Part shown: piece by piece, positions 1 through 43,727 of the stretch | How positions within the stretch are numbered: the stretch's first letter is position 1 | How the letters are laid out: each line of letters starts with the position of its first letter | IMG/VR virus record: IMGVR_UViG_3300030419_004161 | Span: 1 to 43,727 of that record | DNA from: a virus | Direction: 5' to 3' (one strand) | Length of the DNA: 43,727 nt | Made by a program: the position numbers and the translations under genes | The notes under the pieces: generated by a model | Told to the model about the DNA's origin: nothing | Seen by the model: the letters and a program-made list of their open reading frames with translations, nothing else | Database searches by the model: none

Positions 1-3000
1 ATCACCATTTTTAACTAAGGCCATTGTAGATCCCTCTCTATATTGCCAATTTCCATTTTTATCCAACCTACCAAAATTATACAAATTATACATTTGAGTT
101 TTAAGAGAGTTAACCTGACTTTTTAGACCTTTAGTTTTTTCCCCTTCTTTAGCGTTATTTATTTGATTCTGTAAATTGTTTGTGTCCTTTAACAATTCAT
201 CTATAGTTTGTTTTCTAACATCAAAAATATTGTCAAGCTCTACCACACGTCTAAATAATCCTATAAGACCAACTTTTTCTATTTGATTAGGTTGCATATC
301 AGAAAATATAGGATTAACATTATTAAATAGATAGTGTTTAGCTGCTCCAGGAGCATTTCCCCAAGTAACAAATGATAACATTTTAGAAAAAGCTGCTTCA
401 CCTAAATTATGGTTTTTAGCTATCCTTTCTATATTGTTTTTTAAATGATATTTAGAGTCAACAGACCACGTTTTGAATTGTTCATATCTGGTTTTATAAG
501 GCATTCCTTCTTTAATTTCTCCTCCAACAGGCTTGAAAGGATCTCTTAAAAAGTCTTTGAGTCTAGAAAACCAAGCATCCTTACCTCCAGACACTTGAAT
601 TCTATGATTACCAACTATATTCCTATGAGCCGCCTCTAAATCCTCTTTAGTGTATCCCTCTTTAGGATTAGCATTTTGAGAAGTTAATTTCTCTTGTTCT
701 TCAGACAACAATGAAGATGCCAACGACTCTTCTTCTAGATTTCCTACATCTTCTTTCTTTATGATATTTTCTCCCGTTGATGTCTTTTCATTTTTAGAAA
801 TAAGAGTTTTATCCTCATACATATCTTCATTGAAGTATTGCTTAATAAACGTTTCTCTTTCTCTATTCCATTCATTATTTTCTTTAAGATATTTTATAGC
901 TCTGTCTATTGATTTTTTTATATTAGATGTAGCCCTTAACGTTGATGACGCTAGCTTTAAAGCTACTCTAACAGCTGTTATGAAACCAAAATCAGAATAT
1001 AGCACTCCATCCTGAGTTCCCATTTCATTATATAGCTTATCTAATTTATCTGCAAACCTAATTAACTTTTCATATCCCTGAAGGCTTCTACCATTTTCAT
1101 CATATCCTCCTCTGATATCTGTGATGTCCTCGCCTGCGATACCACTGTCAAGCGCTGCTTGCCTTCTGATAAGCTCTGTTTTGATGTCTGTTTTAAACGA
1201 TTTTTCTTCTCTGGTGATTGATTCATATTCTCCATTTGTAATTACTTTAGTGTTAACATATCCTTTTTCTACATAATTTATATAACCTTTACCTAAGGTT
1301 TCTTTTATAGCTTCTAATCTTGAGTCGAAATCTACGTTCAATTTACTCATAAATTCAGAAGAGTCGAAGTTTTCATCTACAACTAATCCAGGCTCAATAG
1401 CTAATGAGGCGCTCCCACCTGATATAGGACCAGAAGTTTTCTTCATATCATATTCAGGTACAGCTTGAAATTCCACGCCTATTATATCTCCTTTTTGATC
1501 ATAATTAAATGAATAACCACTAATACCATTTTGATCCATAACATCCATAATCTGAGACTGCTGATCTTTAATTAAAGGATTGTTGAATTCTATTCTAGCA
1601 AAAGGCCTAGCATTAGGGTGATTAGGATCTACTGTTTTAGAAATAAATACAGATGTTTGATTATTATTAACTCCAATCTCTATAGCTTGATCCACAACAT
1701 TAGAAACGTCTGTCCCCTTAATTATAACTGCGGAAGCTGTAATGTTTGGTTCAGCTTGATTATTGTAAACACCCTCCCCTATTCTTACATCTGCAGCCAT
1801 AGGATTGAGAAGCTTTATAGATTCGTTTAAGTTAGTTTTAGCCTGATCCATTCTTACAGCACCCGTTAAACTCTGAACCATTACATGACTTAACTCTTCA
1901 TCTGTAGCTCCACGATCCATAGCCTTCTTAATCTGCCTATAGGCTGTTGACTTTATACCTAACTCATTACCCTTCCCTATATAAGCGGATGATCCAACAA
2001 CAACCCTCTCTGTGGACTCTAAGGCTAATATCTCAGTGTCTAAGGTCGCCAATTCTTTAGCTGTCACCGTCCTTGAGTAACCCATCTTGTCCCAGTAGAA
2101 CTTCTCTAAATGCCAAAATAAAGCTTGTGCGTCTTCAATCTTTAAATCACCAAGACCTAATTCATTTCCGTATTTTTCTGTAAAATTCTTAAACACCTCT
2201 TGGCTAAATATAAAATCAGGATCAGAAACTCCCTGCTCTTGAGCCTGTCTACGTCTCCAGAATATTGGCTCAGAAGGAAGAGAAGGTCCAGAAGGAGGAA
2301 ACATAGTATACATAGGTGTACTTGAATCTATTTCAGTATTAGCTTTAGCTAGACCTTTTTGAACAAAACCTTCCCAAACAGCTTTAGCTTCATCACTCAT
2401 AGCAGAGTCTGAGTTTAAAGTTAATCCTTGGTTCTTGTATAAATAATCATTAGCAATCCTATACAACATGGTACCTATCCCTTGGCCTTTTAGTCCGTCA
2501 TCTATATAAACACCCAGTACATCACCGCTATCATCAAAAGAGAGTTCGCCCACCAACGTGTTACCATCTCCTGTTACATTATTGTAAATCTTAACTCCAT
2601 CTTCATCAATTTTATGACCTATCTCTCCAGGCCCTAACATTACATTTTCATCATACGGTACAAAATTCTTAGCCACAGCAGGTGCAACATCATCAGTTTT
2701 ATAAACTGAGTCATAAAGAAGTCTCCTCATAAATCTAGCAGCCCATACGTCAATAGTTGCATTATGATCTCTTTGAGATAAATTTTGATAAAACTGTTGC
2801 GTTTTAAGAGCTGGACTTCTATCCAGCCAATTACCATGTAAAACTCTTATCATAGCGCCATTAGATCCTGCACCCCAAGTTCCATTAACCCCTCTAGCTT
2901 TTCTAATTTCTTTTTTTATGTTTTCATGGTTAGACAAACTTTTAATTGCATTAGTCGCCTGCAATTCAGTCATTAACCCATCTGTATGTTTTTTTATTAT

Positions 3001-6000
3001 AGGATTTATTAATCCTCTATATATCTCTAATGCTTTATCTAATTTTCCTTGAGCATATAAAGTTGTAGCCTCGTTAGCTTTCTTATGATTATTAGCAGGT
3101 GTAGTCTGAGGAGAAGATGCAGCTAATAATTCAAAATATAATTTTGCGTGTGGGCCAAACTTCTCTTGAGTCACATCATTAACTCTTTTATACCATCCAG
3201 TAGCGTCTTCTGCGAAGTCTTTTAAATTAACTCCATTTTGATCAAGGAATCTTGTCAGCCTATTAAACTCGGTAAGCATAGCTCTACCACTAAAATCAAC
3301 CATCTCCTCCCTTTGAATATCCGCATCCTTACCAGGAGTTATAACTTGGTTAAATATAGGTGCGTCAATAATCTCGTAATCAAATTCTTTCATTATAATC
3401 TCTCCACCTTTTCCAAACTTAGGATAACCCCATTTACTATAACTAATCTCATAGGGTTGTAATTGCATTTCAGGATTTTGTTCATTCCATAATTTAGATT
3501 CTTCTTCAAGCCTGATAGCATTTTCTACTCTCTCTAATTTACTCCCCTTATATAAACTCTTACGTATTTTAGGATCTTTAATGTTAGCCTTCTTAACCAT
3601 TTGATGAAGGGAAGAAGCTTCCTGCTCAGTAAATTGATTAGGATATTTTAACTGTAAAGCTTTTATAAATTTCTTTTTATTTCCCTTTACATCGTTATAT
3701 GTTTTAACAGCTTTTTGATCTATTCTAGTCACACCAAACAAAATATTATTTTTTGCTTCTTCTTTTATGTTTTTAGGTAAATCTAATTTTTCAAAGGCGT
3801 TATTTATAGCTGCTGCCAAACTTTTACCAGCGACAAGGCCAGCTTTAATAGATCTTAAAACAACTTGAGCAACCTCAATCCATGTATCTTTTGTTCCTAG
3901 ACCACCTAATATATCTGATCTAATATTACCATCTTTGTTTTTAGCCAACCAATCTAATCTATCATCTATCCATGATAATATTTTATCTACCGCTTCTTTG
4001 TTACTTTCAGGGACCGACTCGCTTTGAGTAGAAGCATTGGAGTTAGATCTAGCCTGTCTAGCTATTTTTAATATATCTCTCAATTCTTTTGGTTGAATTT
4101 TTCTACCTAAAGATCTTTCTAAAGAAGAGATGGAGTGCTCACTACTATTTGCAATTTTCATTAAATAATCTATCGCCTCAGCTTTAGTATCTCCAATTTT
4201 TGATCTTGTATTAATCTCATACCATCCACCTCCTGGCTTTTTCTTTATGAAGAAATCTATACCTTGTATTCTACCTTTATATCTTTTTTCTTTATAGGAA
4301 TATGAGAATGGTATATTTTGCCTCTCTTGACCCTCTAGTTTTCTTCCCCAATTTTGAACAGGATTAAAAGTTTCAAGAACAGAAAGAGCGTTAGGGAGTT
4401 TATCAAAACTCTCTAATAATCCAGATATATCATTAAGACTGACCCCATTTAAGAATTTATTAACAACTCTTTCTTGATTGGTAGTTAGTGACACATCTGT
4501 TTTTTTACCATCTATAGCATTGGATAGAGCGTTTAGAATTATATTGGTTTCAATATCTCCATATCTAGACTGTAACTTTTTAGCTAATTCTTTTGTTGTT
4601 TCAACATCTAACTTATTGTTATAAAATTGATTTTTTATTCCTTGTATCCCCTTGGCGGTAAATTCAGCATCTAATTGATCTGCAAAAGATTCAGCTCTTG
4701 ATTTAATTTCCCCTTCAGTTTCTATTTTTCCCGTTGGCTTATCAGCCTCTTTCTCTCTTATCTTAGCTTTAATTAATTTAATAGCTTTAAATTCTAATTC
4801 CTTAGTTTCCTGAACATCGGAGTCAAACCTATCTTTAAGCTCATTTAGTTGTTCTGGCGTGTAATTAAACTTAGAGTCAGCAAATCTTTGAACTGTATTC
4901 CAATCTCCAGCCTTTAAAGCTGCATGATATATTTGATAATATTCTTCAATATTACTCATTCTAAGGTACAGTTCATTTTTCCCGTATTCAGAAACATTTT
5001 CTTGACCTTTATTTAAAGACTCATTTATTAAATTTTCAACAGATCTCCCTATACGACCTTTAGCGGCAGCTTTATTAGCTTCAAGAGCTTCTACACCATA
5101 TGTTGTTCCATGTTTGTCTGGTTTTATATATGCTGAGTTGTCAAAAGATTGATCTATTTCTCTCTCAAATTCTATATCATTTTCAACTCTAACATTAACC
5201 TTACCATTTTTTACATCTTCTATAAATGTAGGATCAGACATTAAACTTTGAACAGTTTTCTTTGGTAATGATTTTCCATCTATTATATACCTTCCTAAAG
5301 GTTGATTTAAAGGCTTTAATATATCTGGAGTCATTTCTTTCGCTTGATCATATGTTCTTTCTTCAAGATCAGTAACTGCCTCTCCAAATGCAGAGTTTCT
5401 ATATTCTTCTTTAGCTTTAATCAAATTGATAGCGTGTTGCTTATCAGAAGGAGATAATGGCTTACCTCCCTTTTTCGGGTTTGTTAGATCACTTGACCCA
5501 TCAACCATCCTTTTCAATTCCCCTTCTATAGTATTAGATGTAGCAATAGTAAATGCACTAGACAATCCAAAAGTCATTACCATAGTAACCCCTAACCTTT
5601 TGAGCCTTTCATCTCTAGTTTTACCAAAAACACGTTCATAATTCCTTTCCCAATCATATCCATTTTTACTCACATCATTAACAAATTCACCAGCGTACTC
5701 TGCTATTGTTTCAGCTGTACCCCCGACCCCAATTCTCTGAGGGTAATAAAGAGCTTTTAAAGGAACTTTTTTTCCAAGACCTTCATACATCCCCATCAAC
5801 ATTCTTGTGTATCTATTGGTTTTTAATGCCTGTTTAAAATTACTCTGAACAAAACCTTCTGCTGCTCCCATCTCCCAACCTATAACATCTCCCCTAGTGG
5901 CTTCAAAAGCAACACTACCAGCGACCATATCTTTACTTGTTTCAAATAAATAATTACCAATCTTTGTTGATTTAGATCTATCTAGCATTTTTGCAAACCT

Positions 6001-8919
6001 AGGGACCTTATTTAGTAGTGTGTTAGCACCTTTTACACTCGTTGCTACAGCTCCATACCCCAATGGCATTGTTACCATTAGTTCAGCCATTATAGAGAAT
6101 GTGGTTCCTAAACCTTGAGCCAACATATCACTAAAATCGATCTCCCCCTCTTCCTCTTGTAAAGCGGTTACGGGTATGTTATTTTTCTTAGATATGTTAA
6201 GCATATTATTAACTATATCAGAATCTGTAAATGTTCTACTTTTTGTCATTCCAGTAGAGAAACTTTGACCCATTTGGGTAAAGAACTCTTTAGCTTTTCG
6301 TCCTTCATATATTTTAGCGAAATCAATATTATAAGATAGAGCATTCTGAATAGCTAAAAACTCTGTTAAATTATTTTGATATCTATTTCTAAAAGTTGTA
6401 AGGTGGTTAAGCATAGCTTCCCAATCCTCTTTTTTGTATGTTCTACCAGAGAATATACCATCCTCATAAGGTCCAGCAGCACGTTTTATTATTCCACTAA
6501 GTATTTTTTTATCCAACTGACTAAAACCAAACATTAGTCCTATACCTACACCATCTTCTTCAAGTTGATCTTCAACTCTTTGAGCGGTACTTACTTGAGG
6601 GTTAACAATATTTTTTACTATTGAAGCTGGTGGGAATGCTACACTCTCAGGACCAAAAGTTAATCCCTTTTTTGATAAACCATAACTCCAAAGCATTTTT
6701 TTCATTTCTGCTAAAGTCATTTCTTGACCATTAGGAAGTTCAAACTTTTGACTATTATAAGCCTCTTCCATTCCCAATTTATTTGAGTAAATTTTATTTC
6801 TAGCCTTAGTGTATAGATCTAACTTTTCACCTTCAGTATATCCAGTTTTATATTTATTTATAGCATTCTCTTCTTTTTGTCTAACTGTTAAGTTAAATTG
6901 TACAGCATCTTCAGAGACTCCAGAAACAGGATCGGCTAATTGATTGCTCACATCATAATGTCTCTTTTTTATTTCTTCATGTTTAGACACTAAGGCAGGA
7001 AGCTCAACATTGATCATGTTTGCTAATCTTTTCTCCATCGCCAATTTCTCTGCCTCATTCTTCTCCTTACTTATTTCGACTTTAAGTTTTCTTATATCCT
7101 CTGACTTATTTCTAATATTCTGGTTGACAACTTCAATTTTATACAGGTCATTATCTTCAGGATCACCTATATCCATAGTTGTTTGAGTTAGCATTAAATC
7201 ATGCAGAGTTTTTTCGTCATATAGGTTAAGTATATTTGCAGCATTAGTGACAGCCATATTATTATACTCTTTACCTACATTAGATAGCCCATCTAGAAAA
7301 ACTTGATCATTTTTAGCATCCTCATAAGAATCAAATACACCATTATTTCTTTGATATTCATCTATAAACACATCCGCAAAATGCTCAGGGGTGTGTCCAG
7401 ATCTTAAAAACTCATTAGCAGTTTGAACAACTAGATCAAAATTTAAGCCCTTCATTTTATTTTCAGGATCAACAATCTTTTGAATCTCTTCAAGATTACC
7501 TATAGCATATTTATTTACCGTATCCTTATCTTTTAGATTTATAGTCTTAAGCGTTGTGGCTAGATTGTTTTTATTAATCTTATCTTTTAGATCTTTTGAG
7601 TGCCTAGAATACATTTTTAGCTCTTCAGATACAGCCATAAACCTTTCCTTGTCCTCTTCATTTAAATTGTTAAAATCTAAAACGTTAGTAAATAAATTAA
7701 AGTGTTCATTTTCCGCTTTATTTGATAATTCATTTAAGTTAAGTAGAGACTCATAGTAATTTAATCCCTCCTCATCTAAAGATATTGTGCCATCTGGATT
7801 ATCTGGGTCTATCTTGCCTGTAGGCACTGTAAAAACTTGATCTCCAGTGTTATCGTCTGACATTCTCATTATATCTCTTCCTTGATCAGATATTTGTATA
7901 GCATTAGGAATTTCTAATGTGCTTGTTGCTTGTCCAAACATAATTTCTGGATCATCATACTGCACTTCAAGTTTTGAAGATGTTTGATTTTTAGGATCCA
8001 CCATCTGGAGTAAATGGTCAATATTTAAATTAGGGTTTTCGTGGTATAATTGAAGGGCTTTAAATACAGAAGCTGTATCTGTAGTGTTTTTTAAAAACTT
8101 TTTAAAATCCTTATCACCTTCTAATTCCTTTAATCTCTTCTCAACATCTGCACTTCTTCTAGACTTATTTAGGTTTTTAATATCTATTTCTTCCTTTATT
8201 TTAAGATCTAATTGACTTTTTATATTATCAGGAACCTGATCTAATGGTACAATTTCTCCATTTTTTAGGAAGTTTTTTGATATATCATCATAATCCCACA
8301 CATCATTATCACTGCTTTGAACTGGGCCAAAAGATTGTTGCTCATCATTGACAAATGGAACCACAGCCCCCTCCTGAGCATTGAATGTTTTTCCCTTTGG
8401 AATTTCAACTATTTTTGAAGCAGGGGATGTTGTCATGGATTCTCCAGGATTTAATACTCCTTGGTATTCCCCATCAGCATAAACATCTATAGGATAACTT
8501 TGTCTACCTTCTAAAGATCTTGGTTTAGTATCATTAAAATTAAGGGTAGCTGAAGTCCCCTCTTTAGCCCCTTCTAAACCTTTCTGAATCTCCTTATCAG
8601 TCTTTAAATTAAGATCAGTTTTAAACGGTTCTTTTGTTCCCGACAACACCGATCCTCCAGTTCCCAAACCTGATAAACCATTTGCCAAATCTTTTTTTTT
8701 TAACGTGTACTTACTCACAATTTGGCCTATTTGATTTTCACTAGGTACCTTTCCCAATAGATTAGCATACATTTCTCTAATCATAGAGTGGTAGTTACCG
8801 TCAAAATTTGCTAGGATAGAATCAACCTGAGGTTGAGATGGTGTTTTTTTTGTTATTTGCTTATAAAAGTCTTTAATAAACTTTATAGCATTTTTATCCT
8901 TTTGATAAATTATTGCCAT
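1..8919 (-). CDS. Giant polyvalent-type phage protein with GNAT-like domain (C-terminus beyond window)
   Basis: One reading frame is open from ATG at 8919 to the left edge, 2973 codons with no stop, so the protein is larger still. Visible parts: a PGE/EGAVVP motif near residues 155-190; a charged coiled coil near 587-653; hydrophobic stretches near 937-962 and 1110-1130; a conserved phage module with WYKR (about 1908), a SPQTTPANN-like motif (about 1940), TIDVWAAR (about 2056) and QALFWHLEK (about 2265); a GNAT acetyltransferase-like segment with LKGQGIGTMLY near 2142-2152; and a GVYNNQAEPN domain near 2382-2490. This combination is typical of phage polyvalent proteins, which are packaged and injected with DNA to counter host functions. 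It is the last visible gene of the tail operon and starts 19 nt after the 711-aa gene. Substrate and target are unknown. Polyvalent assignment is likely; virion location is inferred. Confidence 0.8.
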   Translation of the reverse strand, partial: MAIIYQKDKNAIKFIKDFYKQITKKTPSQPQVDSILANFDGNYHSMIREMYANLLGKVPSENQIGQIVSKYTLKKKDLANGLSGLGTGGSVLSGTKEPFKTDLNLKTDKEIQKGLEGAKEGTSATLNFNDTKPRSLEGRQSYPIDVYADGEYQGVLNPGESMTTSPASKIVEIPKGKTFNAQEGAVVPFVNDEQQSFGPVQSSDNDVWDYDDISKNFLKNGEIVPLDQVPDNIKSQLDLKIKEEIDIKNLNKSRRSADVEKRLKELEGDKDFKKFLKNTTDTASVFKALQLYHENPNLNIDHLLQMVDPKNQTSSKLEVQYDDPEIMFGQATSTLEIPNAIQISDQGRDIMRMSDDNTGDQVFTVPTGKIDPDNPDGTISLDEEGLNYYESLLNLNELSNKAENEHFNLFTNVLDFNNLNEEDKERFMAVSEELKMYSRHSKDLKDKINKNNLATTLKTINLKDKDTVNKYAIGNLEEIQKIVDPENKMKGLNFDLVVQTANEFLRSGHTPEHFADVFIDEYQRNNGVFDSYEDAKNDQVFLDGLSNVGKEYNNMAVTNAANILNLYDEKTLHDLMLTQTTMDIGDPEDNDLYKIEVVNQNIRNKSEDIRKLKVEISKEKNEAEKLAMEKRLANMINVELPALVSKHEEIKKRHYDVSNQLADPVSGVSEDAVQFNLTVRQKEENAINKYKTGYTEGEKLDLYTKARNKIYSNKLGMEEAYNSQKFELPNGQEMTLAEMKKMLWSYGLSKKGLTFGPESVAFPPASIVKNIVNPQVSTAQRVEDQLEEDGVGIGLMFGFSQLDKKILSGIIKRAAGPYEDGIFSGRTYKKEDWEAMLNHLTTFRNRYQNNLTEFLAIQNALSYNIDFAKIYEGRKAKEFFTQMGQSFSTGMTKSRTFTDSDIVNNMLNISKKNNIPVTALQEEEGEIDFSDMLAQGLGTTFSIMAELMVTMPLGYGAVATSVKGANTLLNKVPRFAKMLDRSKSTKIGNYLFETSKDMVAGSVAFEATRGDVIGWEMGAAEGFVQSNFKQALKTNRYTRMLMGMYEGLGKKVPLKALYYPQRIGVGGTAETIAEYAGEFVNDVSKNGYDWERNYERVFGKTRDERLKRLGVTMVMTFGLSSAFTIATSNTIEGELKRMVDGSSDLTNPKKGGKPLSPSDKQHAINLIKAKEEYRNSAFGEAVTDLEERTYDQAKEMTPDILKPLNQPLGRYIIDGKSLPKKTVQSLMSDPTFIEDVKNGKVNVRVENDIEFEREIDQSFDNSAYIKPDKHGTTYGVEALEANKAAAKGRIGRSVENLINESLNKGQENVSEYGKNELYLRMSNIEEYYQIYHAALKAGDWNTVQRFADSKFNYTPEQLNELKDRFDSDVQETKELEFKAIKLIKAKIREKEADKPTGKIETEGEIKSRAESFADQLDAEFTAKGIQGIKNQFYNNKLDVETTKELAKKLQSRYGDIETNIILNALSNAIDGKKTDVSLTTNQERVVNKFLNGVSLNDISGLLESFDKLPNALSVLETFNPVQNWGRKLEGQERQNIPFSYSYKEKRYKGRIQGIDFFIKKKPGGGWYEINTRSKIGDTKAEAIDYLMKIANSSEHSISSLERSLGRKIQPKELRDILKIARQARSNSNASTQSESVPESNKEAVDKILSWIDDRLDWLAKNKDGNIRSDILGGLGTKDTWIEVAQVVLRSIKAGLVAGKSLAAAINNAFEKLDLPKNIKEEAKNNILFGVTRIDQKAVKTYNDVKGNKKKFIKALQLKYPNQFTEQEASSLHQMVKKANIKDPKIRKSLYKGSKLERVENAIRLEEESKLWNEQNPEMQLQPYEISYSKWGYPKFGKGGEIIMKEFDYEIIDAPIFNQVITPGKDADIQREEMVDFSGRAMLTEFNRLTRFLDQNGVNLKDFAEDATGWYKRVNDVTQEKFGPHAKLYFELLAASSPQTTPANNHKKANEATTLYAQGKLDKALEIYRGLINPIIKKHTDGLMTELQATNAIKSLSNHENIKKEIRKARGVNGTWGAGSNGAMIRVLHGNWLDRSPALKTQQFYQNLSQRDHNATIDVWAARFMRRLLYDSVYKTDDVAPAVAKNFVPYDENVMLGPGEIGHKIDEDGVKIYNNVTGDGNTLVGELSFDDSGDVLGVYIDDGLKGQGIGTMLYRIANDYLYKNQGLTLNSDSAMSDEAKAVWEGFVQKGLAKANTEIDSSTPMYTMFPPSGPSLPSEPIFWRRRQAQEQGVSDPDFIFSQEVFKNFTEKYGNELGLGDLKIEDAQALFWHLEKFYWDKMGYSRTVTAKELATLDTEILALESTERVVVGSSAYIGKGNELGIKSTAYRQIKKAMDRGATDEELSHVMVQSLTGAVRMDQAKTNLNESIKLLNPMAADVRIGEGVYNNQAEPNITASAVIIKGTDVSNVVDQAIEIGVNNNQTSVFISKTVDPNHPNARPFARIEFNNPLIKDQQSQIMDVMDQNGISGYSFNYDQKGDIIGVEFQAVPEYDMKKTSGPISGGSASLAIEPGLVVDENFDSSEFMSKLNVDFDSRLEAIKETLGKGYINYVEKGYVNTKVITNGEYESITREEKSFKTDIKTELIRRQAALDSGIAGEDITDIRGGYDENGRSLQGYEKLIRFADKLDKLYNEMGTQDGVLYSDFGFITAVRVALKLASSTLRATSNIKKSIDRAIKYLKENNEWNRERETFIKQYFNEDMYEDKTLISKNEKTSTGENIIKKEDVGNLEEESLASSLLSEEQEKLTSQNANPKEGYTKEDLEAAHRNIVGNHRIQVSGGKDAWFSRLKDFLRDPFKPVGGEIKEGMPYKTRYEQFKTWSVDSKYHLKNNIERIAKNHNLGEAAFSKMLSFVTWGNAPGAAKHYLFNNVNPIFSDMQPNQIEKVGLIGLFRRVVELDNIFDVRKQTIDELLKDTNNLQNQINNAKEGEKTKGLKSQVNSLKTQMYNLYNFGRLDKNGNWQYREGSTMALVKNGD

Positions 8920-8937
8920 ATTTTTATTTTTTAATTA

Positions 8938-11073
8938 TTATACATTCATTGTTGGAGAAAATTCTCCATCAAACATAAAATCAAATGAGTCACCAGAAGA
9001 GCTTGACGCTCCAATATCTGATGCTTTATATTGTTTTTTATTTCCGTTTTCGTAATAAAATATTCCTTCTCTATTTATTTCTTCCGCTTTGTCTATATGT
9101 TCTTGATATTTACCTATGCCACTACGCTCTTCTTGAGTCATTAATGCATTAAGAGGAACATACACATCAATACTATTATCTTTATTTAAAGCATTGTCAA
9201 TATCTGCACTGCTTATATCTGTTCCATCATCTTTTGTTAATTTTCCATTTTGGATTGATACACTTATATTTGAACGCAGGTTATTTTTATCTTGAGGAGT
9301 CCAAGAACCTAGTAATACAGGAACTGCATAAGCATATTTAGCTTGTTCACTATTTTTAAAGATAGCTTGATTGTTAGATACATCATTTTGATTATCGAAT
9401 GTTATAAGGTTTCCATTTCTCCTATCTATATAAGCTATACCGATTTCACCCAATCTAGTTGAACCAGCAACACCAGCTAAAGACTTAGTCATAAATGGCG
9501 TTTTGGTAATCATACCAACATCTCTAAGATCTTTTATCATATTTTCTCCGTCAACATCTTGGAAATTACTCACTGTAAATTGTCTTGTGGCTGTTATATT
9601 AGGTATACCACTACTGTTACTTAAGTAACTTTGATTACCACCAACATCAACTTCTTTGATTAATAGGTCTTTAGTCACAGGGATTTGATCTCTTTTCAAT
9701 TTACTGGTATAAGCATCACTATGCATATCTTTCATAGCGTGACCCAACATATAATCTTCTAATATATATTCAGCCATGAAATCACTATAATACTCTATCC
9801 TCTTACCTTCTTTTCCTTCTTTTCCAAACTTGTATTTAAAATCCCACTCATCAGGTATGAGTCCTTCGTCAGTCTTTCCGCTTGAAATAAGCTTCTCCAC
9901 CCTTTGAAGTTCTTGCTCTGATGGGTTATTATTTCCTTCTAATCTAAGTATTTCATACGCTGTTTGGTGAGCCGCAAGAGCTGCTAGATCACCATTTGTA
10001 AAGGCTCCACCTCGGAAAATTGTTTTTCTGAAAGCTTGTCCTCTAAGGCCATTGATAGCTTCATCAGTAAAAAACTCTGTTGTCGCTTCTGAGTGTAAAA
10101 TATCCCTTTTTATATCATAATCCAAACTATCAGCTAATTTAGATACAGCATCTACCTCTGTACGTTTTTCTTTGAGAACATTCTGATTCAACATTCCTAT
10201 GTCCCAGTATTTGTAATAGTTTGTGCCCCCATATGTGAGATCTCCATTACCTGTAAATACAAGATTATCACCATTAAACTCTCTGTTAAAAAGCTGTTGA
10301 TACATATATAATGGTTTTCCGTCTTCACCTGTAGCTTCCATAGGTGATATTCTACCAGTATTCCTTCCTTTTTTTCCCACTCTCTCAAATCCTCTTACTC
10401 TATTTCCTTCTGTGTCTAATAAATATCCTTGCTCATCAAAATTATATTGTCCATCATCATTTGCTTTAACATCTTGATAATAGTGTGTATTACCCTTATC
10501 GTGGCCATACCACATTTCACTCAGTTTTTCTCTTTCTTCTTTGTTTAAATCCGAATAGCTTCTCCCTTGCAAAACACCATCCAACATATTTTTATCTATA
10601 AAGACATCTACTTTTTTAACATCACTATCATCTAATTTTTTTCCAAGACCATACTCCCCTTCCTCAAGGTGAGCAGCTTCAAACTCTTGATACGCTTTTA
10701 CATACTCATTACTGTGTTCAACAAACTTTTTAGCGTTACGAATCATGTTTTGGTAGACATTGTATATCTCCCAGTTAAATTGCCCCTCTATATCGTCTGT
10801 TGCTGTATTGTTTTTATTTAGTGAGTTTGCATGTACTTGTGCAAATCTATGGATATCTGCAGTTATCTTCTCAAAACCATCTTTAAACTTATCAGCAGGC
10901 TCTGTATCAAATTGGGCTATTAAAACCCCCGACTGCTTCATCTGCTTCTCCTCCTTCTGTTTACGTGTCTCTCGAGCCTGTCTCCTTTGTTGACGCAACT
11001 GACGCTGCCTCATTTGGAGGCCAAGAAAATCATAAGGTTGAAAATTAGCACCTTTTACAAAAGCATAACCCAT
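8938..11073 (-). CDS. Unknown large protein, probably virion or cargo protein
   Basis: A 711-residue protein I do not recognise. The N-terminus (residues 17-45) is very rich in Arg, Gln and Lys and could be a basic helix binding nucleic acid or a partner. The rest is hydrophilic, mixed alpha/beta, with no signal peptide or membrane segment. Residues around 460-560 contain repeated Asn/Ser-rich strands. It lies between the 398-aa gene (start codon 2 nt after that gene's stop) and the giant polyvalent gene, at the distal end of the neck/tail operon. In crAss-like phages this position holds cargo or tail-associated proteins, so an ejected or tail-internal protein is plausible. That is inference from position alone. 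Confidence 0.75.
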   Translation of the reverse strand: MGYAFVKGANFQPYDFLGLQMRQRQLRQQRRQARETRKQKEEKQMKQSGVLIAQFDTEPADKFKDGFEKITADIHRFAQVHANSLNKNNTATDDIEGQFNWEIYNVYQNMIRNAKKFVEHSNEYVKAYQEFEAAHLEEGEYGLGKKLDDSDVKKVDVFIDKNMLDGVLQGRSYSDLNKEEREKLSEMWYGHDKGNTHYYQDVKANDDGQYNFDEQGYLLDTEGNRVRGFERVGKKGRNTGRISPMEATGEDGKPLYMYQQLFNREFNGDNLVFTGNGDLTYGGTNYYKYWDIGMLNQNVLKEKRTEVDAVSKLADSLDYDIKRDILHSEATTEFFTDEAINGLRGQAFRKTIFRGGAFTNGDLAALAAHQTAYEILRLEGNNNPSEQELQRVEKLISSGKTDEGLIPDEWDFKYKFGKEGKEGKRIEYYSDFMAEYILEDYMLGHAMKDMHSDAYTSKLKRDQIPVTKDLLIKEVDVGGNQSYLSNSSGIPNITATRQFTVSNFQDVDGENMIKDLRDVGMITKTPFMTKSLAGVAGSTRLGEIGIAYIDRRNGNLITFDNQNDVSNNQAIFKNSEQAKYAYAVPVLLGSWTPQDKNNLRSNISVSIQNGKLTKDDGTDISSADIDNALNKDNSIDVYVPLNALMTQEERSGIGKYQEHIDKAEEINREGIFYYENGNKKQYKASDIGASSSSGDSFDFMFDGEFSPTMNV

Positions 11074-11075
11074 AA

Positions 11076-12272
11076 TTAAAAGTTTAGATTAGCACTAGGA
11101 AGATATCCCATCTTAGCTCCACCTTTAGCTTCTTTAGCTGACTTTTTCTCCTCATGCTCTGCAGTTACTTGATTCCATTTAGTAATTAAATATTCCATTT
11201 TCTCAAAGACTCCCTCCTCGTCATTTTCAGATAATAAAAATTCTAATTCAGACATATCTTTAGGAGGTATTATCCCTTCACCACCTGTCATTTCACCTAT
11301 TTTTTCTCCACCTTGAACTATATCAATAGGGTTTGTTTCATGAGAAAACTCACCTGGTGTGACTTCCGCTTCTTCCGCTGGTAGCATATCTTGCTTTGCT
11401 CCTTCCTCATACTCCTGTATCTTAGCTCCCTTAGCAGCCTTAGGAACTTTCATCCCCTTTTCTCCTGGAAGTATCTCACCTATACCTATTAGCAACTCAC
11501 CCATCATACTTCCAAAAGCTGCTGTTTCGGCCCCAGTTAAAGCTATATCGGCAGCTAATAATGAACTATATAAATCACCGTAAGAAGCAGTAAGATCTCC
11601 AAAAACATCCGCCTCTGCTCCGAAAATTGTTTGTTCAGCACCAACTTCCATTTGAGTCAAATCTCCTTGAACCTGAGCTGTTAAACTAGCTAAATACTTA
11701 TCTTGTTCTTGCTGCATTTTTTCTTCTTCCAACTTCATTCCAGCAACCTCCTTCTGAGTTTGTATATCTGCTGTAGCAGCAGAATCTAATATTTGCTTAG
11801 TTCCTGTAGGCATTCCAGTCTTTCCCATTTGAGCGATAGCCGCTCCTGTTCTTCTCTCTTGTACGTCTTGAAGGTTTTCACCAAACTCAGTAGAAACAGA
11901 CTCTATAGGTTTTAGCATTCCAGGTATATCATCTCTAAAATCTTTTAAATCCTGATAAGATTCAAGGCCTTGAACATCTAAACCTGGACCATACAAGTCC
12001 CAATCGGCAAACCCTTCCGATACCGTAGTGCCAAGATCCAAAGCATTAAGTTCGGATTGAATATAAGTTTGTTGTTCATCTATTGCACTCCAAATTCCTA
12101 GATTCTCAAGGAATGTTCCTACTGGATCTAAAAAATCCAATGGATCAGGTTGAAAATAATTTTTCCCCTTCTCTTTATCACCTAGTCTCATCTCCTTATC
12201 CTTATAAGAATTTTTACCTCCCTTACTGTAAGAAGGTGATATTTTAGGTCTATATGTCTGTTTGTTTTTCAT
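11076..12272 (-). CDS. Unknown tail-region protein with Ala/Glu-rich core
   Basis: A 398-residue protein. It has a basic N-terminus with SKGGK, an Ala/Gln/Glu-rich helical core (about 150-260), a short hydrophobic Gly/Ile stretch (about 255-270) and a C-terminal segment with VTPGEF, GEMTGGEGIIPP and a Lys/Glu/Ala-rich tail. The PGE...GGE...P pattern recurs in loose form near residue 160 of the giant protein downstream, so the two may share a short assembly or anchoring motif. It begins a sub-unit of the operon: a TATATTTG box ends 5 nt before its ATG. Function unknown; a structural or virion-associated role is inferred from its place between the 1750-aa tail protein and the giant gene. Confidence 0.75.
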   Translation of the reverse strand: MKNKQTYRPKISPSYSKGGKNSYKDKEMRLGDKEKGKNYFQPDPLDFLDPVGTFLENLGIWSAIDEQQTYIQSELNALDLGTTVSEGFADWDLYGPGLDVQGLESYQDLKDFRDDIPGMLKPIESVSTEFGENLQDVQERRTGAAIAQMGKTGMPTGTKQILDSAATADIQTQKEVAGMKLEEEKMQQEQDKYLASLTAQVQGDLTQMEVGAEQTIFGAEADVFGDLTASYGDLYSSLLAADIALTGAETAAFGSMMGELLIGIGEILPGEKGMKVPKAAKGAKIQEYEEGAKQDMLPAEEAEVTPGEFSHETNPIDIVQGGEKIGEMTGGEGIIPPKDMSELEFLLSENDEEGVFEKMEYLITKWNQVTAEHEEKKSAKEAKGGAKMGYLPSANLNF

Positions 12273-12277
12273 TTTTA

Positions 12278-12285
12278 CAAATATA
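12278..12285 (-). promoter_or_regulatory. -7 box TATATTTG close to the 398-aa gene start
   Basis: Reads TATATTTG on the minus strand, followed by TAAAA and then ATG. It matches the Bacteroidota -7 element TAnnTTTG. No TTTG is found at the expected 19-21 nt upstream, so it is weaker than the exact promoters in this window. If used, the transcript would begin almost at the start codon. Confidence 0.4.
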
Positions 12286-12308
12286 TTTATTATTTTTCAC
12301 AATTCCTA

Positions 12309-15300
12309 TTAATCATCACTAAGTTCACTGTTAAATATTGTGGCACTACCACTAAATATTTCAAGGAGCTTTTTAGATCTCTTTTTCATTTTGACCTCCA
12401 TATACCTTCCTTTCATCCTATCCCCCTCTGCAAAATTAGGCCTCTTTATGAATACAAATTCGTTAAATGTACTTCCTGGTATAAGGTTACCATGATTAGG
12501 ATTAAAATCTGGATTGGTTCCAAAACCCGTGTCTACATCAGAAGGATTACCATCCTGATCTAAAAACTCTAAAGGACTTCCTGTATTATCGTAGAACCCT
12601 GGATAATCATCAGTATAAAGTTGATTAAGTTGTATAAATGGTATTGTACTATCTGGTTGATTTATCATGAATTCTTCATTTATAAACCCTATACCTGTAA
12701 TTGTACCTAGCGCTATATCTTGACCAAAATAATTGGAATAAGGAAAATTATTGTGATAATATAAAGTATCGGAAAATGCTTGAGAAGTGGGATCTAACGC
12801 ATCAAAGTTTGAAAATCCTAAACTATCCTGATCTTCATTCTGAAATATAATATTAGCTCCTGCAAATTGAGTAATATCAGTACCACTAAGTGGGACGGCC
12901 GTTATCAGTCCAGGTCCTAATATAGAGTCTGATAGAGTATAAGTGACCTCTCCTAATCCTATCACTTCAGAGCCCGTACTACCTGTTGTAACAAAAGGTA
13001 TCTGAGCATATTGCTTGTTTTCCCTCTGGTCAAAGTTATGTCTATTTATAGATGTTTCAGTCATATCTGTTTTTAAATCAACATCATAAGAAGTTAAAAC
13101 CTCTTCCTCTACCCCATTCTCATCAGACTCAAAAGCTTGATTAGCCTCTAAAGTTATTGTTTTAAATCCTTTAACAGTAGAAGGGCCTTCATTTATATAG
13201 AAATCTAATTCTGTATAGTATGTTATACCATAAAAAGTGTTATAATTATCCTCATCCATATCATGTAAATAAAGGGCCCCATTCTTCCAGGAGGTAAATA
13301 AGATATTTATCTTACCATAATAATCAGAAATATGAGAATAGTTAGTAACCCATCTATTTTGTGGTTCAGCCCAAGCTATTGTAGATCCTTCTATTATATA
13401 TGGGTTTTCTTCTATTTGAGCCTCTAACTCTTCATGTAACTCCCAATTAAAAGCTGAATCGTCATAAGCATCACCTGTCAAAACAGAAGCATTTAACTCC
13501 TCCCAACGATCTGGCACATTATGTATATGATCGAATTGAACTATATATTCTGTGTGTTTAGGATTAAACCCCCCTTTCACTCTAAAGAACTTGTGAAGAC
13601 CTTCAAGCATATCGTTATCTATAAAACCATAGTTTTGCTCCCATTTATATTGAGGATCATATTCTTTATAGGTTTCTGACTTATCCCTAAAGTAATCTAT
13701 CATTTTAACTTCAGATATAGGACTTATACCATTCTCTTTTAATCTAATAACAGCGCCTCTTCTCATATCAACCCAATAACAAACATTTCCATCTACAACA
13801 AAAGACTCAGGATTCTTACTTATTCCGTAGTGTCCATTATAAGGTCTAGGAGGCCCTAAAATCTGATTAGAAATACCAACATTCTCCTCACCAGAAGCAC
13901 TTAGTATTATGTCTTTTTGAACAGGAATATTATATGTTTTATCTTCATAAATTACAACCACATCAGTATCTCTAGCATATATCCTTTGTATACTTCCATC
14001 TATCTCACTATAATCTCTATAGTTAGCGGTGTTGTTATCAAATGTACTTAGTCCATTAAAGTTTGTTGCTGGTTGGTAAACATCAGAATATGTTATAGAA
14101 GATATTTTATCAAACTTTTTATAGAAAGGAGAGTATAGGTTAGCTCTACCAAGACTAGCATGATTTGTATTGAGGTAGTCATTTAAAAAGTAAGACTCTA
14201 CATAGAATGTGTTTCTACCCTCATCAATAGTGGTGGTGGCATCGATATCATTATTCAATATACGCATATTTCTCTCTTTGTAATATACGTCCCCCGTAAG
14301 AAACTCACCTGTAGCTGGTGTATCAGAAGTAAAATTTCCGAAAGCGTCTTGAGTGAACACCATGCCTTGATCCGATATTCCCCCTAAATGTCTTCTTGAA
14401 ACATCAACATCATATAATTTGCTTAGTTCAAAAAATATTGTTTCCTCTGGTCCAGGCTCTTGCTTTGGCCTATATATTTCAACTGTAGATTGTATTATGT
14501 TGTTAAAGTTGTTTGTATTATATCCATTTATAGCAGTTCCCGTATTGTCTAAAACCTCTTCTATTATAATATAGTACCCATCTTGACTTCCATCCCCATC
14601 AAGGGCATTTAGTCCAGCAGCATTTAATATAGGTACATTAGGATTAGCTTGAGTATAATATTCAAAACCAACTATTCTAACGTCTATATAATTGTTAGCT
14701 CCTGTTATAATGTCTTGATCTATATTAGCAGTAACAGTATTGTCACCGTCAGTTATAAATCGTATTCTATCTCCTTTAACAAAATCATAATCCCAAGCTT
14801 CTACATTAGGGTTAGGAACATTATCCTCGTTTAACGGATCTGATGATATAAATGAATCCTTATTTCCTTTCAAACCTCTTAAGCTTAAGAATAGTCTATT
14901 ATCATTAGCGTTTGGAGCATTGTTAGTGAATACATCTAAAATTCTAAATTGTATAAATTCATCTACAGTTGTATTTCTAGAGTAGAACCATCTATAATGC
15001 TTAGCCCAAGCAGGAGCCCGATGATTTATTTCCCACTTAATAGTTACAGCCCCATAAAGATCATACTCAGGTGTGCCAGAGGGTATGTCAGTACCTTCAT
15101 TTCTTTCTGTAGGAAATTTAACATAAACTTGTGATCCGCTAGTTCTATCATTACTTGTTAATACGGTAGAACATCTACCTCTTTCATCGTAATATACTAT
15201 ACCAAAACTATGGTAGGCTCCACTTTTAAATGATGAAACTCCAAATCCATCAGGATTAGGGTCAGGCCCAGTGATATCACCATATGTTGCGCTATCATAA

Positions 15301-17561
15301 TTAGACCCCCCATACTCCTGTGTAGGATCAGACTGTGAATATCCATATTGAGGTATTAATCCTACATTAATCATAGGAACATCATATCCTACAGTATAAT
15401 TACCGTAGGCTAATCTATTATTTCCTAATATCGTTTGAGTTTGTGCAGATCTTGGAACAGCATCAAATAATCTATCTCCTTCTCCTGCGTCAATAAAGGG
15501 ATATAATTGATCATTATAAAAATCTATTTCCTGTTCCGAGTTTCCACTTGTTTGCCATGCTCCAAAATTATTGTCAATCTTAGCTATAGTAAAAAACTCC
15601 CCTCTAGTTCCTTTAGGGAAATTACCTAAATCTTTACACCTTCTACCAGCCAGCTCAATGTATTTAACTATACCAGATGAGTTTTTAACAGAAACCACTA
15701 TTTGGTTGTCAGTAAAAGGAGCAGGAACCGCTTGAGGAGAATTACTAGCGTCATGAGATGACGCAACAACATCGCTTATAGGAGACCATGGGCTAACTTC
15801 ATTATCATAAAAATGATATCTATATCTAAATTGGAACATATATCCAAATAGATTATTTTTAGAATTATTACTGTCATCCGCATAAACATATGTTGGAGCG
15901 TGCATAGGTCCTCTTTTCAAAACCTCAACATACTGTCTTTTTAATTCCGTAGGGTAAGTATCGCTATATAAATTATAAGGGTAATAATCCTCTAAAGATA
16001 AATCATCATCTCCACCCTCCTCATCTAAAGTATAAGGACCTATATTATCTATAACATCTATACTGTTTTTTGATTTTCTAACATTTATAGAGCAGGGTTC
16101 ACCATACTGTCTTGATGTCCAATATAAAACATCTCCAATCTTATTTATATCATTTATAAGAAATTCTTTTCTCCAATTAAATACACAGTTACTATTTCCA
16201 CAGTCTCTAAAAATTGTAGTTATAATACCTGTTCTAAGATCAAATTCTAATATTAAATGAAATTGTCCATCTTTATTTCCAATAGGCTCAGCGGCAACCA
16301 TCCAATATATTTTATCATTCTTAGTGTCCTCATAAGACCCTATAGTGGTGTAATTAATTGGAGGACCCTCTTCTTCTGGAACATCTGGTGCAGGAATTAT
16401 TAAAGCGTTAGCATGCATGATACCATGAGCAGTATTAGCAAGATTAGACCAGAGCGGGTGTCCATTTATTCCTATCGACCATCCCATGCTTTGAAAGCTA
16501 TTCATATATTCAGTTAAGAATAAAGGCTCGTTTTGTATTTGAGTAGCAACCCCCCAGTTTTCAGAGTCTGTCAAATCCTGTAGTGGATCATAGCCCCCAT
16601 TATCGTCAAGTAATGAACTCTGTGCATTACTGTACATATTATTAATATCCACAAACCCATGTAAATTACTGTCAAATAAACCTGCAGATGTTGGATAATC
16701 AGCCCATGCGTGAGATGAGTTTTGTGGTAAGGCTCTTAGATCTATATAAAATTCTCCAATTTCTGATTCATCACCCTCAAAAAGAAGTGCACAAGCATAT
16801 TTCTGTCCTGGAGTGTAATTTGGATGACTCGCTATATTATTTAAAACATTTTCTCCAAAAAAATATTCTTCATTAAAATACTCACTAGTATTATCAATCA
16901 CGCTAAGAGTAACACCTAAACCAGCAAAAACATCTGCATACTGCTCAACAAAAAAAGCTAAGTAGTCCTTCATAGTTGAAAAAGTCTCTCCATTATATGA
17001 TATTTCATACAGTAGAGATGGTGTAGCCATTTCAGCCAAACTAAAGCCTAAAGCTATGTTAAAAGTCATTAAATCAGGATATCCTATTTGCCCTTGGTAG
17101 GCTTGAGCATCCATGTAGGTTACAGGTAAAGCTGGTAGATTTGAAAATGCAGCCTCCGAACCTTGATCTGGCTGACCATCAAAAGTTGAAGTTGTTATGC
17201 TGTCAAAATTACCAGGCCAAACCATTTGATTAACTAAACTTTCTTCATAAAAATCTTGAATTAAATTTGTTTGAAAAGAGGTGTCTGGACCTTCGGGAGA
17301 ATAATTATTCCAATAATTAAACCAGGGCATAAATAGAGTTATCCTTCTAATTCCTTTTTTAGTTCCAGGATCAACACCTGGAAAATCATAGTTAGATAAT
17401 TTATTACCCTTTATATTTTCTATAACTCCCTGAGTATTAGCTTCAGACGCAATATTCCTAATATTTAAAGCGTGGTGATAATCACCATTCTTCAATAGTC
17501 TAGGATCCATATCCCTATCTAATCCACCTAAAAATATTCTTTTCGACTGTTTACTAGGCAT
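12309..17561 (-). CDS. Very large tail protein (stabilisation/muzzle-type)
   Basis: A 1750-residue protein starting MPSKQSKRIFLGGLDRDMD and continuing DPRLLKNGDYHHALNI. This opening (GGL.RD.DPRLL..GDY..A.NI) is the pattern I associate with the large tail 'stabilisation' or muzzle-type proteins of crAss-like and related Bacteroidota podoviruses. The body is rich in Asn, Asp, Tyr and Thr with many short beta strands, as expected of a virion protein; the C-terminus is basic (KMKKRSKKLLEIF). It follows the 241-aa ring-type gene after 4 nt and precedes the 398-aa gene. Most likely it forms the tail tip or tube exterior. The family resemblance is moderate evidence; the precise location in the tail is inferred. 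Confidence 0.75.
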   Translation of the reverse strand: MPSKQSKRIFLGGLDRDMDPRLLKNGDYHHALNIRNIASEANTQGVIENIKGNKLSNYDFPGVDPGTKKGIRRITLFMPWFNYWNNYSPEGPDTSFQTNLIQDFYEESLVNQMVWPGNFDSITTSTFDGQPDQGSEAAFSNLPALPVTYMDAQAYQGQIGYPDLMTFNIALGFSLAEMATPSLLYEISYNGETFSTMKDYLAFFVEQYADVFAGLGVTLSVIDNTSEYFNEEYFFGENVLNNIASHPNYTPGQKYACALLFEGDESEIGEFYIDLRALPQNSSHAWADYPTSAGLFDSNLHGFVDINNMYSNAQSSLLDDNGGYDPLQDLTDSENWGVATQIQNEPLFLTEYMNSFQSMGWSIGINGHPLWSNLANTAHGIMHANALIIPAPDVPEEEGPPINYTTIGSYEDTKNDKIYWMVAAEPIGNKDGQFHLILEFDLRTGIITTIFRDCGNSNCVFNWRKEFLINDINKIGDVLYWTSRQYGEPCSINVRKSKNSIDVIDNIGPYTLDEEGGDDDLSLEDYYPYNLYSDTYPTELKRQYVEVLKRGPMHAPTYVYADDSNNSKNNLFGYMFQFRYRYHFYDNEVSPWSPISDVVASSHDASNSPQAVPAPFTDNQIVVSVKNSSGIVKYIELAGRRCKDLGNFPKGTRGEFFTIAKIDNNFGAWQTSGNSEQEIDFYNDQLYPFIDAGEGDRLFDAVPRSAQTQTILGNNRLAYGNYTVGYDVPMINVGLIPQYGYSQSDPTQEYGGSNYDSATYGDITGPDPNPDGFGVSSFKSGAYHSFGIVYYDERGRCSTVLTSNDRTSGSQVYVKFPTERNEGTDIPSGTPEYDLYGAVTIKWEINHRAPAWAKHYRWFYSRNTTVDEFIQFRILDVFTNNAPNANDNRLFLSLRGLKGNKDSFISSDPLNEDNVPNPNVEAWDYDFVKGDRIRFITDGDNTVTANIDQDIITGANNYIDVRIVGFEYYTQANPNVPILNAAGLNALDGDGSQDGYYIIIEEVLDNTGTAINGYNTNNFNNIIQSTVEIYRPKQEPGPEETIFFELSKLYDVDVSRRHLGGISDQGMVFTQDAFGNFTSDTPATGEFLTGDVYYKERNMRILNNDIDATTTIDEGRNTFYVESYFLNDYLNTNHASLGRANLYSPFYKKFDKISSITYSDVYQPATNFNGLSTFDNNTANYRDYSEIDGSIQRIYARDTDVVVIYEDKTYNIPVQKDIILSASGEENVGISNQILGPPRPYNGHYGISKNPESFVVDGNVCYWVDMRRGAVIRLKENGISPISEVKMIDYFRDKSETYKEYDPQYKWEQNYGFIDNDMLEGLHKFFRVKGGFNPKHTEYIVQFDHIHNVPDRWEELNASVLTGDAYDDSAFNWELHEELEAQIEENPYIIEGSTIAWAEPQNRWVTNYSHISDYYGKINILFTSWKNGALYLHDMDEDNYNTFYGITYYTELDFYINEGPSTVKGFKTITLEANQAFESDENGVEEEVLTSYDVDLKTDMTETSINRHNFDQRENKQYAQIPFVTTGSTGSEVIGLGEVTYTLSDSILGPGLITAVPLSGTDITQFAGANIIFQNEDQDSLGFSNFDALDPTSQAFSDTLYYHNNFPYSNYFGQDIALGTITGIGFINEEFMINQPDSTIPFIQLNQLYTDDYPGFYDNTGSPLEFLDQDGNPSDVDTGFGTNPDFNPNHGNLIPGSTFNEFVFIKRPNFAEGDRMKGRYMEVKMKKRSKKLLEIFSGSATIFNSELSDD

Positions 17562-17565
17562 CTAA

Positions 17566-18291
17566 TTAAATTTTAGGAGCCTGCTTAAATGCTTTTCTTG
17601 TAGTCTGCATAGCCTCAACTTTATTAAACGACTGCATTCTAGCTCTCGCAAGCCTCTTCTGGTTATAATAATCTTTTTTTGCTAATAATTTTTCATTCAT
17701 ATTTATAGCCCTCTTTCTATATATTGACTTCCAATATATGTAAGACTTAAGCGCTTCCTGAGCAAATGAATGAATTTTTATTTTTTCACCCTCTAGGTCC
17801 GCAGACCCATCAGAGATATATTCTAATACTATTGTTGATCCAGAACCTGAAAACTCTATAGTTCCATCCTGTAAATTCTCCCTGTAATATCCATTTGAGT
17901 TATTTCCACCTCCCTGTCCATATCTACCCCATAAACCATCTCCAGGAGTATTATCTGTGAATATAGGAGGATCAGCATCTGTACTTTCTTGGTTGCTTTG
18001 CCCTGGGTTTTTAGCAAGATTCATTCTATTTTTTGCACCCAGGTAGTTTAGTTCGTTACCATTACTTACAGCTATAGAGATATAGGCAATATAATCTGTA
18101 GGCAAACTTACAGTATTCTTGTGATCCACCTCTAACTGTATTACTTTTATCTGTCTAACAGTATCAAAGTTTAACTCTTTCAAGCCGTTCAAGGCTATGT
18201 TAAAATACCTTAGATACTCATGTTCACTAGACTTACCCTCTTCTATAAGAAGGTCTTGTATTACTTCATCAACTGGTATAAATTGCGCCAT
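17566..18291 (-). CDS. Neck/ring (head-tail connector) protein
   Basis: A 241-residue protein beginning MAQFIPVDEVIQDLLIEEGK, with a helical N-terminal half, LEVDHKNTVSLPTDYIAY (a beta-strand motif common in connector proteins) and a basic C-terminal helix (about 180-235). This organisation resembles the ring proteins stacked below the portal in crAss-like podoviruses. The start lies 2 nt after the stop of the 559-aa gene, and the 1750-aa tail gene follows after 4 nt, so the three are translationally linked. Exact ring position cannot be told from sequence. Confidence 0.65.
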   Translation of the reverse strand: MAQFIPVDEVIQDLLIEEGKSSEHEYLRYFNIALNGLKELNFDTVRQIKVIQLEVDHKNTVSLPTDYIAYISIAVSNGNELNYLGAKNRMNLAKNPGQSNQESTDADPPIFTDNTPGDGLWGRYGQGGGNNSNGYYRENLQDGTIEFSGSGSTIVLEYISDGSADLEGEKIKIHSFAQEALKSYIYWKSIYRKRAINMNEKLLAKKDYYNQKRLARARMQSFNKVEAMQTTRKAFKQAPKI

Positions 18292-18293
18292 AA

Positions 18294-19973
18294 CTATTTA
18301 ATATTATCGTTACTCATATCATCAGCCGCTTTTCTCATTACAGCAAATATTTCAACCAAATTTTTTATTATTATTTTCTCATAGTCTGCTGGTATTGGAT
18401 AAGGATCATTATCTCCAAAACTTTCAGATGTAGCTATGTAAGTTATATTTACAGACTTTGAAGTTAAAGCATCCATGCTATACTGATTGTAAAAATATAA
18501 CCTAGGCTTATTGAGATATGTATCTATATAATAAAACTTCCTTCCAGACTTCCTTACTGTTTTGTTATACAATGAATTATAATCACCACCTGAAGGCATT
18601 CTAGTGTATACTATAGGTTTATAATTTTCAGTAATCTTACTTTCGTCAACGCTTAAGTCTGAATTTGGAAGAACCGAAAAAGCATTTCCTGGAGTTATCA
18701 CATCTATATCAAAACCTCCTCTAGCTTCTATTTCCTGAAATGACAAACCATATAAAGGATTGGGATTAACATCTACTCCAGTGCTGGTATTCGTGTCGAT
18801 TCTGGTAACAGCAACATTTTGTTCTTTAGCTATTTTTTCCGCATTATTAATAAGAAAGTTTAGAATCAAATCATCAGATGTAACAGTTACGTCTGGAGAT
18901 ATAAACTCAGTTGTATACATGGTGTCATTTATTATAAATCCTACCCCATGAGAATTTTCATTACCTGTTATTTGACTATCTGCCGAATCCTCACTTTGCT
19001 GTCCAGTACCAGTTGGGTCGTTAGTTATAGACCATCCAAGACCTATATCGGCCTCAGCTTGAGTTCCAAACTCATTAGCACCACCACCTTCATTTCCGTT
19101 AGCATTTTGGTAACGTGGTCCAGTTCCATTAATTGTAAAATTGCTAATATTAGCTCCGTAATTTGTTGACAACCTAATCTTGGTGAAATACAGCATAAAC
19201 AGTACAGCCCCATCGTATAGGAAATTATCCTGATTACCATCTGGAGTTGACTCTGTAACACCATATCTAATGTCAAAATCTTTAACAAACTTTTTAAATC
19301 CAGGGCTATTCACCATAGCCTTAACAAAATTAAGGTGAGTATTTTCAAAACCATCATTATTTTCAATATCAACATTAAATGTTATTTTATGAGTTTTAAC
19401 TCCTCCATATTGATTTTGCGAATTAACTCCGTTTGCTAATAATGTAGTACCTATAGTAAAATCAAAAGAAACTTGATAGCTACTATCTAAAACTTTAGGT
19501 CCAAGATTAAATACTATGTCTACAGCATCTCTGTTATATGTCACGTCTCGTATATTACCACTAATATTGAAAACCTTAGTCTTTTTTTTAAAGATACCTG
19601 GAGATGAAGCAACTCTATACATTCCCATATCATTAGGTAGAGAAACATAACCAACAACAGTGTTATCACCATCGCCAGTAGGACCATCTTCATCTGATAA
19701 ACTAGCGTACACAATACCGTTAAGGTGATCGTAATCCTGGAACAAAGGAATCGATCTACTGGTAAGCCAAGCTCCATTAATCTCCAACTCCCCTTTAGAG
19801 GTTGCAGTAGACTTAGTGTATGTCCAGTCCATTATCTCTGCCTTAATAAGAGAATCCCTTTCTTGATCAACAAGGAGCATTACCTCCCTTATATCCATAG
19901 AGTTGTCATTTGACACATCACCGCCACTGACTATTCTCATTACTTGTTCCGCTATTCTATATCTTGTTGTCAT
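18294..19973 (-). CDS. Neck/tail structural protein (ring-type, enlarged)
   Basis: A 559-residue protein. The N-terminus (RIAEQVMRIVSGGDVSNDNS, then IREVMLLVDQERDSLIKAE) and the C-terminus (ITYIATSESFGDNDPYPIPA, then a helix with EIFAVMRKAADDMSNDN) resemble the connector/ring proteins of crAss-like phages. Between them is a long Asn/Thr/Gly-rich beta insertion (about 150-430) that could project outward. The gene overlaps the 259-aa gene upstream by 4 nt and is followed 2 nt later by the 241-aa gene. Role as a neck or collar component is inferred from order and fold pattern. Confidence 0.65.
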   Translation of the reverse strand: MTTRYRIAEQVMRIVSGGDVSNDNSMDIREVMLLVDQERDSLIKAEIMDWTYTKSTATSKGELEINGAWLTSRSIPLFQDYDHLNGIVYASLSDEDGPTGDGDNTVVGYVSLPNDMGMYRVASSPGIFKKKTKVFNISGNIRDVTYNRDAVDIVFNLGPKVLDSSYQVSFDFTIGTTLLANGVNSQNQYGGVKTHKITFNVDIENNDGFENTHLNFVKAMVNSPGFKKFVKDFDIRYGVTESTPDGNQDNFLYDGAVLFMLYFTKIRLSTNYGANISNFTINGTGPRYQNANGNEGGGANEFGTQAEADIGLGWSITNDPTGTGQQSEDSADSQITGNENSHGVGFIINDTMYTTEFISPDVTVTSDDLILNFLINNAEKIAKEQNVAVTRIDTNTSTGVDVNPNPLYGLSFQEIEARGGFDIDVITPGNAFSVLPNSDLSVDESKITENYKPIVYTRMPSGGDYNSLYNKTVRKSGRKFYYIDTYLNKPRLYFYNQYSMDALTSKSVNITYIATSESFGDNDPYPIPADYEKIIIKNLVEIFAVMRKAADDMSNDNIK

Positions 19974-20749
19974 TTCGTACTAATTGATTGATCTTTAACT
20001 TTAGCCTCCGCATACGCCATAGGTTCTTGGTCTCTTAATGATATACCTATGTAAGAAAGCATTCTTTGTATTATTTCTCTATGAGTTTTAGAAGGGAGGG
20101 TTAGCTGTGTTGTGTTTGTGGATATTGGATTGTATACATATTGATCATTCAAAAGATAATAACCCCAATGTGGAGCCACAGGTTTACCAATATAAGTTAA
20201 ATAAATATCATTTGTACCTTGACCAGTCGTTATTTGTTGAATTTCATTATTATCATTATTATAAGTATATATTCTAAATCCTTTGTCATGCATTACAGCA
20301 ATCATTTTATCACTTTCTACAGGAGTAACTTGACTTTTAAATCTATTATCTAATTGATCTTGTGTAATTAAATCTATTTTTATACCATCAACCATATCAG
20401 CGGTTTTAAAATATAATCTCAAAAAATGTAAATATTCACCCATAACAGCCTGCTCTTCTTGATCAAAAATATCTGGAGGGTATGCGTGCGCAAAATTCGC
20501 AGAGATATAGTTGAGATTCTTTTCCATTATAACAGTTCTTATATCATCTAAAACAGAATGATTCTGAACTAATGTCATAGACGCTCCTTTGGCTTTTTCA
20601 GCTTCCGTCTTATATCTAGCTACTCTATCATGTATTAAATCCAACTGAGCCTGTTCAGCTAATAAATTAAACTCAGAAGGCTTTATAAACCCTCTTTGCT
20701 CTTTATTTGCTATAAGCTGTATAAACCTATATAAGTTGTCTATTGTCAT
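19970..20749 (-). CDS. Neck/ring-type structural protein
   Basis: A 259-residue protein with a helical N-terminus (MTIDNLYRFIQLIANKEQRG, then FIKPSEFNLLAEQAQLDLIH), a central beta region and a C-terminal segment with the LPSKTHREIIQRMLSYIGIS motif. The N-terminal 'flexible linker, EFNLLAEQAQLDL' pattern recurs in crAss-like ring proteins. It is the first gene of the neck/tail operon: an exact TTTG-N19-TATATTTG promoter ends 17 nt upstream, and AAAGGA lies 6 nt before ATG, one of the few Shine-Dalgarno-like sites in the window. It overlaps the next gene by 4 nt. Confidence 0.65.
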   Translation of the reverse strand: MTIDNLYRFIQLIANKEQRGFIKPSEFNLLAEQAQLDLIHDRVARYKTEAEKAKGASMTLVQNHSVLDDIRTVIMEKNLNYISANFAHAYPPDIFDQEEQAVMGEYLHFLRLYFKTADMVDGIKIDLITQDQLDNRFKSQVTPVESDKMIAVMHDKGFRIYTYNNDNNEIQQITTGQGTNDIYLTYIGKPVAPHWGYYLLNDQYVYNPISTNTTQLTLPSKTHREIIQRMLSYIGISLRDQEPMAYAEAKVKDQSISTK

Positions 20750-20766
20750 CTTAAATCCTTTTGAGA

Positions 20767-20797
20767 CAAATATAGCAAAAAAAAAGGAGGTAACAAA
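20767..20797 (-). promoter_or_regulatory. Exact Bacteroidota-type promoter for the neck/tail operon
   Basis: On the minus strand TTTG (20797-20794) is followed by 19 nt and TATATTTG (20774-20767), an exact match to the Bacteroidota sigma-A promoter form. It drives the gene starting at 20749. The -33 box lies inside the loop of the terminator of the preceding gene. Confidence 0.8.
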
Positions 20798-20808
20798 CTT
20801 GTACCCCC
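20777..20808 (-). terminator. Rho-independent terminator after the capsid operon
   Basis: The minus strand reads GGGGGTA, a 9-nt loop, TACCTCC and nine T. The seven-pair stem has one G-U wobble and is followed directly by the T run. It ends the unit containing the 395-aa, capsid, 119-aa and 301-aa genes, 25 nt after the last stop, and it overlaps the next promoter. Confidence 0.75.
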
Positions 20809-20832
20809 TTTAATATATCTGTTAAATATATA

Positions 20833-21738
20833 CTAGTTCATTTTACTAAGCATTAATTTAATATGATCTAATGTAGATTGTCCCTTTTCAGACATGCAAT
20901 ATTGCGCCATATGATCCACACCTTTAACACCTAAAGGAACGTGAGTTATAATAGGTCTGCTATCACCTTGAACCCAATTAACCTTTGAATTGCCTATAGA
21001 TATAATATTATATTGACAAGCTCTCATTAAAGTCTCTTTTAATTCCGTCATAGGATCATCCATACCCTCTATAAATAATTTAGGATCTTTTTCAGCTCTA
21101 ACCTTCATATCATATCTTATCTCATCAGTAGACTTATTAACATTAATACCTAGAACCTTAGCGTATCCAATCATCTTATCTAAAGGCATTTCTAAAGCAA
21201 GTTTAACAGCGTCTAATTCAGCCATAGATTTCTCTAACTTTTTCTGAGCATCAACTTCTGGAGTTAATAATTTAAATGCTGGTCTAGTAGACTTATCTCT
21301 ATTAGAGTTACTTTGATTTAGATTACATAAGTCTAAATATTTTTTTAAAGTAGGATTTGTTCTATCAACAAATAAAAGTCCATTACTAAATGATATAGCT
21401 GATTTCACTTTAGCATCCTCTTTTTGTTCGTCCTCAAATATAGAAGACTCTCCAGGTATGTATCTAATTTTTCTGTTTATGTCCTTATCTGGATCGTACA
21501 CGATATCTTCTGCTTTAACCATATATACAACAGGGTATATAGTTTTACCTCTCTTGTCTTTACCGCCATTCTGTATTAATTGATAGATAGAAGGTTTTGT
21601 ATTTTTTTTCTTAAACCCTCTGTTTAGATTTTTAACACCGTGGGTGTTTGATTTCACCTCAGGGGCTGTAGGAGTCTCAACAGTTTTCATAACCACTGGC
21701 TCTACAGTCTTTGTAGTTGTTGTTTTTTTCTTTGTCAT
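20833..21738 (-). CDS. Conserved head-region protein of unknown role
   Basis: A 301-residue protein. The N-terminus is a run of Thr and Lys (MTKKKTTTTKT) followed by a low-complexity linker; residues 50-150 form a core with IYPVVYMVKAEDIVYDPDKD, RKIRYIPGESSIFEDEQ and LFVDRTNPTLKKYLDLC; the C-terminal half is helical. The core ('rkIRY.pGE.SIF.DEQ ... yLDL') resembles a conserved head-region protein of crAss-like phages, function undetermined. It is the last gene before the terminator at 20777-20808, and a strong hairpin lies in the 114-nt gap before its start. Confidence 0.65.
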   Translation of the reverse strand: MTKKKTTTTKTVEPVVMKTVETPTAPEVKSNTHGVKNLNRGFKKKNTKPSIYQLIQNGGKDKRGKTIYPVVYMVKAEDIVYDPDKDINRKIRYIPGESSIFEDEQKEDAKVKSAISFSNGLLFVDRTNPTLKKYLDLCNLNQSNSNRDKSTRPAFKLLTPEVDAQKKLEKSMAELDAVKLALEMPLDKMIGYAKVLGINVNKSTDEIRYDMKVRAEKDPKLFIEGMDDPMTELKETLMRACQYNIISIGNSKVNWVQGDSRPIITHVPLGVKGVDHMAQYCMSEKGQSTLDHIKLMLSKMN

Positions 21739-21776
21739 TTCTAAAATTAAATTAAAATTATTATTAAGATACCTGT

Positions 21777-21799
21777 GGAGGGAGAAAAATTCCCCCTCC
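21777..21799 (-). other. Strong 10-bp hairpin without T run between two head genes
   Basis: The minus strand reads GGAGGGGGAA, a TTT loop, TTCTCCCTCC: ten pairs including one G-U wobble. No T run follows on either strand, so it is not a standard terminator. It sits in the 114-nt gap between the 119-aa and 301-aa genes and could stabilise or process the mRNA, adjusting the ratio of upstream to downstream products. Confidence 0.6.
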
Positions 21800-21852
21800 T
21801 TAGATATGTTCTTTATACTGCCTGTATATCATTTCAAGACAGTTAGCAATTA

Positions 21853-22212
21853 TTACGATGCGTCAACCACTGCAATAGATGCACAAGCTGTAATGTGCGT
21901 ACTGCAAAATACTGATTTTTCACTGTCAGCAACACTAATAAAGCCATGGTTACCACCACTCGGTCTATTGATAACTGCAACAATGTCTTTAATAGCTTCT
22001 TGGTGCTTGCCAGTAGCAACGGTAAGTACAACGTGAGCTGCATCTATACCTGAGTCAGCGTCATTTTCTTGGCTAGATTCAAAGTAAACTCTCAAAGAGG
22101 TCGCTGATGCGAACTCCATGTGAGACATTTGTGTAGCAGGAAAACAAACCGCCTCTTCAGTACCCGCTGTTCCATCAGGAGCAGCACTTGCGAAATATAA
22201 ATATTTATCCAT
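21853..22212 (-). CDS. Small head-surface/decoration candidate
   Basis: A 119-residue protein rich in Ala, Ser, Thr and Val, predicted all beta, beginning MDKYLYFASAAPDGTAGTEE. No membrane segment or enzymatic motif. It lies 27 nt after the capsid gene, the usual site of a capsid decoration or stabilising protein, and its small beta-rich composition fits that. A hairpin without a T run lies 54 nt downstream. Decoration role is inferred from size and position only. Confidence 0.55.
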   Translation of the reverse strand: MDKYLYFASAAPDGTAGTEEAVCFPATQMSHMEFASATSLRVYFESSQENDADSGIDAAHVVLTVATGKHQEAIKDIVAVINRPSGGNHGFISVADSEKSVFCSTHITACASIAVVDAS

Positions 22213-22239
22213 TTTTTATAAATTTTATAAGGTTAATAA

Positions 22240-23688
22240 TTAAGATTTCTTGATCAACATGTAACGATTCGCAGCGAATCCTTCAAAACCTCTCTCAGTT
22301 CTATAGTGAGATTTAAGTCTATCTTGAGTCTCTGTTTTATTCTGTAGAACCGCAGAACCTGTTAACCAGTGCTCCATCTCTCTTGAATAACCATTAGCAG
22401 CTTTATATCGCATTCTCAACGAAGGAATCTTTTCACCACTCTTAGCATCTTTCTGCATATCCATAGGAATACAAATACCCCATCCTGGATAATTAGAACC
22501 AGTGTGAGCTGTTAATTTAGGGTGATTTAACAAATCATAAGTTTTCTTATGGAATGTGTAACCTCCTCTTGTGAAAGAGTTGAAACCTAAATTCAATGCC
22601 ATGTTCTTATTATTTTGGAAAGTACCAAAGTTAGCACCACCAGCAGCATAAGCACCTTGAGCAGCTAATAAATCATCAATATCTAAAGATAAATTAATAC
22701 CAGCGTACATAGCCATTTCTTTTGCACCTCGGTATTTATCTAAAGACTTAACAATATTATCAAAGTCCGCCATTGTAATTGCAGAAGCTCCTAAGTCCAT
22801 CGATTGCCCTTTGTTAGCAACAAAGTCAAATAAACCTTCTGTACTTCTAAGAGTAGATAAAGATTCAGATGTTCCATCAATAGTAGCAGAAGCTGATGTT
22901 AATGTAGAGTTGCTAATTTTTCGACCTAAAATCATTTGCAATTCGCAATAGTCCATAAATCTTTTATAAGTGTCAGCTTCACCCTTTAAATACCAAAGAT
23001 AACCTGATCCCATTTTTTCATTATCAACTTTTACGTAAACTACGTTTGTAGCTTCAGTACCTGAAACTTCAAATGATTCTTTCATAATCATCACGTTGTT
23101 TTCGTATTCGTGTAATAATGGAATTAAAGATCCTGGTTGTCCTGATGATTCAGGATAAGCATTACCTATAATAGACATTTCATATGTAGAACTAGCTGTT
23201 TTGTCAGATCCCCACGTTGTAAGTGGAAGTATTGTAATAGGATCAATAGCGTTAGGTGGAGTAACTACTGTTACGTAACCCATGTCACCATCTGCGAATA
23301 AAACAATATCCCCAACTCTTACTGGGTGATCATTATCAAAATCATTAGTATCTATATTGTCAGTTATAGCAACATCAATAGCATCCGTACCAGTTGCCGA
23401 AGCACCTGCGTTACCATCAGACTGAACTGTAACTGTCATATCATTATGTCGGAAAGCTTCCTCATAATGTTCAAAAGCTGTTTGAGAAACAGGAGCCTTA
23501 GATCCCATTAACTCTAGAAGACCAGTAATACCTTGATCTCCATATCTTTTTATTAATTTCTCCGATACGTCACGTTTATGCAACTCTCCAGAGGTTGTTG
23601 TTAAAGAACTAACATAGTTCTCCGTAGTAGCAACCTGAGCAGCATTTGGTGTTAAAACCATACCAGAGCCTAAACTTACTGTAGCCAT
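22240..23688 (-). CDS. Major capsid protein
   Basis: A 482-residue protein. The segment GITGLLELMGSKAPVSQTAF followed by EHYEEAFRH near residues 53-83 resembles the N-terminal region of crAss-like and related Bacteroidota phage HK97-fold capsid proteins. Residues 85-200 are an Asp/Thr/Val-rich beta region (possible surface insertion); the C-terminal half (ELQMILGRK, DLGASAITMADFDNIVKSL, FTRGGYTFHKKTYDLLNHP) fits the P and A domains. It follows the scaffold-like gene by 34 nt in the same operon, with an A-rich leader (TAATAAAAA) and no Shine-Dalgarno. The length and abundant-protein context support the call. Confidence 0.85.
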   Translation of the reverse strand: MATVSLGSGMVLTPNAAQVATTENYVSSLTTTSGELHKRDVSEKLIKRYGDQGITGLLELMGSKAPVSQTAFEHYEEAFRHNDMTVTVQSDGNAGASATGTDAIDVAITDNIDTNDFDNDHPVRVGDIVLFADGDMGYVTVVTPPNAIDPITILPLTTWGSDKTASSTYEMSIIGNAYPESSGQPGSLIPLLHEYENNVMIMKESFEVSGTEATNVVYVKVDNEKMGSGYLWYLKGEADTYKRFMDYCELQMILGRKISNSTLTSASATIDGTSESLSTLRSTEGLFDFVANKGQSMDLGASAITMADFDNIVKSLDKYRGAKEMAMYAGINLSLDIDDLLAAQGAYAAGGANFGTFQNNKNMALNLGFNSFTRGGYTFHKKTYDLLNHPKLTAHTGSNYPGWGICIPMDMQKDAKSGEKIPSLRMRYKAANGYSREMEHWLTGSAVLQNKTETQDRLKSHYRTERGFEGFAANRYMLIKKS

Positions 23689-23722
23689 TTTTTATTATTT
23701 TTTAAAATTATTTATTTATTAA

Positions 23723-24910
23723 TTATCCAATTCGTAAACCCTCGCCCTCTCCATGTATAATATCATCTAATGTTTGTCGGATTGACTTCTCTCCTCCTGT
23801 AGCTTGTCTAGTTTCGTTGTTAAACGAAGGATTTTTAATATCCTTTACTACCTGCTCGGTACCTTTAGATCTATACTGGTTGGCTACACTTCTTACAATA
23901 TCCTGAAAGTTATTTAAGACAATCATGTCTGTATTTAACTTATCAAAGTTCCAGTTTCCATTATCATCAACATATCGATTAAAGTAATTATTTAAATTAG
24001 AGTTAGACTCCATTAAATTCTTTCTATGATCTTCTGATAACTTGAATGTAAACTTTTCCCCTTTGTCATTAATATCAAATGTTATAGATTCAACATCATT
24101 GACCTCTTTAGACATATTGTTAATCCATTCTTTTTTTATAGATTCTGCTTGTTCAGTATTCATACCTTGTTTTTTAACAGGCATTTTATACTTATTCTGC
24201 ATATCTATAAGATCTTTTCTTGCTTGAGAAACGTCTTTTTTCATTTCAATCTTTCCAAGAGTTTGATCTCCTTCACTGTGTTTATCCTTATCTAACTTAT
24301 ATTTAGAATCCATTAAAATTTTAACTTCATCCATCGTTAACTCAGGATTGGTTTGTTTTAAATGTATTCTCATAACATCTTCATTAGACATTTTAGAATA
24401 ATCCACAGCTTGAGTTCTTATGTAATCAACGATACTCCTGCCCGTTTCACTTACAAATTGATTCATCTTCTCTATCTGTTCGTTAGCAAAAGACGACTTT
24501 TGTTTCGTTAAAGCATTTTTCAAAGAATCTACGGAATCATAATCTGTTTTAAACTGATCGTTTATAAATTTTAAAAATTCCTGCCTATTCTTTTCAAGGT
24601 TTTCCTTGATCACACTCTCTTCTTGAGACTGTTTATTAGATTCATTATTCAAAGAACGATTGTCACTATCTTGTGTTTCTACTGGAGCCTCTTTTTGAGT
24701 TTCCTCTTTTGGAGTTTCCTCTACTGGAGTTTCCGTTGTAGAAGTTTCACTTGATTCATTTTTTGTTGGAGTTTCCACTTGTGCTTCTTCAGCTGCAGGA
24801 GGTTCTGGTGTAGATACATCTATAACCATAGCTTCTTGAGCTGAATTGTCACTAGGAACCACCTCTCCGCCTAATTGTTCGGCAAAGATTTCTCCCATTT
24901 CATCTTTCAT
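23723..24910 (-). CDS. Scaffold-like head assembly protein
   Basis: A 395-residue, highly charged and mostly helical protein. Residues 15-95 form a Pro/Glu/Thr/Ser-rich disordered segment with repeats of the form PVEETPKEET; the remainder has Lys/Glu helices and a C-terminal GEKSIRQTLDDIIHGEGEGL motif. No protease triad is visible. Its location directly upstream of the major capsid gene and after the portal is the classical position of a scaffolding protein. It opens the capsid operon behind an exact TTTG-N19-TATTTTTG promoter. An ATG at residue 4 is an alternative start. Confidence 0.65.
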   Translation of the reverse strand: MKDEMGEIFAEQLGGEVVPSDNSAQEAMVIDVSTPEPPAAEEAQVETPTKNESSETSTTETPVEETPKEETQKEAPVETQDSDNRSLNNESNKQSQEESVIKENLEKNRQEFLKFINDQFKTDYDSVDSLKNALTKQKSSFANEQIEKMNQFVSETGRSIVDYIRTQAVDYSKMSNEDVMRIHLKQTNPELTMDEVKILMDSKYKLDKDKHSEGDQTLGKIEMKKDVSQARKDLIDMQNKYKMPVKKQGMNTEQAESIKKEWINNMSKEVNDVESITFDINDKGEKFTFKLSEDHRKNLMESNSNLNNYFNRYVDDNGNWNFDKLNTDMIVLNNFQDIVRSVANQYRSKGTEQVVKDIKNPSFNNETRQATGGEKSIRQTLDDIIHGEGEGLRIG

Positions 24911-24940
24911 ATTAAATTAAATTAAATTATTACTATTGTG

Positions 24941-24971
24941 CAAAAATACTCATTTATATCTATAAATCAAA
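24941..24971 (-). promoter_or_regulatory. Exact Bacteroidota-type promoter for the capsid operon
   Basis: On the minus strand TTTG (24971-24968), 19 nt, TATTTTTG (24948-24941). This matches the -33/-7 consensus exactly. The leader before ATG at 24910 is about 25 nt and consists of repeated AATTT units. Confidence 0.78.
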
Positions 24972-24987
24972 TATTTTCACTTTTTTT

Positions 24988-27381
24988 TTACATTCCTAAT
25001 GTCATGTCTGGATCCTGTATAGGACCTTCAGTTCCCTTTCTTTGCTCTATCATTTTAGATTGGAAGTGTGCGCTTTTAGCTACTGTCTTCTCTCTAGATT
25101 TACCCTGAGCTTTACTGGCTTCCACTTTACCTGAATTAGTTATCTGTATTTCTCGCATTCTTCTTTGATGGGATGCATCTTCAAATTGATTTTTCATCTG
25201 ATATTCCATTTGCATCTTCTGCATCTCAAATTGAGCATCAATCTCCTTCATTTTAGCATCTATCTTCATCTGCATCTCCATTTCACCTTGTTTTAATTGA
25301 GCCGTCATCGCTGCTGATTGTTGTTGTTGTTGAGAATTAGCCTGTATTTGACTTTGTGCTATCATCATCTGTTCAGCTTGATATTTTTTTCTTCTTAGAA
25401 CGAGCATTCTATTAGCTAATTTAACATTACTAACATCTCTTATAGCAATAGCATCTTCTAGCCTTAATTCTTTTTGAGCTATAGAGAGCTGTATAGATTG
25501 TTCTAATTGAGCTTTTTCTTCTACATCAGGCTCGATATCTATACTTATTCCAAATTCATGTATAGAAATATCTCTGTTTACAGCTATATTTTTCATAACC
25601 GACTCCCCAACAGCTTTTATATATCCTTTTACTGGTTTATTATACTCAACTATATCCTGAAGTTTTAAGCATATAGACTCTCCAGTGTCTTTAATTATTT
25701 TTAAATAACCGTCATTTATAGATCTGGTAGCATTATTGGAGGCCATTAACTGCATCTTTTGAATACCAACAAGGGCTTCACTAGATGGTTTAGCACCATC
25801 TCTAGCTTCATTAACACCAGTCACATCTCTAATCATATTTAAGTTGTGTTGATATATTTGTATAAGTTGAACCATGTCCCTACCTATACCATTTTCAAGT
25901 TCTTGAATAGGAACAACATTTGTTACTGTCCCCTCATCATCCGTTCTTCTGTAATATATATTACCCGTTTGATCATATATCTCTTGCAATTCCAACGGTG
26001 TAAATGTTCCACCATCTCCTTTAGACACATTCTCTAAAGATCCTATTTCAAAAGCAGCACCTTTTGGCCTAGCTTTAGCCATGACCTGCTGCATTTTTAA
26101 GTGAGCTAATTGTATCTGATCTGCAAAAGGAATCATTCTCTGAACTAGAGAAACGTTTCTCATTTTATTAAGATTTGGAGTATATATTGTATAAGACAAT
26201 TTTGTTTCAGATAAATTACTTTTAGATCTAGACATATTCTGAGCAAGACCATAATCAAAAACGTGATCAGATCCCACTATGTATTTACCACTATAAACAA
26301 CTTTTACAGTGTTACTAACCTCCTCTCTTTTATGTTTAGACTTTTTAGGTGCTTTATAGTTACCTTTCCTTTTACTAACTGAATACCCACCGAAAGAATT
26401 TTCTTTCTTTTCATATTTAAGATCATAAGTAGATATAAATTCAGCGTCCATTATCTCTATAGAAAATTTATCGTACTCATTTGCGTATGATCCATAATTT
26501 GAAAACCCTCTGCCAAACAAATTATCATCCTCGCTTTTCTTTCCGTATGTTTCTGCTATATATTTATACTCCTCTTCAGTAAATTGATCTCCAGCTATTC
26601 TTTTTAAATCAGCAATAGTAATGGTGTATATCTCTCCTGCGTGCTGTATTTTTCCGTAATCTGGAGACTCTGAATATGAAGTTATTAAATTAATTGGATT
26701 GACATACTTTATTTTTATTCCATGGGATGGGTCTATGTATGTTTTTACAGATGCAGTTCCTATAACAACCAAATCTCTCACCAATCTCTTTTTCAACTCA
26801 TCAAAATCATTTTGTTGTAAAACAAATTCTATACCATTTTCCAGTGATATTTCTTGAGCTTGCTTGTAATTCATCTGCATAAATAACTCCAACTCCTCCA
26901 TATCATCAGGAACAAAACCTTGCTTAGTAAAGTCTATTCCAGTGTTTTTAGTCATAAAAGCATTAAACTCTTTAGTCATCATATCAGCAAAAAGCTCTCT
27001 AGCGTCTTGTTTTCTTTTATCTATAGACATCTTATCTATAGCATTGGCTCTAATCATAAATTCCTGATTAACCATTCCACCACAAACAACGTCTACAAAT
27101 TTAGGAACTATAGAAACTGGAGTCCAGTCTATATTCATGTATGAAGAATCTCCTTCAACATCTAAGAGATCTTTGTATTTAGCGACACTTTGAGTACCTT
27201 CAGCATAAGCACGCATTTTTTCAAAATGTCTTTTTCTATCTTGATAGCTTAGGTCAGTGTTATTTTTCCAGTCATGGTACATCCTTTTAAAATACTGTAA
27301 TCCATATTCTTTTTTTAATTTTTGTTCGTTTGTTGCGAATATGGTTGGATATCCACCTATTGTTTCAAATTGAGTATTCAT
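24988..27381 (-). CDS. Portal protein
   Basis: A 797-residue protein following the large terminase with zero spacing (TAA then ATG). The N-terminal half has the wing/stem pattern of phage portals; GTASVKTYIDPSHGIKIKYV near 210 and VTGVNEARDGAKPSSEALVG near 530-550 are typical portal segments. The C-terminal 130 residues are a Gln/Met/Lys-rich coiled coil (a QQQQQ run near 697, then repeated MQMK, MKEIDAQFEMQKMQMEYQ) that would form the portal barrel inside the head. The length suits large Bacteroidota podovirus portals. It forms the dodecameric vertex through which DNA passes. Confidence 0.85.
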   Translation of the reverse strand: MNTQFETIGGYPTIFATNEQKLKKEYGLQYFKRMYHDWKNNTDLSYQDRKRHFEKMRAYAEGTQSVAKYKDLLDVEGDSSYMNIDWTPVSIVPKFVDVVCGGMVNQEFMIRANAIDKMSIDKRKQDARELFADMMTKEFNAFMTKNTGIDFTKQGFVPDDMEELELFMQMNYKQAQEISLENGIEFVLQQNDFDELKKRLVRDLVVIGTASVKTYIDPSHGIKIKYVNPINLITSYSESPDYGKIQHAGEIYTITIADLKRIAGDQFTEEEYKYIAETYGKKSEDDNLFGRGFSNYGSYANEYDKFSIEIMDAEFISTYDLKYEKKENSFGGYSVSKRKGNYKAPKKSKHKREEVSNTVKVVYSGKYIVGSDHVFDYGLAQNMSRSKSNLSETKLSYTIYTPNLNKMRNVSLVQRMIPFADQIQLAHLKMQQVMAKARPKGAAFEIGSLENVSKGDGGTFTPLELQEIYDQTGNIYYRRTDDEGTVTNVVPIQELENGIGRDMVQLIQIYQHNLNMIRDVTGVNEARDGAKPSSEALVGIQKMQLMASNNATRSINDGYLKIIKDTGESICLKLQDIVEYNKPVKGYIKAVGESVMKNIAVNRDISIHEFGISIDIEPDVEEKAQLEQSIQLSIAQKELRLEDAIAIRDVSNVKLANRMLVLRRKKYQAEQMMIAQSQIQANSQQQQQSAAMTAQLKQGEMEMQMKIDAKMKEIDAQFEMQKMQMEYQMKNQFEDASHQRRMREIQITNSGKVEASKAQGKSREKTVAKSAHFQSKMIEQRKGTEGPIQDPDMTLGM

Positions 27382-29406
27382 TTATATTTTCTTAGATATT
27401 AACCCTATATTTCTATACTTTTTTACAAAGTTAAGATTTATTTTTTTTACTTCCTTTTGTCTCACATGCTTTTGTGAAGCTAAAAGTGCTAAACTAGAAG
27501 CTACGGTAGCATCATATTTTGTTCTGTTGTCTGGTTGAAACCTGCTCCAATCATCTAGTAATCTGTTAAAATAACATTTACCCATCTCATCTGTTTCAGA
27601 ATTTAAACCAATATAATCATACACATAGCTAGCAACAGCTTCTGTTTGTGCATTTAAAACTGCCACTCCAGTAGAAGGTATTCCTTTTGTCTTCTGCTTC
27701 CTACTACTTTCTGTATGTGTCGACTCTGGTCTGTCCATTAAGTATTCATAATAACCCCTTCTTTCAAAGTATTTTATTATACCCACCTTATTATTCTCTA
27801 TAAGTATAGGACAACCATAGTAAACACAAGTTTTAATAACATCCTCATAAAACATTTCTGCCTTAGGAGGTCTAGCTATATATTCACAAACAAACTGATT
27901 TGAAAAATCATCCATCATGCTAAATTTTTTATAAACATAACATGCCGCATCAGATCTTCTACCGTCAGTAGTTGTGTCGTGATCATAAGGGTCACATCCA
28001 GCTACCATTTCTATTTTGTTCCCAGGAGATTTTCTCTTATAAATCATTCTGATATTATTCCTTCTATCTTCTGGTGGTAACCAAGATATTCTCCATTTCC
28101 CTTGAGATCCAGGTTTCCATTGAACGGTTGTGTCTTTTACACCTCCGCTCCATATAAAATCACCTCTAACAATTAAGTTAGTGGCTTGCTCATTGTAATC
28201 CATCTGTTGATATATTCTTTCAACATCAAATGGACTATGTCTTGAATCACTTCTAAAAGCTTCTTCTATTGTAAAAGGTCTTTGCCTCTTCTCCTCAGAA
28301 AGCTTTGTAGTATTTTTTTTGTAAGCATCTCTTATGTTTTGAAGATACTCTTTGGCTCCTATAGTTTTACCTATAAACTTAGCCTGTTCTTTTGTTGGGG
28401 TATCTACTACAGAAAATCCATATTCATCTATAAACCCCTCATACCCATCATACGCTGGAGTAAAATAAGAATACATTCCTGATCTAGTTCTACCATTAGC
28501 ATCTCTTTCTTCTATATCGCTATCAAACCATATATTCTTAAAATTCTCTCCTCCCGATATTTCAAGTTCATTAACAGTAGAAGGCATAAAACATTTACCA
28601 ATAATTCTATCTCCTAATGTTAAACAAGATCTTACAACCTCCCAATTCTTTTCAACACTTGCCTCTGTCCATTTACCAGCCTCATCACACAAGTATCTTA
28701 TTAATTTAACGGAGTCATATGAGTTCTCTCTCGTATTCCTCCAGTCTATTTTACTATTTAACGCCTCAGATTTTGTAACCTTAGCGTAATTCTTAGTTAT
28801 CTTCTGTCCTGGTGTGTTAAAGCTAAGTGTGCTTTTAGGATTATCACTACCATCTATTATAGGTTGAAAGAAAAAAGGTAAACTCCTAAACATATAAACA
28901 AGCTTATCTGTGAACAATGACTTCGCATCTGCTCCAGTTTTACTTGTTATACCCCCATGAGAATTATATCTCGCTGTTATTTCATGCAACAACATAGAGG
29001 CACCTTTATATGAAGCTCCTTCCCTTCTATGTTTTACCATAATCATACCAAAACAATCTGGATCCTGCTTACATATCTCCCAAAATATAAAGAATCTTCT
29101 ATCTCTATCTCTATACTCAGGATATCCTATATCCATTTTGCACCAGTTTAAATAATAATAATGCTCCCCTGTTATATAGGTTGGTTCACCGTTATTCATA
29201 AACCACACTCCATTATTCCTTCTTTCAAATTCCTGATCTATAAACCAAGAATATTTAGACACAGTATCTACATTTAATCCATCAGGCATTTCTGTTCTCA
29301 TCCACTTCTGATTTTTCTTGCTCAGATCTGAAAATAATATGTCTTTTTTCTTAGGCTTAACAGGAAGCTTAAATTTTAAACCATTTACATTTATATATCC
29401 TGCCAT
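27382..29406 (-). CDS. terL: Terminase large subunit
   Basis: A 674-residue packaging ATPase and nuclease. The ATPase part has an atypical P-loop region KHRREGASYKG near 125-135, as in crAss-like terminases, and a Walker B RYLCDE ending at 242. The nuclease part has GCDPYD near 470-475, ILIENNK near 536 and a C-terminal YDATVASSLALLAS with Asp near 632. ITGEHYYYLNWCKMD near 79-93 is a hallmark of the family. I choose ATG at 29406 (MAGYINVNG) over the in-frame TTG at 29430, which lies inside a TATATTTG box. Its stop abuts the portal start. It translocates DNA into the prohead and cuts it. Confidence 0.9.
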   Translation of the reverse strand: MAGYINVNGLKFKLPVKPKKKDILFSDLSKKNQKWMRTEMPDGLNVDTVSKYSWFIDQEFERRNNGVWFMNNGEPTYITGEHYYYLNWCKMDIGYPEYRDRDRRFFIFWEICKQDPDCFGMIMVKHRREGASYKGASMLLHEITARYNSHGGITSKTGADAKSLFTDKLVYMFRSLPFFFQPIIDGSDNPKSTLSFNTPGQKITKNYAKVTKSEALNSKIDWRNTRENSYDSVKLIRYLCDEAGKWTEASVEKNWEVVRSCLTLGDRIIGKCFMPSTVNELEISGGENFKNIWFDSDIEERDANGRTRSGMYSYFTPAYDGYEGFIDEYGFSVVDTPTKEQAKFIGKTIGAKEYLQNIRDAYKKNTTKLSEEKRQRPFTIEEAFRSDSRHSPFDVERIYQQMDYNEQATNLIVRGDFIWSGGVKDTTVQWKPGSQGKWRISWLPPEDRRNNIRMIYKRKSPGNKIEMVAGCDPYDHDTTTDGRRSDAACYVYKKFSMMDDFSNQFVCEYIARPPKAEMFYEDVIKTCVYYGCPILIENNKVGIIKYFERRGYYEYLMDRPESTHTESSRKQKTKGIPSTGVAVLNAQTEAVASYVYDYIGLNSETDEMGKCYFNRLLDDWSRFQPDNRTKYDATVASSLALLASQKHVRQKEVKKINLNFVKKYRNIGLISKKI

Positions 29407-29427
29407 AATAAATTTTAGCCAATTATG

Positions 29428-29435
29428 CAAATATA
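29428..29435 (-). promoter_or_regulatory. -7 box TATATTTG before terL
   Basis: Minus-strand TATATTTG lies 21 nt before the chosen terL ATG and 20 nt after the stop of the upstream gene. No clear -33 TTTG is present at the right spacing, so activity is uncertain. Confidence 0.45.
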
Positions 29436-29454
29436 ATAAAATAAATTGTACTCT

Positions 29455-29748
29455 CTATTTTTTAGCGTATTTTTCTGAGAACCCAGCTCTGAAAGATTTT
29501 TCTTCTAATTCCACTTGATCTTCTTCCGTAACCCCCTCTGTGATTTGTGTTTGTATTTTATGTATAGCCATAAGAATATCTTGAGCATCCATGAAACACT
29601 CTTTTTTTGCTTTCATAGCATTTCTAGCTTTATCATCTTGTAATTCTGGATCTATTGGTTTCTCAACCTCTTCTAATAAAAGATCAAAAGCCTTATTCCC
29701 TGATGATATCAGCTTTTCTAGTTTTTTGTTTACGTTTACCTCTTTCAT
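29455..29748 (-). CDS. Candidate small terminase subunit (unknown)
   Basis: A 97-residue, highly charged helical protein (LEKLISSGNKAFDLLLEEVE; CFMDAQDILMAIHKIQTQI). It contains no recognisable family motif. The immediate upstream position to terL and small, helical make-up suit a small terminase or a packaging regulator. It overlaps the preceding gene by 56 nt in a different frame. The assignment rests on context only. Confidence 0.5.
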   Translation of the reverse strand: MKEVNVNKKLEKLISSGNKAFDLLLEEVEKPIDPELQDDKARNAMKAKKECFMDAQDILMAIHKIQTQITEGVTEEDQVELEEKSFRAGFSEKYAKK

Positions 29749-29986
29749 TTAATTTAATATTTAACAATACTGAACACCTTTCATAATACTCCATATCCTC
29801 ATAATAGTTTATCATAAAATCTATGAAGCTATCAAACACATCCTCATCCACCTCTTCTTCCACAACGTTCCATAAAAAGTAGGGTCTCTGTGATGAGTCT
29901 AATATTTGTTCCACAGACTTTTTCCCTGTTAATAAATCATAAGAGTTAGATACGCATATATCTATTATTTCTTGGGTTCCGATCAT
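29693..29986 (-). CDS. Unknown small acidic protein
   Basis: A 97-residue protein I do not recognise. The centre is strongly acidic and aromatic (VVEEEVDEDVFDSFIDFMIN, then YYEDMEYYERC) and the last 20 residues are strongly basic (KLNERGKRKQKTRKADIIRE). The start overlaps the stop of the GroES-like gene in an ATGA, and the end overlaps the next gene by 56 nt, so it belongs to the packaging/assembly operon. The acidic-then-basic layout could suit a DNA-binding adaptor but no function can be assigned. Confidence 0.6.
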   Translation of the reverse strand: MIGTQEIIDICVSNSYDLLTGKKSVEQILDSSQRPYFLWNVVEEEVDEDVFDSFIDFMINYYEDMEYYERCSVLLNIKLNERGKRKQKTRKADIIRE

Positions 29987-30564
29987 TGTTCTATTTTTGC
30001 TAATATATCAAAGTTACGCATTCTTAATAACTTTTCCCCCTCAATCTGCATATCATATTCAGAATTTTTTGAAAAAACAACCTCATCACCCTTCTTTATT
30101 CCCATTTTTTTAAGATCGTTATTCATATATTCTACATATCCATACAACTCTTCATCTTCTGCTTCAGGCTTTGTGTATATACCAGACTTAGTAATATAGT
30201 TAGATTCATCTTCTACTTTTTGCTTTACAAAATTCCAGTGGTGAACCATTTTTAATTTACCATCTCTAACCCTAGCGTATATATGATTCCACTGAATACT
30301 ATATACATTTTCTTGATCATGAAACTTAACTTTATTATTTTCTCCGACTAAAAAGTGATGACAATATACTTTATCTCCTTCTTTTATATCTAGCTTTAAA
30401 CCTTTGGGTAAACCTACAGGTAGTGCAACAACTATGCCATATTGCCTAGACAGCCTTAATTCATCAAAAGAAGTATCTAAGAATAGTTCCTTACCATTCA
30501 CTATTACAGTGTCTTCATGAGTTTTTTCTACCTTTACAAAATAGCAGTCTCTAATTGGTCTCAT
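29983..30564 (-). CDS. Tandem GroES-like co-chaperonin
   Basis: A 193-residue protein made of two GroES-type domains. The first (about 1-105) starts MRPIRDCYFVKVEK, like the MNIRPLHDRVIVK start of GroES, and has YGIVVALP and DIKEGDKVYCHHF. The second (about 110-193) has a possible mobile loop ITKSGIYTK, then GIKKGDEVVFSKNSEYD and ends LRMRNFDILAKIEQ, very close to the GroES C-terminus. Phage co-chaperonins such as T4 gp31 pair with host GroEL to fold the capsid protein. I choose ATG at 30564, after the upstream stop and 9 nt after GAGG, over an upstream ATG at 30603 that lies inside the preceding gene. It ends in an ATGA overlap with the next gene. Confidence 0.75.
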   Translation of the reverse strand: MRPIRDCYFVKVEKTHEDTVIVNGKELFLDTSFDELRLSRQYGIVVALPVGLPKGLKLDIKEGDKVYCHHFLVGENNKVKFHDQENVYSIQWNHIYARVRDGKLKMVHHWNFVKQKVEDESNYITKSGIYTKPEAEDEELYGYVEYMNNDLKKMGIKKGDEVVFSKNSEYDMQIEGEKLLRMRNFDILAKIEQ

Positions 30565-30565
30565 A

Positions 30566-30850
30566 TTAATTAACCTCGTATTTTTCCCTTTCTTGAATAT
30601 CAAACTCTATAGCTGTAGGCTGATCAAAAAACCTTTTCCAGGGTCTTGAAAACTCATCCCCTTTAGCTTTAACATACACATCATATACAACTTGCTGGTG
30701 TTTATACCAAGCGGCCTCGTCTTGTATGATTGCTGTTATCTCTATATTTCCCGCATTCATTAATTGACCCACTTTATACGTAAGTCCTTGTTTAAGATCT
30801 CCTATAGTAATCTTTCTAATTATAGGATTTATAGACTCTATCTCTCTCAT
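30566..30850 (-). CDS. Unknown small protein in the assembly operon
   Basis: A 94-residue protein with beta strands followed by a tryptophan-bearing segment (AAWYKHQQVVYDVYVKAKGD; FSRPWKRFFDQP). I do not recognise the family. It starts 1 nt after the stop of the MazG/Nmad-like gene and ends 1 nt before the GroES-like start, so all three are co-translated. Soluble, no membrane segment; function unknown. Confidence 0.6.
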   Translation of the reverse strand: MREIESINPIIRKITIGDLKQGLTYKVGQLMNAGNIEITAIIQDEAAWYKHQQVVYDVYVKAKGDEFSRPWKRFFDQPTAIEFDIQEREKYEVN

Positions 30851-30851
30851 T

Positions 30852-31253
30852 TTAAATTGAATTATTATTATCTTCTGTTTCTATATCATAATGATATTTT
30901 AACTGATCTTCAGTTTCTATTGGGGTTCCCCCTATATTGCAAAACCCACCTAACCTTATTGATTGAGCCATCTCCTCATACTCTTCATGCTTGTCTTTAT
31001 GTAAAGCAACTTTTAATAATATTAAGTATCCTATAAGATCTGATACCGTATCTTCTGTCTCATCATTAATCCCTTTATTTTGTATACGCATAAGTTTATC
31101 GTCTATACGTGCACATATTGAGTCTATTGCTGATCCGCTTGAAAATACATTTGCTGGGTTTGTGGCTGAGTCGCCATAGTTTCGGTTCTTCTCTAAGAGA
31201 AGGTTTTTCATAGATTCGCACACCTCTTCTATGAGTTGTTCTGTTGTTTTCAT
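30852..31253 (-). CDS. MazG/Nmad1-like (DUF1599-type) protein
   Basis: A 133-residue helical protein. The pattern EKNRNYGDSATNPANVFS, then ICARIDDKLMRIQNKG and ETEDTVSDLIGYLILLKVAL is that of the DUF1599/Nmad1 group within the all-alpha NTP pyrophosphatase-like families: a YGDS turn, an R.DDKL.R helix and a D-L-I-G-Y helix with acidic residues that bind metal. Relatives in phages are linked to nucleotide metabolism or modified bases. It is the first gene after a TTTG-N20-TATATTAG promoter and precedes head-assembly genes, an unusual neighbourhood. The nucleotide substrate cannot be inferred. Confidence 0.6.
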   Translation of the reverse strand: MKTTEQLIEEVCESMKNLLLEKNRNYGDSATNPANVFSSGSAIDSICARIDDKLMRIQNKGINDETEDTVSDLIGYLILLKVALHKDKHEEYEEMAQSIRLGGFCNIGGTPIETEDQLKYHYDIETEDNNNSI

Positions 31254-31278
31254 TGTACTGTATTAAATTAAATTTCCA

Positions 31279-31310
31279 CTAATATAGCAAAAAACTTTTA
31301 ATAATACAAA
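31279..31310 (-). promoter_or_regulatory. Variant promoter TTTG-N20-TATATTAG
   Basis: Minus strand: TTTG (31310-31307), 20 nt, TATATTAG (31286-31279) followed by TGG. The -7 box departs from TAnnTTTG by one base. The same TATATTAGTGG occurs upstream of the 57-aa gene at 41885-41892, so it may be a genuine phage variant. Confidence 0.5.
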
Positions 31311-31312
31311 TA

Positions 31313-32917
31313 CTAACGACCTGTCACTCTACTTATTCTTTCGTAAAATACGTGTAATGATTTGTCTGAACCTGTCAATGATTGAACACCTATAGCAGGA
31401 TATAATGCTTGAGCATCTGTAAGTGCATTTGATTTTATTGTAGAAACGCTTTGAGTATCACCTCCAGCAACTGCTGTGGTCGCTAATCCGTATTGAGTGT
31501 CATTGACGAAAACTGAAACCTGTCTACTTGAATCTATCTCTATTCTTAGTCTGTATATTGTACTTTCCGCTACAGCTATTCCTAGATCGGTTACTATATC
31601 AGTTCCTCCTACAGAATAAACAAAATGTAAATTAGCGTTAGTTGTTAAAGTTCCCAGGTCGTCATCAGTAGCAAATAAGAAATATGCTTGTTCAGAATCT
31701 GTAGTATAGAGTCCTGTTGATGTCTTTTTCAAACCAGCCCATATACCTATATTAGCTATGTCACTTGCAGTTTTAATAGAACAATCCCAATGGACCTGAG
31801 CATCAGTTCTCCACATAGACACTGACCACATAGAAGAATTAATAGGATCTGCATCTGCTATACCCCTAGGGTATAATATTACTTGATCATTATCAGCCCC
31901 GTCTGTTGTTATGACAATACCTCCTTCGGAACCAACCCATGCAACGTCAGTACCAACACCATCAGCATTAGTACCCGTTATCATTATGTTAGGGTTTTTA
32001 TATTGTAATTTAGAGAATTGATCAACATGAACCCTAATGATTCCAGATCCAAGATCTATAGGACCGCCAGTATTATTACTTAGGGTTACAGTAACTGTGT
32101 TTGCTGCTGTAACTTGAGCCGATAACTCTAAATCTGCAACATCTAAAGAAAAAGAAACTCTAGCAAAATCTCCAAGTGCAGCTCCTGTTACCGTTATCTC
32201 TTCTGCTTCTTCATCCCCATCAGCTATATTACCCCAATCTTTTGTTTCTGTAGCGTATAGATAAGGTTCGGGTAGCTGAGCAAAATATTCTTCAAGCTCT
32301 ATTCTTTGAGATGGTCTCCTGAATGATCCTGTCCCCGTCATCTCTACGGATCCGTTAATAACAACTTTATCGTTAGTAGTGTCTACAGTAAATAATGTTG
32401 TATTATTACTACTAGTAATTTTAAAGGCATCTGTAGATGTTCCAAGAGCAAATAAAGCTGTGCCTGAATTACCTCCTACGTGTAAAGTGGCTGTAGGCAC
32501 ACTCTGGTTAATACCGAAGTAAGATGTTTTAGATGTTATTCTAGAAGCTTGGTCTTCCACATAAAAATATGTGTTATTACCAGGAGAGGCAACATCAATA
32601 TCTCCAAGTTTTACATTAAAAGATCCTAAATAGTCACCTATATAAAACTTATTATATCCGTTAGTATTTTGAACCAACATAGACTGAGTTGCTGTTCCTA
32701 CAACATGTAAGTTAGCTCTAGGAGTTGAAACAGAAGATAAATTTAAAGATAAACTACCAACTATTCCAGCTGTAGACTTACCTAAATATAAAGCACTTTG
32801 ATTACCATTTCCATCCTCTATTCTAGGGGGTGTAGAAGAATTGAACCCAGAAGAAGCATCCGTTTTAATTAAAGTTTTATAGGTATCTTTTATTTTCTGC
32901 CCTGTTAATGTTGCCAT
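31313..32917 (-). CDS. Fibre/appendage protein
   Basis: A 534-residue beta-rich protein. The N-terminus MATLTGQKIKDTYKTLIKT, then a DGNGNQSALYLG motif near 35-47 is an attachment module seen in phage fibres of Bacteroidota phages (IKDTY..LLK ... DG.G..S.L.L). Repeated strands with LHVVGTATQS and LHVGGNSGTA follow. Residues 330-534 resemble a jelly-roll carbohydrate-binding domain (YRLRIEIDSSRQVSVFVNDT). It probably contacts host surface glycans. It is the last gene of the four-gene fibre unit. Confidence 0.7.
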   Translation of the reverse strand: MATLTGQKIKDTYKTLIKTDASSGFNSSTPPRIEDGNGNQSALYLGKSTAGIVGSLSLNLSSVSTPRANLHVVGTATQSMLVQNTNGYNKFYIGDYLGSFNVKLGDIDVASPGNNTYFYVEDQASRITSKTSYFGINQSVPTATLHVGGNSGTALFALGTSTDAFKITSSNNTTLFTVDTTNDKVVINGSVEMTGTGSFRRPSQRIELEEYFAQLPEPYLYATETKDWGNIADGDEEAEEITVTGAALGDFARVSFSLDVADLELSAQVTAANTVTVTLSNNTGGPIDLGSGIIRVHVDQFSKLQYKNPNIMITGTNADGVGTDVAWVGSEGGIVITTDGADNDQVILYPRGIADADPINSSMWSVSMWRTDAQVHWDCSIKTASDIANIGIWAGLKKTSTGLYTTDSEQAYFLFATDDDLGTLTTNANLHFVYSVGGTDIVTDLGIAVAESTIYRLRIEIDSSRQVSVFVNDTQYGLATTAVAGGDTQSVSTIKSNALTDAQALYPAIGVQSLTGSDKSLHVFYERISRVTGR

Positions 32918-32942
32918 TCTATATTATTATTATCATTAATTA

Positions 32943-35576
32943 TTATGTGTCTGTACATGTTACATCATCACCAGTATCTCCAAACACTTCAGCTAACCAT
33001 CTATCAGAAACACCATCTCGTAAAATAGCTGTTACTCTAACAGTACAACCCACCGTAACACCTTCAGCCATTTCTATAGTGTCTCCATCAACATCCTCAA
33101 CGCCGTCACTTCCACCTTTATGATTTACCATTAAAAAATTATCGTTGTTATCAGTGCTAGCTCCCATTGTTTTAATAGAAATCTTTTTACCTGATGCTGC
33201 TGTGGCATTAACAACAAACGTAAACATCATTCCAATATACTTATTAGTTTGGATTTCAGGAAGTACAACAGTACAATTATTTGTTCCGTCAACGAGGACA
33301 ACGAATCCACTATGTTCAGCTGTTAAAGTAGTTGTAACATCCCCACCTGACGTCCTTATTGATCCTATTGGCATTTTAAATCCAAGACCCCAACCATCTC
33401 CAGCTAAGTTAGTTGCTGGAGTCGTACCCTCACCGTGCCAAACTTTTGCCGCTATGTCGTCGTCATAGTTTCTAAATTCCATATTAAAGTTATCGGTAGC
33501 TGATTTGAAAACTGTTTTGCTTACAGTCATCTGTATATCTACCCAATTAGATCCACCGTCTGCTAACCAAATATTACCTCCATCTGCATCAAGTGTTATA
33601 TCTCCATCTGCATCTAATGTAATGTCAGAATCTGTAGTACCATCACCAGCTGTTGCTATTTCTAAATCACCAGTGTTTTTTACTGAAATAGTTGCGTAAT
33701 CATTTGTAGCATCTGCATTTGCCTCAAGCTTAATGTGTGTGCCAGCGGTATTAACTACTAATCCATAATTACTATCAGCACCATCACAATCTATATGTAT
33801 ACCGTAAGCTGAACTTGTTCCAGAAGTAGCTCCAACAACATCAATATCCATACCGTACAAACTTGATGTCCCTAAAGATGCTGAGTTAACATTTACATCA
33901 ATACCTGTATCATTATGTGCAGCTGTGCCCGATGATGCAACGGTTCTATCAAAGTCAACAAAAAGACCTACAGAGTCTTGAGCTGCGTCTCCTGAGTAGT
34001 TTGCATCTACTGTTACAGCTTTAGCTGTGCTTATACTAGTGTCGAGAGTTTGAAGGAATGTAGCTTCTTGTGCTGAGCCCAACGAAAGAACATTATTAGC
34101 TGTAGTACCGCTGTAAGTATAAAACTTTAGGTCAGCTGAATTTACACTACCAGCCCAAGTGTCAGAAGCTAAAGCTTCAATCCTAGCACCAACTTCAAGT
34201 GTATTACTAGTATCTTCAGCTCCTTTGAATTCAATTACACCAAGTCTGTGACCACTTGCCATAACAGCACCATCATTTTCTCCAAGTATCAACTTACCTC
34301 CTTGAGTAGCACTACTAGTAGTATCATCTATTATTGAAAGAGAAGTGGTGTTAAATGTTACAGTTCCTTCAGGGGTAAACACTAAGTCTCCATCAATGTT
34401 AAAATTTAAGTGTGCGGTAGATCCACCACCATCTTCTACTGTTGTTATAGTTGTTTCTCCATCTGTTGTGGTTGAAATAGAAAAGTAATCATCAGCATTT
34501 GCAGAACTTATTAGTTTTATATCATCTCCTTGAACACCATCAGTATTTTTTATTTGAAGACCTATATTTGTGTCAGCGCCTGATACATCCACTCTTAAGC
34601 CATAAGCCGTGGAGTTTCCAGAAGTAGCCCCGTTAACATCAAAGTCAGCACCAATTAATTCAGATGTTCCTAAAGATGCTGAGACAATACCAATTTGCAG
34701 AGCTCTATCTACATGCGTTGCTGTTCCACTGCCAGGGACTGTTCTAACAAAATCTACAGCAAGACCTGACGCTTCATTAGCATCAGTACCACTTATATTA
34801 GTGTCTACTAGTAGAGTTTTTCTAAGTAACGATGAGTCTACTGTTTGCACAAAGGCACTTTGCTGTTCTTCAGTTATAAAGAATACTTTATTAAATGTGG
34901 TGTTTTTTACTGTATAAAAATTTAGTTCACCAGAATTAACGCTACCACTCCAAGTAGAAGCAGCAAGGGATTCTATTTTTGCACCCACACTAACAGTATT
35001 ACTGGTATCTTCTGCACCAGCGAACTCAATAACTCCTAATCTATGACCATCTGCCATAACAGCACCGTCATCAGAACTCAGTCTTAAATTAGCTCCTTCA
35101 GTAGCGCTACTAGTTGTTGTGTTTTTTATATCAAGAATACCAGCAGTTGAACTACCAGCAGGAGTTGCAATACCAATACCAACATTACCGTCAGACTGTA
35201 TAGTCATTCTCTCAGCGTTGTTAGTTCTGAAGAACATTGAATTGTCGGTATTATCATATCCCAGAGCACCTATGTCATAATCACCCTCATCTCCGAAGTT
35301 AAGGTGTATGTTACCCCCACTCTTTGATAGGAAAAAAACCCTGTTATGAAGAGCGTCACCAGAACTAGCTCCTAGATCTGATGTAAAAATTCCTGTCGTT
35401 TGTGAAGCCAACGCTGATAAGGAGCTAAAGTCGTAGTCTGTACTTCCCCTTTGTACCGAAAATGGTATATCAGTTGCTGTTGATGATTCCCCGAAGCATG
35501 CCTGACCCCATCTTTTAGCTATTGTTCCTATACCTCCTTCGCCCGTGGCTCTAGGTACTACTCTTGGTGTTGCCAT
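32943..35576 (-). CDS. Large fibre protein with internal duplication
   Basis: An 877-residue protein rich in Ala, Ser, Thr, Gly and Asp with few Lys and Arg, typical of a fibrous beta protein. It contains two related blocks about 265 residues apart, each with DGAVM.(D/S)GHRLGVIEF, then AEDTSNT and GATSG.S.AYG. After them lie short ITLDADGD repeats (about residues 655-675). The C-terminal 110 residues (VVLPEIQTNKYIGMMFTFVV and on) may form a tip or trimerisation domain. It starts 25 nt before the 534-aa gene. Adsorption fibre is the likely role; no catalytic motif is visible. Confidence 0.7.
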   Translation of the reverse strand: MATPRVVPRATGEGGIGTIAKRWGQACFGESSTATDIPFSVQRGSTDYDFSSLSALASQTTGIFTSDLGASSGDALHNRVFFLSKSGGNIHLNFGDEGDYDIGALGYDNTDNSMFFRTNNAERMTIQSDGNVGIGIATPAGSSTAGILDIKNTTTSSATEGANLRLSSDDGAVMADGHRLGVIEFAGAEDTSNTVSVGAKIESLAASTWSGSVNSGELNFYTVKNTTFNKVFFITEEQQSAFVQTVDSSLLRKTLLVDTNISGTDANEASGLAVDFVRTVPGSGTATHVDRALQIGIVSASLGTSELIGADFDVNGATSGNSTAYGLRVDVSGADTNIGLQIKNTDGVQGDDIKLISSANADDYFSISTTTDGETTITTVEDGGGSTAHLNFNIDGDLVFTPEGTVTFNTTSLSIIDDTTSSATQGGKLILGENDGAVMASGHRLGVIEFKGAEDTSNTLEVGARIEALASDTWAGSVNSADLKFYTYSGTTANNVLSLGSAQEATFLQTLDTSISTAKAVTVDANYSGDAAQDSVGLFVDFDRTVASSGTAAHNDTGIDVNVNSASLGTSSLYGMDIDVVGATSGTSSAYGIHIDCDGADSNYGLVVNTAGTHIKLEANADATNDYATISVKNTGDLEIATAGDGTTDSDITLDADGDITLDADGGNIWLADGGSNWVDIQMTVSKTVFKSATDNFNMEFRNYDDDIAAKVWHGEGTTPATNLAGDGWGLGFKMPIGSIRTSGGDVTTTLTAEHSGFVVLVDGTNNCTVVLPEIQTNKYIGMMFTFVVNATAASGKKISIKTMGASTDNNDNFLMVNHKGGSDGVEDVDGDTIEMAEGVTVGCTVRVTAILRDGVSDRWLAEVFGDTGDDVTCTDT
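33640..35135 (-). repeat. Two-copy internal repeat (period 795 bp) in the 877-aa fibre gene
   Basis: Copy one spans roughly 35135-34341 and copy two 34340-33640. The aligned positions of the GHRLGVIEF motif are 795 bp (265 codons) apart. The copies have diverged clearly at amino-acid level, so the duplication is old. Boundaries are approximate. Confidence 0.65.
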
Positions 35577-35605
35577 ATTATTTCTTTTTTATATATTATT
35601 TATAT

Positions 35606-35953
35606 TTAACCATTAAAAGGATTAGGGAATACTGTATCATCTATCGGCATAAGATCTCCATTACTATCTACATTCCAGTATCCTTCATCGTATGTTTCTT
35701 CTAGTTCATCATCAGAATCAGTAGGCATATAATCATACATGTCATTTACTAATCCAGTAGCTGTATCTAAATCCCAAGCATCATTAAAGTCGTATAGTGT
35801 TGGGATAGGTGTTACTGCATCGTATGTGTAATCCGTTTGGATTCCGCCAGAAGCTGCTTCCCACATATAGTCCTCTATAACTACCGCTACAGAAGAAGTT
35901 CCAGCACCCGCCAGATCTCCAAAGACTAATGAAGCTCCTAACCCTAACGCCAT
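35606..35953 (-). CDS. Small acidic structural-region protein
   Basis: A 115-residue acidic protein with Asp/Tyr/Asn-rich C-terminal half (DYMPTDSDDELEETYDEGYW). The first 30 residues (MALGLGASLVFGDLAGAGTS) are hydrophobic and Gly/Ala-rich but have no positive n-region, so I do not call a signal peptide. It starts 3 nt after the stop of the 124-aa gene and precedes the 877-aa fibre gene. Possibly a minor virion protein; no family recognised. Confidence 0.55.
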   Translation of the reverse strand: MALGLGASLVFGDLAGAGTSSVAVVIEDYMWEAASGGIQTDYTYDAVTPIPTLYDFNDAWDLDTATGLVNDMYDYMPTDSDDELEETYDEGYWNVDSNGDLMPIDDTVFPNPFNG

Positions 35954-35956
35954 ATC

Positions 35957-36331
35957 TTAATGTTTTGGTGCCAGGTAACATATCACTCCTCCATCTGCAT
36001 CTGCACCCGCCATCTTAAACTGAGTCCATCTTCCATATATAGTAAGACCTTTAGGGAATATATTTCCAGCATCTATTTGTTTACCGTTAACACCTTCATC
36101 TCCATCATCTGCTGCGTGAGCAGCGTTAGCTGTGTTCATAAATATTCTAGATCCAGAGGCAGTGTTCTCACATAGCAATCCGCCACTAGCTGCAAGTGTT
36201 GTATCTGCCATAAATGTTATAGCACATATGATCTTGTCAGAAGGTGGAGTTACAGCGTCTGTATTATCAATGAATATTGATCCGTATTGTCCTAGAGTAG
36301 CTTCTTGTGCTTTTGTTCCTGATAATGCCAT
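35957..36331 (-). CDS. Small virion-type protein, first gene of the fibre operon
   Basis: A 124-residue protein predicted as a small beta fold (CAITFMADTTLAASGGLLCE; FPKGLTIYGRWTQFKMAGAD; GGVICYLAP). The ending GRW..F..A.....G..CYLA is a form I associate with small virion-type proteins of marine phages. It is transcribed from the intergenic region 36332-36429, which carries TATATTTG boxes. A decoration or fibre-base role is an inference from neighbours. Confidence 0.55.
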   Translation of the reverse strand: MALSGTKAQEATLGQYGSIFIDNTDAVTPPSDKIICAITFMADTTLAASGGLLCENTASGSRIFMNTANAAHAADDGDEGVNGKQIDAGNIFPKGLTIYGRWTQFKMAGADADGGVICYLAPKH

Positions 36332-36357
36332 TTTATATTATTTTAAATTGTTCCGTA

Positions 36358-36384
36358 CAAATATAGTAATTAATTCCAAATATA
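36358..36384 (-). promoter_or_regulatory. Tandem TATATTTG boxes before the fibre operon
   Basis: Minus-strand TATATTTG occurs at 36365-36358 and again at 36384-36377, starts 19 nt apart. The proximal box lies 26 nt before the ATG at 36331. Neither has a TTTG at 19-21 nt, so one may be a second start site or a regulator target. Confidence 0.55.
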
Positions 36385-36396
36385 AGAAATATTTAG

Positions 36397-36404
36397 TATA
36401 TTTG
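36397..36404 (+). promoter_or_regulatory. -7 box TATATTTG for the plus-strand island
   Basis: Plus-strand TATATTTG lies 25 nt before the TTG start of the winged-helix gene. With the minus-strand boxes at 36358-36384 it makes a compact divergent promoter region of under 100 bp. No -33 box is seen. Confidence 0.5.
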
Positions 36405-36429
36405 CTTTAGTTTAATTAAATTTAGTAAC

Positions 36430-36759
36430 TTGAGTAGGGATAATTACTTAAAATATTACAGGGTAATACTGTTTAATTTTAGGGATAGTTATGAGCTTAA
36501 AACGTCTGACATCGAGTTTTTATTCTTTGTTTATGATATGGAAAGCTTTACTTGCATGGATATCATGGTTGAATATAGATCTTCAAACAGTTTTATCACC
36601 AGGAATATCCCAGAGTTGTTAAATAAAGGATATATAAAAATATATTTAGAAAGAGCACATAATAGAGCTAGAAAATATATGATATCACAACAAGGAAAAT
36701 TATTAGTTACAAGATTTTATAGATTGCTAAAAGAAAGTGAACATGACTTATTTAAATAA
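36430..36759 (+). CDS. Winged-helix (MarR-like) protein
   Basis: A 109-residue protein. LKTSDIEFLFFVYDMESFTC, MDIMVEYRSSNSFITRNIPE, LLNKGYIKIYLER and KYMISQQGKLLVTRFYRLL follow the helix / recognition helix / wing / helix order of small MarR-type winged-helix proteins common in phages of Bacteroidota. Start is TTG at 36430: the fold needs the residues before the first internal ATG (MESF), and no other start lies between the promoter box and the first helix. Its divergent location beside the fibre promoter suggests it may regulate that region. It overlaps the next gene by 17 nt. Confidence 0.65.
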   Translation: MSRDNYLKYYRVILFNFRDSYELKTSDIEFLFFVYDMESFTCMDIMVEYRSSNSFITRNIPELLNKGYIKIYLERAHNRARKYMISQQGKLLVTRFYRLLKESEHDLFK

Positions 36760-38443
36760 AAACAAAACGAGAAAATTTCAAAGTGGAGGGAAATTGAATG
36801 ATTTCAACTACTGGGCCAACCCTGATTATAGTGTTGATGAAAAATTTGAAATACGAAAACAATTCAATAGATTAAGTGAGGAGGATCAAAGAAAAGTTAA
36901 TCACACAATAAGAGAGGGTTATTATAATCTGTCTGGTCAAGAAAGATCGAAATTTAATCGTGATGAAACATTTGCTTTAAAAAGAGGAAATCCTGTTCCT
37001 TCTTACAAATTTGAGAGAGACTACTATGAAGCAAATCCTCCTGCACAAGGAGTAACATATGATGATCAACAAAGGAAAGATCTTATGAGAAGTAATGCTG
37101 GAAAAGTGAACGTTTTCTCTGCTGAAAACCCTTATATATTTACTTCTCCAGAAATGAAGCAAAATATGCCAAGCTGGTATAAACCCCATGTGAAAGGTGA
37201 TCAGTTTCGTGGAGGCAAGGGGAGAAGTATTATTATAGATGATAATATGGCTGAAAGAATGAATGCTGCCCTAAGGGGAGGTAAGTTAAATCCAGAAACA
37301 GAAGATTACTTTAATCAACTTTTAAGTGGAAGAGGTAGAGGGGGAGTCGTTACTGTAGACTATGAAAATCCTCATATGTATAAAAAATCTAAGTCTGTAA
37401 ATGCTATGTATACAGGAGACCTTCCAGGAAAAGGAGTTATGGACTCGTATCAGGGTGGCGTGGCACCGACAGACGCTTTAAAGTTAATGGAGAAGTTTGC
37501 GACAGATTTACATACAGATTGGGAAAAAACACTTCCTATAAGTCAAAAAAATGTAGGTAAACTGGAAACTACAACACAGAGACTAAATGTTCCTTCAGCA
37601 AAAACAAGTCCTAAAAATCTGAATGTTTCAACTGGAAGAGAAATAAATCCTGAAACTGGAAATGATATAAACCCTGAAACTGGAAATGATATAAACCCTG
37701 ACACAGGGAAAGATATAGCTCCATCTGGAGGTGTTACACAAGGACCATCGGGGTCAGCGGACCCTACATCATATCAGAGAACTCCAATGTCTTTTGTTGA
37801 TGATGGAGATCCTATACTGAGCTATATAGGTGATGACGATGATGATTTTGTTTTTACCGATAAAGATGAGTTAAATATAGCATATGCAGGTGAAGAAGAA
37901 GAACCTATTGAAATTGCTGATCCTAGAGGGCAAGATGCTACGTATGATTCTATAGAAGGTAGAACAAGAACAGAATATGATCCTGCATCTAGAGATGAGT
38001 ACACATATAATCCTCAATCTAGAACTTCTTTTACAGATTTATATACAGACCCAGATGCATATGTAGAAGAAGATGATGAGTATGATCCTGCATCTAGAGA
38101 TAAATACGAATATAATCCTCAGAGCTTTCAAGATGGTGGTATCGCAGGTGGTGGAGATAATAACGGAAACGGAGACGGAGACGGAGACGGAGACGGAGAC
38201 GGAGCTGATGGAGCTGATGGAGCTGACGGAGCAGATGGTGATGGTTTAGACATAAATCAACAACAATTAGATGAGATAAAGAAGTTGCAAGAAGAGATGG
38301 ATGCTATGCGAGCACAGTTAGATGCATTAGAACAGCCAAATGCAATTCAGGTTATTAAGAGTAATCCTAGAAAATACCCTAATCTATACGAGATTAATCA
38401 GAAAAAATTAGGTTCAATATTTGGAATAAGTAACATAGTATGA
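36743..38443 (+). CDS. Repeat-rich acidic protein, function unknown
   Basis: A 566-residue hydrophilic protein with a basic start (MTYLNKNKTRKFQSGGKL). I prefer ATG at 36743 to the GTG two codons earlier. The first 290 residues are mixed charge; then come three 8-residue repeats of the form NPETGNDI (about 300-325), an acidic segment with a run of Asp, two copies of YDPASRDxYxYNPQS, a (GD)n then (GAD)n tract, and a final coiled coil. It starts inside the end of the winged-helix gene and ends in an ATGA overlap with the next gene. The build suggests an extended virion or scaffold-like protein. Unlike the late genes it is on the plus strand. Confidence 0.65.
   Translation: MTYLNKNKTRKFQSGGKLNDFNYWANPDYSVDEKFEIRKQFNRLSEEDQRKVNHTIREGYYNLSGQERSKFNRDETFALKRGNPVPSYKFERDYYEANPPAQGVTYDDQQRKDLMRSNAGKVNVFSAENPYIFTSPEMKQNMPSWYKPHVKGDQFRGGKGRSIIIDDNMAERMNAALRGGKLNPETEDYFNQLLSGRGRGGVVTVDYENPHMYKKSKSVNAMYTGDLPGKGVMDSYQGGVAPTDALKLMEKFATDLHTDWEKTLPISQKNVGKLETTTQRLNVPSAKTSPKNLNVSTGREINPETGNDINPETGNDINPDTGKDIAPSGGVTQGPSGSADPTSYQRTPMSFVDDGDPILSYIGDDDDDFVFTDKDELNIAYAGEEEEPIEIADPRGQDATYDSIEGRTRTEYDPASRDEYTYNPQSRTSFTDLYTDPDAYVEEDDEYDPASRDKYEYNPQSFQDGGIAGGGDNNGNGDGDGDGDGDGADGADGADGADGDGLDINQQQLDEIKKLQEEMDAMRAQLDALEQPNAIQVIKSNPRKYPNLYEINQKKLGSIFGISNIV
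37643..37714 (+). repeat. 24-bp tandem repeat, three copies
   Basis: Three in-frame 24-bp units encode NPETGNDI, NPETGNDI and NPDTGKDI. The third copy has diverged slightly. Confidence 0.8.
38165..38236 (+). repeat. 6-bp then 9-bp microsatellite in coding sequence
   Basis: GGAAAC is followed by five GGAGAC hexamers (encoding alternating Gly-Asp) and then four GGAGCTGAT-type nonamers (Gly-Ala-Asp). Unit lengths are multiples of three, so copy number can change without frameshift. Confidence 0.9.
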
Positions 38444-38922
38444 CAATGATGATAATTATAGAAGGCGTAAGTGATCATTCTCAAGAGATGAAAAGAAATG
38501 GGAAGAATGGAGAAATGGATGTTTTTGGTTATCAGACTCAAAATTTTCATATATGCCCAGGAGCACAAGAGGCGTTTGCTAATTTAATTAGACAAGGATT
38601 TAGAGGAGAGGAGGCAGAAATGGTTATGAATATAGCCATGCTGGTAGATGAATATTTGGGTCTAGAAATACAAGCTAAAGAAGCTGGTGGCGATGCAAAT
38701 ATTGTACATGATATGATAGATAAAGGAAATAGCGCCATGTTCCATTTAGGATCCCTAGCTCAGAAAGTAGGTAGCGAATCAATGATTCAACTATTTAACT
38801 TTATGCCTGATCACGTTCTGGTTGCGGTGGGAATGAAAGATAATGAATACAGTTCAGGACTTGAAGGAATGGATAGTAGCGATTATGATATGCCTATGGA
38901 AGATGAAGGTGGATGTCCTTAA
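38440..38922 (+). CDS. Unknown protein following the repeat protein
   Basis: A 160-residue protein starting in an ATGA overlap (ATG at 38440; ATGs two and three codons later are alternatives). The centre is helical: FHICPGAQEAFANLIRQGFR, EEAEMVMNIAMLVDEYLGLE and NSAMFHLGSLAQKVG. The C-terminus is acidic and Met/Ser-rich. Co-translation with the 566-aa protein suggests a working pair. The stop shares a CTTAAG palindrome with the stop of the convergent HNH gene. No function recognised. Confidence 0.6.
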   Translation: MTMMIIIEGVSDHSQEMKRNGKNGEMDVFGYQTQNFHICPGAQEAFANLIRQGFRGEEAEMVMNIAMLVDEYLGLEIQAKEAGGDANIVHDMIDKGNSAMFHLGSLAQKVGSESMIQLFNFMPDHVLVAVGMKDNEYSSGLEGMDSSDYDMPMEDEGGCP

Positions 38923-39302
38923 GACCTTACTTTAGATCTATTTCTTCGATATTCAACTCTAGACTTTTTACACCCATCACATCTACAACCTTTTCTATAC
39001 GCTGTAGTTGACGGACATGGAGCCCCTTCTTTTTTTCTGGCAGCAGCATAATTACAAGAAGCATGTGAAAAAGCTACGTTTTCTAAATCAAAGAATTTAC
39101 CTACAGGATCAAATGTGTCTAACCACGGAGTCTTATGCTCTATAGTCATTCTCTTAGCTGTTTCTATTTCTGCACCACACTGGTAACACCAGTTAATTTT
39201 TAATCTTTTAGCTAAACTAAATAATAATTCTTTCTTTAATCTGTTTGAAGCGGTGCTGGGATTCATTCTCAGCTGTTTAGTTTTTTTGGTTTTAATACAC
39301 AT
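38919..39302 (-). CDS. HNH endonuclease
   Basis: A 127-residue protein with CYQC at 39-42, MTIEHKTPWLD with His 56, NVAFSHASCN with Asn 76, His 80 and Cys 83. This is a complete HNH fold with a zinc knuckle, plus a C-terminal GCRCDGCKK cysteine cluster and basic tail for DNA contact. ATG at 39302 overlaps the previous stop (TAATG); an ATG twelve codons later (MNPSTASNRLKK) is an alternative that fits the usual family start. It would nick or cut DNA. Free-standing HNH genes are common in phages as homing or packaging-associated nucleases; which applies here is open. Confidence 0.8.
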   Translation of the reverse strand: MCIKTKKTKQLRMNPSTASNRLKKELLFSLAKRLKINWCYQCGAEIETAKRMTIEHKTPWLDTFDPVGKFFDLENVAFSHASCNYAAARKKEGAPCPSTTAYRKGCRCDGCKKSRVEYRRNRSKVRS

Positions 39303-40324
39303 TATTTTACTAAATAATCATATAATGGACTCCCTGGTTCTATATCTTTAGTAAAAACACCCTCGGCATGCATGTCCGCATATTCATTAAAAGCTTTTTT
39401 ATATTCATCAGAATTTCTACCATGCGTTTTGATTATACTTTCAAGATTATCTTCTAAACCCTTTTTAAATTCAACTGGATCTATATTACCTCTTTTAGTT
39501 AAAACAGGTCCTGTAGATGTGCTAGGTGATGATACAACTTTATGTGATCCACCACTAGGAGGCATCTCTTTTAGTATGTTAGACCTTGTATTTAACATAT
39601 GTTTATAATTTGACAACTTCTCTATTTCATAGGTAGCATCCTCTACTCCATATTTTTTGGCAATATCCCGAACTGACGTTCCACTTCTCCAATCCCTATT
39701 AGCATAATCTTCCATGGCTTTATCAAATCCTGGCCCGTACTGCTTTCTTAGTTCATCTTCTGATTTAAATATATTCTTATAACCAGGAGTTTCTTCGTAT
39801 TTTTTTATTTGTCTGTTAATATCATCTAACCTTGTTTTTGCAGGTATTTTTTGTAAAACCTTCTGCACCCCTTTAGCTGCTGGCTTAGCAAATTTTCCGA
39901 AAGGAACGAAACCTAAAGCGGCTTCACCCACAGTTTGAGGTATTATAAAATCTTTAGCCACCTCTCCCATAACCTCTGGGTCTGGAGTAGTATACTCTTT
40001 CTCCCTCTCTCTAGCCTTTATATTATGCTCATCGGAAGGTAAATACATAAAATCCTTCGCACCATCCTGAGCCTTCTTTATATTTTTCTTATTTAAACTG
40101 TAACCTCTAGCTTTTCGATCACCAGGAGTCCTGGTTTGATTACCCCTGTTTTTAGAAGCCTTCTCTAATACTACGGATCCATCGGACATATGAGAAACAT
40201 CCTTGCCGTCACCATTACCATAAGTACCCTTATCTCTATTGATTTTATTAAGCTTAGAACGCTTCCTTATCGACGAAGGAGACGATTGAAACTTTTTATA
40301 TTCTTTTTTGTAATCTCTAGCCAT
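39302..40324 (-). CDS. HNH-like N-terminal domain fused to an unknown C-terminal region
   Basis: A 340-residue protein. Residues 1-75 match a short phage protein family that usually stands alone: MARDYKKEYKKFQSSPSSIR, then NGDGKDVSHM.DGS..LE..SKNRGNQ, with His 45 and Asn near 59-62 as HNH-like remnants. Residues 95-340 are a separate region with an Ala/Gly/Pro-rich hydrophobic stretch (about 130-150) and a charged helical end. Start at ATG 40324: four nt upstream ends a perfect promoter, so the longer in-frame extension up to 40504 cannot be translated from that promoter. The transcript may be leaderless. It overlaps the 127-aa HNH gene by 1 nt, so the two nuclease-like genes form one unit. 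Confidence 0.65.
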   Translation of the reverse strand: MARDYKKEYKKFQSSPSSIRKRSKLNKINRDKGTYGNGDGKDVSHMSDGSVVLEKASKNRGNQTRTPGDRKARGYSLNKKNIKKAQDGAKDFMYLPSDEHNIKAREREKEYTTPDPEVMGEVAKDFIIPQTVGEAALGFVPFGKFAKPAAKGVQKVLQKIPAKTRLDDINRQIKKYEETPGYKNIFKSEDELRKQYGPGFDKAMEDYANRDWRSGTSVRDIAKKYGVEDATYEIEKLSNYKHMLNTRSNILKEMPPSGGSHKVVSSPSTSTGPVLTKRGNIDPVEFKKGLEDNLESIIKTHGRNSDEYKKAFNEYADMHAEGVFTKDIEPGSPLYDYLVK

Positions 40325-40328
40325 GGGG

Positions 40329-40359
40329 CAAATATAATAAAAATTATGAGATATGCAAA
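40329..40359 (-). promoter_or_regulatory. Exact Bacteroidota-type promoter, near-leaderless
   Basis: Minus strand: TTTG (40359-40356), 19 nt, TATATTTG (40336-40329), CCCC, ATG. The usual start point a few bases after the -7 box would fall at or next to the start codon of the 340-aa gene. Confidence 0.8.
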
Positions 40360-40750
40360 GATTTGGGATAACTATATAATATAGTACACCTTTTTCTCTT
40401 TCCGAAATTGATCCCTTCAAACGGGGTGGGTTAAACATATGTATACATCTGTAAATCAAACATCGATTTTTGGCTCTCGCCCGCATTGATTTAGTCCATA
40501 TCACACCACCACCAATAACGATAGCAAAATTTTATATTCAACAGATATATAAAACAAACTTGATCATAATGAACACAAAGTATATAAACATATTACCATT
40601 GATAGAGAGAGAGTGTGTATGTAAATGATTTATTTGGTTGAATGTAACGAGTAAAGATGCGAGGCAAAACCCCTAATAACTTAACAACAAATCTACCTAA
40701 CAAATTGAAACCAATATCTAACCATATCGAAAACCCACAAACCAGACCAT
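40360..40750. other. Noncoding stretch with a decayed gene fragment
   Basis: About 390 bp without a convincing gene or RNA between the promoter at 40329-40359 and the terminator at 40751-40773. It holds one recognisable item, a degraded copy of the 3' part of the 46-aa gene at 40561-40613. A few TA-rich and poly-purine stretches are otherwise all I see. A T-arm-like fold at 40411-40427 has no matching acceptor stem. Confidence 0.6.
40561..40613 (-). pseudogene. Relic of the 46-aa gene 3' end
   Basis: A 15-nt word (TGATCATAATGAACA) and, 28 nt further, AGAGAGAGAG occur in the same order and similar spacing as at 41968-41982 and 42006-42020 inside the 46-aa gene. The frame is broken here by a stop. 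It looks like a duplicated and decayed piece of that gene. Confidence 0.5.
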
Positions 40751-40773
40751 AAAAAAAGGGGGCAAATGCCCCC
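40751..40773 (-). terminator. Rho-independent terminator of the small-gene unit
   Basis: Minus strand: GGGGGC, ATTT loop, GCCCCC, then seven T. It is 27 nt after the stop of the 95-aa gene and ends the run of small minus-strand genes. Confidence 0.8.
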
Positions 40774-40800
40774 CTTCTTTCTCGTAGTAAACCCCCCAAT

Positions 40801-41088
40801 CTACCACGAATACCCCTTGCTATAATCAAAGTCATCTGGATATGTTTTGTTAAAACTCTCTTCTTGCATCTCTTCCATTTTGCTGACAATAAAGTGTTCT
40901 ACCTCCGAATATATCTCGCTATTATCATCAAGTTTATGTCCTAATACTTTAGCAATTTGAGTCCATATATCATTATTATTTAGCACGAAGCTGACTCTCT
41001 CTGAAGCAGTATCGTTCTTATAAATAAAAATAGATTTTCTCTCTCTTAGTTCAGTTCTTCCAACTGATTTTAAAATTTTTCCTCTCAT
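40801..41088 (-). CDS. Small unknown protein, last of the early-type minus unit
   Basis: A 95-residue soluble protein: a basic N-terminus (MRGKILKSVGRTELRERKSI), then IYKNDTASERVSFVLNNNDI and an acidic C-terminal half (SEVEHFIVSKMEEMQEES; NKTYPDDFDYSKGYSW). No family recognised. The ATG follows an exact AAAACTAACTAACT leader. A terminator hairpin with seven T follows the stop. As for other tiny genes here, a host-interaction role is possible but unsupported. Confidence 0.65.
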   Translation of the reverse strand: MRGKILKSVGRTELRERKSIFIYKNDTASERVSFVLNNNDIWTQIAKVLGHKLDDNSEIYSEVEHFIVSKMEEMQEESFNKTYPDDFDYSKGYSW

Positions 41089-41102
41089 AGTTAGTTAGTT
41101 TT
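41089..41102 (-). promoter_or_regulatory. Leader motif AAAACTAACTAACT before ATG (95-aa gene)
   Basis: Exact copy of the repeated start-site leader, directly abutting ATG. The stop of the 78-aa gene (41103-41101) overlaps its first A bases. No purine-rich Shine-Dalgarno is present. Confidence 0.7.
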
Positions 41103-41337
41103 ATAGGTTATATTTATCTGTTAATTCTTCTGCAAGTTTATAATCTTCTTCTTCAAATTCACAATGGTAATCGTTCATCTCTAATCCAATATATTTAATG
41201 GACATAAACTTCAGAATTTCTAAGCAAAATTTCTTTGTTATTCTCTTAGGTATTTTATTATCTAATCTTTTATGATGTAGTTCTTCTGCAAATTCATCAA
41301 TACACGGATAATAGGTTACTTTCATTCTTGTTCTCAT
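41101..41337 (-). CDS. Small unknown protein
   Basis: A 78-residue protein: a basic beta start (MRTRMKVTYYPCIDEFAEEL), a basic centre (HHKRLDNKIPKRITKKFC) and an acidic end (DYHCEFEEEDYKLAEELTDK). Three Cys residues are spread and do not form a clear zinc site. It has an exact copy of the AAAACTAACTAACT leader before its ATG, and that leader contains the TAA of the upstream gene. Function unknown. Confidence 0.6.
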   Translation of the reverse strand: MRTRMKVTYYPCIDEFAEELHHKRLDNKIPKRITKKFCLEILKFMSIKYIGLEMNDYHCEFEEEDYKLAEELTDKYNL

Positions 41338-41351
41338 AGTTAGTTAGTTTT
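41338..41351 (-). promoter_or_regulatory. Leader motif AAAACTAACTAACT before ATG (78-aa gene)
   Basis: Exact copy of the repeated leader. The TAA stop of the 105-aa gene (41346-41344) lies within it, so stop, leader and restart are one compact element. Confidence 0.7.
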
Positions 41352-41661
41352 TAATTATTAAATCTATATCTTCTCTTGTTTCGCAATCAATGTATTTTCC
41401 ATATTCTGAAACTCTTGGAAGAAATAAATCCTCTTCATTAATAAGTCCGAATATATCGTGATATATAGTTAGTTTAATATCGCTCTCAGTAATGTTAGTA
41501 TTATTACACAAATTTCTGAAATTTATAAAACCTATTAAATTGTTTACATACTCTTCATTCTCCCATAATACATTAAGTATAGGGAATTTAAATTGATTAT
41601 ATACACTTGGTTTAAGATATCTTCTTAAAATATCATTTGCTTGTTTCATTTTCTCATTCAT
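41344..41661 (-). CDS. Small unknown helical protein
   Basis: A 105-residue protein, helical at the N-terminus (MNEKMKQANDILRRYLKPSV) with aromatic segments (YNQFKFPILNVLWENEEYVN; IKLTIYHDIFGLINEEDLFL). No recognised family. Its leader is the AAAACTAAATAACT variant at 41662-41675, and its stop codon is part of the next gene's leader. It lies downstream of the 57-aa gene in the same unit. Confidence 0.6.
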   Translation of the reverse strand: MNEKMKQANDILRRYLKPSVYNQFKFPILNVLWENEEYVNNLIGFINFRNLCNNTNITESDIKLTIYHDIFGLINEEDLFLPRVSEYGKYIDCETREDIDLIIKN

Positions 41662-41675
41662 AGTTATTTAGTTTT
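41662..41675 (-). promoter_or_regulatory. Leader motif variant AAAACTAAATAACT before ATG (105-aa gene)
   Basis: Differs from the exact copies by one base, directly abutting ATG. Because the upstream stop is 6 nt further away, the motif here is not needed as a stop codon. Confidence 0.65.
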
Positions 41676-41680
41676 ATATA

Positions 41681-41854
41681 TTATTTTTTTAATGTAAAAA
41701 TTGCAAAGGGAGTATTTATTATACCCATTTCTTGTAAAACTTTTAAAGCAGTTCCTTCTTTCCAATATCCACTATCTTCAACGGCACTTAAAAATTGTTC
41801 TTCAGAAATTAATTCCTTTTCTTGTTCTCCTTTAAATTGTCTATGTATTTCCAT
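41681..41854 (-). CDS. Small unknown protein, 57 aa
   Basis: A short gene: MEIHRQFKGEQEKELISEEQ, a short helical region (FLSAVEDSGYWKEGTALKVL) and a hydrophobic end (IINTPFAIFTLKK), stop TAA at 41683-41681. The leader AACTAAATAGAT resembles the repeated motif, and a TTTG-N18-TATATTAG promoter candidate lies upstream. No family recognised. Its start context and the tight spacing to the 105-aa gene support it being real. Confidence 0.6.
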   Translation of the reverse strand: MEIHRQFKGEQEKELISEEQFLSAVEDSGYWKEGTALKVLQEMGIINTPFAIFTLKK

Positions 41855-41884
41855 ATCTATTTAGTTTTAGTTAATTAATTACCA

Positions 41885-41914
41885 CTAATATAATGAAAAA
41901 AATTTACATACAAA
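41885..41914 (-). promoter_or_regulatory. Variant promoter TTTG-N18-TATATTAG overlapping a terminator
   Basis: Minus strand: TTTG (41914-41911), 18 nt, TATATTAG (41892-41885) followed by TGG. The first T bases of the -33 box are the end of the T run of the preceding terminator. The -7 box departs by one base from TAnnTTTG, and spacing is one short of the usual. Confidence 0.45.
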
Positions 41915-41944
41915 AAAAAAGGGAGATAAAATTAATTACCTCCC
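41912..41944 (-). terminator. Rho-independent terminator after the 46-aa gene
   Basis: Minus strand: GGGAGGTAA, TTAATT loop, TTATCTCCC (nine pairs, one G-U wobble) and nine T. It lies 13 nt after the stop of the 46-aa gene and ends the unit that begins at 42747. Confidence 0.8.
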
Positions 41945-41957
41945 CAAAAACTAAACA

Positions 41958-42098
41958 CTATTTAAAGTGATCATAATGAACATCATTGTCCATCTTCTTT
42001 TTATTAGAGAGAGAGAGAGATTTGAATGTATCTTTTATTCGTGTGTCCTTCTCTGACTCACTCTCTATAAACTTATTCAATAATTCTTCTGTACTCAT
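41958..42098 (-). CDS. Small unknown charged protein, 46 aa
   Basis: A short gene: MSTEELLNKFIESESEKDTR, a Ser/Leu/Lys stretch and VHYDHFK at the end; stop TAG at 41960-41958. It starts 2 nt after the stop of the 55-aa gene (TAACTATG), a tight restart, and is followed by a strong terminator. A degraded copy of its 3' part is at 40561-40613. Function unknown; mostly helical and charged. Confidence 0.55.
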   Translation of the reverse strand: MSTEELLNKFIESESEKDTRIKDTFKSLSLSNKKKMDNDVHYDHFK

Positions 42099-42100
42099 AG

Positions 42101-42268
42101 TTATATTTCTTTTATTATCTCTATTCTCACATTATCATTCTGTTCTAAATAATTTATATAATCATCATCTTCATATAATCCCTCTTTATAGTGTCTATAA
42201 TTGTTTACATATATTATTTCATCTACTTCCTCTCTCACTTCTTCTATTGTCATTTGTCTTGTTGTCAT
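42101..42268 (-). CDS. Small unknown acidic protein, 55 aa
   Basis: A short gene: MTTRQMTIEEVREEVDEIIY, VNNYRHYKEGLYEDDDYINY and a final EQNDNVRIEIIKEI; stop TAA. It is acidic, with helices at both ends. Upstream lies ACTAAATAACTATAACT, a long form of the repeated leader, overlapping the stop of the 156-aa gene. The stop is joined to the next start by TAACTATG. No family recognised. Confidence 0.55.
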   Translation of the reverse strand: MTTRQMTIEEVREEVDEIIYVNNYRHYKEGLYEDDDYINYLEQNDNVRIEIIKEI

Positions 42269-42276
42269 AGTTATAG

Positions 42277-42747
42277 TTATTTAGTTAGTAATTCTTGTTT
42301 ATTTTCTTTAATATACTTATAGTATTCTTTTCTCTTATCTTCAAATTGTTTTATTTGCTCGGCAGTATCAACCATTCCATTGTCATCTAGAATAATAAAC
42401 TTGCTGAAGATATGATACTTGACTCCATCATTAGCAATCCAGTATATAGATTTTTTATACTCAATCAATTCTTCTTTCCACTCATCATAATTTAATACCT
42501 CCCCACTATTATCAACAATACATTCTGTATGTCTTTCCAATCCATTGAATACAGCCCACCCGTGAGCATTATTTAAATTTATGTCATACATTCGCATAAC
42601 CTCCTCGTCTTGTAAAAAACTCTCAAGACAATCAAATCCTAATGGCTTAGGACTACCATATTTTAAATGGCTTACATCACATTGACATTCTACTATTACT
42701 GCTCTATCCTCTTGTAAAACAATAAGTTCTATAATCTCTACTTTCAT
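42277..42747 (-). CDS. Unknown early-type protein
   Basis: A 156-residue protein beginning with a beta strand (MKVEIIELIVLQEDRAVIVE), a CQC pair near 22-24, aromatic-rich middle segments (GWAVFNGLERHTECIVDN; IYWIANDGVKYHIFSKFIIL) and a Lys/Glu-rich coiled end. No family recognised. It is the first and largest gene of the minus early unit, preceded by a TATATTTG box and an inverted repeat in the leader. Confidence 0.65.
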   Translation of the reverse strand: MKVEIIELIVLQEDRAVIVECQCDVSHLKYGSPKPLGFDCLESFLQDEEVMRMYDINLNNAHGWAVFNGLERHTECIVDNSGEVLNYDEWKEELIEYKKSIYWIANDGVKYHIFSKFIILDDNGMVDTAEQIKQFEDKRKEYYKYIKENKQELLTK

Positions 42748-42779
42748 AATTTATTTAGTTTATTAGGTTTATATTAATT

Positions 42780-42796
42780 GTGCAGTATGTCTGCAC
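42780..42796. repeat. Inverted repeat GTGCAG-N5-CTGCAC in the leader of the 156-aa gene
   Basis: Perfect 6-bp arms around TATGT, 14-30 nt downstream of the -7 box and 33 nt before ATG. It could be an operator for a dimeric repressor or a small RNA hairpin. It is GC-rich against an AT-rich background. Confidence 0.6.
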
Positions 42797-42809
42797 ACTT
42801 CGTATTTTG

Positions 42810-42817
42810 CAAATATA
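42810..42817 (-). promoter_or_regulatory. -7 box TATATTTG for the minus early unit
   Basis: Minus-strand TATATTTG at the end of a TATATATATTTG run, 62 nt before the ATG at 42747. No exact TTTG at 19-21 nt upstream; a T-rich stretch is there instead. Confidence 0.5.
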
Positions 42818-42923
42818 TATATAAATAATTGAATAAAAAAAACTTTCATTTAATTAATTAACATTCACATCTGTTAAATGAAAATAATTTACATTTTACT
42901 AGGATTATTAAAAAGAATTTATA

Positions 42924-42931
42924 TATCTTTG
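42924..42931 (+). promoter_or_regulatory. -7 box TATCTTTG for the plus early unit
   Basis: Plus-strand TATCTTTG fits TAnnTTTG and lies 16 nt before the ATG of the 49-aa gene. A clear -33 TTTG is not seen. With the box at 42810-42817 it makes a divergent early promoter pair. Confidence 0.5.
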
Positions 42932-42947
42932 TGGAAAGAACTAAAAA

Positions 42948-43097
42948 ATGACAGAACTACAAAAACTAAAAGCGAGAGTAAAAGATATGGAGGACAACTG
43001 GACTCCGATAATAAGAAGTAAGTGTTATAAATGCGAGGAGGATATAGTATATACAGAAGTATTTTACTATTGTCCTTTTTGTTTAGAACATCAATAG
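42948..43097 (+). CDS. Small zinc-ribbon protein, 49 aa
   Basis: A short gene with a helical start (MTELQKLKARVKDMEDN), then CYKC and CPFC spaced 14 residues apart, the four cysteines of a small zinc ribbon; the end is LEHQ. The leader AAAGAACTAAAAA is A-rich. It is the first gene of the plus early unit behind the TATCTTTG box. Zinc-ribbon mini-proteins in phages often bind nucleic acid or host transcription machinery; which applies here is unknown. Confidence 0.65.
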   Translation: MTELQKLKARVKDMEDNWTPIIRSKCYKCEEDIVYTEVFYYCPFCLEHQ

Positions 43098-43122
43098 AAT
43101 TACTAACTAAAATACTAGTCAT

Positions 43123-43383
43123 ATGAAAATAATTAAACAGAGCAACGAGGTAAACGAAGTATCTATATGTATAAGTATGGAAATAATAAACATTAAGTGT
43201 AGTATATTTGGATATATAAATTTTCAGGATATGGACATAGATTTGTGGATAGAGGAAGAAGATAATATGGACTTAGATTCAGAAGAAGAAGATTTATATT
43301 CTTGGTGTGAAGATAATGGTGTTGATTACGATGAGTTAGAAACTTTTATAATAAATAACTATAAACTAATAGATGATGAGTAA
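43123..43383 (+). CDS. Small, extremely acidic protein
   Basis: An 86-residue protein. The first 35 residues are beta-rich (MKIIKQSNEVNEVSICISME); residues 36-86 are dominated by Asp and Glu (DMDIDLWIEEEDNMDLDSEE; DELETFIINNYKLIDDE). Such negative charge over a compact domain is seen in DNA-mimic proteins that inhibit nucleases or repressors, but no family match is recognised. The leader contains ACTAACTAAAATACT, akin to the repeated motif. It overlaps the next gene by 8-11 nt. Confidence 0.6.
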   Translation: MKIIKQSNEVNEVSICISMEIINIKCSIFGYINFQDMDIDLWIEEEDNMDLDSEEEDLYSWCEDNGVDYDELETFIINNYKLIDDE

Positions 43384-43576
43384 AAATAAGGAAGTAAAAC
43401 AATTAAATAAATGGCTACACAATAGGAGTGTTCTAATTAAAAAACTTGAAGAGCAATTGTCAGAGCTAAAAGAGAAACACGATAACCTAGATAAAATAAA
43501 TGATATATTATGGGAGTTTATATGGGAAAAGGACTATGATAATATACAATCTAGATTAGAGGAGGAAGGATTATAA
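43373..43576 (+). CDS. Small coiled-coil protein
   Basis: A 67-residue protein, almost wholly helical with heptad leucines (WLHNRSVLIKKLEEQLSELK, then EKHDNLDKINDILWEF). ATG at 43373 or the next codon at 43376, both overlapping the end of the acidic gene. It probably forms a dimer. No further function can be stated. Confidence 0.55.
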   Translation: MMSKNKEVKQLNKWLHNRSVLIKKLEEQLSELKEKHDNLDKINDILWEFIWEKDYDNIQSRLEEEGL

Positions 43577-43582
43577 TAACTT

Positions 43583-43596
43583 AAAACTAACTAACT
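43583..43596 (+). promoter_or_regulatory. Leader motif AAAACTAACTAACT before ATG (truncated gene)
   Basis: Third exact copy, here on the plus strand, abutting the ATG at 43597. The upstream stop is 7 nt away, so the motif is independent of it. Confidence 0.7.
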
Positions 43597-43727
43597 ATGC
43601 CTTATAAAAGAAACATAATGGACACTATCATTGATTACGAAATGGGTAACCTATCAGATCTTGGGGTTATAAAATTATTCTGCGAACTTATTAAAACAGG
43701 AAAATGTTGGAATCTTCAAGGGCATTA
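43597..43727 (+). CDS. Conserved small phage protein, truncated at the window edge
   Basis: The first 43 codons of a gene: MPYKRNIMDTIIDYEMGNLS, DLGVIKLFCELIKTGKCWNL, QGH and on. The pattern 'I.YE.G.L......LF..LI..G..W.LQG.Y' is that of a short protein common in many phages, of unknown role. It is the last gene visible in the plus early unit and has an exact copy of the repeated leader. Confidence 0.65.
   Translation, partial: MPYKRNIMDTIIDYEMGNLSDLGVIKLFCELIKTGKCWNLQGH

Follow-up and report, generated by a model that had tools for sequence, protein, structure and literature searches.

A conserved A10 tract in a giant phage gene as a probable site of programmed slippage between two products

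A giant gene on the minus strand of the window, by which we mean the whole 43,727-nucleotide stretch of viral DNA analysed here (positions 1 to 43,727 of IMG/VR record IMGVR_UViG_3300030419_004161), carries a run of ten A residues near its 5' end. Both the run and its position are conserved in related phages, and the -1 frame that follows it is under purifying selection. Comparison of these sequences makes it very likely that the tract is a site of programmed slippage, through which one gene would give a giant protein, itself a probable virion cargo, and a short product of about 100 residues. Recoding at homopolymers is already known, but the open-access literature searched contained no example of a giant cargo gene with a conserved A10 joint close to its 5' end and a selected overlapping tail after it, and the arrangement seems undescribed.

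The giant gene closes the structural operon

The giant open reading frame (1..8919, minus strand) starts with ATG and runs for 2973 codons without a stop, far longer than expected by chance. Its 3' end is open at the contig edge: the window and its 49,252-base linear record share their first base, and the C-terminus lies beyond that record. The protein therefore has at least 2973 residues, and since homologous unbroken frames in related records span 3,644-3,954 codons, its full size is likely to be about 3,644-3,954 aa. The initial annotation had described a minus-strand frame of more than 2970 residues, open to the window edge, at the distal end of the tail operon. The open frame is borne out by the complete homologous frames, and the placement by the position of the giant as final gene of the structural operon. 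Neither a search of a phage collection with the whole giant nor a search of viral contigs with single-sequence patterns taken from it gave a match. Homologues were subsequently reached in viral contigs by going through the terminase large subunit (TerL), with segment identities of about 25-62%. In one relative (L124, about 5,510-5,610) the homologous giant is broken by undetermined bases, translated as X residues; this split is probably an assembly gap and no real frameshift.

The neighbours of the giant form the structural operon of a short-tailed phage, also encoded on the minus strand. They comprise TerL (27382..29430, 42.5% identity to the closest named sequence), a portal protein (24988..27381), an SU10-type major capsid protein (22240..23688), a muzzle-type protein matching Pfam crAss_MUZ_C (12309..17561), a 398-aa protein (11076..12272) and, directly upstream of the giant, a 711-aa protein (8938..11073). 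A GroES-like co-chaperonin gene lies beside the terminase at 29983-30603, as it does in elemo and Callevirus phages. By TerL and muzzle, the named phages closest to the window are Manatee Spring phage ctfjg026, the elemo Flavobacterium phages, Callevirus phi38:1 and Maribacter phage Panino. Their structural operons all close with a giant gene, encoding 3859 aa in ctfjg026, 3694 aa in elemoA (gp21, Flavobacterium), 1691 aa in phi38:1 (gp101, Cellulophaga) and 1829 aa in Panino; where the phi38:1 and elemo records use the label "structural protein", it is an annotation. These four giants resemble that of the window in their place at the end of the operon and in their arrangement of N-terminal module, A tract and -1 tail, but have no BLAST similarity to the window protein and no Pfam GNAT match. 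The annotations consulted make no mention of the two-frame arrangement.

The gene order of the window (muzzle, 398-aa protein, 711-aa protein, giant) resembles that of crAss001, where muzzle gp44 is followed by gp45, gp46 and gp47. The three crAss001 proteins after the muzzle are cargo found in virions, gp47 being RNA-polymerase-associated (PMC10172136). The 398-aa and 711-aa proteins thus stand at the positions of cargo C1 (gp45) and cargo C2 (gp46), and the giant, encoded two genes after the muzzle, at that of a Crassvirales-type cargo. Profile comparison with hhalign revealed no homology between the two upstream proteins and gp45 or gp46 (P 0.06-0.6) and does not support them as C1 and C2 homologues; the 711-aa protein shows a short N-terminal resemblance to gp46 only, as judged by eye. 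The 398-aa family is kept in relatives and weakly matches phi38:1 gp099. The window giant gave no match to a polymerase domain, in contrast to the RNA-polymerase-related annotation of gp47, and the crAss001 cargo genes have no sense-strand run of nine or more A residues, unlike the window gene. We regard the giant as a probable virion cargo of crass/Pervagoviridae-like short-tailed Bacteroidota phages, and infer from its gene order alone, through this resemblance to crAss001, that it would be packaged and ejected with the DNA.

A homopolymer run is conserved at a fixed place

The A10 tract lies at 8692..8701 on the minus strand, corresponding to nucleotides 219-228 and codons 73-76 of the gene. 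A run of A9-A11 is present near the 5' end in all 17 giants checked, and no further run of nine or more A residues occurs in these 17 genes. Across 303 ORFs from 24 loci (489 kb), nine sense-strand runs of at least A10 were found and all nine are the giant-gene tract, although some of the genomes are related and lineages are fewer than genomes. Base composition alone predicts 1.2 A/T runs of at least 10 per record, which makes such runs not unusual, and the argument rests on placement. A few relatives also have A9 runs in their terminase ORFs (L043 10025-12082, L055 9956-12025 and L056 9968-12037).

In most giants the tract reads TTA AAA AAA AAA G, and every close relative of the window has exactly A10. 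Two additional records contain the same A10 with an open -1 tail. Among the variants, ctfjg026 and one further record (L122) have A11, elemo has its A10 in another phase, coding for EKKN, and Panino and Pachyviridae have A9. The tract therefore occurs in three codon phases and encodes different peptides (LKKKD, QKKKD, EKKN), which indicates that the DNA run is kept and not the peptide. LKKK is found near residues 33-114 in most giants, preceded by modules that are seemingly unrelated.

The A9 variants coincide with unusual gene annotations. In Pachyviridae (phi19:3, phi46:3 and phi13:2) the N-terminal module and the A9 run are annotated as a separate short "structural protein" beside the giant (L385 12056-12364, L391 880-1188 and L392 757-1020), with the giant body in another frame. 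In Panino, an N-terminal module with A9 lies just upstream of the annotated giant CDS0069 (L115, about 26,090-26,277), again in another frame, and CDS0069 starts late; the Panino giant gene is probably longer than annotated, or recoded. Either the run was undercalled in these A9 records, homopolymers being prone to sequencing error, or the giant is out of frame there unless slippage adds one A.

The -1 frame after the tract is under purifying selection

In the window, the -1 frame continues beyond the tract as a tail, RFGKWFIRFGNWRIGVVGNKRTV, that overlaps the giant frame (8621..8691, minus strand) and ends at a TAA stop (8621-8623). In the giants checked, this frame stays open for 22-43 codons after the run and then stops. 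Tails of distant phages have a basic start and a W-x-F-G-like end in common, as seen on comparing the window tail with those of L129 (RPKRRRFIGCGKWYIRCGRYWFGLFRG), phi38:1 (RKRRAFGIEFYLWSGSFKFGWFRL) and phi19:3 (RRFRIYFSKSAIGFGASSRSWFFGWCTK).

Two measures of selection on the tail come from comparison with the nearest relative, L117. Over the 22 codons after the tract, identity between the window and L117 is 0.86 in the -1 frame and 0.59 in the giant frame, against background values of 0.29 and 0.45, respectively. When the same comparison is made in sliding windows along the gene, 9 of 1781 are as extreme in favouring the -1 frame over the giant frame, and six of these are at the site. The remaining three lie near codon 2820 (codons 2820-2844, window about 400-460), where the -1 frame is likewise better conserved than the giant frame in the L117 comparison. 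Substitutions between the window and L117 at giant-frame codon positions 1/2/3 number 1/8/1 in the 60 nucleotides after the run and 1141/865/1443 gene-wide, showing that changes after the run fall on the third position of the -1 frame. Equivalent counts are 1/11/4 for the window and L118 and 0/8/3 for L117 and L118, all drawn from few, related genomes and a short overlap.

The codon-position test needs no motif, unlike a further test based on the tail sequences themselves. The motif [WFYSR]x[FI]G[LFWVIC][FVISC] is present in the -1 tails of 10 of the 13 lineage representatives and missing in three, against 0.04 under synonymous recoding of the giant frame; it was chosen post hoc, after the tails had been seen, and the computed probability of 1.7e-26 is not to be taken at face value. 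The aromatic content of the tails differs weakly from synonymous recoding (p=0.89 for the window, p=0.011 combined), so the case is carried by the frame-conservation and codon-position tests. Translation of the -1 frame, with the same stretch of the giant frame serving as a tolerant linker, would produce this conservation pattern.

Two other accounts of the tract were weighed against these data. The first, that the tract arises only from selection for an LKKK peptide in AT-rich genes (a signal for packaging or cleavage, for instance) and that the -1 frame is untranslated, is hard to reconcile with the substitution pattern after the tract and with a tail motif recurring across most lineages. 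It draws on the presence of LKKK within the first 120 residues of 14 of 18 giants, compared with 2 of 457 background windows, and on AAA being the usual lysine codon (0.48-0.83). Since elemo has its A10 in the EKKN phase, and Panino and Pachyviridae keep A9, we consider this account very improbable; in elemo, ctfjg026 and Panino the run is retained without the peptide, which is why the A tract displaced LKKK as the proposed signal. The second account is that the tract is phase-variable (a contingency tract), its DNA length changing such that a given virion or lineage would produce one form only, giant or short. Two alternative products would select the -1 frame in the same way, and A9, A10 and A11 are all found across lineages, yet the available records of single groups show a constant length. 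A 501-base search around the site returned 68 elemo records, of which the full-length ones listed are 99.2-100% identical in one piece; 18 of those listed (some of them duplicates) are identical and hence equal in tract length. Together with the uniform A10 in the close relatives of the window, this makes phase variation improbable.

A proposed mechanism with one gene and two products

Under programmed slippage, straight reading through A10 would produce the giant, while addition of one A by RNA polymerase, or a -1 slip by the ribosome, at codons 73-76 would change the frame. The -1 frame would then give a 99-residue protein (8621..8919, minus strand; 11.6 kDa, pI 10.2) in which the N-terminal helical module of the giant is joined to a basic, aromatic tail (KKKRFGKWFIRFGNWRIG...). 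The module spans residues 1-76 (8692..8919, minus strand) and ends in the LKKK encoded by the tract. Being common to both predicted products, it may have a docking or packaging role for each, and the slippage ratio could set how few giants enter each virion. The basic-aromatic character of the tail hints at contact with membranes or nucleic acids, and the tail may act on the membrane or on DNA.

The slippery run at a fixed place and the selected second frame after it are both features of programmed slippage. No consistent RNA structure was found downstream of the tract (z +1.05 to -2.23), and a stimulated ribosomal frameshift is not specifically supported. As transcriptional slippage does not require such a structure, this result leans towards transcriptional slippage without proving it.

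The tract may also be a joint for module exchange, since phi13:2 and phi19:3 are near-identical downstream of the run and differ in their N-terminal modules. More tentatively, the A tract could be a general joint in this group of phages, coupling a small basic-aromatic protein to a giant effector carrier through a common docking module. Such a joint would set the proportion of the two in the virion and let unrelated N-terminal modules be swapped. The small form might then be first out, acting on the cell envelope.

Known cases of recoding include lambda G/GT, the T7/T3 capsid extensions and transcriptional slippage in Shigella spa13 (reviewed in PMC5009743). Like the window gene, each has one gene with two products that have a common N-terminus, and a slip at a repetitive site; slippage in spa13 occurs after 58 codons (PMC5009743), compared with a tract at codons 73-76 here. 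The window differs in the sizes that its sequence predicts for the alternatives, about 3,600-3,950 aa for the giant and about 100 aa for the short protein, and in having the switch near the 5' end of a cargo gene. The slippage reading predicts an unannotated protein of about 60-140 residues across a group of Bacteroidota phages, including the cultured phi38:1, elemo, Panino and phi19:3. It also explains why annotations in Panino and Pachyviridae are split or start late, and opens the entry of a giant cargo, and the ratio in which it is packed, to direct test.

Domain composition of the giant

Alignment with relatives reveals conserved blocks at residues 1-76, 790-1260, 1533-1730, 1780-2081, 2213-2500 and 2520-2720. 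The 790-1260 block (5140..6552, minus strand, as are all features of the giant) contains two hydrophobic stretches (941-959 and 1109-1127) and has no confident fold; a structure model of it was discarded as uninterpretable (pLDDT 44). Blocks 1533-1730 (3730..4323) and 2520-2720 (760..1362) have no known family. Long parts of the protein had initially been described as free of recognisable modules. They indeed match no known family, but hold the relative-conserved blocks at about 790-1260, 1533-1730 and 2520-2720.

The sequence motifs quoted in the initial annotation are present, with TIDVWAAR at residues 2055-2062, QALFWHLEK at 2265-2273 and GVYNNQAEPN at 2383-2392. They had been counted as several modules, but TIDVWAAR and QALFWHLEK mark the two halves of a single DUF7178-like domain, formed by residues 1880-2081 (2677..3282) and 2213-2300 (2020..2283). 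The corresponding TIDVWAxR and QAxxWFxEK motifs are 58-85 residues apart in relatives showing both, and the 210-residue gap in the window is due to a putative GNAT acetyltransferase insert (residues 2082-2212, 2284..2676) that is absent from relatives. The match to L117 jumps from window residue 2077 to 2213 at adjoining L117 coordinates. Four Pfam GNAT models fall on the one segment, all below gathering cutoffs: Acetyltransf_10 (the best, 1.3e-4), Acetyltransf_7, Acetyltransf_1 and Acetyltransf_CG. The loop LKGQGIG resembles the acetyl-CoA loop R/Q-x-x-G-x-G/A, with K in KGQGIG replacing R/Q. A search of viral contigs with the GNAT segment found no relatives. GNAT-like segments resembling the insert are present in an internal virion protein of a Klebsiella phage (L383 4501-4860) and in the giant of a Leptolyngbya phage (L384 7001-7345).

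The Pfam match of the domain piece to DUF7178 (5.8e-6, 26.8 bits) falls just below the cutoff of 27. An AlphaFold2 model of the nearest relative, which lacks the insert, has a pLDDT of 84.9 and shows a helical domain followed by an alpha/beta domain. The latter is ferredoxin-like and corresponds to the GVYNNQAEPN/ARPF region of the window (residues 2300-2500, 1420..2022). A Foldseek search of the PDB with this model gave nothing below E 0.05 among the 50 best, the top matches being ferredoxin-like. Among the viral structure models that match the pair of DUF7178-like and ferredoxin-like domains are large phage proteins, some of which bear the name "Large polyvalent protein associated domain" (weak matches). 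PDB profile searches with the DUF7178-like domain and the 790-1260 block gave nothing credible.

The DUF7178-like domain contains an invariant KT...ATIDVW motif with K2039 and D2057. In EndoIII, K120 and D138 are spaced by 18 residues. The K-T and D of the window have the same 18-residue spacing, and profile alignment places them in the EndoIII register with a score of 18.7, reached by 1 of 197 column-shuffled controls. The reading of the domain as an HhH-GPD glycosylase, in which K2039 and D2057 would form the catalytic pair, is nonetheless doubtful and no more than a lead, as the hhalign probability is just 0.6-1.4%, the Foldseek search had no HhH-GPD protein among its 50 best and a profile search of PDB sequences found none.

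The initial annotation called the giant polyvalent-type, a kind of protein thought to be delivered with the genome to counter host defences; for this giant an anti-defence role is hypothetical. Phages and conjugative elements encode polyvalent proteins (Iyer et al. 2017, PMC5512222) that likewise are very large, lie beside virion genes and combine several domains, with GNAT domains comparable to the putative one here, and ART-PolyVal occurs among window relatives; the parts of that account consulted here describe no second product from a slippery tract. The giant gene lies in or next to the late/virion cluster, at the crass cargo place, and its recognisable domains are the GNAT-like and DUF7178-like ones, both with Pfam matches below gathering cutoffs and only one of them enzymatic. 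The label holds for the size, placement and GNAT-like segment of the protein, but Pfam found none of the named polyvalent domains (LPD, ART-PolyVal) in the window protein itself. A purely structural, tape-measure or ejection-tube protein that carries no polyvalent effectors would suit the place after the muzzle, the long helical regions with no assignment, the two hydrophobic stretches of the 790-1260 block and the absence of enzyme matches over most of the giant. We consider it unlikely given the GNAT-like insert and the gain and loss of domains by lineage, and a tape measure is at odds with relatives that are short-tailed phages. It also sits poorly with the more distant giants at the same place, which in L127 and L130 carry ADP-ribosyltransferase (Pfam ART-PolyVal, in L127) or M15 peptidase domains. 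These domains suit a polyvalent-type carrier with exchangeable modules, and the giant is thought to be a multidomain protein of this type, ejected with the DNA.
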